NCBI GenBank assembly: GCA_963971425.1
Contig: OZ020525.1
Span: 3,083,560 to 3,147,559 of the forward strand
Source: Bryoerythrophyllum caledonicum
Lineage: Eukaryota; Streptophyta; Bryopsida; Pottiales; Pottiaceae
DNA: 64,000 bases
Direction of reading: 5' to 3'
A program made the position numbers and the translations under genes. This document shows, one piece after another, positions 1 through 64,000 of the stretch. The stretch's first letter is position 1. Each line of letters opens with the position of its first letter. Below the pieces are notes generated by a model. That model did no database searches. It was not told the DNA's origin and was given only the letters and a program-made list of their open reading frames with translations.

Positions 1-380
1 CTAACTCCAGCTGGGAGTGTAGTGTGCATGTTGCATGACGATGATCTATGAGGAGTATGGACATGGGTTGGGGTAGAGATTGTAGAATCTAAGAGTCCAT
101 ATACCCGATACTGACCTGGGGAAAGTTTAAACACTCTCTGCGATCCCACGTCCACAACGTGCTGCATAGCGATGGTATGAGTGAGCTCCGAGGTTGCCTC
201 GTCGTAGACTTTTTCCTCAATTTAGATACTGTCTTGCAAGAAAGAGAATCTGAGACTCAATAACAAGGAAGTCACCGATGCAACGCCATCACTATCTAAA
301 CGACAAGTAAGTGGCATGCCTACGCCACTGGCACGAAGAAAAACAAGTGAAGACGCTGGAGCTTGGGAAGAAGAAGCCAT
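1..380 (-). pseudogene. partial unrecognised coding region with in-frame TAA
   Basis: Read on the minus strand from an ATG at 378-380, the frame runs MASSSQAPASSLVFL... to a TAA at 222-224. It then stays open in the same frame from 221 to the window edge, beginning IEEKVYDEATSELTH and including QHVVDVGSQRVFKLSPGQYR. About 120 codons with a single stop are unlikely by chance, so this may be a 5' part of a gene leaving the window, broken by a nonsense codon, or one with an intron near 222 that I cannot place. I do not recognise a family. No neighbour clarifies its role. Confidence 0.3.
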
Positions 381-464
381 GACGAGGGAATGAGAGGAAG
401 TGAGTGTCTGTGATGCAAGCGAAATTGGTTGGCTCAAATACTGACCTTGGCAGTGTTGTGGCAA

Positions 465-913
465 GATTAAACTAATTTAAAGAGTTTGTAGAGAACGGCG
501 CACGCATAAAATTAGTGAGAACTTTAAATTCAATTTTGGAGAATAGTCATTCTAATGCAATGGAATTAGTAGACGGCGTGATATATATATAGAGTTTAGC
601 AACGAGGCATAGCCTAAATACTGCACGATTCAAATTGTTTAATAGAAGTGGGTGGTGAAAATTGTGTGGAAGTGTCAGATAGTTTAACCACATATTAGAG
701 TCCTTATAAAGAAGGCCGCCATTTTGACGTAAATTTGACTAAAACTAGTGTATAGAGGGTTGAGCTTTTTAAAGCGGACAGGTCGTATTGGGCGCACGAT
801 ATCTACACCTGAAGCAAGGAGAAAGGCAGTAAATCGTGTGCCAGGAGTGGGGAAGTCTACACTATTGAACTGATGCTAGGAACGAGTTGTAGAGGATAGT
901 CCATTTAGATCAG
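465..913. other. non-coding, nothing recognised
   Basis: No convincing coding sequence on either strand. The stretch is moderately AT-rich, includes a short TA dinucleotide run near 580-590, and could contain promoter sequence for flanking genes, but I see no clear element. Confidence 0.4.
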
Positions 914-1138
914 ATGCCAAAGAGAAAGAAACGGGCGGCCCAATTCTCTACCTCGAAACAACTGAAGGCGTCACAGGAGTCGCGAATGCGGAGGTACGCG
1001 GGCTTAGAGGGTACAACTAGAATATTAGGTCCGGAGTTTGCGAAGCTGGACGTAGTGACAACGTCGAGGCAAGCAGCGGCTGATAAGGAGCAGGAGGTTC
1101 AAGTTTCGATGAACGATGCGCGTGTTTCAGAAACGCAG
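914..1138 (+). CDS. small basic ORF, possible first exon of the ParB/MTase-like gene
   Basis: ATG at 914 opens 75 codons starting MPKRKKRAAQF, a lysine/arginine-rich start that looks like a nuclear localisation signal, followed by a polar segment. After VSETQ (codon ending at 1138) comes GTACAC, a possible splice donor in phase 0; without splicing the frame stops shortly after at 1150. A phase-0 acceptor (TTGCAG) lies at 2029-2034 directly before an ATG that opens the acidic exon of the next gene, so this could be its first exon with an 896-base intron. Against this, a TATA box at 1731 fits independent initiation for the downstream gene. No family is recognised. Confidence 0.3.
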
Positions 1139-1149
1139 GTACACGCTTG

Positions 1150-1730
1150 ATTTGTTGCGAGGGAGTGATTGAAATTGCATCTTCTGAGAGCGTCATACGT
1201 GTCCCGTGAGTTCGTTTTTAGAAAGCTATCATTTGAGACGATGCATTTGATAGTGGGTGAGTCAATTGAAATGCAAAGAGTTTTCTTGATGGGGGAGGGG
1301 ATTAGACTTTGACGGCTTTAGTAGAGGATAATTATGGTGTATGATGGACTTCAATGTCGATGCGATTAAAAATGAGTAATATGATGTTAAGGTGAGGACG
1401 GTGGTAAAGTATGAATAAGGACAAGTTGGGTAGTGGCCAAAAATGATGTTGAAGTGGAAAGTTATGTCGATTGCTTGACTTGTAAGCGAAGTCAAAATGA
1501 TGAATTTTAGACATAATGGATACGTGTACTCTCTAGTGACGGCTTAAGTCGCGACCGATGCTGACGGCTCTCTCATGGTACGTCTAATTAGAAGCCCTAA
1601 GAAATGACGGTTGTGTGAGATGGGTTGTGAAATTAATTATTGGGTTGTTGATGGAAGGGTTGAGGTCATAATGAGTTGAATTGGATGAGTTGGGTAGTGG
1701 CGGAGGTTGACGGCTCACCCCAACCATAGT
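1150..1730. other. non-coding, intergenic or intron
   Basis: No supported gene on either strand. The sequence is GT/GA-rich on this strand and carries short open frames without codon character. It ends at the TATA-like element at 1731. Confidence 0.4.
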
Positions 1731-1738
1731 TATAAGTA
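1731..1738 (+). promoter_or_regulatory. TATA box upstream of the ParB/MTase-like gene
   Basis: TATAAGTA lies about 290 bases before the ATG at 2023. An ATG at 1845 between them opens a 66-codon upstream frame that ends at 2042, overlapping the proposed start, so the mRNA leader would carry an upstream ORF. The assignment is from sequence alone. Confidence 0.35.
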
Positions 1739-2034
1739 GAGCGACTTCTAATGTATATCTTCTTTCATTTGTGCAACCTTGGAGGTCTTAGGTTTTCCAG
1801 TCGATAGTATTGGTTAGCAAGTTCCAGTATTCTAGTGCACAGTGATGCGGAGAAGTTCTGTGATAGAAGGGGCGCCGGTGCGTTCTATGCAGGTATTTGT
1901 AGACAAGGTTAGGAGAGACGGAATGATTAGGGTTTGGTGGGAACTGCGAGTGAAGGAACTGTGTAGTGATTCGGAGAGAACTTTTGTGAAGAGGGTACGA
2001 TATGTTTCTAACATTAGATTGAATGGAATTGCAG

Positions 2035-5000
2035 ATGGATGAAGAAGAAGCTGCCGGCGATCCGGAATTGCGCACAGTTAGTGGCTGCGAGATGGTGCAA
2101 GTCGGTGGAGAGGACGTGCGTGAAGTCGTTGTGGAAGTCGTGCACGAAGGTGGAGAAGAAGGTTTGGCGATGGCGATGCTCGACGCTGAAGAAGTCCGAG
2201 ACACCGGCGGAAGAGACGAGGCGGGACCTGGAGGCGGTAACGAAGTGGAGAAGGATGCTATAGAGACGTTGACCGAGAGTGGAGGCGAAGATGAGCAAGA
2301 GCCCGGCGAGGGACGTGATGATTCAGAAAAAGGCGACGAAGAGGAAAGCGACGGAAATGACGATCTCGACAGGATAGACGAGGAGGCGGAGAGCGAGGAG
2401 AAAGCAGGAAGTGAAGCGGAGGCGGATAGCGATGCAGCCGCTACCGGCGAGGCCCTTGTCGACCTGGGTTTATCCGACTCAAGCAAGGACATCGATGTCG
2501 GGAGAGGGTCAAGGAAGAAGGGCAAACGCAAGAGCAAGAAGAGGGAGAAGAAGGAGGCTACGCCAGACCTTGACGACGACCTCGGCCAGGATCCGGATGC
2601 CTCTATAGAGCAAGTAACGGAGCGAATTGGTATCGTGTACCACCCTGATGCATTTGCGGCGATCAATCTAATGCGGCGACTTCCGATGCCACTCACATAT
2701 TCGAATTCCATTGTGCCGCATGATTCCAATGCAGGAGCTTCGAAAAGTGCACAAAATCGAGAAGCAGAAGATGATGGCAGGCTTTGCTCATGGATATCGA
2801 GATGGTGACACCTCCTTCTACCTTGCGGTGACTGGCAAGGAAGAAATTGAGCGGCCGGTTGATGATGCGATTTTGAATTCTTGGTCCTCAGACTGGAAAA
2901 CCTTGAACGAAGAATTCGAGTCCGAGTTGGCTGACGACGAAGACCTAAAGCATCTGAGTGAGAAGATGTTGTTCATCTACGATGGCAACCACAGGTACGA
3001 GGCGTGGAAAGAGTACATCGACACGAAGAAAGCTGGTGACAAAGAATTTGTTAAGAAGAACGGGAGGCCGTTCTGCATTATACTTGACATTACACCGAAT
3101 GGGTATCCACGAATTCTTTCAGCGATGCACGCCGTCAACAAGTAAGTGTCTTTCTGAAGTTGCAAGATTTGCAAGCTTATCAAGTTTTTCTGCTAATGAC
3201 CGCTGTTTTGTTAGGGCAAACGAGACAAACCATGTCGTTACGAATGTCATGCACCAACTTGACCGGGTGCATTTATACGTCACTCGGCCACTAGAGTACT
3301 ACAAGGACTTGATCCCGCCCCATCGATATGAAATGTGCGTTAAAAAGCCCAGCACTACCTGGTACCCGATTCCCGCTTCGCAGATGGTGAAAGTGCTATT
3401 CCAGGTATTTCTCATTCCATACATTCCAACATCTTACTAATTTGAATTTGAAGCTCATTCTTGCTTACGGCGTTTTTGCAGGACGAGTTGCATGAAACCG
3501 CAGTAAAAGAGCGACTTGCGTATCTAGCAGAGACTCCAGAGGACGAACAGACTGGACGAGGTATGCAAGAATATATGGAAGGCCAGATCCGTCTGAAGCG
3601 TGATAAGCTGACGAAGAGGTTTGGCAAGCTTGCTGGGGTGGCAAACCCAGCTAACGGAGATAGCTTTCTTGACGAGGTGACCATACATTCAACCTTTAAT
3701 CATCATTTTTGAATGTAATTTTGAATCCAATTTGTTTAAAAATATTTCAAATTATTTACAACAAACTAGGAGCCATAGTGAATTATTAGGCTCACTTAGA
3801 CTACTAGGCTTTATATGAGACGATTTCCAAGTTTAGTGAACTGCTGGGACCACCTCGTGCAAACCTCCACTTCGATCATGTGAGGGTACCCAGGGTTGTC
3901 TGGGTACCACCCAGCATACCCTCTCGTAACGAGAGGGTATGTTGGGTGGTACCCGGGTGACCCTTGGTACCCGCTCGGAATCGGGAGGGGACTCGACCTG
4001 GTGGTTCCCGCTCGATTCCGAGTGGGTACCCGATGTCGCCCGGGTACCACTAGGGGTACCCTCTCGCTACGAGAGGGTACTCTCGGTGGTACCCGGGGTC
4101 GTCCGGGTACCACCGGGAGTACCCTCTCGTTACGAGAACGTACTCTCGGTAGTACCCGGGCGTCAACGGGTACCCTCTCGGAACTGAGGGGGGATCAACC
4201 GGAGGAGTCCCCCTCCGGTTCCGAGAGGGTACCCGGCGTCACCTGGGTACTACCGAGAGTACCCTCTCGTTACGAGAGGGTACTCAGGTTGATACCCGGA
4301 CGACACCGGGTACCCTCTTAGAATCGGCAGGATGACTTAATATAGTATCACCTAGTTCCGGGAGGGTATCTGGCGTCACCCGGATACAACAGGGAGTACC
4401 CTCTTGTAACGAGAGGGTACTTTTCGTGGAATTCGAGTGACGCCGGGTACCCATTCGGAATTGGTCGTGACAATTTCACGTCGTCCTTGCTCAAATTTTA
4501 GTGGGTCTCTATCGTCTATTGGGTACCATCAAACATACCCTCTCGTTACAAGACGGTATGCGGAGTGGTTCCAGGGCTACTCCCAGTACCCTCTTTAAAT
4601 CGAGAGAGGTCCACCTGTTCGAGTCTCCCCCTGATCCTCAGAGGGTACCCGGTGTCGCCCGGGTCCCACCTGGAGTACCCTCTCGTTACGAGAGGGTACT
4701 TCCGGTGGTACTTGGGCGACACCGGTTACCCTTTTTGGATCGGTGGGGGACTCGACCGGGTGGACCCCCCTCTCATTTAAGAGGGTGTTTGGTGTCGCTT
4801 GGGTACAACCGATAGTACCCTCTCGTTACGAGAGGGTACTATCGGTGTTACTCGGTCGACGCCGGGTACCAGCACGGGATCGTGAGAGGACCACCCGGAC
4901 GAGTCCCCTCCCGATTTCGAGACGGTATCCGGCGTGGTCTGGGTACCACCCAGCATACCCTCTCGTTACGAGAGGGTATGCTATGTGGTATCCAGTACAC

Positions 5001-7874
5001 GCCGGGTACCACCAAAGTGCCTAGAAAACATCTAAATCTTGTTGTCTGGGTGCGAGTATTAGCTGCTTGTGTCGTCGGAAAATTTACTTCTCTTAATATG
5101 ACTTGAGTTTTCTTCCTTTGATTATGTCACACCACCAAAGAAAAACACAAGGCGGTACTAATTTTGTGTTCATTTGAATAACGAAACAGGTTCGTAAGAA
5201 CTACGACCGGCATAACTTAGACCGAGTGGAGATGGGGCTTGAGAAGCTTCAGCTCATGGCCACAACAGTTGTTCCCTCCAAGTATAAGGTCCTGTGGCTG
5301 AGGATGTGGAACGAGTCGGACTTTCAGCGAAAACAGAATCACTTTCCTGAGTATCCTTGCTCTGAAGCGGACCTTAAGAAGTTCCTGGCACGAGCGGTCT
5401 TCTATGCGTGGGTACGTCTAGTTTCTGCTCCTGATAATCTTCTTGTTTTCTCATGTATTCATCACGCATTCTTGTTCATCTATTACAGCTTCAGGAGGAT
5501 CTCGGGCCAAAGATGGTTGATCTCCTAGGCAATCTTGCACTGAACCCCCATCCGAGAGAGCAACCACTATCCTGGATGGAGTACTTGGCGATGTGGAAGC
5601 TCCGCTTGTGGGACCATGCGTACAACAGCCACTTTCTGGCAGAGTCTCCATTCACTCGACTATCGAAATGGGAGGACGTCAAGGATCGCGGAGATATCGC
5701 AACCCGGTTTGCCTACCGATATATCAAGCATGAGCTTCTTGAAAAAGGTGCAATATCCTCTCTACCACTCTGGATGCACATAGCGTACTCAACGTCGTCC
5801 AGCTCTTGCATGTACTCTACGTATCAATTGTCTTTGTTTCCGTTGGATCATCGCAAGGACTGCCACTGGTATGTTGAATGTCACAAGAAGTACTGTCATG
5901 AGGAAGAGCTATTCATGAAGGAGGGGCACGGTCCTCTGAATAACATCAAGGAGGACGTCCCGGAGAAGGCTGCCACAGCGAAGGAGAAGAAGAAGCGCTC
6001 AAAGCCAATGAGCCCAAACACAAGACGTCTACAAGCCAACAAGAAGGCTAAGGAGCGACGTGCTAAGATGAGAGAGGCGAAAGGCAAGTCTGCTGCGGAG
6101 GAGGACTTGGAAGAGGAGGATGATCTTCAGGTAATTGAGGAATCAAGATTTCCCGAGTCCTCCATCCGTGAACATGGAGTCGCTAGCATTGCTCTAGGCG
6201 TCTCGACACCAACTCGCGTCACTCTGTCGGATGATAGGCCAATGGAGGTTGAAGTATCATTACAGAAGGAGATCCCCGTACGCCCTAGCACGGAGCCAAC
6301 ACCAGCGGAGGATTCAGATGTTGCTCCCTTAATTTTTCGACGTGTGCAGCCTCTTCGATCTCTGAAGTCACCCGCTGCTAATCCTACAGTGTCCGTTACG
6401 CACTCCCACTCCACATCCACGACGGTGCCGCTCGACGATCCGACCCCGAGTCTTAACATCACCTCCTCGAGTTACACGATCCCTGGTGGCGCAGATCCAA
6501 CGTCGACACAGCTTATCATGAACGAGTCAATGTCACGTGATGTTTGGAATGAGATCTCAGACTTTGTCACTGATTGCAATGACGGAAAGACTTGCCTACT
6601 GCGAGGGAATGTCGTTCAAAAGGGGCAAAGGGTGGACCTCGTCCTTGCGCAAGTACCGGACAATCTTCCTGTGCCGGATGTGTCGGTAGTTCGAGATGAA
6701 GTCCCCGGTTGGAACATCCTTTCCACTGGCTGGATGAAGATGCTCTTTGGTTTTGCCAACGTCTTCTTGCATGACGATGGCGGTCTATTTTTGACGTTTT
6801 CTGATGACAAGGACAAGATGATGCAGATCTTTAAGGCGCACTTCCAGGGATTCGGATTCAAGATCATGAAGGAGTGGGTCGGTGTGAACAGACTACCAGA
6901 AAGATCCGCTGCTGCGGCTTCTGGGACCACCAACTTGTTCAAGGTTGACTTCTTGTGCGTGTTAACTCTCTTCAAGGTCCAGTCAAGGCGTACCGCAAAT
7001 CAAACTTCCATTTTCGAAAGCACCCGGCGCTTGAAGAGCTCTCACTGGATATTGCTAGGAGTGATGCCATCCTCAATTTTGTGAGTAAGGAGACACTCAC
7101 TCGGACTGCTCATCGGGTGTGGCGTGGTGCAAAAGAACGTGGTCTGCACTTCTACACGTCGTTGATTCTATCTGCATCAGACGAAGGGGACGTCGTAGTT
7201 GACATTACCGCCGCTATAGGTACGCCTATGAATTTCTCAGTATTTTTTTTTCATTTCAATCACGCGCGTGTTCACTATGTCTGCTATTTTTTCAGGAAAC
7301 TCTATTCGAGTCTGCAAGGATTACGGTCGTCACATCGTTGCGTTGGAGGCCGATGCGGAGGTATTTGAGGCCGTTCTGAAGCCTCTCACTATCCAAGTCC
7401 CTGCGATGCACGTCGAAGACCACATGGATGTATCTGACGACGAGTCTGACCAGTTGACTCTACCCTCCGACATACCAAGTGTCATTCCAGATGTTGCCGA
7501 CATGGACTTTGAGCCCCCCCCAAAGCGTGCCAAACAATCGAAGCCGTAAGTAGGTGAAACTCAACAGTACCTTCTCCAAGAACGTTATTGATGTCATAAT
7601 TTTCTTCTTTATCTCGGCATTGGTTTTCATAGACTCTTCTTTTGACTGCAGACGTCATTTCTCTGTAACTCAAAGTCCCGAACGTTTTCCTTTCTTGCCC
7701 GTATACGCGCGAGATATGGGCAATGCATTAGCGGCTTCTGATTTTCCACCTTCTCGTCATAGAAGGCAGCGTTTTGATCCAGAAGTATATAAATTTCTAG
7801 ACATTCAGGCTGAGGAAGACAATGACTTTGACACTCTCTATGGGTCAGATAAATGTTCTGCAAGCGAATCTTAG
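2035..7874 (+). CDS. ParB/Srx-like plus degenerate DNA methyltransferase-like protein, 7 exons
   Basis: Exons: 2023 or 2035 to ~2710-3141 (with a frame change), 3215-3404, 3482-3676, 5190-5411, 5489-7219 (frame change near 6940-6957), 7296-7545, 7652-7874. Donors and acceptors fit GT-AG and their phases match (for example AA|G = Lys at 3141/3215, CC|A = Pro at 7545/7652). The N-terminus is acidic (E/D-rich) with a lysine-rich patch. RMIPMQELRKVHKIEKQKM followed by LFIYDGNHRYEAW resembles a ParB/sulfiredoxin-like fold with its DGNHR motif. Near the C-terminus, VDLVLAQVP sits where class beta amino-methyltransferases have DPPY, GGLFLTF follows, and VVVDITAAIGNSIRVC...GRHIVALEADAEVF matches motif I with its GR..IG.E continuation, but FxGxG and DPPY are lost. 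So it is probably not an active methylase. It could be a domesticated mobile-element protein or a decaying pseudogene, since two frame changes are visible. Confidence 0.6.
3677..5189 (+). repeat. intron 4 holding ~140 bp palindromic tandem array (about 3880-5015)
   Basis: The intron between the exon ending SFLDE and the exon starting VRKNYDRHN is 1513 bases. A palindrome TACCCTCTCG-TTA-CGAGAGGGTA or close variants starts at 3917, 4057, 4120, 4260, 4397, 4536, 4676, 4816 and 4956; spacing is 137-140 bases except one 63-base step. Each unit also has a GGTACCCGG.../...CCGGGTACC palindrome and a third around GGACTC...GAGTCC, so transcripts could fold into a series of strong hairpins. The array is far more GC-rich than the surrounding DNA. 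Apparent reading frames here are by-products of the repeat. Confidence 0.9.
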
Positions 7875-9007
7875 CGTCGTGGTTATTTAAAACATACTAG
7901 TGATGCATCATTATAGATTTCTTCATTTTTTGGGAGATTGCAACAACAGTATAATTCCTAGACAAGGCATAGTCTATATTTGCTTAATTATGGCATCAAA
8001 ACAATTTTGCGTCAAGGAGGTGTTTAAAATCACACAAATAACACTAACTTTTTGCTATCTTCGTTTCATATTGAAATTTCATTGGAAATGGTGAACATAA
8101 AGATAATCATTATTTTTTGACGTAGGATGAATGATTAAACAAAATTGTGCAAAAAATTGTAAAAAATTCTCTCTAATTTAAGTGGAAGAATATGCAATCA
8201 CAACAGGCACCCGACCCAATAACACACCAAACCTTACATTCAATTCACTGTTTTGTCGACGTGGATGCTTTTTCGTGGTTTAGGGTGGATTCATGATTCC
8301 TTGTTTGTAGATCCACACTACATAAACCTCTTCATGATAATTACGAAATCAACTACTTTGAATCTAAAAGACGGTATAATAGTTCAACCCTAACCTCATA
8401 TCCAAAAACTTAAGCTCGAAATCTTCTAAATGCGCAACACTAAATGTGTATCAACCATTAACAACCATGTTGCACCTATGACATCACTATTAGAAGTTCG
8501 AGAGTATGTAATTGGCCGTTTGCGTCCATGATTTGTGAAAGGTTGGCAATTTATAACTATACAAAGAGGCAATTCCAATGATTAAGGTGACGTTGTACCA
8601 TCGATTTAAAGTTTTAGGCCGCCGTCAATCTCCCCACACTCAAGTCATGGCTTTTAATTAAGCCCGGCCATAACCATCTAATTCACCATTAATTGTACCT
8701 TGATAGCTCGCGGCCATAGTCCCTACTTATGACCGGCTTTATTATCATTTGACACCCCATGATTGTGTACAACCGTGATGGAATTTTTCGTGCACGCGTC
8801 ATTTGCCACGACACACTTAGAGCACTTCTAATGATTCATGTACAACGTTGATGGGATGTTTCAAGCTCGCGGCCATTGCCCTCACACATGTTAGTACAAT
8901 CATGATGAAGTTTTTCAAGCACGCCGTCACTCTTGCTTTGGATGGGATGTTCTAGTGTAAAATTATGAAAGCCTAGATTAATTATGACTGGTTTGCATGT
9001 CGGTGCG
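7875..9007. other. non-coding, with imperfect ~60 bp repeats
   Basis: No gene is supported. Between about 8755 and 8945 three imperfect copies of a motif like GTACAAC.TGATGG.ATTTTTC.AGC.CGC.GTCAT recur with a period of roughly 55-75 bases, and GCTCGCGGCCAT appears at about 8706 and 8863. The function is unknown. Confidence 0.45.
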
Positions 9008-9014
9008 TATAAAT
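9008..9014 (+). promoter_or_regulatory. TATA box for the small acidic gene
   Basis: TATAAAT lies 63-69 bases before the ATG at 9077, a normal distance for a core promoter plus short leader. Confidence 0.4.
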
Positions 9015-9076
9015 TGAAAGATCGGAATGGCTAATGCATCTTTTATTTTGCGAGGAGTTTTTAGTTGTTAGTGAAG

Positions 9077-9566
9077 ATGGTAGAGACTCGCCATATGGCT
9101 TGTGTTCGTAGAGAGAGAGAGGCTATGGATTTGCAGCTTCAAGCCGAGGATTTTAGCGATGAGGGAGGTGTCAAGGAGGAAGGGGACAACATATCGACAA
9201 CCAATGTTGATGTAGTTTCTGTAGGACTTGATGGCTCCCGGGTTCAATTGCACCGACATGTTTGACATTTTTAACGACAAGGGTGTAGACTACTTTGGTT
9301 ACTGTCGTGAGTATTCCGACGATGAGTGTGTCGGTGGCTGTGTTATGCGCGAAGCGGAGGACCACTGGCGATCGGAGATGGATGTGGTGGAGTCTTCCGA
9401 CCTCGAGTTTGGCGATGGCAATGCGAATCTCGAAGACGACCTGGGATTCGAGTCAGATCAAGCAGAGTCATCTGACGATGGGCATGCGTTCATGTATGGT
9501 GGTTGCGATACTGGCTCTGATGTAGACTCTGATATGTACGCGCCGTCTTTCTTGAAGGACCGCTAG
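9077..9566 (+). pseudogene. small acidic protein, two overlapping frames
   Basis: The ATG at 9077 (MVETRHMACVRREREAMDLQ) leads through an acidic segment to a TGA at about 9263. A second frame, open from about 9228, continues with FNCTDMFDIFNDKGVDYFGY and a long D/E/S-rich tail ending LKDR at 9566. Both halves share the same acidic character, so a one-base frameshift (or a missed splice) between about 9228 and 9262 is the simplest explanation. The Asp/Glu/Ser-rich tail looks like an unstructured nuclear protein, but there is no recognisable domain. It lies just upstream of the F-box-like gene on the same strand and could belong to it. Confidence 0.35.
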
Positions 9567-9735
9567 ACAGTTTTCAGAGTACTCTATCTTCTGAGTAAAG
9601 ATGTTCATAGTTGCCTTCCAGACCTGTATATGTTTCCATTATGGCAATTTGAAATCTTATCGTTCTTTGCTACTTGATGTTTTAATATTTTCAATTGCAC
9701 TTGAGATCATGATGGTGCATCTATTTTATTGCCCC

Positions 9736-9821
9736 GGACTTACCTTTCAAAGTCATGAGTTGATAGCCGCGGACTCACCCTTCAAAGTCATGAGTTGATA
9801 GCCGCGGACTCACCTTTCAAA
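9736..9821 (+). repeat. 35 bp minisatellite, 2.5 copies
   Basis: The unit GGACTCACCTTTCAAAGTCA...GATAGCCGC starts at 9736, 9771 and 9806 with a 35-base period and few differences. It lies upstream of the F-box-like gene. Confidence 0.8.
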
Positions 9822-9849
9822 TGCTTGCTTGAACAATCACTAGTTCACT

Positions 9850-9933
9850 TAGTTTCGTGGAGAGGTATATTTGCCGCTAGTTTGTGGAGAGGTGTATTTG
9901 CCGCTAGTTTGTGGAGAGGTGTATTTGCCGCTT
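9850..9933 (+). repeat. 27-28 bp minisatellite, 3 copies
   Basis: The unit TAGTTTGTGGAGAGGTGTAT followed by TTGCCGC starts at 9850, 9878 and 9905. It lies about 100-180 bases before the start codon of the F-box-like gene, in its probable promoter or leader. Confidence 0.8.
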
Positions 9934-10028
9934 TCAATGACATAAGTTGATGTGCCGCTAGTTCTCGTCTTCTACCGGTCGCGGCAGTGGACAGTTCTTT
10001 TCGTTTGTTGGTGAAGCTCTCGGAGGAC

Positions 10029-11834
10029 ATGCCTTCTACCGCCATCGAAGCTCTCGCAAACCGAGGTGAGTTTCGGGAGCTGCACTTTGTGGTCTTCAAA
10101 GTCTTGTTTTTTTGTTGTGTTCTTGTTCGCCGTTGTTTTTTTTTTTGTGGTTTGCGGCTCCGTCTTTGGAGATGCATCCAGGGCGCTTGCCTTGGAGTTC
10201 GATGAGTACCCTCTCGTTTCCGAGAGGGTACACTTTGAAGCTCCAGAACAAGTGCTCTACAAGCAACTCCGTCAATGGAGTTGCATCCAGGGCATGGCTT
10301 GCCCTGAATGCAACTCCATTGACGGAGTTGCTTCCAATGCGCTTGCCCTGGAACTCATCGAAGTTCCAAGGCAAGCGCCCTGAATGCACTCCGTCAGTGG
10401 AGTTGCATCCAGGGCATGCCTTTCCCCGAATGCAACTCCATTAACGGAGTTGCTTCAAAAGCGCTTGCCATGGAACTCATGGAAGTTCTAGGGCAAGCGC
10501 CGTGAAAGAAACTCTATGGAGTTGCATCCAGGGCATGGCTTGCCCTGAATGCAACTCCATTGACGGAGTGCATTCGGGGCGCTTGCCCTGGATGCAACTC
10601 CATGGTGTTGCATTTTTGGCAAACACCCCGAATGCCCCTCCAAGAAGTTGCATTCAGGGCATGGCTTGCCCTGAATGCAACTTCATGGACTTGCATTCAG
10701 GGCATGGCTTGCCCTGGATGCAACTCCATGGTGTTGCATGTTTGGCAAACACTCTGAATGCTACTTCAAGAAGTTGCATTCAGGGCATGGCTTGCCCTGA
10801 ATGCAACTTCATGGACTTGCATCCGGGGCATGGCTTGCCCTGGATGCAACTCCATGGAGTTGCATTTTTGGCAAACACCCCGAATGCCACCTCAAGAAGT
10901 TGCATTCAGGGCATGGCTTGCCCTGGATGCAACTCCATTGTCAGAGTTGTTTTCGAGATGATTGCCCTGGATTTACTTGAGTACCCTCTCGTTTCCGAGA
11001 GGGTACGCACTGTAGCTCCAAAGCAAGGGCCTGGAAAAACTATCAATGTTGTTGCATTCAGGGCATGGCTTGCCCTGAATGCATCCTCATTGATAGAGTT
11101 TCTACACGATTCTTGACCTGTAGCTACAGTGAGTACCCTCTCGGAAACGAGAGGGTACTCTCTAATTCATTGCAATCACCTTGGATGCGAGTGTTGTTAT
11201 AATCTTTTTAGTTTCAAAGATTCTGTTCAGTTCCTACTTGTGTTGAGTTCTCATAGTGGTGAACTGTTTCTAATGTTTTTTTTTGTCAGACCCTAGCGTG
11301 GATTCCAGGTTGAATGCCTTGTTGATCCCGGGCTTGGAAGACGATGTTGTCTTGGGATGCATTTGGCCACGCATCGCTAGGTCAGTGCATATGATCAACC
11401 ACCGCACTCCTGATTCTGGCATCCGCGATGTTGTTGATTGCATTTACTCCATTCGGCAGTTTAGTGCCCGATGGTGGTCACTTGTTGAGGGTTCTTTGGA
11501 GGTCACAACTGTGAGAGCTTCGCTATACATGGCTCTGGTTTACGGTGGCCGTGGAGATGGCCCTGGACCTCGACACATTTGGATTCCTCACTTTTGGCGG
11601 AGTTTTACTCGCAATCTTTTATTGCTGGGTGCGCGGACGGTTATTCCATTGCCATTTGATGCAACGCTGCTTCGACCAGTGCGGACGCTGTCGGCATTTC
11701 AGCTTCACCAATTGATCGTCATGTTACGGAGGGCCGTTCGTCGCAACGAACGGAACGGCCAATCGCCAGTTTTACTTGGCAGCACAAATGTATGGCAACC
11801 ACTTATGCGTTCGGACATTGATGTTGAGTACTAG
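10029..11834 (+). CDS. F-box-like protein, two exons
   Basis: Exon 1 (10029-10065) encodes MPSTAIEALANR plus the first base of an Asp codon, and ends at GTGAGT. Exon 2 (11290-11834) follows a T-rich tract and TCAG. The phase-1 junction restores GAC and gives ANR-DPSVDSRLNALLIPGL. The segment ALLIPGLEDDVVLGCIWPRI, followed by a W-containing stretch (SARWWSLVEGS), resembles the F-box of plant kelch-type F-box proteins (LIPGLPDD...L.C...), which would bind a SKP1 subunit of an SCF ubiquitin ligase. No kelch repeats follow; the last ~100 residues are unrecognised. Total about 194 residues, shorter than usual. Translation could start a little upstream in the same frame. The family call is an inference from a short motif. 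Confidence 0.5.
10066..11289 (+). repeat. F-box gene intron packed with hairpin repeats
   Basis: This intron holds repeated hairpins with the core GGGCATGGCTTGCCC flanked by GTTGCATTCA/TGAATGCAAC, starting at 10290, 10531, 10657, 10700, 10783, 10826, 10909 and 11061, plus a degenerate one at 10412. From 10657 to 10909 spacing alternates 43 and 83 bases, a 126-base unit. 10264-10330 is a near-perfect 67-base palindrome. Three copies of TACCCTCTCG-N4-CGAGAGGGTA lie at 10207-10230, 10982-11005 and 11134-11157. Because 126 is a multiple of three, a long open frame arises that is not a gene. Confidence 0.9.
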
Positions 11835-11932
11835 TCTTAGTGCCGACATAGAGTGAATTTTGACATTCCATTTTTGTATACTGGTTTCAGAACTTCATAT
11901 TTTGATTTCGGCTTTTTATTTTTCGTTTACAA

Positions 11933-11991
11933 TGACGTCAACACTTTTTTTTTGCACTGAGTTCTTTTGATAATAGTTCACGATGACGTCA
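11933..11991 (+). promoter_or_regulatory. two TGACGTCA palindromes upstream of RING gene
   Basis: TGACGTCA occurs at 11933-11940 and 11984-11991, about 100 and 50 bases before a TATA box. This palindrome is the classical bZIP (CRE/TGA-type) binding site in plants. Two perfect copies within 60 bases upstream of a TATA element suggest real control of the downstream gene. Confidence 0.5.
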
Positions 11992-12033
11992 GCCCTAATT
12001 TTTATGTAGTAACCAAAAAGGAAAATATTGGCC

Positions 12034-12040
12034 TATATAA
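12034..12040 (+). promoter_or_regulatory. TATA box of the plus-strand RING gene
   Basis: TATATAA lies about 180 bases before the first in-frame ATG (12218) of the coiled-coil/RING reading frame and directly after two bZIP-type sites. Confidence 0.5.
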
Positions 12041-12217
12041 AGATTTTTTTTAAAAAAGACCACGGTAGTAGGGCCCCTTTAATGCAATTTGTGCACATGA
12101 AATGTATGATTCTCCGGTCTCTTTTTCTGCTCACCGCTCTCCGCTCACCATTCTCCGCTCACATACGAGCTTTTCCCGTTGGGCATCCATGTGAGTAATG
12201 AGATTAACGTGGAATCA

Positions 12218-13924
12218 ATGTCATCCCCATTATCTATGCAGGTGACCAATGCGGATCAAAACGAAGCCATTCAGATATCAACAACATGCATGCCGCATGG
12301 TACTGTAAGTGACCATGGGGGGTTTGTTGGCAAAACAGGAAGTGATCATGAATACGAACGACTAGGCGATGCAATTGAAGGAACAAGGGCAATGGTCAGT
12401 ATTGGTGATTTGCAAGCTCATGCAGACCCCAATATTCAGGATACGTGTGTTCAGTTGAAGGCGCAATTACAAGTGCTCCGCGTGGAAACTACAAGGTTGC
12501 AATGCGATAGGGACGCTGCCGTAGAAGTTGCATTCAAAGCATGTGTGCTAGAGTCAGAGAAGGACACCATGCTTGCCGAAATGGCCATGTTACGCGATGA
12601 GCTCGACCATTCCAAGAATGATATTGGAAATTATGAAGTTGAAATCGCAGGCTTGAAAAAGGAACTAGAAGAAGTCAAAGCACAACATATTATAAACGAG
12701 GCGACATGTGCAAATTTCCAACGTGAGGTGGATGAATTAAAGGCAATTAGTGCAAACGACGAATCGAAGATAAATAAATTGACAGCCTTAGTTTTAGAAA
12801 CCGTTGCCGAGCGGGAAGAGATGATGCTTATAACGGTGTTTGCGGTGGCACGAGCACGGCAGTATGAGGCGGAATTCAAGAGCATTGTTGCCGAATGGAC
12901 GTTGGATAATAAATTGAGGACCCTCTTGCTCACATTGTGGCCTCTAGAGGAAACTATGTATTTGAAAAGTTGGGACAACATGGAGCCGTCGATACAGACG
13001 AATAACAATAGCATTGATTGGAAGCACGTCACAGAAGACGATCATCATTGGAACATTGAGGATGTGCATGACTATCCGCTAGATATGATGGGGAAGCCGT
13101 TGTGGCTAAAACCACATCCAATGACATCCGACGGATCGTCATGTCCTATTTGCGGAAATGCTTGGGGCCCAGAAGGGTGTTTTACGATTGGATCATGTGG
13201 CCATTCGTTCCATCCACAATGTCTAATCAAGAGTATGATTCGCTCACGTATGTGCAGTATCTGTAGAGCGCTATTACATCCACGTTTATATCTGCAATTT
13301 GGCATCCGGGATTTCATGCCTAACCATTGGGTGTATCGCCAAGATGATTATGATTTTGAACTTGGCGACTTCAATGGGCACCCTGTTGAGTGGAGCTGGA
13401 GGCACCATATGTCAAAGGCAGAGGTGTGGCATAAGTTTGGGGGGGGGAACTTGGAAGATGATGCAGAGAAACTAATTCAAGTTGCGAACGAGATGTATCC
13501 TGACAACTCGCTTGGGTACGGCATGAAGATGTTTTTTTATCAAACTATGGGATGGCATTGGAATCCTCAGAGGAAGGAGTTGGTGCACGGTTTAGGACCA
13601 AAACCATATTACAACTCATCTGGTGAGCGAGCGGTAGAGACCCTGGAACTACGCAGATCCTATCGTGGAACTCCTCTAGCTGTGAACACCGGTACAGAGG
13701 ACTTGTTTTGAGAAGAACGCTATCATCGTAAACGACTACTGGTGGCGGCGCTCGATGCCATATTGGATGAAGTTGCCCCGGAGGTAAAGGAATGGCTCAA
13801 TGGTGGGGACATACCTCGATATTCGGAAATGGTGATTCGCCATGAACGCCATGGATATGGGACACAGAGTAATGTTCGTGCACAAGGCGGTGACTCCTCC
13901 AACCCATCAAGACCGCAACAGTAA
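12218..13924 (+). pseudogene. coiled-coil RING-H2 protein with in-frame TGA
   Basis: The frame is open from before 12218 to a TGA at 13709-13711, then continues in the same frame to a TAA at 13924. A polar N-terminus is followed by a coiled coil (roughly residues 80-220: VQLKAQLQVLRVETTRLQ...), then a RING-H2: CPIC - 10 residues - F - GSCGHSFHPQC - CSIC, giving the C3H2C3 zinc ligands of an E3 ubiquitin ligase. After it comes the motif LYLQFGIRDFMPNHWVYRQ, shared with the minus-strand paralogue at 17512-19641. Downstream of the TGA, EERYHRKRLLVAALDAILDE and APEVKEWL match the paralogue's C-terminus, so the stop interrupts an ancestral frame. The ~200-residue N-terminal domain of the paralogue is absent. 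It is most likely a recent pseudogene or a C-terminally truncated protein; readthrough is possible. Confidence 0.7.
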
Positions 13925-14089
13925 TTTGCCAAGGTTTAGGCAAGGAAACTGGGTAATATGATCGGCAATAGATTCCCCCTTCAATTAGTATCTTCGAAAA
14001 TCCTCGTCCATGTTGTTGCCATTATGGACATAGCCATATAGGTACAATAATTTATGAAGGGATTTTTTTGCCTGTTTTGAATTTATTAA

Positions 14090-15169
14090 CCCCTTGAGGA
14101 CCAATTGTCAACAATGGCCTTTTTGAAAGTTTGGTCAGGTTCCTCGGGTTTAAATTTCCAACATTCCACTTTCAAATTTTTATTGTAGAAGGACATTACT
14201 AAGACCTTGATAGGAGAACAATTTTTCCCTAAATCCGCCATTTAACCCCTAAATGACCACGACCACTTGTGTTCTAAAACCAGTCCAAAACTGCCACTAC
14301 AAAAAAGAGACATGAAAATCACAATTTAAAGTGAATTTCGGATTTCCAACCGTAGGATCTTAAAATATACTTCTATAGAAACATGTTGCTCAATTTTGGT
14401 TGCAATCCACTGCACGGATTGATAGATTTTAGTGTTTAAAGTCTAAACAATGGTTCATTTTCTTTCCTGGGTTGAGCAGATCAACAGACTTTGACTTCAC
14501 TTTGTATCAAAAAATTTCATTGTACAAGGTCGAAATATTTTACCATTGTCTTAAGCATGATGTTATTTCCCGACACACCAATTTTTAGAAGTAAAAAAGG
14601 GGTGTAGCATATTCAAAACAAGTGTGCAAGGAGTGGAGGTTCAAAAATTGCCATTTCACGTTTTATTTTTTTGTGAACTACGTATGTATTCAAATGATAA
14701 TCCAAACGGTCAATAATAAATTTTTCACCACATATTGTTGTTGAAAAAATAAAAAGTGAAAAATATGAAGATCTCTAGGTTTTACGTACAAAAGATGAAT
14801 TTTTTTCCCCCGTTGCCCGACAATGTGTGAAAATGTTTGACTTGTAATAAAATGCCTTTTTACACTAAAGACAAGAATTTTTTCTGAAAATGTCCAGAAA
14901 AGGAAATATTCTTTACATGTGTGAAAATTCTCAATGTCAATAGAAACTTTTGTCAAAAAATTTGGAGGTGCCCGGTGTCCCCACTTTTGGCTTTAAGTGG
15001 TACTAACTTTCAAACCACAAATCCAAAAAAAAAAAAAAAAAAAAATGTCCACGAAGCTCTTTTCAGAGGCAATCTAGAATAAAAATGTCAGAGAAAAAAA
15101 AAAAATCCGAATTTTAGGAACTGCCCAAAATCAGAAATCCCCCCGAAGGAGACTCTGGTCCTTTAGGGG
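14090..15169. mobile_element. piggyBac-like non-autonomous element, copy 1
   Basis: TTAA at 14086-14089 and 15170-15173 bracket 1080 bases beginning CCCCTTGAGGACCA and ending TGGTCCTTTAGGGG. The TTAA target duplication and CCC termini are the signature of the piggyBac superfamily. No transposase is encoded. Its right part (from about 14996) is shared with 33123-33376, and inner parts with the elements at 28249 and 43017. It contains a poly-A run near 15027-15045. Confidence 0.7.
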
Positions 15170-17511
15170 TTAATGAAAAATTTAATAGGGTTTCCAATTT
15201 CAAATGGGAGAGCGGACACTTCGGGCAACTAAAAAAAGTTTTAATAGGACACTCTATTGAATGTGAGTTTTTCACACATTGTCTGGCAAGGTACCAAAAA
15301 AACATCTACTTTTCTAGAAGAAGAAGAACACCGATCTCGGAAGGAGGCCGGCGTGGATAAAGTGTATGTTTGATCCACTGCTAAGACCATGTCCACTACT
15401 AAGACCATGACCATTAATTTCTTTAATAGAATTGTATATTCCATAGCCAGCTTTTTCTTTGCGCTAGTTTCCGGACTAACTTGTTCAGGTGGTTTGAGAG
15501 AGTCATCGGTATTATAACTGTATGCCGGGTCAAAATTTGGTGAGGTTAAGGTTTGGTAGTTTGGAAGGGGTGGAGGTGTTACAAGGTAATCTAATGTACT
15601 GTTGATGTAGTTTAGTTTTGCCCATTTTTTGCCATGAAAGAATCTCGGCAAACCACAATAGATTCTTATTTTGAATCAACGTAGTTGATTAATTATTCAT
15701 TTTTTTTTGTACTTTCGTTATTTAGTTTTATAAAAGTTTTGAATCTATGTTTGACGTCTTACAAATTGAATCTTTGATATTTATATGCAATTATTTTCTA
15801 AGTATTATAAAAATTTTAAAACTATATTTGAAGTCTTAGAGAACTTGTGGTTTTTAATATTTGTTACACATTCATTTTTTAAGTATTATAAAATTTTTAA
15901 AACCTAGTGTTTGAAGTCTTAGAAATGTGTTTTTTCATATGTATTGTTCATTCTTTTTTTAAGTATTATAAGTTTGATACCTTAATAAATGTTATAAATT
16001 AATTTCTCATGGCTTATAAGTGTTATTCTCGATATGTGTTATAATTATTTTTTTCCAAAATTTATAAGTGTTATTTTCAATGTGTTAGACCTCGATAAGT
16101 GTTATGCTTTTGGCCGCTCCCAAGGAGTAACATTTAAAGAGGGTCGACTGTAGTGCATGTGGTGGGGCATGTTCGATGACAAAAAAGTTTTTTGGCAATA
16201 TGTAAGGCATTTGTTATTAGTTTGGATGGGGTGAAGTGGAAGGTTTTGAAGTCCTCATTATTCATGATGTGTGTGCCGTTTGGTAAAGTAATTTGTTTTA
16301 GTTTGAAAATAAGAAATGAGAGGATTTTTTGTAAGAGGTTTTGGGAGAGTTGGGCGTTGAATGTGTTATGGTTTAGTGTTTCTTGATGCCATAATATTTC
16401 TAATGATGTTTGATAAAGGATCTACTTTTCTACATAAATCTTAGAGATCTTTTCATATTCAAATTTTCATTTTTTCCACAACAATATATGGTGTAAGCCT
16501 TCCTATTTAACATTCGGATTATCAATTTAAAACATGTTTACTTCACAAAAAAATTAAAGCATGAATTGGCAAATTTTGAACCTCAATCCTTGCACAATTG
16601 ATTTGAATATGCTACACTCTTTTGCCTCTAAAAATTGGTGAATAAAGAACTAATATCATGCTTAATATGATGGTAATGGATTTGGACCTTGAATAGTGAA
16701 AAAAGTTGACACCAAGTGAAGTCATCCGCGCTGATCCACTGAACGTAGGGAATAAAATGAACCATTTGCTTGACTTCAAACACTATAATCTATCAATCCG
16801 TGCGGTCAAAGTTTATTGCAAATTTTGAGAGTATGTTGCTTAATAAGTCTTAATTGAGATCCTAAGGTCAAAACTAGTAATATTATTTCTTTTCACATTG
16901 TTACAAACTATTTGTCTTTAGTGGAAAATTGCATTTCATTCCTAGTCAAAAAATTTGCACATTGCCACACATTGTCTGGCAAGGAATCCCAAAAAACTCT
17001 TCTTTCCACCCATCTTCAAACATCGTTCCAATGACAAGGACATGGATCCCGGTGACATGGACAATGAATTCCAATGACGAGGGAGAGGGAGAGGGAGAGT
17101 GAGGAAATTAAATATTATGTTCTTTTAAAGAAAAACACAAATAAAGAAGAAGAGAAGGACGAACTTATTTAGAATATACAAAAGTACTTTTGCTATGTTG
17201 AATCTAATGAAGGTAGTTCTAGTTATGCACATGACATACATTTCTTTGCAATACAAATTAATGCACCTATGAGATTAATGCACCAAAAGAAGCCTTTGAA
17301 TCAATACCTTCTACACACCAAAGGACACATGATTTTTCACAGAATATGACAGGTAGATATATTCATAACAACGTTGTACACAAAAAAAAATAGAAAATAT
17401 CATCTAATTTTTTTCCTAAATATTTAATCGATGTTGAGACTATAGGCGCTCTATTGTTTGCTATCCGCATTGAGATTCACTTTCGCAGCATTTCAAGAAT
17501 TGCCGCATTAT
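15170..17511. other. AT-rich repeats, no supported gene
   Basis: About 15680-16110 is AT-rich with repeated TTATAAGTGTTAT-like words. At about 16142-16153 GAGGGTCGACTG is followed by TA, which resembles the end of a Tc1/mariner (pogo-type) element, but I cannot find its partner. 16430-16990 repeats, in reverse orientation, inner sequence of the piggyBac-like family (for example GCATGAATTGGCAAATTTTG and TGGTAATGGA). No coding region is supported. Confidence 0.5.
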
Positions 17512-19641
17512 TTATCTTGGTTGCGACGAGGATGCATCAGTATCGCGCGTTTGGTTTCCATGAGAAGCATGAGGCACTTCCATTCCCCGTCTCTGCAGGT
17601 TTCTCTCACGTTCTAGCCAAGCCTTGACTTCTGGGGAAATATCGTTTAATATAATGCCTAGTGCCGCGGCCCTCAGTCGTGCGTGATGGTATGTTCTTTC
17701 TTCAAGCAGATCCTCTTCTGCACTTCGAGCTTCTTGAATATCTTGCACACGTCGATATAATCGGTTGAATCCTGCAGTGGTGAGCGCCTCTACTCCCCTA
17801 GAGTTGTAATGCGGTCTGATTCCCATTTCCGGCAATAACTTCATGCTCTCTCGATCGTAATGCCACCCCATTACGTTGTAGAAAAACATCTTCAAGCCGA
17901 AATCCGGTGGTTGATTTGGATACATGCCCTCTGCCGCCTTCATTAAATTCTCTGGATCATTTAATGTGCCAGCTTCTTCATTTGCGGCAATAAGTTGTGC
18001 GGATGAGACGTTGTATCTCCAATTCCACGTGACAGGTTGTCCGACATCAACACCAATGTCAAAATCTGGGAAGTCTTCTTGGCGATACACCCAATGTCTT
18101 GGCATGAAATCCCGAAGGCCAAATTGAAGATACAAGCGGGCATGATAAGGCGATTTGCAAACCGTGCACGTACGCTTTCGTATCATATCCTCGATTAGAC
18201 ATTGAGGGTGGTACGAATGACCACATGATCCAAGCGTGAAGCACCCTTCTGGGCCCCACGGATTTTGGCAAATGGCACACCGCGATCCATCATTGGTCTT
18301 CTCATCCACGTGGCCCCATATTTTATGGACATCTCCGAGGCCACCAACCGTCTCGTGAATATTCCATCGATGATCCTCTTCGACAATATGCCCCCAGTCA
18401 ATGCTACCGTTGGCCTTAAACACTGGTGGATCTATGTCATCCCAATTGCTTGGATACATATCATCTAACGTTGGCCAAGATGTGAGTAACAATGTTCTCA
18501 GCCTACCGTTGGTTGTCCACTCAGCAGAAATCTTTGCCAACTCTGCCTCGTAGTGCTTCGCCTTTGTCGAAGCTAACACCGTGCCTAGCATCATGGTGTA
18601 CCGCTCGTTGTGGAGTTTGCTAACATCGCGTTGCAATTTAGTAACATCCGCCTCGTATTTCGATTTTTGAATGTTTGCTTCTTGTAACTCGATGCGCAAA
18701 TGGGCCATGTTGGCAACCAGATCGTTCTTCTCTGCTTCCAACGTCAATGTTTTCATCGCCGCTTCTCTTGCACGCTCCTCCATCAACGCCTTGTACACAG
18801 TAAATTCCGCATTTAATTCTTGGTATCGTTGCGATGTGCCATCTGTGATATTGATGCGCTCGATACCATGTCCCACTACCTCGGTTTGTCCAAGCCCGGG
18901 AAGTTCACTTCCACCGCTAATTGGCGTGTTCGACTCCACATCCATTGCATTGGTGTTGAGAATGGCAAGTTCATCATATAACTCTAATGGTAAATCCGCC
19001 AACTCTCGAGCTCTTGTTGCAGTAGCTCGTCTCTTTGGCAATTCTCGATCCGGTGGCAACGGTTGGTCCGGTGGATCAACCAAGCTACTGTTAGTGCGGA
19101 ACCATTCTGGAACCGGGTTCCTCGGAATGTCAATGATGGGTTGCTTCGCGGAAAGTAGCGGGCCAAGAAACTTCCCAACATTGCCACCCGCGGTTATCGG
19201 TTGGTGAATTGTTGACCAATCAACCCGCTTGTGCAACACACACTCCGCATACACCATGGCTCCTATCCTCCTCGGAATGCTATTTTTGGGCCAACGTCCT
19301 TGGTGAGAGATGGCTCGTAAAATCTCCAAGAACCTCCACTTCGAATCCACGTCGGTAATGGCATTCCACGAGAGTTGTCTGTTGCGGCAATGCTCTTTGT
19401 GAGATTCCTCCGGGTACCACCGATCGAGATGCGCAAAACCAACAAGGTTGAAAGCCTGCTGACATGTCCATGGCTTTGGCACATCTTCCCATCCATCATA
19501 CACCAATAGTTCGGTGTTTCTAAAAATATCCATCTCCAAAGGCACCCCTTTCTTCGGTTTCTTTGAGGAACCAACTTCCGCGCTTGGAGCATTTGGTCTC
19601 CTCCGGCCCGCATCATCTCCACCACGGCCTTGCATTGCCAT
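17512..19641 (-). CDS. coiled-coil RING-H2 protein, intact
   Basis: A single 709-codon frame from ATG (19639-19641) to TAA. The N-terminal ~220 residues (ELLVYDGWEDVPKPWTCQQA, FNLVGFAHLDRWYPEE) are unrecognised but well ordered. Residues ~270-370 form a coiled coil (EERAREAAMKTLTLEAEKND). RING-H2 ligands follow: CAIC, GSCGHSYHPQC, CTVC. Next come LYLQFGLRDFMPRHWVYRQ and a C-terminal helical part with SPEVKAWLERERN. The RING implies E3 ubiquitin ligase activity with an E2 partner; the coiled coil suggests dimerisation. It is an inverted paralogue of the broken gene at 12218-13924, which lacks the first domain. Upstream on the minus strand are a TATA box (20067-20074) and a dense CATCCGC array. 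Confidence 0.8.
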   Translation of the reverse strand: MAMQGRGGDDAGRRRPNAPSAEVGSSKKPKKGVPLEMDIFRNTELLVYDGWEDVPKPWTCQQAFNLVGFAHLDRWYPEESHKEHCRNRQLSWNAITDVDSKWRFLEILRAISHQGRWPKNSIPRRIGAMVYAECVLHKRVDWSTIHQPITAGGNVGKFLGPLLSAKQPIIDIPRNPVPEWFRTNSSLVDPPDQPLPPDRELPKRRATATRARELADLPLELYDELAILNTNAMDVESNTPISGGSELPGLGQTEVVGHGIERINITDGTSQRYQELNAEFTVYKALMEERAREAAMKTLTLEAEKNDLVANMAHLRIELQEANIQKSKYEADVTKLQRDVSKLHNERYTMMLGTVLASTKAKHYEAELAKISAEWTTNGRLRTLLLTSWPTLDDMYPSNWDDIDPPVFKANGSIDWGHIVEEDHRWNIHETVGGLGDVHKIWGHVDEKTNDGSRCAICQNPWGPEGCFTLGSCGHSYHPQCLIEDMIRKRTCTVCKSPYHARLYLQFGLRDFMPRHWVYRQEDFPDFDIGVDVGQPVTWNWRYNVSSAQLIAANEEAGTLNDPENLMKAAEGMYPNQPPDFGLKMFFYNVMGWHYDRESMKLLPEMGIRPHYNSRGVEALTTAGFNRLYRRVQDIQEARSAEEDLLEERTYHHARLRAAALGIILNDISPEVKAWLERERNLQRRGMEVPHASHGNQTRDTDASSSQPR

Positions 19642-20066
19642 TTTTTTCCTCTAAAATCACCACCACCACGAAATAACGTCAAGTGGCTATCCTATACTGA
19701 TTGACTAAGCCGGTAAACTAACTATTCTAATATGAAAATCCTAGCTGTAACTAAACTCCCATAAACACCCTAAAACTAACTGCTCTTCAAAATAGTGCTA
19801 AAATAACCCCAAGCATGCACTTCAAAATAGTGCTGCGTAGGAGTGCATACAAATGTTTAGAAAAAACCGGCCTTCAACAGATCTCTGACGTCTTCGGTAC
19901 CTGTTCTGTTGCCTTTGAAGACAAATTCCCCCTTGAGGGAATCAATGTCCTCAAAAGGACCACTTTTCCACCTGGAAACCCCGCACACCCGCCTTCAACA
20001 AGGAGGCAAGTGCATCAGAGCGCCCGAGAAAGTGGGAAAGAGTAACCTTGTTTTACTTCACCCTCC

Positions 20067-20074
20067 TTTTTATA
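20067..20074 (-). promoter_or_regulatory. TATA box of the minus-strand RING gene
   Basis: On the minus strand this reads TATAAAAA in the context CGGTATAAAAAGGAGG, about 425 bases before the ATG at 19641. The GC-rich heptamer array starts roughly 20 bases further upstream. Confidence 0.55.
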
Positions 20075-20089
20075 CCGTAGCCGCGGCCC

Positions 20090-20645
20090 ACCATCGGCGA
20101 TCTGTCCGCACCGGTCCATTCGGCCCATCCGCGGCCCGTCCCAAACCGTACACGCCCCATCCGCCACCCATCCGCGCCCCATCCGCTCCCCATCCGCGCC
20201 CGTTCGCTGCCCATCCGCTCCCCACCCGCTCCCCACCCGCTCCCGTCCGCTGCCCATCCGTGTCTCGTCCGCATCTCCCAGTCCGCTCCCCATCCGCGCT
20301 CGTCCGCTGCCCATCCGCTCCCCACCCACTCCCCACCCGCTCCCGTCCGCTGCCCATCCGCGTCTCGTCCGCATACCCAAGTCCGCTCCCGTCTGCTGCC
20401 CATCCGCGTCTCGTCCGCTTCCTAGTTCCTCTCATCCGCCCTCCATCCGCCCCCCGTTCGCGGCCCATCCGCGCCCATCCGCGCGCATCCGTGCCCCGTT
20501 CGCTTCCCCGCCCCCCTCCCATCCGTACCCATCCGTTGCCCATCTACTGCCCATCCGCGCCGCATCCACTTTCGAGTATGCAACCCAGTCCGCTCCCCAT
20601 CCACTCCCATCCTCTCCCATCCGCTGCCCATCCGCTTCCACTTCT
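20090..20645 (+). repeat. CATCCGC heptamer array, left
   Basis: About 550 bases made almost entirely of CCCATCCGC, CCCCATCCGCTCC, CGTCCGCTG and close variants; I count about 21 CATCCG cores. It is very GC-rich in an AT-rich setting. It lies directly upstream of the RING gene TATA box and faces, in opposite orientation, the array at 25800-26165 on the other side of the hAT gene. Many long frames in this region are repeat artefacts. Confidence 0.9.
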
Positions 20646-21176
20646 AAGTATTTGTGGGCAAGAATAGTTTTGTTTTGGTATGTGCTTGCATTGACAATGT
20701 GTCGCAATTTTAGAAATTGGCAATTTTGAAGATCTCCAAAAACAATTCAAAGCTCGGTGCTTAAAGATTATACGAGGATGGAAAATAAGAAATGAAGACT
20801 GAAAACCCGAATGGTAAAAAGACCGCTTATCCGGTACCTTAGTATGAATAGCATATGTACAGTTTGAATTTTTAACATCTCCCTAAACATACGCAAATAA
20901 AGCTCTTCCATCATACAAAGATGGCAAATTAGGAAGTAACAAAGTCAACACCGAATGGTTGAGAACAAGACTAATTCATTAATCAACAAATATTGTATAA
21001 TCTTCTAGGCAATGCACATAGCATGAGAATTGCCGCCAAATACACGAAGGGGTAAATACCACCGCCAAGAGCTTGCCGACGAGCACATGAAGTTCCTCAC
21101 ACCCCATCAAGGCACCTTAAACATCGTACTCCTCCTCCCCAAACCACATGTGAAATTGCTAATCACTTGAAGAATC

Positions 21177-21222
<46 letters not shown>

Positions 21223-22368
21223 CAAGCAACCATATCTAGGCAGTAATTTTGGCAAACTAATTCCAACTGACTAGGCATGTGCTCAAATTGCTCAGGTTTG
21301 TTTTGTGACCACCCCCTCTTGACTATCTCAATTGTTGAATGCACGAAGCTTTTTTCATCTTCCAATATATTGCCATGATCCAAGAGTCGTGCTCATGTGT
21401 GTAAAGGTCTCTAATGCTCTGACTTCCAAAGCTTCTACCTTTCTAGCTCCATTGTCGGAACATTCGGTTCCTGGTTCAATTATCACCACGTACGATGTAT
21501 ACTCTTAGAAAGTAGAGGGATGAGGTTGGATTGACAATATGGTGATTTCGGTGTTAATAAAACTGTAAACATGGACATGGAGGTTGCCATGTGGAGCTTG
21601 TTCCCATGCGAGATCCTTGAGCAAGTGCCTGCGTTTGTGACGGTCCCTCACACGTGCAAGGACCGCGTCGTATGCGAGGCCTCGGACCGCCTCATGAAGA
21701 AGTTGTTCTTGTTTATTCTTGTAATGTTAGCGCATTGAGGATAACATGTCATTACAATAGTTCAAAACAATGGTGCATAAACTCGAGGTCCAAGAATAAA
21801 AATTCAAATGGCCAATACAAAGAAGAACTTGCACAATTTAGGAAAAATAAATTAAAAAAACACATGAAGATCTTGGAGTTTTATATGGAAGTGGGGAGAG
21901 GTTTTGTTGGTATTGGTTGGATAGAGTATGTCAATTTGACAAATGTGTCAAACTCTAACAATTATACAATTTTGAATACCTCCCCAAAAAAATTGAGCTC
22001 AAAGCTCATAGGGAATACAAATTTGCAAAAATAAGAAATTAAGAAGGACAATCCGAATGGTTAAAAAGACTAGTTAACCGACATTTTGTATGATTTTAAA
22101 AAATAAACGGGAATTACAAATGTCTCCAAAAACACACGTAGATAAAGCTTTGTAATCATACAAAGCTGAAAAATAGGAAGTAACAATGCAAATCCGAATG
22201 GTTAAAACATCTTTGAATCATTAAAATATACTACCACATAATCTAGCAACGTACGCCTTAAACATCTATACTAATAAATTGCTAAGAACCATAGTAGATA
22301 TAAATTAAAAATATTATAAATAGACCTCGTCTTACGTGTATTGGAAAATTTAGACATCCCACTAGGAC
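20646..22368. other. non-coding, hAT debris and short repeats
   Basis: 21009-21070 resembles, in degenerate form, the part of the transposase gene at about 24241-24310 (shared AGCA.GAG.ATTGCCG.CAAA then TACACGAAGG), so it is a fragment of another hAT copy. About 20803-20962 and 22044-22215 are related to each other (CCGAATGGTTAAAAAGAC, CATACAAAG.TG, TAGGAAGTAACAA). A TA dinucleotide microsatellite lies at about 21179-21219. No gene is supported. Confidence 0.55.
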
Positions 22369-25300
22369 TTAAGTTCGCACTCGAACTGTGGGGTCGTTTT
22401 CTTCTATGCACCGTGGATCCACATCAGACTCGTCTGTGCTCTCTTCGTCATCGGATTGAGGAGTACCACTTCTTAGTTGTAAGTTGTCGTCCCTAGTAAT
22501 GACCAACCTCCTTGTTGGACGAGATCCCTCGGCGTCAAGTAACCCATCATCATCCAAATTGGGTCTTCCATCTGATGGGTCGTAATCTTCACCAGTAAAT
22601 GGAATTGTACTACCTTGATTCCTTCGACGTCTCTTCGTTCCTCGTGTAGTTCTCCGCTGTCTATTATTGCTTATGATGCTAGTGGAAGCTACTCCGCAAT
22701 GTGGAAGAACTATAGGTACGTGGACAACCACATTGAGGTCTACATCCGAGGAGGAAGCCATTCCTCTTAATACTATTCCAGACCCCCTCCCACCACTTTG
22801 CACAACATCGCCTTGTTGATTTTGACGAGCAAGAGGTTGCCTTCGCACGCAAGGAAGTTGGCTTGACGACAATTTTGTTCCATTCCATTGTTGGGACGAT
22901 CATTATGAAGGGCTACCAATGAAGCACCAATCCCCCGTGTAGTTGTTGCACCGGTTCTACCCGCAATTACATGACTACGGGTCACCGGCCGATGTGGTAT
23001 TCCAACTTGGGAAGACACTTCGATCTCTGTGGTTCCAGCATTCCCCATAACTTCATCAAGGGGCACGGTTACCCTTCCTATGATTGAAGTCGGATTACAT
23101 TGTGGACTTGAATTGCAATTGCGAACCGACCTCGACGGCGTTAAGGAGATACAACCAGCCGTTGTAGGGACCTCCACTTCTTGATGATTCAAGATATGTT
23201 GCCCTTCATCACGAAATGATAGCGAATCACTTTGAGGTTGGGAAGGCAAGTCAACGTTTGTAGGGATCACCAAGTTCTGTAGCCCCCCTTCGTGGTCACG
23301 CCAAAGTCCCTGACCAACACAAAGTTGTCCAAACGACGGTCCATCAACATCTCCACTCGGGTTCAATGGACCTTGAACATGTTGTTGTGCTGCCTCGACT
23401 TCGTTGAAATCAAAAACCCCTATGCCTCCACCTCCACCATCACCATCAGAGTTTTGTCCATCCGAGTCCCACACGTCCTCGTCCACACGATGACCACCAC
23501 CACTGCCATCATCGGAATCTCCACTATCCAAATCCAAATTGTCTTCGTCTATGTCAAGATTACCTTCTTCGTCATTCTCGTTAGGATAACGTCCTTCCTC
23601 ATTTGCATCGTCTGGATCTTCTCCGTTGCTTTCATCATCGGAATGCACACCATTTAACTCAAGCCACTAACCAACCCTTGTCCCCCTTCGATGCCTTAGG
23701 AGCCTAGAATTTGTGTAAATGTACACGAGGTCCTCCGCTCGACTATGTTTAAGGCGATTGCGGGACTTGTTGTGTACATAGGAGTACATGCTCCAATTGC
23801 GTTTGCATGCTGATGAGGAACACACTTGAGCAAGTATGCGTCTTGCAATTATCTGCAATGCCTTTGCGCCACCTCCCATTGCATCCCATCATTCATGGGG
23901 CAATACATTAAGCACATTTGGATCCATCGAATCTACAAATGATCCTCTATTTTCAATGAAGTCTTGGTATTGGTTGAGGACCCTTCCAAAATCTTCCTCA
24001 CTCGAAACTAGCTTTCGAAGGACTTGATTTAAGATTGGTCTTGAATGCTCATTCTCATGCAAAGGGGCCCATCCTCGTAAAGAAGGGTTTAACATAGCTC
24101 CCGCCCAATGAAGGTCAGTTATCATAAGCCCCCACCTCGCGTTAAAGGCATCTAGTGCCCGTGTTGCCAATTCTTGCCCCAATTGGAAAGGGGCCCTGAC
24201 AAACCCTTGAACATAGATTTCCAAATCATGCATAACCTTCCATGCAACGCCCATAGCAGGAGCATTGCCGTCAAATACACGAAGGGTACGTACCACAGGC
24301 AACACCATGTACTGAAAATTCACACATGTATCCCAAAACCCGTTGGAGCGTATCACCTGCCGTGCAAACAAGCCTTTAATATGTGTAGCTGGGGCTTTTG
24401 TCCGCAACTCCGCCATGAAAGCATGCCATGCGTCATCAACCACCATTCTCTCTAGGGCTTGGCAAACTTGGAGGAGGCGTTCAATCATTATGAAGTTGGT
24501 TGCAAATCGTGTCTCATTGGGCATACGAATAGCAAGATCTGGTGAAAGCCTTCGGAAGATTGCTTGTAGAGCGTGGTGGTTCTTGATGAATAAACAACTA
24601 ACCCTAGCCTTCCTCACAGTCCTTTTCACCCAATTTTCTTTGCCCCAATCCTCCAGTAAAAGATCCAAGCAATGAGCAGCGCATCCCTGAACATAGAGAT
24701 GGGGAATCGCTTGCATGATGTCACGGCAAGCAGACGCCATGACTGGAGCGTTATCGGTGCATACCTGGACAACATTTTGGGGCCCAACTGTTTGCAAAAA
24801 CGGTTGGATTTGAGAAGCAACGTAGAAGTGGTCCTTATAATTCCCCGATGTATGGATGGTGCCCAGGAAAACATCCCCTTTCGTGCCTGACTGAACAACA
24901 TTTAGCAATGGCCGATTCTGAACGTTGTCCCAACCATCACTACATATTGTTACTCCATACTTTGATATAGAGTCACCCATTTTCTCTTTGATCCCCCTTT
25001 CTAGATCTGCTTGCTTGTTTGTCAACAACTTCGTACGAACGGCGTTGTAGGACGGTGGGTTGTATGCCGACATTCGTACGGGTGCAGTTTCACGAACCGC
25101 TTTTAAAAAAGCAGGGTGCCTAATGATATTAAATGGAATGTTTGCTTTGTAAAAAGCACTAGACCAAACCCTATCCAAAAGTTGTTTTGCAGAAGAGTTG
25201 AACCCCTCGGTCAAAGAAAGCTGTCGTAGCTCTCTAGGTTCAGTCTCTATCCGTGTCGGTTCCACGTCACCAGTGCTTTGCAAATTTTGAACTTGCTCCA

Positions 25301-25595
25301 CGACATTGTTCTGAGACAATGATAATAAAGGTTCCACCCGAACTTCATCCTCGCCAGCTCTGTGAAAGGATATATTGTTGGCAACATCAAGACGATCCGG
25401 GACACCCCCATCACATTCTTGAAACAACACACGCACATGTGGAGGCACCATCCTACACACTTGAACATCACGTCCTGCCTCGTTACGAGGACGGTACCCC
25501 ATGTGGGACAACATCATGTCCGCTCTATAGGACATGGTGTGAGAACAAAACCGACATTTCACTTGTCGTGCCGATCTTGAAGAAGTGAGACCCAT
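22369..25595 (-). pseudogene. hAT-superfamily transposase, decayed
   Basis: From ATG at 25595: a BED-like zinc-binding start (VKCRFCSHTMSYRADMMLSHMG), then a hAT core with DGWDNVQNRPLLN (first catalytic Asp region), VCTDNAPVMASACRDIM (second Asp), QGCAAHCLDLLLEDW (the conserved C.AH.L), and a long insertion/helical part. A TGA at 23889-23891 follows VLPHE; in the same frame it continues WDAMGGGAKALQIIARRIL, CKRNWSMYSYVHNKSRNRL and LVYIYTNSRLL, the hAT dimerisation region. A TAG at 23667-23669 interrupts again, followed in frame by an acidic tail to about 22773. A further frameshift near 22860 leads into the frame ending at 22369. Hence it encodes a DDE transposase relic. It is flanked by inverted heptamer arrays and has its own TATA box at 25783. 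Confidence 0.85.
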
Positions 25596-25782
25596 GTCTT
25601 CGTACCATAGATCCTATATAGAATTCCGACGCGGCATGGCGTCGCAAGAATGAAAGTGCCACTAAGGGCTCCTCAAACCTTCCTCAGCAGTGGGGTCTCA
25701 TGCAATGCATTCTTGTACAAAGAATCCAAGGTCTTGAAACGCACTAAGCGAGAATAAGTAAGGTCACCCTAGGAAGATAGGA

Positions 25783-25789
25783 ATTTATA
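25783..25789 (-). promoter_or_regulatory. TATA box of the hAT transposase gene
   Basis: On the minus strand TATAAAT (context CCAGTATAAATTCC) lies about 190 bases before the transposase ATG. The heptamer array begins about 12-20 bases upstream, the same arrangement as at the RING gene. Confidence 0.5.
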
Positions 25790-25799
25790 CTGGACCTCG

Positions 25800-26165
25800 T
25801 ACGGAGCATGCGGACGGCTGGGCGCGGATGAGGCAAGGTCCAGCCAGCGGACGGGCGAAGGACCTTGGGCGGATGGGGGCGGATAGGGCCTGATGGGAAT
25901 TACGGATGGGGGCGGATGGGGACTACGGATGGGGTGCGGAAGGGGGCGGATGTAGACTGCGGATGGGGAGCGGAAGGGCGGGTGGGAACTGCGGATGGCA
26001 CGCGGATGGCACGCGGATGGCACGGATGAAGGCGCGGATGGGGAGCGGGCGAAGATCGGACGGTTTACGGGGATGGAAATTGGATACGGTGCGGATACGT
26101 GCGCGGATGGGCCGCGGATGCTGTGCGAATGGGGCCCGGATGGGGAACGGATTGAGAACAGAATG
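25800..26165 (+). repeat. GCGGATG heptamer array, right
   Basis: About 15 CGGATG cores (GCGGATGGGG, GCGGATGGCAC and variants) within about 370 bases, the reverse complement of the array at 20090-20645. Short repeated motifs in inverted orientation near both ends are typical subterminal transposase-binding sites of hAT elements. Confidence 0.9.
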
Positions 26166-26421
26166 CTTGGACGGGGCGGACGGGGACTGCGGACAATGTG
26201 GTAAATTACCGAGCATGTAATTAATTTGGTTGATGACATGTCCGCACATGTGGCACACAAATTCCGACGTGTCTCTTTTGAGGTAAATGTAAATATTGAT
26301 TATCTGGAAGTAAAAATAGCTCCGTCAGGATTATGTCACGAACCGTCATAATGACGGCATGATATTGTGTCGTGACATTGTGACATTGTGATGGATTTTG
26401 ACACCGTCATGACACAATAGA

Positions 26422-26429
26422 CAACCCTG
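26422..26429 (-). mobile_element. possible hAT right terminus (CAGGGTTG)
   Basis: On the minus strand CAGGGTTG begins a stretch with inverted GTCATGAC/TGTCACG motifs, and the sequence to its right (from 26433) is the start of another repeat also found at 38330. CAGGG-type ends are common in hAT elements. I could not find the matching left end or an 8 bp duplication, so this is tentative. Confidence 0.3.
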
Positions 26430-26432
26430 CCG

Positions 26433-29400
26433 ATTTTTTAATACTAGGATGTACTATGAAGCACTTTCTAGTGATTTCCGTGTTCATAGTATACAATAAC
26501 ATTATCCAGGACTTCATTAGCAGATATTGTAGTCATTTGTTCATACAACCACCATTGAATATTTGTTGAATGTGATAATAAATCAATGTAAAATTTATTG
26601 TACAAGTTATAAATTAACATACTACTGTATTTAGCACATTTGACGACCATGGGGTTTGAATCCAAGACCTTGGGGTTCTAAATCGAAGCCTCCATGCATG
26701 CACAAACCTTGACGGGAGGCTTTTCCAAGCCCCACTCCCCTTTGATGTCTTCCAATGTGACAAAATCCGTAAATATATAGTTTCTCTAGTTTCGGCAATT
26801 TCATTAAATATTTTCCCACTTAATTTGGCAAGCATTTTTCTAATTACTAAACCCCGAACTAGAGGTTCACCTATGGTACAAGCAATATTACACAGATCTA
26901 GCACAACCACTAGAGAATAACTCCCTAATCACCACGCAATCACTAGAGAATAAATATGGAATCACTATGCAATAACTATACATGTGCATGTCATTTATAA
27001 AAAGTAATTATGTATTACAAAAATAACTTAAAATACTATAGTAAGAGTGTACAATAAGTGTAAAATAACTAAACAGTGCATTTATTATCTTCATCCAATA
27101 AAAATGCCGCCACATAAAAATAAGTGGGTCCCAGAAGAGACATTAACTACAAATGAGAAGATGACACACAAGCTTTCACATAGAATTACACATCCGTGCT
27201 GGAACTACCTCATCATCCACGTCCATTTCCACCGTAAATTCCATGTCATACCCAAATCCATGTCAATAGCAACCTCATTATCCCCTGAAGACGATGCTAA
27301 ATAGAGAATCTTCTTGAAGGATACATTTCAAGTCCAACTGGTAAATTTGGTGGATCTCTATCTTTCTTCCCAGACACGGCCTCAACGTCCTAAGTACAAT
27401 TTGATGCAGGTGTACCTTTGACATCATCTACAATTGATGTCAATAAGTGGAGCATTTTAAGATCAGATAATGGTGGACATTAAAGTCAAATTTTCCTTCC
27501 CTCAAAAGGTGGATTTATTTTCACAAAAAAAATTCAAGGTCATGTGGTGGATGAAATAATTATGTAAGCATTTCTGGGCACTGGTACATTACATACGATG
27601 AAGGCAAGGGATGATTATCACAAAATTGACGTGAGTTGTGTTTTTGACATGATCGCATCACTTTTGGAGTCAAATATGGGAGATCATCCACCTCCAATAA
27701 TGTTGAAGCAAGGAATGGGTTCAACATATCATAGATGAATGTATGTGTGGCACAAAAACTAGTCAAACATGTGCAATTTTTGGAAGGTGTAAAGACAAAT
27801 ATACAATTTTGTGGTTAATTGTGACTATGTGAATGTGTATGAGTTTTTTCTATAAAGGATAACACTTACTACAATATGTTTTTGAATTTTATAAATATAA
27901 TGGTATTTGATTTTAACTCATTTTGCAATATGAAAAAACTCCGACATTATCATAGGTATCATGTTTTCTATAGAAGTAGGTTTTGATCTCAGATTGATTT
28001 CCAAACTTTTGGAATATTGGGATGTGGTATCTATTATAGATATATGTATATAATGATATATATGAAGAAAAATATATCAAAACTTTGATATAAAATGATG
28101 AAAACATTATACATATATGTGTATGTATCCACAATGTTTTTTTTTTTTTGTATATAATCTTTTATACGTGAAGATTATCTGAAGGATAAAAGCAGACTTG
28201 TTTACGTCTCTTTTTTTCTTTGCAAAAATTTTGTTTCTACTTCTTCAACCCCTAAATTACCAAGCCATTTTCAAACCAAAAACTCTTCAAAACTCCTAAT
28301 TTCAATGCAATGAGTAAGGAAGAAAACGAAAACTTATATTTCTATTTTTAACCATAAGATCTCAGTAAAGACTTACTCAGTAACATACTCACAAAATTTC
28401 ATAAACTTTGAATACCCGGAAGATTGTAGTGTTTGAAGTACATAAAAGGGTTCAATTTCTTCTCTGCGATTTGTGGATTAGCAGACTTTGACTTCACTTT
28501 CTGTCCAATTTTTGCACTACACAAGGTCTAAATTCATTACTACCATGTTAAGCATGATATTAGTTCCTTGTATATAAATTTTTAGAGGTAAACAAAAAGG
28601 TGAAGCATATTCAAAAAAATTGTGCAAGGAGCGGAGGTTCAAAAACTGTCAATTCACATTTTACTTTTTTGTGAACTAAATATGTTTTAGAATGAGAATC
28701 TGAGTGGTCAATGAAAAGGGTTACACTACATAATGCCGTGGGAAAAATATGAAGTAAAAATATGAAGATTTCAAAGTTTTATGTGGAAAGGAAGAAGATT
28801 TTTTGGGTACCTTGCCCGACGATGTGTGACAATGTTTGACTTGGATTAATATGCTATTTTTCACCAAAGACAAGAGATTTTTGTGGACAATGTGAAAGGA
28901 AATAATATAATTAGCTACCATTGAAAATCTCACATTCAATAGAGTGTCCTAGCAAAAGTTTTTGGAGTTGCCCAACGTGCCTGCTCTCCCCATTTGAACT
29001 TCAAAACACTATAACTTTTTCATTGAATGTCCGAAAGAGGAAAAAAATTGGACTGACACAAAGCTTTTTGTAATTTCCATTTAAAGTAAAATATTCAAAA
29101 AATAATGTTATGAATTGACACAAGAGGAACGTGCCTGAGTCCCCCGAGGCGACTCTTGGTAGTTTAGGTGTTAACACAAGTAACAAGTGCTTTCAAAAAT
29201 CCTTCAAAGCCATATATTGATGGTGAAGGTTTTCTAGTTGGGAAGGAGAACATCCATATCCCATAAAGTCCTTGATTATTTCTCACCAAAAACATTTCAA
29301 GAATCCCATTTTGGTGCAAAGAGTCGAAATAAACAAGAAGTTTCTTAATTCCATCCCAACCATAAGATCTTACTCTCTACTAAAAGGATGTGCTCACATA

Positions 29401-29560
29401 TTTTCAGAACATTCATCTAAAGAGATTGGAAAATTTTGTGCTTGAAGTGAAGATAAAGAACTTCTTTCTTCCTATACCAAGAAGATCAATTGTTTGACTT
29501 CACTTGGTGTCACATTTTGCATTACAAAAGTTCTAAACTTGAAACCAATATGAAGTACTG
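26433..29560 (+). repeat. ~3 kb duplicated segment, copy A
   Basis: It starts GATTTTTTAATACTAGGATG and is homologous to 38330-39279 and 41791-44320. Copy A carries the uninterrupted site (GGAACTACCTCATCATCC near 27201) where copy B has a 2.5 kb insertion. It includes the piggyBac-like element at 28249-29170. No convincing gene lies in it. The two copies differ at scattered positions and by small indels, so the duplication or shared element is not very recent. Confidence 0.8.
28249..29170. mobile_element. piggyBac-like element, copy 2
   Basis: Begins CCCCTAAATTACCAAG after TCAA and ends CTTGGTAGTTTAGGTG before TTAA (29171-29174); 922 bases, no transposase. It is the counterpart of 43017-43956 in the duplicated segment. 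Confidence 0.6.
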
Positions 29561-30329
29561 TACAGTGACAAACAAAACCGAGTACAATTTTACTCACTTC
29601 CATTCAAAAAATCATACCATGAGTATAGGTGGGCAAAACCAAAATGTGTACAAATCAAAGTTGTAGTACATGATGTATTACACCATGCTGAAAAGTTTGA
29701 GGTGGAGTTGAATTCTGGTTTGGAAGATATCAAATGCCAAAATAGAGTGCCTTCATACTCACTTTTGTTCAAGATTGGTATGAGAGCTTTCAAAATATAC
29801 ACGATTTGGAATGAAGCCAATTTTCTTTAGTGTTGTCTTTATGGTATTGTAAACCATCATCTTGAACATGTGTATGCCCTTCATCAATGGAAATCAACCT
29901 TTGTGTGCGTGAGATAAATCTCAAATTGTGGAAAAATAGATGTATTCTTGTGAGAATGGCATTTGATAATCCTTTGTGGAATTGATAGCATGGGATATTT
30001 GTGGACATCATAAGTGACAAACGTGAATCAATATTGGCCATTACTGCATGTATTTCATTTTTTATTTGAATTTTTTCAGTATTCAATCAACTCCTCTATA
30101 AACTCGATTATTTATATTGGAATGTTGTGATGGTTTTCTTCTTTGACCTTATTGATGTTACAATGCTCATCAATGGAAGCTTTCCATCCACCACTTTGAT
30201 TTCACTTACTTGCATTTTGATGACTTCATATCATAAAATACTCGACGCTCCATTTTGCCCCTTCTTTGATTTTCATACCAAAAATAGTTTTAATTGCATT
30301 ATGGTGTAAACATGTTCAATACTATGTAC
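29561..30329. other. non-coding
   Basis: AT-rich sequence with no supported gene on either strand. A perfect short palindrome (ACTATGTACCATGGGTACATAGT region) lies at about 30320-30342 at the edge of the next repeat. Confidence 0.4.
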
Positions 30330-32338
30330 CATGGGTACATAGTATCTACTCTTCAGAGGGGGGAGTAGTTCCATTCTACTAAACTCATGTCCGGTGGACA
30401 TGGATTTAGTGGTGGAACAAATAGACACTTTATTCACTTCGGCCCCTAAAGGGACCAAAGTTCTTCTTCTTAGCTATAAGAACCTTTGACTTACCTTCAA
30501 ATAGAAATTTTGTGCTAAACCTTTTCTTTACGACCTCTATTATCTTTTTTTAAAATTTGAATAAAAAATCTCAATGTTAAGTAAAAGGGCATAGCAATTT
30601 TTTGGAGTTGCCCCATGTCCAACCAATTATACGTTTAGATTGTTTTAGATTATCATCTTAATTCATTGCCAAAGAACTATAGAGATTAAAATATCTTCAA
30701 TAAGCATAATTACAAAATTCTAAACCTTCACTTCTTTCTTTTCTAAGATCATTTTAAAGATAAATTTTAAAAATATGGATATATATTTTATAGCTAGAAA
30801 TTTAAATATATTTATAGGTTGATACAATAGGTAGAGATGTGAATTAAATTGTATAAACTACATATTGAAAATTGAAAATCTTCCAAAATTATGTAGGAAA
30901 TTTTTCAAATGATGGAAAAGGTTTTATGTCTTGAAAAAAGAGTTCCACAAGATATTCACAACTACTTCCAAGCATAATTGGCACACATGAAAGTGACATA
31001 CAAATGTACACAATCTTTTTCAGATAAATTTATATGATTGTAATTACCTTTCAACTTGGCTTTGTTGTGCAATAACTATTTTTTTTGTAAGTGAAATGTT
31101 AAATTGTTGCTAATTTTTATATTCAATGGATTATCATTCCAATTTAATTAACCCCTACATTTCCAAGAGTCCCCTCGGGGACTCTAGAAGAGTTCCATGT
31201 GACTGCTCCTTTGTCTAGTGGATATCGACTTAGTGGTGGAACCAACAAACACTCTTCAAGTCAACCTCCATTGGAGATTGGAGTTCTTCTTCTTTGGCTA
31301 AGACAACCTTTCATTTTGAAATCTTTGAAGATAATGATACCTTATCGTTTTAATGCTCAATCAACTTCCTCACTAAAGAATTTGGTGAACTCTTCCCTTT
31401 CAAAAATCAATGTACTCTATATTCACAAGTGCAACAAAATACCAAATTTTGCTACAATTAAGTATAAATACATATAACTTGTTCTCTAAGCATCTAAAAA
31501 TATGACATGTGTCTAATATTTTTACTAAACATCCTTCACATCTAAAGTGACCCCCCTAGTTAATAGTAACCAACCAAATCCTATAAAACGACACTTGGGT
31601 ATATCCATCCCACTCCCATCAAATGAAGGTTTGTCATAATCTAGTCAATACCCCTTAATTTTGGTTGGCGCTTATAGAGGTACCTATTGGCAACCAAGAA
31701 CCAAATATGGCAGCACACTTTGAAAATTTGTAAGTAATTCACATCCCATTGGAAAAATATGAAATCACTTGGGTTAATATTGTAATTATGTTGGCTATCA
31801 CTGAAAAATAAATGTATCATTGTTTGTTCTCTCCACAAAGGCTCATTGCTTAACTTGTCGGTTAAGCTGTTGTATATAATCTGGGTTGCTGCTGGGCGTT
31901 GCTCTAGAACATGCTCTAGAACATGCTTCAATTTTCTGTGCACCTTGTGTAAGTGTTCCTTGCTCGACGATGCTCACAAGAAGTCGCAACATGGCTCTGA
32001 TTGAATCCTTGAGAAGACCATAAAAATTGAGGTGGACGAGATACTCCATTCACCTTCCTAAAGATGTAACAATCAGACCCAAACGACGTGCATTAGTTAT
32101 ACACAAAATGCAGCTCGTGCTATTTCCTAGACAGTTGATGTTAGCATGATGCCTCCTTCTGTGAAACTGGCAGAATTCCATGTAGTTTCCAAACATAACA
32201 CGTATGATCTTCTTCGAAATAAATTCCTCACACAACACAAATGAAGGTGAGCTTTAGTTTGTAACAAAAGGAAAGGACTATCTCCAAGAAAGGCACAGTA
32301 GGCGTTGGACTTTATCCTAGTATTTATTGTTCACTACA
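30330..32338 (+). repeat. 2 kb duplicated segment, copy A
   Basis: Homologous in the same orientation to 61034-63060, with shared start CCATGGGTACATAGT and shared end GGTTCACTACA/TGTTCACTACA. It contains a piggyBac-type left end (TTAA then CCCCTACATTTCCAAGAG) at about 31146 and a hairpin GAGTCCCCTCGGGGACTC. Two internal blocks (about 30400 and 31210) are related (TTAGTGGTGGAAC..A..AAACACT). No gene is supported. Confidence 0.75.
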
Positions 32339-32348
32339 CCTTCTATTA

Positions 32349-32547
32349 CACTAAACAATGAATATAGTGTTGAGGGATTATTGATGTAGATCACTCACAC
32401 TAATTTCCATCAAAGCATGTGCATGCCAAGTTTTGATTGGGTATTTGTTCTCAAGCAAGTGTGTGTCAGTCAACAATTGCCTGTAAATTTTCAATTAGTG
32501 TAGGAAATTTCAAATAGTCTAGTCAACACTATATTCACAGAACGGTG
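32349..32547. mobile_element. 199 bp TA-flanked MITE, copy 1
   Basis: TA at 32347-32348 and 32548-32549 bracket 199 bases starting CACTAAACAATGAATATAGT and ending CTATATTCACAGAACGGTG. It is the reverse complement, with few differences, of the 199-base element at 33888-34086. Confidence 0.7.
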
Positions 32548-32613
32548 TACCTGCTTCTTTGTACTATTTACACTGATAGAGAATAAACCTAACAGATAGA
32601 CAATAAATCTACA

Positions 32614-34476
32614 CTACACTTCTGACGTCAAGCCCCTTGAATAATCAGAAAACTGGATCTGGAAAATGACAAGGGTGATTAAACGAAAAGAGCTACACAT
32701 CCCTATTTATCATCAATATGAAATTATAAGTGACTCATAAAAACTGAACTGGAGGGATTCAAAAAATAAACAAAAGCTTGGCCAACTCACCGTCCACAGT
32801 TTGGGAGGTCGTTTCCCATATACTCTTCAGCAGCATTACCAATATTGTCAGGGCTAGATGAGCGCGGGAGATCAGCCACTGTGGAATGGATTAAACGAGA
32901 ATTAAACAAAAGCCGTGATGGAAACATCATATCATATGAATGAAACAACATAACCTAAGCTCTCTTCGGTGGAATGACCAGATGAGGCGCTCCAATTGCA
33001 TATGAAATTTCAAAGATATCTAGAGCAATTTGAAAGGAATAGAACAGGAAACCGATGCAACCAGCCCTGGATACATGTTCAATTTAACCTCTAAAATTCC
33101 TTGACAATTTCCCTCAAAAACTACAAGTGGTACTAACTTTCAAACCACAAATCCAAAAAACAAAATAAAAATATGTCCACAAAGCTCTTATCAAAGGCAA
33201 TCTAGAATAAAAATTTCAGAGAAAATTGATTTTTTTTCGAATTTTAGGAACCTGCCCAAAAATCAAGGAATCCCCCTGAAGGAGACTCTGGTCCTTTAGG
33301 GGTTAAAAGAGAGAATTTTAGGAACCTGCCCAAAAATCAAGGAATCCCCCTGAAGGAGACTCTGGTCCTTTAGGGGTTAAAAGAGAGAACTTTAATTTTA
33401 CCTTCACGGCTGTTCAAGGACCCCATTTCTATGTCCTGCATGGCGTCAGCGTGAGGCAGGGATTGTTCACCAGAGTCAGCATCTGTTGGAGAAAACATCA
33501 ACCTGATGAGAATCCTCACACCAATTCTGCAATAAGAGAGCAAAGACATGTCTAGGATTCAGATGATAGGGGCCATGGCATCTCTTTATCGACCCTGGTC
33601 GAGCGTTGCACCAAACCTCAGCCTTGGGTGGGTCCATTTTTCTGGCCCTGCCCGTTTTAGAATTCTAGAGGCTTTTTTTGGATTTTTTTTACCAAGCCTG
33701 AGGCTTGGTGCAACGCTCAACTAGGGTATTTAAGCAAATCCGGGACCATGGCATAGTAAACTTGAGATATTGGATGAATTTTGGATGAAAACATAGCCTG
33801 CGAATTTGTAAATGACAGAGCCGCCCAGTATTTCTGTCTCAAATCCTACCAAATGTTGAAACGATTCTTGATCCACGAAACTCACTACACCGTTCCGTGA
33901 ATATAGTGTTGACCAAACTATTTGAAATTTCCTACACTAATTGAAAATTTACATGCAATTGTTGACTGACACACACTTGCTTGAGAACAAATACCCAATC
34001 AGAACTTGGCATGCACATGCTTTGATGGAAATTAGTGTGAGTGATCTACATCAATAATCCCTCTACGCTATATTCAGTGTTTAGTGTAGTATGGTTTAAG
34101 ATAGAAAAAACATCCAGAAATCGAACCGTTGCAGAAAAGCATTCCTATCTACTCCAGTTGAGCATTTTGAGCTAAAATGTTAGACAACATGAGATAGGGA
34201 CACTTTACACAAAAGGGAGGTTATACATGTTTTACCATATTGGTCAGAATATTGTCTGCAGAACATCAAGTAGGATGAGATTCAAACAAGAATATTAGCT
34301 TGGTCCAGTGATGATATTTTACCCGGTGACGTTGGTCGAGCCCGAAGAGCTGCTCTACGAGCATGCCACCGTTTCAGTATCAGCTTGCAGAGAAAGCTGC
34401 AGAGAACGAGGACGATGCCAGAGCCTAAGCCGATCAAGAGCTCCTGAAACACATCCTTCATCCACGCAGATTCCAT
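32614..34476 (-). CDS. small single-pass membrane protein, four exons
   Basis: Exons on the minus strand: 34323-34476, 33402-33482, 32791-32878, 32614-32635. All junctions have GT donors and AG acceptors and agree in phase (G|AT = Asp, G|TG = Val, CG|G = Arg), giving 114 residues. ATG at 34474-34476 starts MESAWMKDVFQELL, then a hydrophobic helix IGLGSGIVLVLCSFLCKLIL (about residues 15-34) followed by KRWHARR, suggesting a type III single-pass protein with a cytosolic tail. The tail is acidic (DADSGEQSLPHADAMQDIEM). No family is recognised. Upstream, a further hydrophobic exon (about 34560-34650, TVLAVLALLSLNL) might belong to it. MITEs occupy introns 1 and 2 and another lies just beyond the stop, yet the splice sites are preserved. 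Confidence 0.6.
33088..33376. mobile_element. short piggyBac-like element, copy 3, with duplicated end
   Basis: TTAA at 33084-33087 precedes CCTCTAAAATTCC and TTAA at 33377-33380 follows TGGTCCTTTAGGGG. The right end is tandemly duplicated (GGAACCTGCCCAAAAATCAA to GGGGTTAAAAGAGAGAA, ~64-base unit). It lies in intron 2 of the small membrane-protein gene and matches 14996-15169. Confidence 0.65.
33888..34086. mobile_element. 199 bp TA-flanked MITE, copy 2
   Basis: TA at 33886-33887 and 34087-34088 bracket CACCGTTCCGTGAATATAGT ... CAGTGTTTAGTG. It is inverted relative to 32349-32547 and lies in intron 1 of the small membrane-protein gene. Confidence 0.7.
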
Positions 34477-35015
34477 GTTTGCACTTGCGAGCGCGAAGGA
34501 ACGAACTAGTAGTACAGCTGCGCAGAGATGCAAAAGAGCGAGTCAGAATACTTTAAATTCAGCGACAACAGAGCCAATACTGCCAGGACAGTTACGGTAC
34601 TCGTAGTTTGACATAATTCTAGACCAGAGATCGATAATTGCATGAGCAGGAGGTGAGACGCACTTCTCGATATAAGATCAAATCTAGTGCAGCGTGGACA
34701 ACATGCTACCTCCTGCTGTGATTGCCAGTACGTCTTGAAGCAACTGGATTGTCGATGGTGGCCAAGGAGAAGTTGAAGAACGATATAGAATGCCGTCCGA
34801 TCAGGCGTCATCGACCTCCGTGTGCGCTATTGGTGACAGTGAACAGTAGTGGACGTTCCCGACAGTAGTGGACACTTTTGTTTCTGAGCCAATAGTGCTG
34901 AACAGGGTTAGCCACGTGTTCAGTGAGGCCTCCGTGAGCCGTCTGATCAGGCGTCATCGGACGGCGTGGGTTCCTTTGCATGTTGAATTCCGGAGTGACC
35001 CTGAATTGGTACATG

Positions 35016-35151
35016 TAAGGTAAGGGTCTCTTGATCCGACCCTGTTTCTTAAACCGTCCTCTAACTCAGAGTACCTACAGTGTACCTACAGTGTACATGT
35101 CAGAGGGGGACGGTTTAAGAAACATGGTCGGATCAAGAGACCCTTACCTTA
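35016..35151. mobile_element. 136 bp foldback MITE
   Basis: Two ~45-base arms, starting TAAGGTAAGGGTCTCTTGAT and continuing through CTTAAACCGTCC, are near-perfect inverted copies around a ~45-base centre that contains a short direct repeat (GTACCTACAGT). TA lies at both outer edges, as in Stowaway-like elements. Transcribed, it would form a long hairpin. Confidence 0.75.
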
Positions 35152-35272
35152 TGTCGGACTTGGGAATCACATGTTATCCTTTTGCTCCAACCTGAAATTT
35201 TATAAGCGTATTTAGCCTGTTACTACCACTAGGTACCCCCGTTAGCGCCGACCATATGTATGGGATCTTCCG

Positions 35273-36790
35273 ATGTATGGGATCTTTCAAGCAGGTCAAA
35301 CTTTAGTTCATTACTCCGCTTTCGACTATCACACTGTCAACCTGAATGAGGGGCGAAATGGCCACCAAGTATGTGGTGGCCCGGGTTTGAAACGAGGCTT
35401 TCAAGGCCCCAACGGATCTCGTCTCTGGAACAAGACTAAGTCGGCATGGCGAGCTCTGGTGAGTGAAGTGTCCATCACCCCGGCAAAAATCAAAGAGGAA
35501 TGGTTGAGTACACCGCTCTGGATCGAATCTGGCGGGTTACGGCTGGAATTTGAGTTTCCAAAAAAGCGAGCTGCTCAACTTGCACAACAAGAACTGGAGT
35601 TCACGAGAGACTTATGGTCTCTTAAGGAGAACATGATTCTCAAATTCGAGGAGGTAGCTCCTCGGTATGGGTTAGAAGGAGACGAAATTGAACCCTGAGA
35701 GACTTGAAGATAGACTCAGGCCAACCCAAAATTATTGGGTTACGGTTGGTACTCACCTGGCAAAGAACAGTGAATGGCTTGGAATTTTTGATACTAGGAA
35801 TGACCACACGCCTAGATGTGTGTTCATTGGGGTCGCGCTCACTCGGAGGCGGGAAATAGGTAAACAAGATGCTTGGTTACTCAGGGAACAAGGAGGGCTC
35901 TTTACGGTTGCTGTCCAAACACGAATCCTTCTCTAGAGATCGATCAATGGAAATCCAAGTACCATCATCATTCACAGGCGGCTTGAAAGAGTGCGAGTTA
36001 TCCTGCTCCAAAGAGAACGCAAGCAAGGCATCCTTCTCTTTTATGGGATGACCAGCTTGCTCAGCTAGGACCCAGACAGGGTCATCTCGACAAATGGAGA
36101 ACCGCTGCACTCCAATACCACCAAGTTCAATAGGCACTTGTTGTGCACCAAGCGGCCACCTTCTAATGTTGTCACCACAAAGTGGAATCAGGTTCTTCTC
36201 CCCGGCTTCAAGCTCAAATAGAGAAATGTTTGGGACTCTGAGAGAGTTGGCAAGGAAGAGGGCTTGATTTGGCAACTCTGGCACAAGGCCATTGCTGTAA
36301 ACCAATGGAGAAGCCGGGTTGCCCATAACATTGATGCTAGTTGTAGGGTCTGCAACCTAGGAGAGCATTGTCCATAGATTCTGGTCCTACCCGCAGGCGC
36401 GCTCCATATGGCTCTCTGTTAAAGTCCTCCAACACATTAGCAGCTCCCCCACGCAAAGATGGAGACTCCCCACCCTCTAGCAAGCCATGTTTGCATCCCA
36501 CCCTCCTCGAAAATTTGGAAAACTTAGTAGGTTCTGGCTGCTGCTCCGTGGCATCGCCATCTGGACTCTATGGATTGTTTGGAACGATTGGATGTTCAAT
36601 CAACATCGTTGGAACCCTACAAGGTTGAAAATGTAATTTGGCAAGGCCTCACTGATTATGGTAGGATTGCGTGGGATAGAATTCGGACAACCAACTCGGA
36701 GATGAACAAGTCCGAAGCTGCGATCAATTTTGACTCCACATGGGGCTGAAACAAGGCTTTGTGTACGAGGTCGGGTAACGGGGTGGTGTG
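35273..36790 (+). pseudogene. non-LTR retrotransposon (LINE) remnant
   Basis: 35340-35698 encodes RLWNKTKSAWRALVSEVSIT and a PLWIESGG motif; in the next frame 35700-35935 continues with LRPTQNYWVTVG. At 36510-36633 FWLLLRGIAIWTLWIVWNDW and MFNQHRW resemble the C-terminal zf-RVT region of plant LINEs (fW..lRg..lWtiW..RN...F...W), followed after a frameshift by IWQGLTDYGRIAWDRIR. The reverse transcriptase is not seen. About 35877-36326 is open on the minus strand (ELEAGEKNLIPLCGDNIRRW) and may be an inverted piece; I cannot assign it. Confidence 0.5.
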
Positions 36791-37013
36791 GATTAGAGAG
36801 TTTCATTAGGGTCCCGATTCTTCTGGTTCTGCACTGCCGGCCTTGGCGCGCCTGTATTTTCTAATGGTTCCCCGGTTCTCTCTAATTCAAACTTTGCTTT
36901 GTCTTTGTGCCAAAAAAAACATAAGTATGGGATCTTGACCAATAGCAAGCCTCAATTTGGATGTGTGAAAGATTATATGGGCGGAAATGGGACCATCTGT
37001 AGAGTGGCACTAA

Positions 37014-37531
37014 GGGCCGCTTCACACCACGCCGAGTCGACTGTCCGTCCGTCAAAATTTCTGCCCAAACTATGGCGAGAGTCCAGACTTTTAGATTAAA
37101 TAAACATTAAAATATATATATTGAAGCCATTGGGCGGCTACGGTGTGAAGCCCCAAAGCCCAAGTCTAAAGTCCAAACCCCATATCATGACGCCAAAAAA
37201 ATCAGCCAAATAAAATCAGCCAAGAAATTCGGCCTCTTTCATCTAACGGTCTAGATCTTGTTAGATTTTGATTATTTTATTGAAAGAATCGACAGACTCT
37301 CAAAGGAAGTTTGGGTCGACTAAAAACGGCGACCCAAGTATTGCTCAAGAGTATGTCGCCTTGGCGCCAAAACTCTCCAAAAGTACTGCCATGTAGGCAC
37401 ATTGGAAGACAATGGCCTTTAGACTTTGGCCTTTGGTGTGAAGGCCGAGAGGCCGGACTTTGGCCATTCAAGCAATCTCATTGGTGGAAACCGACGGACT
37501 CTCGACTCGGGCGGTAGGTGTGAAGCGGCCC
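37014..37531. mobile_element. Tourist-like MITE, copy 1
   Basis: TAA at 37011-37013 and 37532-37534 flank 518 bases beginning GGGCCGCTTCACACC and ending GGTGTGAAGCGGCCC, a perfect 15-base inverted terminal repeat. A TAA duplication with GGG ends is the PIF/Harbinger (Tourist) pattern. No ORF of note. Confidence 0.8.
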
Positions 37532-37534
37532 TAA

Positions 37535-38329
37535 CAGGAAGATGGCGGTGAGGGGCTAGATTACTTTACAACAAGATACTCAAAACATTTCATAAACTTT
37601 GACCACAAGGATTGTTAGGTACATGCATACGAATGCAATATGGTTTTATTCTTCCATACGGAGACAAGGTCAACGTTTTTTGACTCATGATAATTGCAAA
37701 TTTTTTATACTGTACATAGCATAAATCTTATGGAACTTTATTCTGAGTGAGTATATTATTACATGATTTTGTTGCTTTCAAGTTTGCAAGGCGTGCAAAC
37801 AATGGTGAATAAGGTTGGATAACCTATCACCACCACCAACCCCAGAATCAACAGTCTTATGTGGGCAAAACCACCACCCGTCCACCCCATTTATGAAATT
37901 TTAGGAAAGTCAGTTATGATAGGAAAGTCAGTTATGATTGGATGTCAGTTTATACTTGGTTCAAAGCTCTCGGTTTTTAGTCTCTTGTATAAGTGGTCAT
38001 TAGCACAACTTACTGTGGAAGTAGAGAGTTTGGTATGTCGAGAATGGGTCATGGCTTACTATCCACTTTAAATATTTGTAGCAATTTCAATATGAAGAAA
38101 TAAATGGTCACGACAATTGCAATATTCATGAAATCCTATTTTGAATTCCCAAAAAAATTCTTACCACGTATACAAACGCTATGAATAGGTCAGCAAGCTT
38201 AAGTTGGTGGTTATAGGTCATCCAACCTTACTTGTGTATGACTGGACAGGAGAAGGCATGCATGTCTTTATGAAGAAATGGACGATCTCTATGCCCAGAT
38301 GGCAAGCAAGTTGGGTCTCAATCAACCTG
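37535..38329. other. non-coding
   Basis: No gene supported. GGAAAGTCAGTTATGAT is tandemly repeated at about 37902-37938. Confidence 0.4.
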
Positions 38330-39279
38330 ATTTTTTAATACTAGGATGTATTATGAAGCACTTTGTAGTGATTTCCGTGTTCCTAGTATACAATAACGTT
38401 AATTAGCGGATGTCATAGTAATTTGTTCATACAACCACCATTGAATATTTGTTGAAAATGACAATAAATCAATGTAAAATTTATTTTACAAGTTATAAAT
38501 GAATAGCTATGGCTTTAGATTTTTTCTCACATATTGTATATGCACTTATCAAATATAACTACGTATAACTACCGTAGGTAAACCTCTAGTTTAGCACCTC
38601 CATGCTGAATAATTAATTAAAGTGAGCAAAGGCCATTCAGCATCCAAAATAAAATAAAATAAAATTTTGGCAAGAAATAACATATTATTGTATTTAGCAC
38701 ATTTGACGACCGTGGGGTTTGAATCCAAGACCTTGGGGTTTGAATCCAAGACCTTGGGGTTCTAGATCGAAGCCTCCATGCGTGCACAACCTTGACGGGA
38801 GGCTTTTCCAAGCCCCACTCCCCTTTGATGTCTTCCAATGTGACAAAATCTGTAGATATATAGTTTCTCTAGTTTCGGCAATTTCATTAAAAATCTTCCC
38901 ACTTAATTTGGCAAGCATTTTTCTAATTAATAAACGCCGAAATAGAGGTTCACCTATGGTACAAGTAATATTACATAGATCTAGCACAACCACGAGAGAA
39001 TACCTCCCTAATCACTACGCAATCACTAGAAAATAAATATGGAATCACTATATATGTGCATGTCATTTATAAAAAGTAATTTCGTATTACAAAAATAACT
39101 TAAAATACTATAGTTATAGTGTACAATAAGTGTTAAATAACTAGACAGTGCATTTATTAACTTCATTCAATAAAAATGCCACCACATCAAAATAAATGGG
39201 TCCCAAAAGAGACATTTAATACGAATGAGAAGATGACACATAAGCTTTCACATAGAATTACACATTAGTGCGGGAACTA

Positions 39280-41788
39280 CACTAAACATCGCATTTAGTG
39301 TAGTCACACAAATAGTGTAATTACCCTACTACACTATTTGCGAACTTGTTCACAACTAGTGTTAGCGGCCAACATCATTAATGATGCCTCCACCAACCGC
39401 CTACTAGCCGTCAAGTATTTATTCTCTTCTAGTATCGGTACCCGTCGTTCCGACCGGGTAAGGTTTTTTATTAGTGCTCCTCAGAATAAAATTTGCATAA
39501 CATATATTTGCACAACAGCAAAGGTCAGTCATACATTGTGGTGACATGGAGGAAAACACCAAGGAAGACAGCTTGCAATTCGGGGCAAAACCGACACAGA
39601 ACTTCTCACTTACAAAACTGAAGCTGCACAAAGCACAACTTACGGTTTTGTCACCACTAATGCGTCCAAACCTCTGCTCAAATATAGTGACCCTAAAATT
39701 CAACCCACCTACTCATGCTATGTATCATCCTTGGTTGATATCGAGAAGCATATCAAACGTGGGGTAAAGATTAAAAAAAAACGATCATACAATGCTCCAA
39801 GTGAGCTTCTATTTCGTAAACTGGAGTAAGATTTTCGGCTCAAACGAAACCAACGACAGATAATCCAAAGGACGGACCAAGAATTTAGAACACATTCTTG
39901 GTGGCAACTGACGAAATAGGGTTGATAATCATATTCACACCGTATATACCATACACAACGCATCACGTCATTCTCCCAGAACAAATCGTATCCACTTCCT
40001 GCACGGTTGAAAGCCAACCCAATGCAACACACGAAGAGTAAGTCCAACCACCATAGCTCTGGCTCCTCCTTCTTGCACAAACGTGCATCATGTAAGCAAC
40101 ATTGCGATAAGAATGCACACATTAAATAAGACTGATTGATTTTTCAAATTTATCATGATCCAGACACCCAACTAAAATGAACAATGTTATTCAAAATTTT
40201 TAAAACCATGCAAGCAAGTCTCAAATTTCAAGGAGGACTGTGGTCCACATCTTTGCTACAACTTTCTCACATTCCACAGACATGAGCTCAAACCCTAGAA
40301 GGCCACAATCCTATGCGATTCAACCTCCCAATCCCGGGCAAAGAATATCTCCCGATTCAAGCAACAAACTGGCTTGTCTCAAAATTCTCACAACACATCA
40401 AAATTCGTATACATGGTTTAAACTCCTCATCTTGATCTTGACTTCAGATGTCGCCTCTCTCCTGGTCTCACTCACTTGTGACACAAATTCACTCTCTCGA
40501 TTTTAGATGTCGACTCTCTCCTCAACTCACTCACTCGTGATACAGAGTCACTCCTTCTCTCACTCCAGGCTATGCAAAGGAAACAAAAGAAACCACAAAT
40601 CAACGCACCACCAGCTACTCTCCGAAAGCAGCAAACATCAACAACTCTCCAATCCGCAAAACAACAGCAAAACCCAAAGTCATTAACCCCACATTCTCAC
40701 ACATGGCTACACACCCCAAACAAATCCAAACTCACCATCTCTGTTAGGATCCTGGTTTTGCCTCCTGGACGCCACAGTCCGTCGCTGCTGCATGTTGACC
40801 ACCAGGCTCATCGTCGCGCAAAACCCAATTCGTGCCCACATCCCACCCAATTCGTGGCAACGCCCCAGGCCTCCTTCACTGCAACCGACTCGTGCGATCC
40901 CTCTCCAGCTTCGTCCCAACGTCTCCCCCGGTCACGTTTTCATACCTGCATTCTAGTTGATGTGAGATTGTTGTTCCAAAAACTCTGAGAAAACTTTGAG
41001 AAACCTACAACCTCCGTTAAAACCTCACTCCACAACATCCACTTAAAAAAAAAACCCTAAACAATCTCTCCAACAATCGCAAGAAACCAACAAACCTACC
41101 CTGGCTACGGAACTCCGCGCCTGGCGCAGATCGGCACCAACGATGGTGGCAGACTGCGTGCGGTGCTGCAACAACAACGTTGGGTTATGCAGATGCGCTA
41201 CAGTGCGCGGTGTGTACTCCAACTCCAAAGTAACCACCAAATGCACAAAGAAACGTGAGTGCATTTCTCAAATTTTCCATCTTGGTGATGGTCTTCTTGG
41301 TCTGTTCTACGGTTATGGTCTTCTTGGTCTGATAGGAGCGGCGGACGGACAGACACTGACGCCTGTTATAGTATTAGATGTTGACTATTCTTGTTTTCTC
41401 TATGTTGACTATTCTTGTTGAATTTACATCACCAAAATCTGGAAATGCCCAGAATTGACTCATATTTTCTTCAAATTAAACACATGATATATTTTTTGAA
41501 ATCTACAGAAAATGTAGATGTCAAAAAACATCTCATGACTGTAATTCCGATCCTTTTTGAGTGACTTATGCTCCTTTGAATAGTGCTGATTTTATTCACT
41601 GCGGCAAGATTTTTCATAGACTAGTTGTGCAAAAGTTAAAAAAAAAACTACCCATGTTTACTGCAATTCACATATAGTGCAATGTTTCACATTTAGTGTA
41701 ATGTTGTGTCGTTACACTAATTGTAATTCTTCCTTTTAGTGTGAGAGTTCGTATTTAGTGTAGACGACACTAAATGCGATGTTTAGTG
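39280..41788. mobile_element. 2.5 kb CACTAAA-ended element inserted in copy B
   Basis: TA at 39278-39279 and 41789-41790 flank CACTAAACATCGCATTTAGT ... ACTAAATGCGATGTTTAGTG, an inverted repeat of about 21 bases. The uninterrupted homologue near 27207 fits insertion at a TA-like site. Subterminal CACTAAAT/ATTTAGTG motifs recur on both sides (39280-39350 and 41660-41788). The interior has small frames (for example 40572-40988 and 41143-41421) with no transposase signature and a ~57-base tandem duplication at about 40447-40560, so it seems non-autonomous or carries captured DNA. Confidence 0.75.
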
Positions 41789-43016
41789 TAGCTCATCATC
41801 CACGTCCATTGCCACCGTAAATTCCATGTCATACCAAAATCCACGTCAGTAGCTACCTCATTATCCCCTGAAGATGATGGTCCACGTAAGCAGATGGATG
41901 AGAAACCAACGTGGCTAAAAGAATTATTACATAAATAAATAATTCACAGAAATAACTCTGCTCAACCAATTTGTTTTAGTAATTCTCATAGTAATATGGG
42001 TCATGTATAACTGAACAAAGAAATATTTTCCAGTAGTGTAGAACACAAGAAATAAAACTTGGTTTTTTTATTCTTCAAAATCAAGTTCCAAAGAAGAAAC
42101 GTTCAAAAAGTGGTGAGATGCAACTCTTGAGGATCATATTGGATTACTAGGAGAAGAATAGTAAAACAATTTGATGTATGTGTACCTTTGACATCATCTA
42201 CAATTGATGTCAATAAGTGGAGTATTTTAAGATCAGATAATGGTGGACATCAAAGTCAAATTTTCCTTCCCTCGAAAGGTGGATTTATTTTCACAAAAAC
42301 AATTCAAGATCATGTGGTGGATGAAATAGTTATATAAGCATTTCTGGGCACTGGTACATTACATACGATGAAGGCAAGGGATGATTATCACAAAATTGAC
42401 GTGAGTTGTGTTTTTGACATGATCGCATCACTTTTGGAGTCAAATATGGGAGACCATCCACCTCCAATAATGTTGGAGCAAGCAATGGGTACAAACATAT
42501 TATAGATGAATGTATGTGAGGCACAATAATTAGTCAAACATGTGCAATTTTTGGAAGTTGTAAAGACAAATATACAATTAAGTGTTTATTTGTGACGATG
42601 TAAATGTGTATGAGTTTTTTCTATAAAGGATAATTCTTATTACAATATGTTTTTGAATAATATAAATATAATGGTATTTGATTTTAACTCATTTTGCAAT
42701 ATGAAAAAACTCCGACATTATCATAGGTATCATGTTTTCTATAGAAGTAGGTTTTATTCTTAGATTGATTTCCCAACTTTTGGAATATTGGGATGTGGTA
42801 TCTATTATGATACATGTATGTAATGATGTATGAAGAAAAATACATCAAAACTTGGATATAAAATGATGAAAACATTATACATATATGTGTATGTATCCAC
42901 AATGTTTTTATTTTTTTGTGTATAACCTTTTATATGTGAAGATTACCTGAAGGATACAAGTGGACTTGTTTGCATCTCTTTTTTTCTTTGCAAAAATTGT
43001 GTTTCTACTTCTTTGA

Positions 43017-43956
43017 CCCCTAAATTACCAAGCCATTTCCAAACCAAAAACATTTCAAAACTACTAGTTTTAGTGCAATGAGTAAGGAAGAAAAGGAAAA
43101 CTTATATTTCTAGTTTTCACCGTGAGATCTCATTAAAGATATACCAAGTAACATACTCACAAAATTTGATAAACCTTGACTACACGAAGATTAATAGTGT
43201 TTGAAGTACAGAATAGGGTTCAACTTCTTCCCTCGGTTTTGTGGATTAGGGGACTTTGACTTCACTTGCTGTCCAATTTTTGCACTACACAAGGTTTAAA
43301 TTCATTACCACCATGTTACCACCATGTTAAGCATGATATTAGTTCCTTGTATACATATTTTTAGAGGTAAACAAAAAGGTGAAGCATATTCAATAAAATT
43401 GTGCAAGGAGTGGAGGTTCAGAAAATGTCAATTCACGTTTTATTTTTTTGTGAACTAAATATGTTTTAGAATGAGAATCCAAATGGTCAATGAAAAGGGT
43501 TACACTACATAAAGCCGTGGGGAAAGTAAAAAGTAAAAATATAAAGATCTCAAAGTTTTATGTGGAAAGGAAGAAGATTTTTTGGGTACCTTGCCCAACA
43601 ATGTGTGACAATGTTTGACTTGGATTAATATGCTATTTTTCACCAAAGACAAGAGATTTTTGTGGACAATGTGAAAGGAATAATATTATTAGCTACCATT
43701 GAAAATCTCACATTCAATAGAGTGTCCTAGCAAAAGTTTTTAGAGTTGCCCAACGTGCCCGCTCTCCCCATTTGAACTTCAAAATGCTATAACTTTTTCA
43801 TCAAATGTCCGATTGAGGAAAAATTGGACTCACACAAAGCTTTTAGTAATTACTATTTGCAGTAAAAATTTCAGAAAATAACATTATAATTTGACACAAG
43901 AGGAACCTGCCCAAACCTTCAAGAGTTCCTCGAGGGGACTCTTGGTAGTTTAGGGG
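43017..43956. mobile_element. piggyBac-like element, copy 4
   Basis: CCCCTAAATTACCAAG follows TTGA; CTTGGTAGTTTAGGGG precedes TTAA (43957-43960); 940 bases. It is the counterpart of 28249-29170. Confidence 0.65.
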
Positions 43957-44437
43957 TTAACACAAGTAACAAGTGCTTCCAAAAATCCTTCAATGCCATA
44001 TTATATTGGTGAAGGTTTTCTAGATGGGAAGAAGAACAACCATATCCCATAAAATCCTTGATTATTTCTCACCAAAAACACTTCAAGAATCTCATATTGG
44101 TGCAAAGAGTCAAAATAAACGAGAAGTTTTTTAATTCCATCCCAACCATAAGATCTTACTCTCTACTAAAAGCATGTGCTCACATATTTTCAGAACACTT
44201 ATCTAAAGAGATTGGAAGATTTTTGTGCTTGAAGATAAAGAACTTCTTTCTTCGTATACTATCAATTGTTTGTCACATTTTGCATTATAAAAGTTCAAAA
44301 AATTTAAATCAATATGATGTACATGACGTTAGTTCCATGTACAACAATTTTTGGAGGAAGGAAGAAGTGAAGCATTTTCTGAACAATTGTGCTAGAAACA
44401 AATGTTTAAAACTTGCCAAAATATAACTAGTTTTTAA

Positions 44438-45581
44438 CCCCTAAAAGACCAAGTGTCAAAAATGGGATTTTTGAAAGTTTGGTCAGGTTCCTATGGTGTC
44501 AATTTCCAACATTCTTCTTTTACATTTTTACTATAGAAAGGCATTACCAAGACCTTAGTGGGAATTATTTTTTTCCTTAAATTAGGCATTTGATGAAAAA
44601 GTTATAGGGTTTTAAATTTCAAATGGGGAGAGCGGGCACCTCGGGCACCTCCAAATTTTTTTGCTAGGACACTCTATTGAATGTGAGATTTTCAATACTA
44701 CCATAGGTCAAGGGCACCTTCGGCACTTGGACGCCAAATAATTAATTAAAGTCAAAAAAGTGGGTTCGGCTTTCTAAAAGAAATTTTAGAAGATTTCGGC
44801 AAGAGTTCACATATTACTATAATTAGCCTATTTTGATAGCCAAGGGAATTGAACCTAAGACCTCAAGCTCCCTACTTGGAGCTCTTTTGCACACACTTCC
44901 AAGAATCAAGGCTTTCCAGGCAATAACTCCCCATTGATGTCCTTGGTGTCCAAAGATTTTTTATATTAATATTTTCTTCAATTTCGGCATTTTCACTCAA
45001 TAATTTCCCAAATAATTTGGCATGCCTTTTTTGAATTAATTACAGCCGAAGGTGCCCTTCACCTACAATAGCAAGTAATATTTTTTCCTTTCATGCTCTC
45101 AAAAAAAAGTTCTTGTCTTTAGTGAAAAATAGCATACCAACCCAAGTCAAACATTTTCACACATTGTCACTCATGGTTGGGCAAGGTACCAAAAAAACTT
45201 CTTCTTTTCCACATAAAACCTAGATATCTTTATAATTTTCACTTTTTATTTTGTCCACAACAATATGTGGTGTAAACCTTCTTATTGACCATTCGGATTT
45301 TTAATCTAAAACATATTTCATTCACAAAAAATTAAAGTGTGAATTGGCAAATTTTGAACCTCCACTTCTTGCATAGTTGATTCAAATATGCTACACCCGT
45401 CCTCTACCTCTAAAAATTGGTGTAAAAGGAATTAACATCATGCTTAAAAAAATGGTGATGAATTTAGACCTTGTGTGGTGCAAAAATTGACACCAAGTGA
45501 AGTCAACAATTTTGTTCATTGCACTAGAATCCAACAATTTTGAAGTGTTTTTGGTGTAAAACTGTCACGGTACCTTAGGGA
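44438..45581. mobile_element. piggyBac-like element, copy 5
   Basis: TTAA at 44434-44437 precedes CCCCTAAAAGACCAAG; GGTACCTTAGGGA precedes TTAA at 45582-45585. 1144 bases, no transposase. The interior repeats other family members in reverse orientation. Confidence 0.6.
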
Positions 45582-45644
45582 TTAATGAACTAATTTCTAT
45601 ATAAATTGAAATCAACTATTTAACATGCTCATGAAACTTTTTAA

Positions 45645-46644
45645 CCTCTAAAGGCCCAAGAGTCCCCTCGGAAATAATATTGTTTTTTAGTATTGAAAAT
45701 CTCACGTTTGATAGAGTGTTCTAGCAAAAGTTTTTGAAGGTTTGAGCAGGATCTTATGGTGTCAATTTCTAACATTCCTTTTCGGAAGTTCTAGCATAGA
45801 TGGACATTGCTAAAAGCTTCGTGTAAGTTCAATTTTTCCCTAGATCCAACATCCTATGCAGAAGTTATAGGTTTTTGAATTTCAAACGGGGAGAGCGGAC
45901 ACGTCGGGCACCTCCAAAAACTTTTGCTAGAACACTCTATCAAATGTGAGATTCTCTATACTAAAAAATAATATTATTTCCTTTCACATTGTCAACAAAA
46001 ATCTTTGTCTTAGTAGAAAATAGCATAATAATCTAAGTCCAACATTTTCACACATTGTCACACTTTGTCGGGCAAGGTACCAAAAAATTTTCTTCCTTTC
46101 CACATAAAACTTTGAGATCTTCATATTTTATTATTATTATTTTTCCATAGCATTGTGTGGTATAAACCTTTTTATAGACCATTTGGATTCTCATTCTAAA
46201 ACATAATAACTTCACAAAAAATAAAACATGAGTTGTCAATTTTTGAACCTCCAATCCTTGCACATTTGGTTTGAATACACCACACCCTTTCTCTACCTCT
46301 AAAAATTGGTCAGTTTGCAAGGAAATAAGATCATGATTAACATGATGGTAATGCTTTCAGACCTTGTGTAGTGCAAAAATTTGACACCAAATGAAGTCAT
46401 AGTCTGCTGATCCACTCAATGCAGGGAAGAAAAAGAACAAATTTCTCTACTTCAAACATTATAATCTTTCCATCCGTGCGGTCAAAGGTTTTGAAATTTT
46501 GTGAGGACGTTAAAAAATAAGTCTTAGTTTAGATCCTACGGTTAGATGTAGAAATAAAACGTTTAGGTTACCTCAATACTCATTGCACTAGAACAAGGAG
46601 TTTCAAAGTGTTCTTGTTGTGAAAATGCCTTGGGCCTTTAGGAG
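45645..46644. mobile_element. piggyBac-like element, copy 6
   Basis: TTAA at 45641-45644 precedes CCTCTAAAGGCCCAAG; CTTGGGCCTTTAGGAG precedes TTAA at 46645-46648. Exactly 1000 bases with a 16-base inverted terminal repeat having one mismatch. Confidence 0.75.
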
Positions 46645-46648
46645 TTAA

Positions 46649-47264
46649 ACTATGATTTTTTTTTTAAAATCCAAAATAAAATAAAATGATCTTTAATTTT
46701 TATGAACAAGTTAAAAGCTAATTTTTGCACTTTGTCCAACAAGGTGAGAAAACTTTGACTCCACTTGGAGTGAAAGTTTTATACTATAAAAGAGTACTCA
46801 ACAAGGAATTTAATATTTTAAATTGCAATAAAGAAATCATCCTAAGCCCAGTTCTAAATCTTTATGAGTCTATTTGAAGTATTTTTATTTTCCTCTTTCT
46901 CTTAAAATAAATTGTTATTAAGATTTCAACATTTCTTTTACTTTCTCTTCATCTAGTTCTTTCATATTTCTTTTACTTTACATACATACCTTTCATTTGA
47001 TGTTTCTTTTTCTTTCCTCTTGTGTACTTGAATTGCATTCTCATTTTACTTTTACCTTTACTTTAACTTCCTTAAATACTTAAAATGCTCCATAGCCCAT
47101 TTTACTTTGTAGTATCACCAATCACCTATATAATATGATTTTTCAGTGTAATATTTCTAATCTACATTTCCATGTTTCTAATACATTGTCTTTCAACTTC
47201 TAGACTTTCTTAATTTCTAAATTAAGTGCTAAACAGAGATGGTATATTGTACCAACTGAAGAAT
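46649..47264. other. non-coding, upstream of C2 gene
   Basis: AT/T-rich sequence without a supported gene. It probably holds the promoter or an intron of the C2-domain gene; AACAG before 47239 could be a splice acceptor. Confidence 0.35.
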
Positions 47265-47909
47265 ATGGTATGGACAGAATTAGATCTCCTTCGAACAAAG
47301 ACTTTAGAAGCCACAAACTGCCAAGTAATTCTTGAGGTCAACATTCTCTCCGCCCAAGGTCTACAATGGCCACAAAAACATGGTTTACAAAAACTGAAAA
47401 AACTATCAACCATGAGGCCATACACACAAGCATGGATATCCTCTGACGAGCTTCAAAAACGAGAAAGTAAACTTCAGGAAGGCAAAAATCCCATTTGGAA
47501 CACAACACTCGAAATCATCTGTGAGAAGGAACATGTTTTTTCAAACAAGACCCAACTCAACATTCAGGTTCTGCATAGAATCTCAAAAGTTGGGAACGAC
47601 AAACCTTTGGGAATGGCAACATTTGATTTGAAGGATGTACAATTCTCCGGAGTTCCTTCAAAGGTATTCACATACCCACTTCACCAAAGTGATGGCAAAG
47701 AAAGGGGCGTGGTTCATTTCACCATCACCATCAAGCCTTGTCAAGTACCACAACATGTGAACCAAGACGTATCATTGTCAAGTACAACAATGGATGAAAT
47801 GAACGAGCCCGTTTTCAGAACTTTTGTAGATCCTGATGTCCATGATGGTATTCATGGACTCGTCAGTTGCAGAAGAATGGCAATTTTACAGATGTATGTC
47901 TTTGCATAA
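47265..47909 (+). CDS. C2-domain protein, SRC2-like
   Basis: ATG at 47265 (MVWTELDLLRTKTLEATNCQ) opens a frame to a TAA at 47907-47909, about 214 residues. Residues ~15-150 form a C2 domain of the plant SRC2/cold-regulated type: CQVILEVNILSAQGLQ, then RPYTQAWISS, then NPIWNTTLEIIC (the N-P-x-W-N-x-x-x strand), LNIQVLHR, and GVVHFTITIKP at the end. Such domains bind membranes, often with Ca2+; the acidic loop residues look sparse here, so calcium binding may be weak. The C-terminal ~60 residues are unrecognised. The frame stays open upstream to a GTG at 47226, so an earlier exon or start is possible. No nearby gene suggests a partner. Confidence 0.65.
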   Translation: MVWTELDLLRTKTLEATNCQVILEVNILSAQGLQWPQKHGLQKLKKLSTMRPYTQAWISSDELQKRESKLQEGKNPIWNTTLEIICEKEHVFSNKTQLNIQVLHRISKVGNDKPLGMATFDLKDVQFSGVPSKVFTYPLHQSDGKERGVVHFTITIKPCQVPQHVNQDVSLSSTTMDEMNEPVFRTFVDPDVHDGIHGLVSCRRMAILQMYVFA

Positions 47910-50121
47910 TTCTGTTTAGTAACACAACACTGAGAAGCGATGTAAGTGGAGCAGAAGTAGATACACTCTACAGCCAAATATGGTGTCGGTGGATGGAGGA
48001 GGTAAGAAGTTAGTAGAGGTTAGAAGTTAGTACTGGATTTAGTAGAAGGCTTGGTAACTTCATCCAATTCCATCTCCATCCACCTTCACCGTACGTTTGA
48101 GGTACAATGAGGTTGGCGCGAAGACTGGAGAGGAGGCTGGAGGTGGACATGGAGGCAAGAGCACAGGTGAGGCAGTAAGCAATGGTTATAAGGTTATATT
48201 AGTCGAGGTTTTAAATTATTGACATAACTTATTGGAGGTAAAATTTATGAGGGATGAGTGTAAGAATTAAAGTCTTGAGCCCTAATTTAACCGTAAATAC
48301 AACAGAATTGTATCACTCTTCCTTTGCATCAATCATAATCAGTCAATGGCAAACAACCTGTACTTTTAAATAAAATGCCAAAAGAGAATTCACAAGAATC
48401 CTCTTCCTAATTTATACCGTGAATCCTTGTTCCAAAAAGCACCATAGCTCAAGCATAGAATCCTACTTCTTTGTCCAATCTCAACATCTTTGTTGCCTTA
48501 GTTGTTGTTTCCAACCCTCCAAGAGTGACCAAGCGCATCGCAAGTCGTTTCTCTAAAGGAATAAGAATCTCTTCGCGAACTCATAGCTTTTATAAACCAT
48601 GTAGTGTGGACACACTAAATGTCATTTTTAGTGTACTCCTATATCATCATAATCCATGATTGTTCCTTCTCATTGTCAAAGTAAGAGCAAAAAATGATAA
48701 TGACTATAAATCTAGATCCTTGATTACCTCACGCATTGGTCAGTTTTGTATATAATTAATTCAAAATTGAGATTATCCAAATTCTTTGGAAAATATAAAA
48801 TATTTGTCTAAGGTGATATCCATGTAATGCCAAGGTCATACCCTTGTAGTATCTAGGAAATACTCATTTAATACCTAGGTGATACCCATTGTGTCCAAAT
48901 CAGTGTGTTAAAAAAAATTGGTTCATAATGGGGGTGTCCAAACAAGACCGATGCATATGGTAATATAAAATTCTCACACCAAGGAGAAGTTGAAATATCC
49001 TAGTCAATTTTTGTATATGAAAATAAAAATAAATTTAAACACAATAGTTTTTAGCCCATGTAGATAACTGTTAAGAATTTTTAAAGCAAGTGCTTTCAAT
49101 AGTCAAAATCGAGATCATACATTTTCAGCATGTATACAACTCTAATTTCTTTTAACCTTCTTCCTTGCATGGACAGGGTCAGCGTACTTTGACTCAAAAT
49201 AATGGCATATTTTTCCACTACATATTGCATAAATTTTATGGATCAATGTTTTGCCTTGTGTTAGGTCATTGCATGCCAAAAATCACAAGTAATGGAGGTA
49301 TTTAGAATAGAAGCAATGGACTTGCAATGACTAGGGGTATGGAAAGTGGCCATTTATAATGGAAAAAAATATAGATTTCTCAAATACAGAATACTTGTTG
49401 GATCCAAAATCCATATCATATGGTGTATATAATCACTATGCATTTTTCTAGTAGAAGATATTTGTTAAAAAATTAAAAAAAAACAATGAGGATTGCAAAG
49501 AACTTGCATGCACTGCGACTCGCTACCAAAAATTGCACTATTCAACTCTATAATAGGTTTATTCAAACTCTATAGTAGTATTATTCAGCTCTACAGTAGG
49601 TTTGTTCAAAATCTATAGTAGTACTATTTATCTCTACAATAAATTACCCATGTCACTCTCCCTATTGAAATTCAAAATCTTGTAATTTTAATTTCATGGG
49701 TTTGTTATCAATGATTTTCTCCCCCCTCGAAGCTAGTTGTCAAGGTACGTGGCGTCATACGCATCACCGTGTCAAGTTGTGGTTGAGTAAATTAGCAGTC
49801 TACTTTTGGTAGTAAAGTAGATCGTAGTATATTTAAAGTGTTAGTGTTCACCATTCTTTTACTTTTTAAGTATGTATGCGTGCAACCCCCCTTGGCTTGT
49901 CACTGTTGTCAAGCCCAACTTTGGGAATATATTTGTGATAGCTCATTAGTGGTAGCTTATGCCAAGAGCAAGCAAGTTCGTTGGAAGGTGGAGCCACTTG
50001 CATTAGGCGTCATTCTACTAGTAAGATTCAGCATCTCCAAAAGTGTCCCGAAATCTGACCCGAAATTTGTCATGCAGTGTTGTTATTAGTGTTGTTGCCT
50101 AAGAGTACCAACACGTATTGA
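47910..50121. other. non-coding, nothing clear
   Basis: No supported gene. At 48610-48640 a short CACTAAATGTC...TTTTTAGTG hairpin next to TA resembles the ends of the CACTAAA family. Related blocks at about 49130-49340 and 50370-50520 share TGGCATATT.TTCCA and CACGCCAAAAATCACAAGTAA, an unnamed dispersed repeat. Confidence 0.45.
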
Positions 50122-50970
50122 CCCCTAAAGGACCCGGCCTTGTGCTTCACCAAAACCACCCCAAAACTGTCACTTTGAGATGAGATATTATTAGACTTAT
50201 TCAAACGTCTTTTCACTATCTTCAACCATTGGATCTTCAAGATAACTACTATAAGAATACATTCTAATTTTTTTGTAAACTTTAATCGTACGGATCAAAA
50301 GATATATGCATTTGAAGAGTGCAAAATAGTTTTTTCTACGGTGCTTGGGTTGGTTCAGCATACTTTGGCTCAAGATAATGGCATATTATTCCATTATACA
50401 TTGCATAAAGTCAATGGATTTATGTTTTAACATGTGTTAGGCCATCGCACGCCAAAAATCACAAGTAATTTACAATAAGAAAAATGGACCTGTAAAGACC
50501 TGGGGTTTAGAGAGTGGCTTTTAACTCACGAAAGCAATTTTTTTTATTAGATAAATACTTGTTGGATTTAAAATCCAAACAGTGAATAGAACCATTATGC
50601 TATATTTTAATAATAGGAAAATATAGTTTTATAAAAAAATCCTTAATTTCTATGCGTTTTAATTGAAAACAATGAAGGTACCCAAGAACTTTCCTTCACT
50701 ACTACTCGCCTCAATTAAGTACAATTGTCAACTCTTCAATAGCACTATTTGTCACTATAGTACCCTGATCACATGCCAAAAGAGTCGAGTTTTTAATGTT
50801 TGAAGCACCATAACTTTTTCCCTACAGGGCCCAAAAAAAAAAATCCATGCAAAGATAATCCGTATTTCTAATAGGAGAAAAAATTTCAAGAAGTTATCAT
50901 TAAAAATGGATTTTCAAGAACCTGCCCAAAATCGATTTGTCCCCCGTATAAACAAACTGTTGTTTAGGGG
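50122..50970. mobile_element. piggyBac-like element, copy 7
   Basis: CCCCTAAAGGACCCGG follows TTGA (50118-50121); CTGTTGTTTAGGGG precedes TTAA (50971-50974); 849 bases. No transposase. Confidence 0.6.
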
Positions 50971-51246
50971 TTAAGGGTCTTCGGCTTTAGTTTATTTCTG
51001 GATGTCATCCAAGTTGCAAAGTAGTCGCATAATCTGCTCCCCTCGATCACATTTTTCTGTGTTTATTCATTTTCTATTGATAGGCGGTATTGACAGACTA
51101 GCTGTGTAGCCATGGCGGAAGCCGGCAAATCCAAAGCCAAAGTTTGTGATTTTTGTGGCCATAGCCATAGCCATAGCCAACCATTTCCGGGACCAGTCTA
51201 AGGAGCCATTGTTGTTGGCTCGTCCTCGTCTCCTTATGAAGAAGGT

Positions 51247-51660
51247 ATGAACTACAACGTGTTCCTCCACAACTTTGGGAGTGGTGAGAGTGCGAGCTTT
51301 GTGTTGAACTTGTACGACAAGCTCAAGTCAGTCGAGTTGAATCCGTTCTTGGAGGAGAAGGTGGACAATGGTGAAAATGTATACTCTCTTCTTGATGAGG
51401 CGCTAGGAAGGGCAAGTGTACATGAGCTTGTAATGTTAGAAGGCTACCCGGTGTCCAAGTATCGCTTACGAAATCCCAATGACATTTTGAGTTGCTGTAA
51501 TCTGGTGATTTCTATGCTCTATAATGTGAAGCGCTTGTGGGGATCAGAGTTGCTTCGTAAGTTATCCCGGAAAGCCAAGTGTACGTGCCTCTTGGACATG
51601 CAATTTGAGTTTGTTGGTGAAGGGATGGGAAAAAGCAGTAAATTCCACTTGTCTGATTAG
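51247..51660 (+). pseudogene. TIR-domain fragment
   Basis: ATG at 51247 starts MNYNVFLHNFGSGESASFVL, then NLYDKLKSVELNPFLEEKVD, NGENVYSLLDEALGRASV and ending FHLSD. This matches the first half of a plant TIR domain (YDVFLSFRG...F...LY..L...G...F.D...l..G..I...L..AI..S). TIR domains signal in immunity, often as NADases; here the conserved helix that should carry the catalytic Glu (AIEES-like) reads ALGRAS, so catalysis looks lost. No NB-ARC or LRR follows. The next ~1.5 kb holds broken reading frames (about 52580-53020) that could be remains of the rest of a gene, but I cannot identify them. It is possibly a 138-residue stand-alone protein, more probably a relic. Confidence 0.5.
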
Positions 51661-51817
51661 AAGCACTAGTTGATTTTTTACAAATGAATGTAAAAATATA
51701 AGATTCCATGTATATAATTGTGTTTTTTTTTTATATGCAACAATTGTTTTCAAGTTGTATTGTAGGTAGATTAATGTGAAAACAAGAGAAAGAATGAATA
51801 CATCTATTTCTCATTAA

Positions 51818-52169
51818 GGGGGGTTTCACACTAGGGGCGGAGCTCGAGGGGCCGAGCAATTCTAGCAATTTGATTGGCCTAGAGTTGAAAATCGACCCGT
51901 GGGCCTTCACACTAGGGGCCAAGGGCCAAGGGCCGAAGGGCACCAAAATGCTTACATGGCAGCACTTTTTGAGTATTTTGGCGCCAATAGTTCGGCCCCT
52001 CGAGGAGAGTTTGGGTCCAACAAGAATAGAAACCCAAACTCTTGCCGAGGGGCCGAACATTTTCTCATTAAAATAATTTTAATAATTTTTTACAACTCCA
52101 AAACTCGGGCCCTCGGCATAGTTTGGTTTTCAATGGAGTGCGGCCCTTGGGCTTAGTATGAAACGCCCC
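51818..52169. mobile_element. Tourist-like MITE, copy 2
   Basis: TAA at 51815-51817 and 52170-52172 flank 352 bases beginning GGGGGGTTTCACACTAGG and ending CTTAGTATGAAACGCCCC (18-base imperfect inverted repeat). It has the same TAA duplication and GGG..TTCACAC ends as the element at 37014. Confidence 0.75.
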
Positions 52170-52172
52170 TAA

Positions 52173-54365
52173 TATCTGCATTATTCTACAGAATAGGGGG
52201 TTATTATGAATTTATTAACTTGGCTTCATTCCGTGCGTGAAGCTAGCTAAAATATTATTATAATTTTAGGATGGATGTTTAATATATCTAACTAATGAGT
52301 TTTCTATCATTGATTCATAATTCTCAGAGATGATAAATAGCTTACACACAAACTAGTGGATGTTTTATTAAACTTGATTTCTCTCTTGCAACTTGAGGTG
52401 AGTTCTAAGAAGTTTATTCAAAAGATATAGAATTGAATTTATGATTCATAATGTTTTTTTAACATTGTGGTATATTTGTATAAAATTGGAATGATGTTGT
52501 CTTGGAATGATAATGTACATTGAATAGTAGGCCTTACAAATCATTCTAATGATTTTGAATTATACTAATTCCATTTTGCAGGGTAATCATATGGCAGAAG
52601 TTGTTGGTGTTGGATTGCAATATGGTAAAGCAATTGTTGACCGTGGGTTTTGTATAGAAGCCAAAGAAATTGAAAAAGAGTAATTGGAAAAAATACAAGA
52701 TGGAGAAAAAAGAGCATGTTTGAATTTGACAATGAAGGGCTTGAAGGAGAAATTATAGACAAAAGCATGAATAGAGGTTTATCAAAATAGTCGACATGAG
52801 GATCTTGCAACTTCATCAAATGATGAAATCTTTCAAGAACATTCATTTGGGATTGCTAACAAACAAATACAAGTACCATTTCCTTAGGAGTTTTCTAAAT
52901 TCTTCATCATAAGCAAAGTGGTGGTTGAAATTTGTATAAAGTTTGGTGTTCAGACATACGATAATCATGCCTACGTATAGAGAGAATTTTTAGCTTTCAT
53001 GTACAATTTTAGATTTTAAGTGTGAACAATCTTCCAAAAGGCTTTAAATGTCTTAAAAGTATGGATATGTAGAATGAAGAGTTGTTGAAATTCATTAAAA
53101 GACATGGATAGGAAGAGCTTGCGACTTTTTCGTGAAGGGTTGCAATCCTTCATTAGAAATGGTAACCGTAAAGAAACTACCAATGAAGTTGAAGACTACT
53201 TATGGCCAAGATTTCGCCATTGTAGTTGCCACACAAATTATAATTGTTATAAAGATTTTTTCATATTGTGTGTCGTAGCTTAGAAGTCAAGCTAGTAATA
53301 TTGTATTAGAATGAATCTAAATAATCTACGTCTAAGATAAAGCAAGACTAATTGCAGATTGTTCTAAAAACTATCTCAATGAGGAGGATTGACATAGAAA
53401 TGGGGTATGCTGCTCTAAATGGGTTGGAGAGCCAGGCAAGGACAACTCCAGATGGGATGAAAATAAGAGAAGTGGAGGTGCAACTCGGACCACGCATCCA
53501 TGTTGTTCTTCCAACAACAACAGTGCCGAAGCGACATCCGTCCAAAACTAGACCTACAACAAGTCGAAAGAAAGGACACGTGAAGGCCGCCATAGCACAG
53601 TCTGTGCTGCAAACTTTATTATCCATTGTTCAGGGCACCCGCAATGTGGCACTACGTCAATCCTTCTCATGGCATGCTTAACAGCCGCCCTCGAACATGT
53701 TAAAAAAAAAGGTGGTTTAAGACTCCAGACATTGAAGGTTGAAGGAACTAGAGCAACCTCCTCTAAATGCTCTTGCTTAAAAAAAAAGGTTGATTAAGGC
53801 ACATCGCATTTAGAGGAAGTATCAAGTGAGATAAAGGTCTAGATAACAACTCATGTCAGCTTCAGCAGAGCATTCTCATGTCAACAAAGGATACTTTGCC
53901 TTATCAATAATGGACTCGGTTCTGTTCCATGCTGCCAACAACCATCACATGGAGCTAGCACCTTCGAGATACAACCCCTTCCTAAGCCATTAACCCTGGA
54001 GAGCTTGTAAGAGAAGACGGCCTGAACTAGAATGAGACTGTCTGGTGACAATCTATTTTACTTGTATAGTACAGTTAAGTGGCCTATTGACAGCAGCCTT
54101 TAAACCACACCTGAACGAAGCCGCACCATCATCTGGCCGTCCATTACACTGCCACAATAAACACCATATCATTACACTGAAAAGTTTGGCGACAAATTGG
54201 GCTCTCCTAAAAAGGATAGCAACCTTTTTGATAGCAGCCTTTTTGACTTCTCTTGTTGTCCAATTTTCAGAAGGTCTAAATTCATTACCAATATACTATA
54301 CATGGCGTTAGTTCTTGCTACAAAGAATGTCAGGAAGTGGAGCAATGTAACATTTTCAAAGAAAG
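52173..54365. other. broken reading frames, no supported gene
   Basis: About 52580-53020 reads in one frame as GNHMAEVVGVGLQYGKAIV and later EFSKFFIISKVVVEICIKFG with several stops, so it may be a decayed exon. 53374-53681 is open (MRRIDIEMGYAALNGLESQA to SWHA) with no recognised domain. The rest is non-coding. Confidence 0.35.
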
Positions 54366-57300
54366 TCATGTGAGGGATGAAGGTTCAAACTGTAACTCAT
54401 GCATCAGGACGTACTTTTTGAGGTAGTAACAGCAAAAATCAGCCAAGATAGTTGTCTGTACAATCTCTGAAAGGAGAACCATACCGGGCCATAATCCATA
54501 TCCCAGTGCACTGAACACAAAATTGCGTCCGTCCAACACCTGAGAGCCAAACAAGGGCGTGCATCAATGGGAGAACACCAAAAGTAAATCGATGATGCTT
54601 CAAGTAAATGAGACTACCAGTAGGTGTGACAGCAAATCTACCTGAAGAATCCAGTGGGTACAGCTCAAAAACCGTGCAATTCCCAGCGCAAAGACATAGT
54701 GTGCAGTGAAAGGCTCGACAACCTGCAAAACGATTCAGAAGCAAGTGAGAAGGGCCTCGAATTACCAAAGAAAGATGTGCAATGAAAGGTCACACAAGAA
54801 AAGCCTCTCAAGTTAGGCCTCATCTCGCTATATTGAGTCGATCATGACATTCTAGGATCAGTACTACGGTGGAATCTTTGAGGAGGATCATTCCTAAATG
54901 GGTTCGAAACTTCTTGAACCAAACCCAAAGAGCCTTATGACAATGAAGCATGAAGTCCAGGTCCAGTTGAACGCTCCACCTATCCGATTCGCTTCGCCAC
55001 CCTGGCTGCAGCTAAGAACCCCTGTAACCGGTTCTCATGAGAAACAGTATTACTTGGGACAGTATGAGCGTCTATTTGACGATGAGCATGAAGTTCCCGT
55101 ACCTACGTGGAGGGCCATGAATTGGTTGTTGGAAGATTACGGCTTGTCTCGTACGGAGGAGAGAGCGTGGGATTTGGTGTACAAAGAAATTGTCGACCAA
55201 ATGTGGACAACGGAACCTCCAGTTGCTGTGCACACAAATGCTCATTTCTGTAACCTGACAAAGAGAAGATTTAAGTGGTCTCCACAAGCCACTATTGATT
55301 CGGTGGAGTATAATTGGCCGGTTGTTCCGGGTCAATTTGATACTGAAGAGAACTGCGCCAATGCGTACATGGATTTTTGGCGAGTCCATAACAAGCATAC
55401 TGATCCAGTCTGTTTCCGAGGAGCTGTATTCTGTAGGTTTTTGGCATTCATGTGCAGAAACTTCAAGCTGATGATCAACGTTAACAAGTTTGACGACCGG
55501 AAGCCGGAGTTCTTGTTGTCGGTCAAACTATGATACCACGGTACCAGGTGGGTGCGCATGTTGGAGATCATGGCGATGACTCATTTCCTCTACGGCCCGA
55601 ATGGTTGCTTCATCAATGAATTTAGAGGAACGCGGAAGGTGGCGATCGACGACTGGTTGTCGTACCAAGGCAACAACGACACCTCCTTACTCCAGTTTGA
55701 CGATGACATTCGACCAGAGGTGACCAAGTTCACGGCCCAGCGCATCTCCAATACTACCAAGTACCACGACAACCACCGAAACAAGCCACAAAAATTTTAA
55801 AGTGCATGGACATGTTCCAGGAGGTCGCCGAAAACAAAGAGGACTACCTCAAGTTCTACGAGGCGTTTTCGCAGAACTTGAAGTTGGGCATCCACGATGA
55901 CACCCAGAACAGGACGAAGATGGCTGACTTGTTGAGGTACCACTCGATGAAGAGCGGTGACGAGATGACGAGCCTGAAAGACTATGTGACGAGAATGAAG
56001 GAGGGACTGGTGCTGGAGGAGACAGAGGAGGAGAAGAAGAAGAAGGAAGAGAAGAAGGCCCAGTTCGAACCTCTGTGCAAAACCGTGAAGGACATCCTGG
56101 GAGACAGAGTGGAGAAAGTGGTGGTGTCGGCCAGGATCGTGGACTCTCCGTGCGTGCTGGTGACTGGCGAGTACGGATGGACTGCGAACATGGAGAGGAT
56201 CACGAAAGCGCAGATCCTAGAGATGGCGCTGCGCCACAAGCTGTCAAGCAAGCATACGAGCTGGGTGGCAGTGGAGGAAGGCACGGAGCACCGCGTTGTG
56301 CACAACTTGGTTGAGGTGGAGTCTATATCTTTTACTTTTGAAGTGGTGGACCGTCATGCAATCTACGCCAAGTGCATGCCTCGTTTGGCGACAACATCAT
56401 GTCTGGGTACATGGCGTCGAAGAAGACGATGGAGATCAATCCGGACAACCAGATCATGGAGGAACTCTGGAAGAGGGCAGAGGTGGACAAGAACGACAAG
56501 AGTGTGAAGGACTTGGTGCTGCTGCTGTTCGAGACGGCTCTGTTGACATCTGGGTTCAGCCTGGAGGAGCCGAACAGGTTCGGAAACAGGATCCACCGCA
56601 TGTTGAAGCTGGGGTTGAGCATTGATGACGACTCGACCGCCGAGACTGATGACATGCCCGCTTTGGAAGCCGACGTTAAGGATAAGCGTGCTCTTGCCAT
56701 GATCAATTATGAGGAGAAGGCCAAGCGGGAGCACAAGGTTATATCATATTTGCAGCGTCATTAGTAACGTCGTAGTGGAGAATATGAAGGTCTTTCCGAA
56801 GCGTGACAGATTGCTCGTCCACGCGTTACTCACCATGAACATGACGACCAGCCTGACTGCCGTAAACCCTAACTGCTTCCAGATCATCTACAGTCCCATG
56901 CAGGCGGACGTGAGCTACGAGGACTTGTACGTGAGGACTTCCGCCCGACGCTCATGAGGTTGCTGGAAAAGTCGACCTTGTGTTCGTGAACGAGGATGAA
57001 GCACGGGTAACTCTGGAGGCGCGGGGGCGAAGGAAGGTACGACGACGGAGGAGATGCAGCGGTGGTTCATGTCGAATGCGGAAGTGCAGATGCACCAGGC
57101 GAGGCCGGTGCCGATCTGGGCAAAGTCGAAGATACAGTTCCATGTGATGGTCCCCGTGACAGCGAAGGAGGGCGAGGTTGGCGACGACCTGGATGAAGAA
57201 GGGGATTGTGATGCACTGATGCGGTTTGTGATTGGCCACAGTGCGATTCCTGGTGGGATCCTTGACAGGGCCATTGAGGCGGAAGACGCCCAGCATGGCG

Positions 57301-60300
57301 ATTTCCTGCGGTTGGATCACGTCGAGGGCTACCATGAGCTTTCTATGAAGACCAAGATCTACTTCGCAACAGCAGTGAAGAAGTGAGATGCGGATTTTTA
57401 CGTGAAAGTTGATGACGATGTGCACGTGAACGTGGCCATGCTCGGGATCACGCTCGCCAGACACCGCAACAAGCCGCATATGTACATTGGATGTATGAAA
57501 TCAGGGCCTGTTCTGGCACAGAAGGGGTGAAATACCACGAACCTGAGTACTGGAAATTTGGCGACGAAGGATGGGAAGTGAGCAGTCGATCGATGCTCAC
57601 GCAGCAGTAGCAGCTGGTGCTTCCCATCGATGGTTTTAGCAGCGCTAGGAGGACGTCCAGCTATCATTCCTACGATTGACTGATCGATACTCATACCGGT
57701 CGGAATATTGAGCTAGCTGGAACAATGTTGTGAGCTGAGGAGGAGTGTGGTTTTTCTGTTGAATGATGACGGAGTGGAGCTGTGCCGGTGGTTATATTGA
57801 TTCACGTAGGATTGGAGTAGCTCAGGAGTGATGTCGAGGTTGGGGACGATCGAAGGCAGACAAATTTTAGGAATCGCTTAAAGTTTTACTGAACTTGCCG
57901 GGAGTCAAGTTGACTAAGGAGGGGGCTATGTGAGCATAAAATCTTTACTTTGAATCTTTTTTTTAATTGGCAGTGTGAAATGAGCTTATTTTTCCAAGAA
58001 TTTTGGAAAATTAGTTAAAGATAGTTATTATTAAGCCTTAGAAATTAGAAAGGAGATTTTAGTAGACTCCTAGCCGCCACTCTTTAGAATCTGATTCAAA
58101 TAGACATGGCGGCTATACTCTTTGAAATCCAGATATGAAGAGGTGTCAATTTGACTTTGAGGACATAAGTAAAGATGGAAAAAGAAGGAAACACTACAAC
58201 ACATTAGAAAATAGCATATCTTGAGTGTGTATGTCACTAGAGAGCTCGAGAGAATAGTTTGATTAAATTGTAGAAATGTTATGAATTCTGGCTCATGTTC
58301 AATTTCAAGTTGATGTTCACTTGTTGTAACTACTTAAAGGAATACATTATGTCAATTCAACAATAGTGATTTCAATTTTGCTTCAATAGAATGTAGAATG
58401 TCTCCAGTTTATTGTTTGAATTTTACAAAGTGTGGTTTTTACATCAGTATGTCATGGTTTGTATGAGAATGAGTTATGGCGAGTCAAATTGACTTCGTTG
58501 CAAAGTACTGTTTCTAGCCATCATGCATAGGTTGAGTCATGAGGAAATGAGTAATAGTCTAATGGACATGGAGTAAGCCAGAGAGCAGTATCAGACGAAG
58601 GAGTCTTATGTCTAATTGAAGAACCACTATCCAGAGGGAGGAGAGTGTGCAAGCAGTGTTATTAGTCAATTTGACGTACTTGATTGACAGTCACTGTTTG
58701 GTGTCCTGGAAAGGAGAGTGAATTGCGCATATTAAATAACCGGTTAATAAAATATATTTTTATTTCTATTATCAATAGAAATATTATGGTATCCTGAATA
58801 TGTGATATTTATTGAGAATTGTAGTGTAATTCTGAGAAAGAAAAACACAATGATGAGCGGACTTATTAGTTGAATTATGAGATACATGTAGTAATAGAAG
58901 TTGTGAATTAGCTTAGCTATCTAATTCATTTGTAATTCTTTATTACAAGGCTTTGGATAAATATATTAATTCTAAATTAAAAATATTGTGATGACAATGA
59001 TTTAGATAGATTATGAATTATTAAAGATTAGGAGTATCAAGTGAGAGATGTTTCTTTAGGATTGATCACCCTTTTTAGTAACATTGAACATTAATATTTA
59101 TTTTAACATCCGGAGATGAATAGTGTTGTCATTGTAGTATTTTAATTTAGAAATTCTCTTGTAAGTCCATAAACGGTATCTATAATTGAGAATAAGTTGT
59201 ATGAAAAGGAAGGAATAATAATAAGTTAAAATAGGCACTCATGATGGAGTGATGGATATGTCTTGGAAAAGACATGCGGGAGTTGCTTGAGATAAGTAAA
59301 CTCCTTAGTTGAATTTTGTGCAAGTAGGTAGGATTTCATTTATATAAACTTAAGATAATAAATGAATGGCATATAGATGATGGTTACGGTCTATTTGAAC
59401 AACGTTACTGTCGATTTGACTCAAACTCTGTCGATTTGAACAAGGCTATAACCGCCTGAGGATGTCATGCCTCGGTTACTGTCAAATTGAATCACCCTTG
59501 TTCCTTATAAGATAAATAGTGATAAGAGTGATTTATACTTGGGTTTTGTTTGAGAGAATACCTTGATACATTAATTTAAGAAATATCTTCTTTGTAATAT
59601 ACAAGTGACCATTAATTACACAAAAACGCTAAACGAAAAGACCTTTTCCCGAACCAATTTTATTATGTAGCTTGGGGTTAGATAGACAAATCTAAATTTT
59701 TACTCTACAATGAAGCAAGTGGCCATCAAGGGAAATGAGCATGGCCCATTATGAAAGGAATTATTGTTGCCTAGGAAATGTTGTAACTGAATCAACTGGA
59801 ACGCAGAGGATCATATGAAAATACATGATGAAATGACCCAACACTAACCCTGGTGTTCTGCATCACTCGGAGCTGGGGCATGACAGAGACCGCTTCCAAG
59901 TAGACACAGAAAGCCCACAACACACGGTTGACGATGTGGTGGGATGTTCCTGGACGTACCAAAATGGCCAACAATGCACATGGAGCCAACTGCACAGTTA
60001 AAAAAATGTTAATCCTGGTACCTCCAAAACCAGCATCTCATCCACCCCTCGTGATTATTCCTGTTCTATTAGGCCTTAATTGTTTCTTGTCTCAATAGTC
60101 ATAAACACAATAGAGAAGGATGTTTTTTTGGTCTAACCAATTATAACGTTTGGAAGCCTATTCCTCATCTCAGTAATTTATTATGCAAAGAAAAAGGGTT
60201 TCCTTAGACAAAAATATTCAAATACATGTGTTTGAAACCAATTGTCCACGTAAAAGTTGTCAGCGTGGTGGACATGTTCTTAGCAAAGTTGAGGTTCAAA

Positions 60301-60907
60301 GGTTTGAGGGTGTTAGAGTTATATGTAAAATCACCCAATTCGTAAGATTACGCCTCTTTTCTTTGGTGGTCTTCCAATTAGATCCTCGAAGACTGTGGTG
60401 GTCTCTAAACACAAGTCAAAATGATTTCAGCCATCCTTAAAAAGGAGTTTACCATGGGATACCCTATTGAGTTTCCACTTTTCTCTCCGTTTAGCTGAAT
60501 TAAAATTTATTGAGAGCTATTTAAAGTTGGATTTTAATACTGAAGATGTAAAAAGAGGTTTGAAACGTTTGAAACCAGGATTGGATGAAATCTGGACAAG
60601 GTACCTCCTCTTTTTACATCTTGAGTATGAAAACCCAGCTTTAAATAGCTCTCAATAAATTTAAATTCGGCTTAACATATAGGGTATTTTCAGTACTTGG
60701 CTAAGTTTAAGTAAATGCAACAAAATTAGAATGACATTGGTCCAGATGAAGTAGAAATATTAAAATGAAGAAATGAACTGACCACATAATAGATGGGAAG
60801 GTTGTCCAGGTCATCCGAAGTGGTGGACTTGAGCTTGAACCTCATCATGTAGATCACCCAGGCCTTAGTGAGGATTGTCCAGATGTGCAAACTTGAAAAT
60901 AACCAAT
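54366..60907 (-). CDS. ERD2-like (KDEL-receptor family) protein, 3' exons
   Basis: Exons on the minus strand: 60783-60907, 59849-59989, 54642-54722, 54366-54539; the 5' exons lie beyond the window or were not found. Junctions are GT-AG and in phase 0 (NLPIYYV|LAPCALL, MQNTR|VVEPF, HWILQ|VLDGR). Diagnostic pieces are [52 protein letters not shown] and [20 protein letters not shown], which follow the plant ERD2-like clade of seven-helix ER lumen protein-retaining receptors closely. Members cycle between Golgi and ER; the role of this plant clade is less certain than that of true KDEL receptors. The intron 54723-59848 (5.1 kb) contains antisense gene fragments, and the intron 59990-60782 a long hairpin. 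Coding exons look intact, ending ...FEPSSLT with TGA. Confidence 0.85.
54898..55800 (+). pseudogene. unrecognised ORF with in-frame TGA, inside ERD2-like intron
   Basis: ATG at 54898 ([14 protein letters not shown]) runs 211 codons to TGA at 55531-55533 after LLSVKL. The same frame stays open with [20 protein letters not shown] ... HRNKPQKF to TAA at 55798-55800. Continuous codon-like composition on both sides of the TGA suggests one ancestral frame of about 300 residues broken by a nonsense change, perhaps CGA to TGA. No family is recognised. It is antisense to the host ERD2-like gene and directly joins an HSP90 fragment. Confidence 0.4.
55795..56670 (+). pseudogene. HSP90: HSP90 C-terminal half, rearranged
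   Basis: [20 protein letters not shown] at ~55797 begins the end of the HSP90 middle domain, through [18 protein letters not shown]. Then about 70 residues of the family are missing, and [40 protein letters not shown] and [10 protein letters not shown] follow to 56213. 56214-56389 is foreign; HSP90 resumes in another frame at 56390 ([20 protein letters not shown] to GLSIDDD) and is lost before the MEEVD tail. No introns are seen. It cannot make a functional chaperone. Confidence 0.85.
56214..56322 (+). pseudogene. VIT/VWA-protein-like fragment inserted in HSP90
   Basis: The frame entering from HSP90 continues [26 protein letters not shown].....L.S..TS.VAVEE is typical of the region after the VWA domain in VIT/VWA5-type proteins. 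The piece is about 36 residues, so the assignment rests on one motif. Confidence 0.35.
56671..57110 (+). pseudogene. unidentified gene fragments in the mosaic
   Basis: Reading frames here ([38 protein letters not shown] with [11 protein letters not shown], and [17 protein letters not shown]) have coding-like composition and high GC but change frame within short distances. They lie between HSP90 and galactosyltransferase pieces and are probably further captured exons. I could not assign families. Confidence 0.35.
57111..57600 (+). pseudogene. beta-1,3-galactosyltransferase (GT31) fragment
   Basis: [40 protein letters not shown] and [10 protein letters not shown] match plant GT31 enzymes, which act in the Golgi. 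A TGA at 57384-57386 replaces the Trp of the family's K-W-D-ADFY motif; then [20 protein letters not shown] includes the DDD metal-binding motif, and [16 protein letters not shown] follows. One base is missing after the G codons (about 57527), and [15 protein letters not shown] resumes in another frame before the similarity stops. A nonsense codon plus a frameshift show it is a relic. Confidence 0.85.
57601..59848. other. non-coding part of the ERD2-like intron
   Basis: AT-rich, no supported gene. Around 59390-59470 CTGTCGATTTGA/GTCAAATTGA words repeat. The stretch may be old transposon DNA, but I see no pair of long terminal repeats. Confidence 0.4.
60490..60678. repeat. long imperfect hairpin in ERD2-like intron
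   Basis: The left arm (GAGAGCTATTTAAAGTTGGA through GAAGATGTAAAAAGAGG) and the right arm (CCTCTTTTTACATCTTGAGT through TTTAAATAGCTCTC) are inverted copies of about 70 bases with scattered mismatches around a ~45-base loop. It may be a foldback element; a transcript would form a microRNA- or siRNA-precursor-like stem. Confidence 0.7.
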
Positions 60908-61033
60908 CTGTGCCAGAATGATATGATGCCCCATAAAACCTTTCAAAAACACACAATCAACATTTACATACCTTCTATTAGAATTGAGCCTTGAGGCTAT
61001 GGTTGGTCCTTGGTTCTTGGTTACTGGGTACTA

Positions 61034-63060
61034 GTTAGTGATTCCATGGGTACATAGTGTCTACTCTCAACAGGGGGGAGTAGCTCCGTGCTACTAAACT
61101 CATGTCTGGTAGACATGGATTTAGTGGTCGAACAAACAAACACTTTATTCACTTTTGCCCCTCAAGGGACCAAAGTTCTTCTTCTTCTTAGCAATAAGAA
61201 CCTTTGACTTGCCTTCAAATAGAAATTTTGTGCTAAACCTTTTCTTTACGACCTCTATTATGTTTTTAAAAATTTGAATAAAAAATCTCAATGTCAAGTA
61301 AAAGGGCATAGCAATTTTTTGGAGTTGCCCCATGTCCAACCAATTATACTTTTAGATTGTTTTAGATTATCATCTTAATTCATTGCCCAAGAACTATAGA
61401 GATTAAAATATCTTCAATAAGCATAATTACAAAATTCTAAAGCATCACTTCTTTATTTTTAAAGTTAATTTTGAAGGTATATTTTGAAAATATGGATATA
61501 TATTTTATAGCTAGAAATTTAAATATATTTATAGATTGATACAATAGGTAGAGATGTAAATTAAATTACATTAACTACATATTGAAAATTGAAAATCTTC
61601 CAATATTATGTAGGAATTATTTCAAATGATGGAATAGGTTTTATGTCTTGAAAAGAGAGTTTCACAAGATATTCACAACTACTTCCAAGCAAAATTGGCA
61701 CACATGAAAGTGACATACAAATGGACTCAATTTTTATCAGATAAATTTATATGATTGTAATTACCTTTCAACTTGGCTTTGTTGTGCAATAACTATTTTG
61801 TTTGTAAGTAAAATGTTAAATTGTTGCTAATTTTAATATTCAATTGATATCATTCCAATTTAATTAACCCCTACATTTCCAAGAGTCCCCTCGGGGACTC
61901 TAGAAGAGTTCCATGTGACTAATCCTTTGTCTAGTGAATATCGGCTTAGTGGTGGACGCAACAAACATTCTTCAAGTCAACCTCCATTGGAGATTGGAGT
62001 TCTTCTTCTTCGGCTAAGACAACCTTTCATTTTGCAATCTTTGAAGATAATGATACCTTATCGTTTTAATGCTCAATCAACTTCCTCAATGAAGAGTTTG
62101 GTGAACTCTTCCCTTCCAAAAATCAATGTACAGTACTCTATATTCACAAATACAACAAAATACCAAATTTTGCTACAATTAAGTATAAATACATATAACT
62201 TGTTCTTTAAACATCTAAAAATATGACATGTGTCTAATCTTTTTACTAAACATCCTTCACATCTAAGGTGATTCCCTAGTTAATAGTAACCAACCAAATC
62301 CTATAAAACGACACTTGGGTATATCCAACCCACTTCCATCAAATGAAGGTTTGTCATAATCTAGTCAATACCCCTTAATTTTGGTTGGCGCTTACAGAGG
62401 TACCTATTGGTAGCGAGGAACCAAATATGGCAGCACACTTTGAAAATTTGTAAGTAATTCACATCCCATTGGAAAAATATGAAATCACTTGGGTTAATAT
62501 TGTAATTCTGTTGGCTATCACTGAAAAATATATGTATCATTGTTTGTTCTCTTCAACTAGGCTCATTGCTGAACTTGTCGGTTAAGTTGTTGTATATAAT
62601 CTGGGCTGCTGCTGGGCGTTGCTCTAGAACATGCTCTAGAACATGCTTCAAATTTCTGTGCACCTTGTGTAAGTGTTCCTTGCTAGACGATGCTCACAAG
62701 AAGTCGCAACATGGCTCTGATTGAATCTGTGAGAAGACCATAAAAATTGAGGTGGACGAGAAACTCCATTCACCTTCCTAAAGATGTAACAATCAGACCC
62801 AAACGACTTGCATTAGTTATACACAAAATGCAGGTCGTGCTGTTTCCTAGCCGGTTGATGTTAGCATGATGCCCGCTTCTGTGAAACTGGCAGAATTCCA
62901 TGTAGTTTCCAAACATAACACGTATGATCTTCTTCGTAATAAATTCCTCACACAACACAAATGAAGGTGAGCTTTACTTTCCACCAAAAGGAAATGATTC
63001 TCTCCAAGAGAGGCACAGTGGGCGTTGGACTTTATCCTAGTATTTATGGTTCACTACAGT
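61034..63060 (+). repeat. 2 kb duplicated segment, copy B
   Basis: Same-orientation homologue of 30330-32338, including the piggyBac-type end at about 61861 (TTAA then CCCCTACATTTCC). It ends GGTTCACTACAG directly before another CACTAAA element. No gene is supported. Confidence 0.75.
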
Positions 63061-63061
63061 A

Positions 63062-63232
63062 CACTAAAGATGGCATTTAGTGTAGTGGACACTAAATGCG
63101 AACCTGTACACTACTGCTAAACTTGACAATTAGTGTAGTGACAAAACTATACACTAAATGTCAACTACTACACTAAATGTCAATTCTAGTAAATAGTGGA
63201 ACTTAGGTTATTTTACTTGTGGACATTTAGTG
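63062..63232. mobile_element. 171 bp CACTAAA MITE
   Basis: TA at 63060-63061 and 63233-63234 flank CACTAAAGATGGCATTTAGT ... GGACATTTAGTG. The interior has several ACACTAAATG motifs in both orientations, as in the subterminal parts of the 2.5 kb element at 39280. Confidence 0.6.
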
Positions 63233-63299
63233 TATTAAACATAGAAACTGATTACATGCACATTTCGAGCATCAAAGTAAAGAAGGTTACGAGTGCATT

Positions 63300-64000
63300 G
63301 AAAAAAAAAAAAAATTGCTAAAGAAAGATTGGAAAAAATATAACGTGGATATGGAACAAAAAAAAAATCCCAGAATTAGAAAAAAATAGAATGTGCAATT
63401 GGAAGGAAATGAATTTGCAAATATAAGTTTGGAAAAATAAGAAATTGGAATTCAAAGGAAAGTGAGAGAAGAAAGAAATATTGGAAAATTAAAAAAAACA
63501 TAGATATAAAATGAATAAAAACTAAATAAATATTAAATAAACAAACATACAATAATTGTTCATAAAGTATAAAACTGAATACAAAAACAATAAATATTGA
63601 ATAATGAAATTGGTAAAAAAACAAACAATAAATAATCATCGATCATGATAAATGAATATATATATAAATTAAATATTAACAAAACTAACAAATATACAAA
63701 AAAAATATATTATATTTTTAAATATTTAAATATTCATAAAAATAAAAAAAATACAATCTATATTCATTAAATATTCACAAATATTCATTAAGTATCAGTT
63801 ACGTATTAATTAAATATTAACTAAATAGTAAGTAAATATTTATTAAATATATATTATATACTTCCTGAACATCATTTGAATATTAATTACATATTATGTG
63901 AATGTGAATCAAATATTAATTAAATATTCAGTACATATTCATGAAATACAGAGTAAATATTAATTACATATTTATGAAATATTAATGAAATATTCCAAAA
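63300..64000. repeat. AT-rich degenerate repeat at window end
   Basis: After poly-A tracts, the sequence from about 63500 is dominated by variants of TTAAATATTAATTA and AAATATTCAT, a degenerate short-period AT repeat continuing to the edge. It has no coding content. Confidence 0.6.

Follow-up and report, generated by a model that had tools for sequence, protein, structure and literature searches.

A probably Mutator-like, multi-copy DNA transposon of Bryoerythrophyllum caledonicum carries a spliced gene for a degenerate methyltransferase-like protein with a probable ParB/Srx-like part

The stretch of DNA analysed here (the window) comprises 64,000 nucleotides of Bryoerythrophyllum caledonicum (Streptophyta; Bryopsida; Pottiaceae), positions 3,083,560 to 3,147,559 of contig OZ020525.1 in assembly GCA_963971425.1. 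A DNA transposon of 16,149 bp spans window positions -3971 to 12177 (negative positions lie upstream of the window, in the stretch designated L189) and holds a spliced gene that encodes a probable ParB/Srx-like part, a middle region and a methyltransferase-like C-terminal part. This gene and a transposase-like gene are arranged head-to-head, i.e., divergently. The features of the locus are the following:

1..12177, no strand: portion of the element lying in the window; the left end, at -3971 (L189:6029), is outside it
221..1, continuing in L189:6667-9999, minus strand: transposase-like gene (5' part in the window), with one in-frame stop at L189:8455-8457
914..1138, plus strand: probable first coding exon, basic (MPKRKKR...), in phase 0 into 2035; GT at 1139, AG at 2033
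2035..2718, plus strand: exon, acidic and lysine-rich; frame shifted by the loss of 5 bp near 2688
2720..3141, plus strand: exon with the ParB/Srx-like GxxR; IPMQELRKVHK from 2720, DGNHRYEAW at 2981
3215..3404, plus strand: exon, ParB-like region continued (KANETNHVV), from sequence and splice sites
3482..3676, plus strand: exon, middle region, from sequence and splice sites
3873..5013, no strand: intron array of fold-back units with six perfect palindromes TACCCTCTCG-N3-CGAGAGGGTA
5190..5411, plus strand: exon, middle region, from sequence and splice sites
5489..7219, plus strand: exon with middle region, linker and start of the methyltransferase-like domain; 1-bp deletion near 6947
7296..7545, plus strand: exon closing the degenerate motif I region (GNSIRV...GRHIVALEAD), from profile matches
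7652..7874, plus strand: final coding exon, stop at 7872-7874
9078..9566, plus strand: small acidic ORF(s) from the ORF list; no Pfam match for 9225-9563
10207..11157, no strand: right palindrome cluster in tandem repeats, with three perfect palindromes at 10207, 10982 and 11134
11274..11834, plus strand: ORF without a Pfam match, with an F-box-like look
12123..12177, no strand: right terminal inverted repeat (TIR), imperfect, compared with the left end L189:6029-6076
12178..12187, no strand: right 10-bp target-site duplication (TSD) GTTGGGCATC, with its left twin at -3981 to -3972
12188..13711, plus strand: one half of a split RING/coiled-coil host gene, the other half being L189:5369-6028 (plus strand)

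The limits of the element emerge from comparison with other copies: on the left, the sequence match begins at -3970 in two of them, and on the right it ends at 12148 and 12182 in two further ones. Inverted termini flanked by a TSD, as in TIR transposons, are present in all three copies with both ends placed, and their 10-bp duplications are distinct (GTTGGGCATC in the window copy, TTCCAAATAC in copy C1, GGTTGGAACT in copy C11). For a further copy, C4 (L191, L198), the left end was seen and the right end was not found within the stretch examined. At the left end, all three stretches examined match the window element at 93-96%. In the 437-Mb genome, the exon stretch 5490-7084 has at least 40 scored places (43 candidates) at 83-100% identity, the window's own included. 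Twenty of these sister copies, taken as stretches of 10 kb each, form the set used below (21 copies when the window is counted). In many of them homology extends beyond the gene on both flanks; the match runs on into the upstream transposase-like gene in five copies (L175, L177, L180, L184, L185), and several others (e.g., L173, L181, L187) cease to match the window within the 5' part of the ParB-methyltransferase-like gene. In the window, insertion of the element has split a gene of a RING/coiled-coil family. The empty site rebuilt by joining the flanks has 727 open codons, with the junction after codon 220, and the rejoined frame aligns to a paralog at 17512-19650 (minus strand) with E=3.65e-166. 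A single domesticated gene at the window locus is ruled out by the TSDs together with this empty site.

Because of its 10-bp target duplication, the element is probably Mutator-like. The target duplication of MULE transposons is about 9-10 bp, and the element shares both its TIRs and this duplication length with them, but has no Pfam MULE match: the transposase-like ORFs matched no Pfam family at E-values up to 5. The transposase-like ORF ends in a SWIM-like CxC...CxH motif and has a MULE-like look. As no Pfam family matched, the label of transposase is based on position and on such motifs.

The surroundings of the element hold further repeats and genes. The RING/coiled-coil family has two members at the locus, the one at 17512-19650 and the one split by the transposon. 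An ORF at 23892-25613 (minus strand) matches Pfam DUF659 (E=3.9e-34), and we take it to be a hAT-type transposase; it is flanked by CCCATCCGCT-type minisatellites at 20155-20636 and 25869-26141. Two direct copies of 2 kb (30329-32370 and 61044-63083), 93% identical and about 29 kb apart, resemble the LTRs of a large element. Upstream of the window, a protein-kinase-like ORF occupies L189:2248-3687 on the minus strand (Pkinase, E=8e-9).

The initial annotation had described a spliced gene at 2035-7874, built from ParB/Srx-like and beta-class methyltransferase-like segments. The motifs that it quoted all reappear in our spliced model, where VDLVLAQVP lies at 6632, GGLFLTF starts at 6776 and VVVDITAAIG at 7192, and splicing itself is corroborated by the sister copies, in which GT/AG is kept at most introns (exon 3 donor and acceptor in 17/17, donor after 7219 in 20/20). 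The boundary at 2718/2720 is a break of frame and no intron; the remaining junctions are GT/AG. The probable first coding exon (914-1138), aligned in 9 of the 20 sister copies, lies outside the span given earlier. Two deletions disrupt the reading frame in the window copy. The 1-bp deletion near 6947 is private to it, being missing from all 20 sister copies. Twelve sister copies have exon-1 sequence; the 5-bp deletion near 2688 is missing from 11 of them, and L180, the remaining one, is uncovered there. The transposase-like gene of the window element also carries a stop. Among the copies examined none is wholly intact: a single one of the 20, L185, is free of stops in exon 5489-7219, and its other exons contain stops.

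For the C-terminal part, the best Pfam family is PF01555 (N6_N4_Mtase), with E=5.8e-4 (20.3 bits) for the window and E=2.4e-4 (21.6 bits) for L185, neither of which reaches the gathering score of the family (26.7 bits). Against our own profile of 74 methyltransferase sequences the window scored 24.2 bits, compared with a maximum of 5.4 in 2000 shuffles. Given these E-values and the shuffle test, the resemblance to methyltransferases is above chance. Searches of the PDB point in the same direction: up to E=10, the window retrieved CcrM (0.15) and DpnA (1) only, both DNA methyltransferases, and CcrM (0.25) was the top of four matches of L185, the remaining three being unrelated. A tblastn search against phages returned 90 records (best E 2e-3); of the best 25 of these 90, 19 are annotated as methylase or methyltransferase and 6 are hypothetical or unannotated. 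The signal resides mostly in motif I and downstream of it. The local Pfam alignment covers profile positions 42-219 of 221 in the window and only 165-219 in L185; the motif IV half by itself gave no profile match, a PDB search with exon 5489-6958 alone found HES-1 as its best match (E=2), and neither exon 6 nor exon 2 detected relatives when scanned against viral contigs.

Global alignments (hhalign and MAFFT) place VDLVLAQVP beneath D[ML]VLTDPPY; in the global alignment VDLVLAQVP, DGGLFLTF and VVVDITAAIG stand under DMVLTDPPY, NGAIVMTA and motif I in the same order, so that motif IV precedes motif I. Yet the catalytic residues are gone. No [DNS]PP[YFW] is found in the window or in any of the 20 sister copies (L183 being partly gapped), and compared codon by codon with the window, motif IV reads VDLVLAQVPDN-like, never DPPY-like, in 20/20. 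The SAM-binding FxGxG of motif I is likewise lost, reading DITAAIG in the window and DITAA-like in all 20 copies with the first G replaced, and a HPTQKP-like motif X is missing from the alignment. Judged from its sequence, the C-terminal part derives its fold type from the beta-class DNA methyltransferases (PF01555 type) and is degenerate. Both the order IV then I and the loss of the catalytic motifs proposed in the initial annotation are thereby upheld, through the sub-gathering PF01555 match, the shuffle test, the global alignment and the sister copies.

Since motifs IV and I are degenerate in all 20 sister copies, catalysis was lost before the copies spread. The protein was nonetheless constrained: comparing the 21 copies with one another (210 pairs) gives a median dN/dS of 0.26 (5-95%: 0.14-0.43); the pairs are not independent, and broken copies push the values up. 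Paired with the window, the four nearest copies have a dN/dS of 0.38-0.57, and L185 and L186, at dS of 0.40-0.43, one of 0.12-0.13. By part, it is 0.17 for the ParB-like region (118 pairs) and, over 210 pairs each, 0.23 for the middle, 0.37 for the linker and 0.24 for the methyltransferase half. As far as such comparisons of codons reach, a catalytically dead protein has been constrained during the spread of the element. A methyltransferase that is still active with divergent catalytic residues, marking DNA or RNA of the element, would also explain why the surroundings of the SAM site are recognisable and the domain is under selection, but we consider it improbable, as all 20 sister copies have lost the residues of motif IV as well as the first G of motif I, and motif X is missing. 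The other idea of the initial annotation, a single host gene domesticated from a prokaryotic or viral ParB-methyltransferase, would agree with splicing, degenerate catalytic motifs and purifying selection. It is nevertheless very improbable, and has to give way to a gene that belongs to a DNA transposon with many copies: the gene occurs in at least 40 places of the genome, it lies within a TSD-flanked element, and its window copy is broken.

The ParB/Srx assignment of the middle part of the protein is less firm. DUF1015, the sole Pfam match below E=0.03 for this part in the searches with window and L185, was retrieved with E=0.0028 for the window, 0.013 for a longer piece and 9.2e-4 for L185; PF02195 was absent from both searches at E-values up to 10. 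A GxxR motif, described in a 2025 survey as the P motif of the ParB-CTPase fold (PMC12704722), is present as GNHR in the window and in all 14 sister copies that cover it, with single neighbouring changes in L169, L181 and L184. The ParB/Srx segment of the initial annotation has its motif, and weak profile support from DUF1015. Other searches added little: the best PDB match of exon 2 alone was HslV (E=0.87), PHROGs and NCBIfam yielded nothing beyond weak hits to unrelated families (best E 0.083 and 0.13), and a single-sequence AlphaFold2 model of exon 2 had a mean pLDDT of 36.5. With tblastn the ParB region found nothing in phages; a shorter piece found nothing in plasmids, and in phages two virion-protein matches (E 1 and 8).

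The motif itself is shared more widely. A 9-residue pattern had no match in viral contigs and prokaryote genomes, and an 8-residue pattern had 76 prokaryotic loci, where 45 ORFs read DGNHRYEA. By motif, these 45 comprise 13 Methyltransf_24-like ORFs (with a DDI motif), 24 ParB-like small proteins and 8 unsorted ORFs; Pfam confirmed the one Methyltransf_24-like ORF searched (L103) and gave no match for two of the ParB-like small ORFs. As prokaryotic ORFs with the motif fall in different groups, DGNHRYEA alone is not diagnostic. When it was held fixed and its flanks were shuffled, 147 of 3000 shuffles outscored the unshuffled sequence against a ParB-like profile (rank 148 of 3001), and on a Methyltransf_24-like profile the window ranked 38 of 3001. 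Accordingly, the middle domain might not be ParB-like at all, and its DGNHRYEA might stem from another fold, e.g., Methyltransf_24, to which 13 of the 45 ORFs were assigned, one with Pfam confirmation, and which is slightly favoured by the shuffle. We regard this as doubtful, because the sole Pfam match below 0.03 is DUF1015, named (in the printed form DU1015) among ParB-fold fusions in the survey (PMC12704722), and because the bacterial ORF L088 joins DGNHRYEA with a helix-turn-helix and a DPPY methylase part. In L088, one of the unsorted ORFs, the motif is accompanied by HTH_3 (E=3.5e-11) and a PF01555 match (E=0.0061). This ORF (L088:403-1713, minus strand) comes from a Desulfobacteraceae MAG, and relatives of it were found neither in viral contigs nor in phages. 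Weak profiles and the ranks in the motif-fixed shuffle leave the ParB/Srx assignment as probable only.

A further component of the element are its palindromes. The perfect 23-24-bp palindrome TACCCTCTCG-N3/4-CGAGAGGGTA occurs 11 times exactly in 84 kb around the locus, and all 11 occurrences are within the element, in three clusters: at -3613 and -3392, at 3917-4978 (six, in the intron of the ParB-methyltransferase-like gene), and at 10207, 10982 and 11134. Sister stretches contain between 0 and 8 of them (none in 2 of the 20), and at the element ends exact palindromes were present in one of three left-end and one of four right-side stretches. Arrays of motifs in noncoding parts of their own element are known from VANDAL transposons of Arabidopsis. 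For VANDAL21, the VANC21 motifs are reported to lie in tandem repeats, both within introns of VANC21 and VANB21 and in front of VANA21 (PMC5735166), and the anti-silencing protein of VANDAL21 as binding its motifs (PMC5735166, PMC10398659). The element described here shares with VANDAL the pairing of a transposase-like with an accessory gene, and motif arrays in the intron of the accessory gene and other noncoding DNA. In contrast to VANDAL, its accessory protein is apparently of another kind, and 23-24-bp palindromes take the place of 9-bp oriented motifs. VANDAL ends are not known to carry long terminal repeats, whereas terminal inverted repeats are found here.

Our favoured reading, which we hold with slightly more than even confidence, is that the 16.1-kb TIR transposon carries it as an accessory gene with a DNA-binding, VANC-like role. 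In the predicted protein, an NTP-binding module of ParB/Srx-like type would be followed by a middle part and then by a beta-class methyltransferase fold without motif IV (DPPY) and without the first G of motif I, and the protein would act without catalysis. A DNA-binding role is suggested by the retention of an enzyme fold minus its catalytic residues together with an NTP-binding motif; the protein would bind DNA of the element, probably via NTP-gated loading through GxxR. The repeated 23-24-bp palindromes, those of the gene's intron and those close to the two element ends, are the natural and likeliest candidate sites. Once bound, the protein would oppose silencing or aid transposition, as VANC does for VANDAL. 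Palindromes near both ends besides those of the intron, and the divergent pairing with the transposase-like gene, would also suit a structural or assembly subunit that takes no part in silencing but, jointly with the transposase, binds the subterminal palindromes and arranges the element ends. We think this rather unlikely, since the densest array lies mid-element in an intron, where it would be of no use to a factor that binds the ends only.

Going further, one may tentatively propose that the transposon captured a ParB-methyltransferase of phage type, which might then have lost its chemistry and become an NTP-gated clamp or reader on parS-like palindromes, shielding the element from silencing or handling chromatin; to this specific scenario we give limited credence. 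In the literature, fusions of a ParB fold with an N6_N4 methyltransferase are reported mainly from phages and sulfiredoxin is the commonest eukaryotic member of the ParB fold (both in the 2025 survey, PMC12704722), and Bce_0392 is cited as an example of a ParB-fold/methyltransferase fusion (PMC5512222). The ParB-PF01555 fusions of phages and prophages have the domain pair and the GxxR P motif in common with the protein described here, which differs from them in belonging to a eukaryotic transposon, in its introns, in its long middle part and in having no catalytic motifs. Among the matches listed in a literature search, no title dealt with a ParB-methyltransferase of eukaryotes or with a transposon of this kind. 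With the ends, arrays and sister copies known, the idea is testable. Silencing and the escape from it are central to the persistence of transposons, and here a prokaryote-type modification enzyme, stripped of its chemistry, was maintained under selection inside a eukaryotic transposon, beside arrays of possible binding sites.
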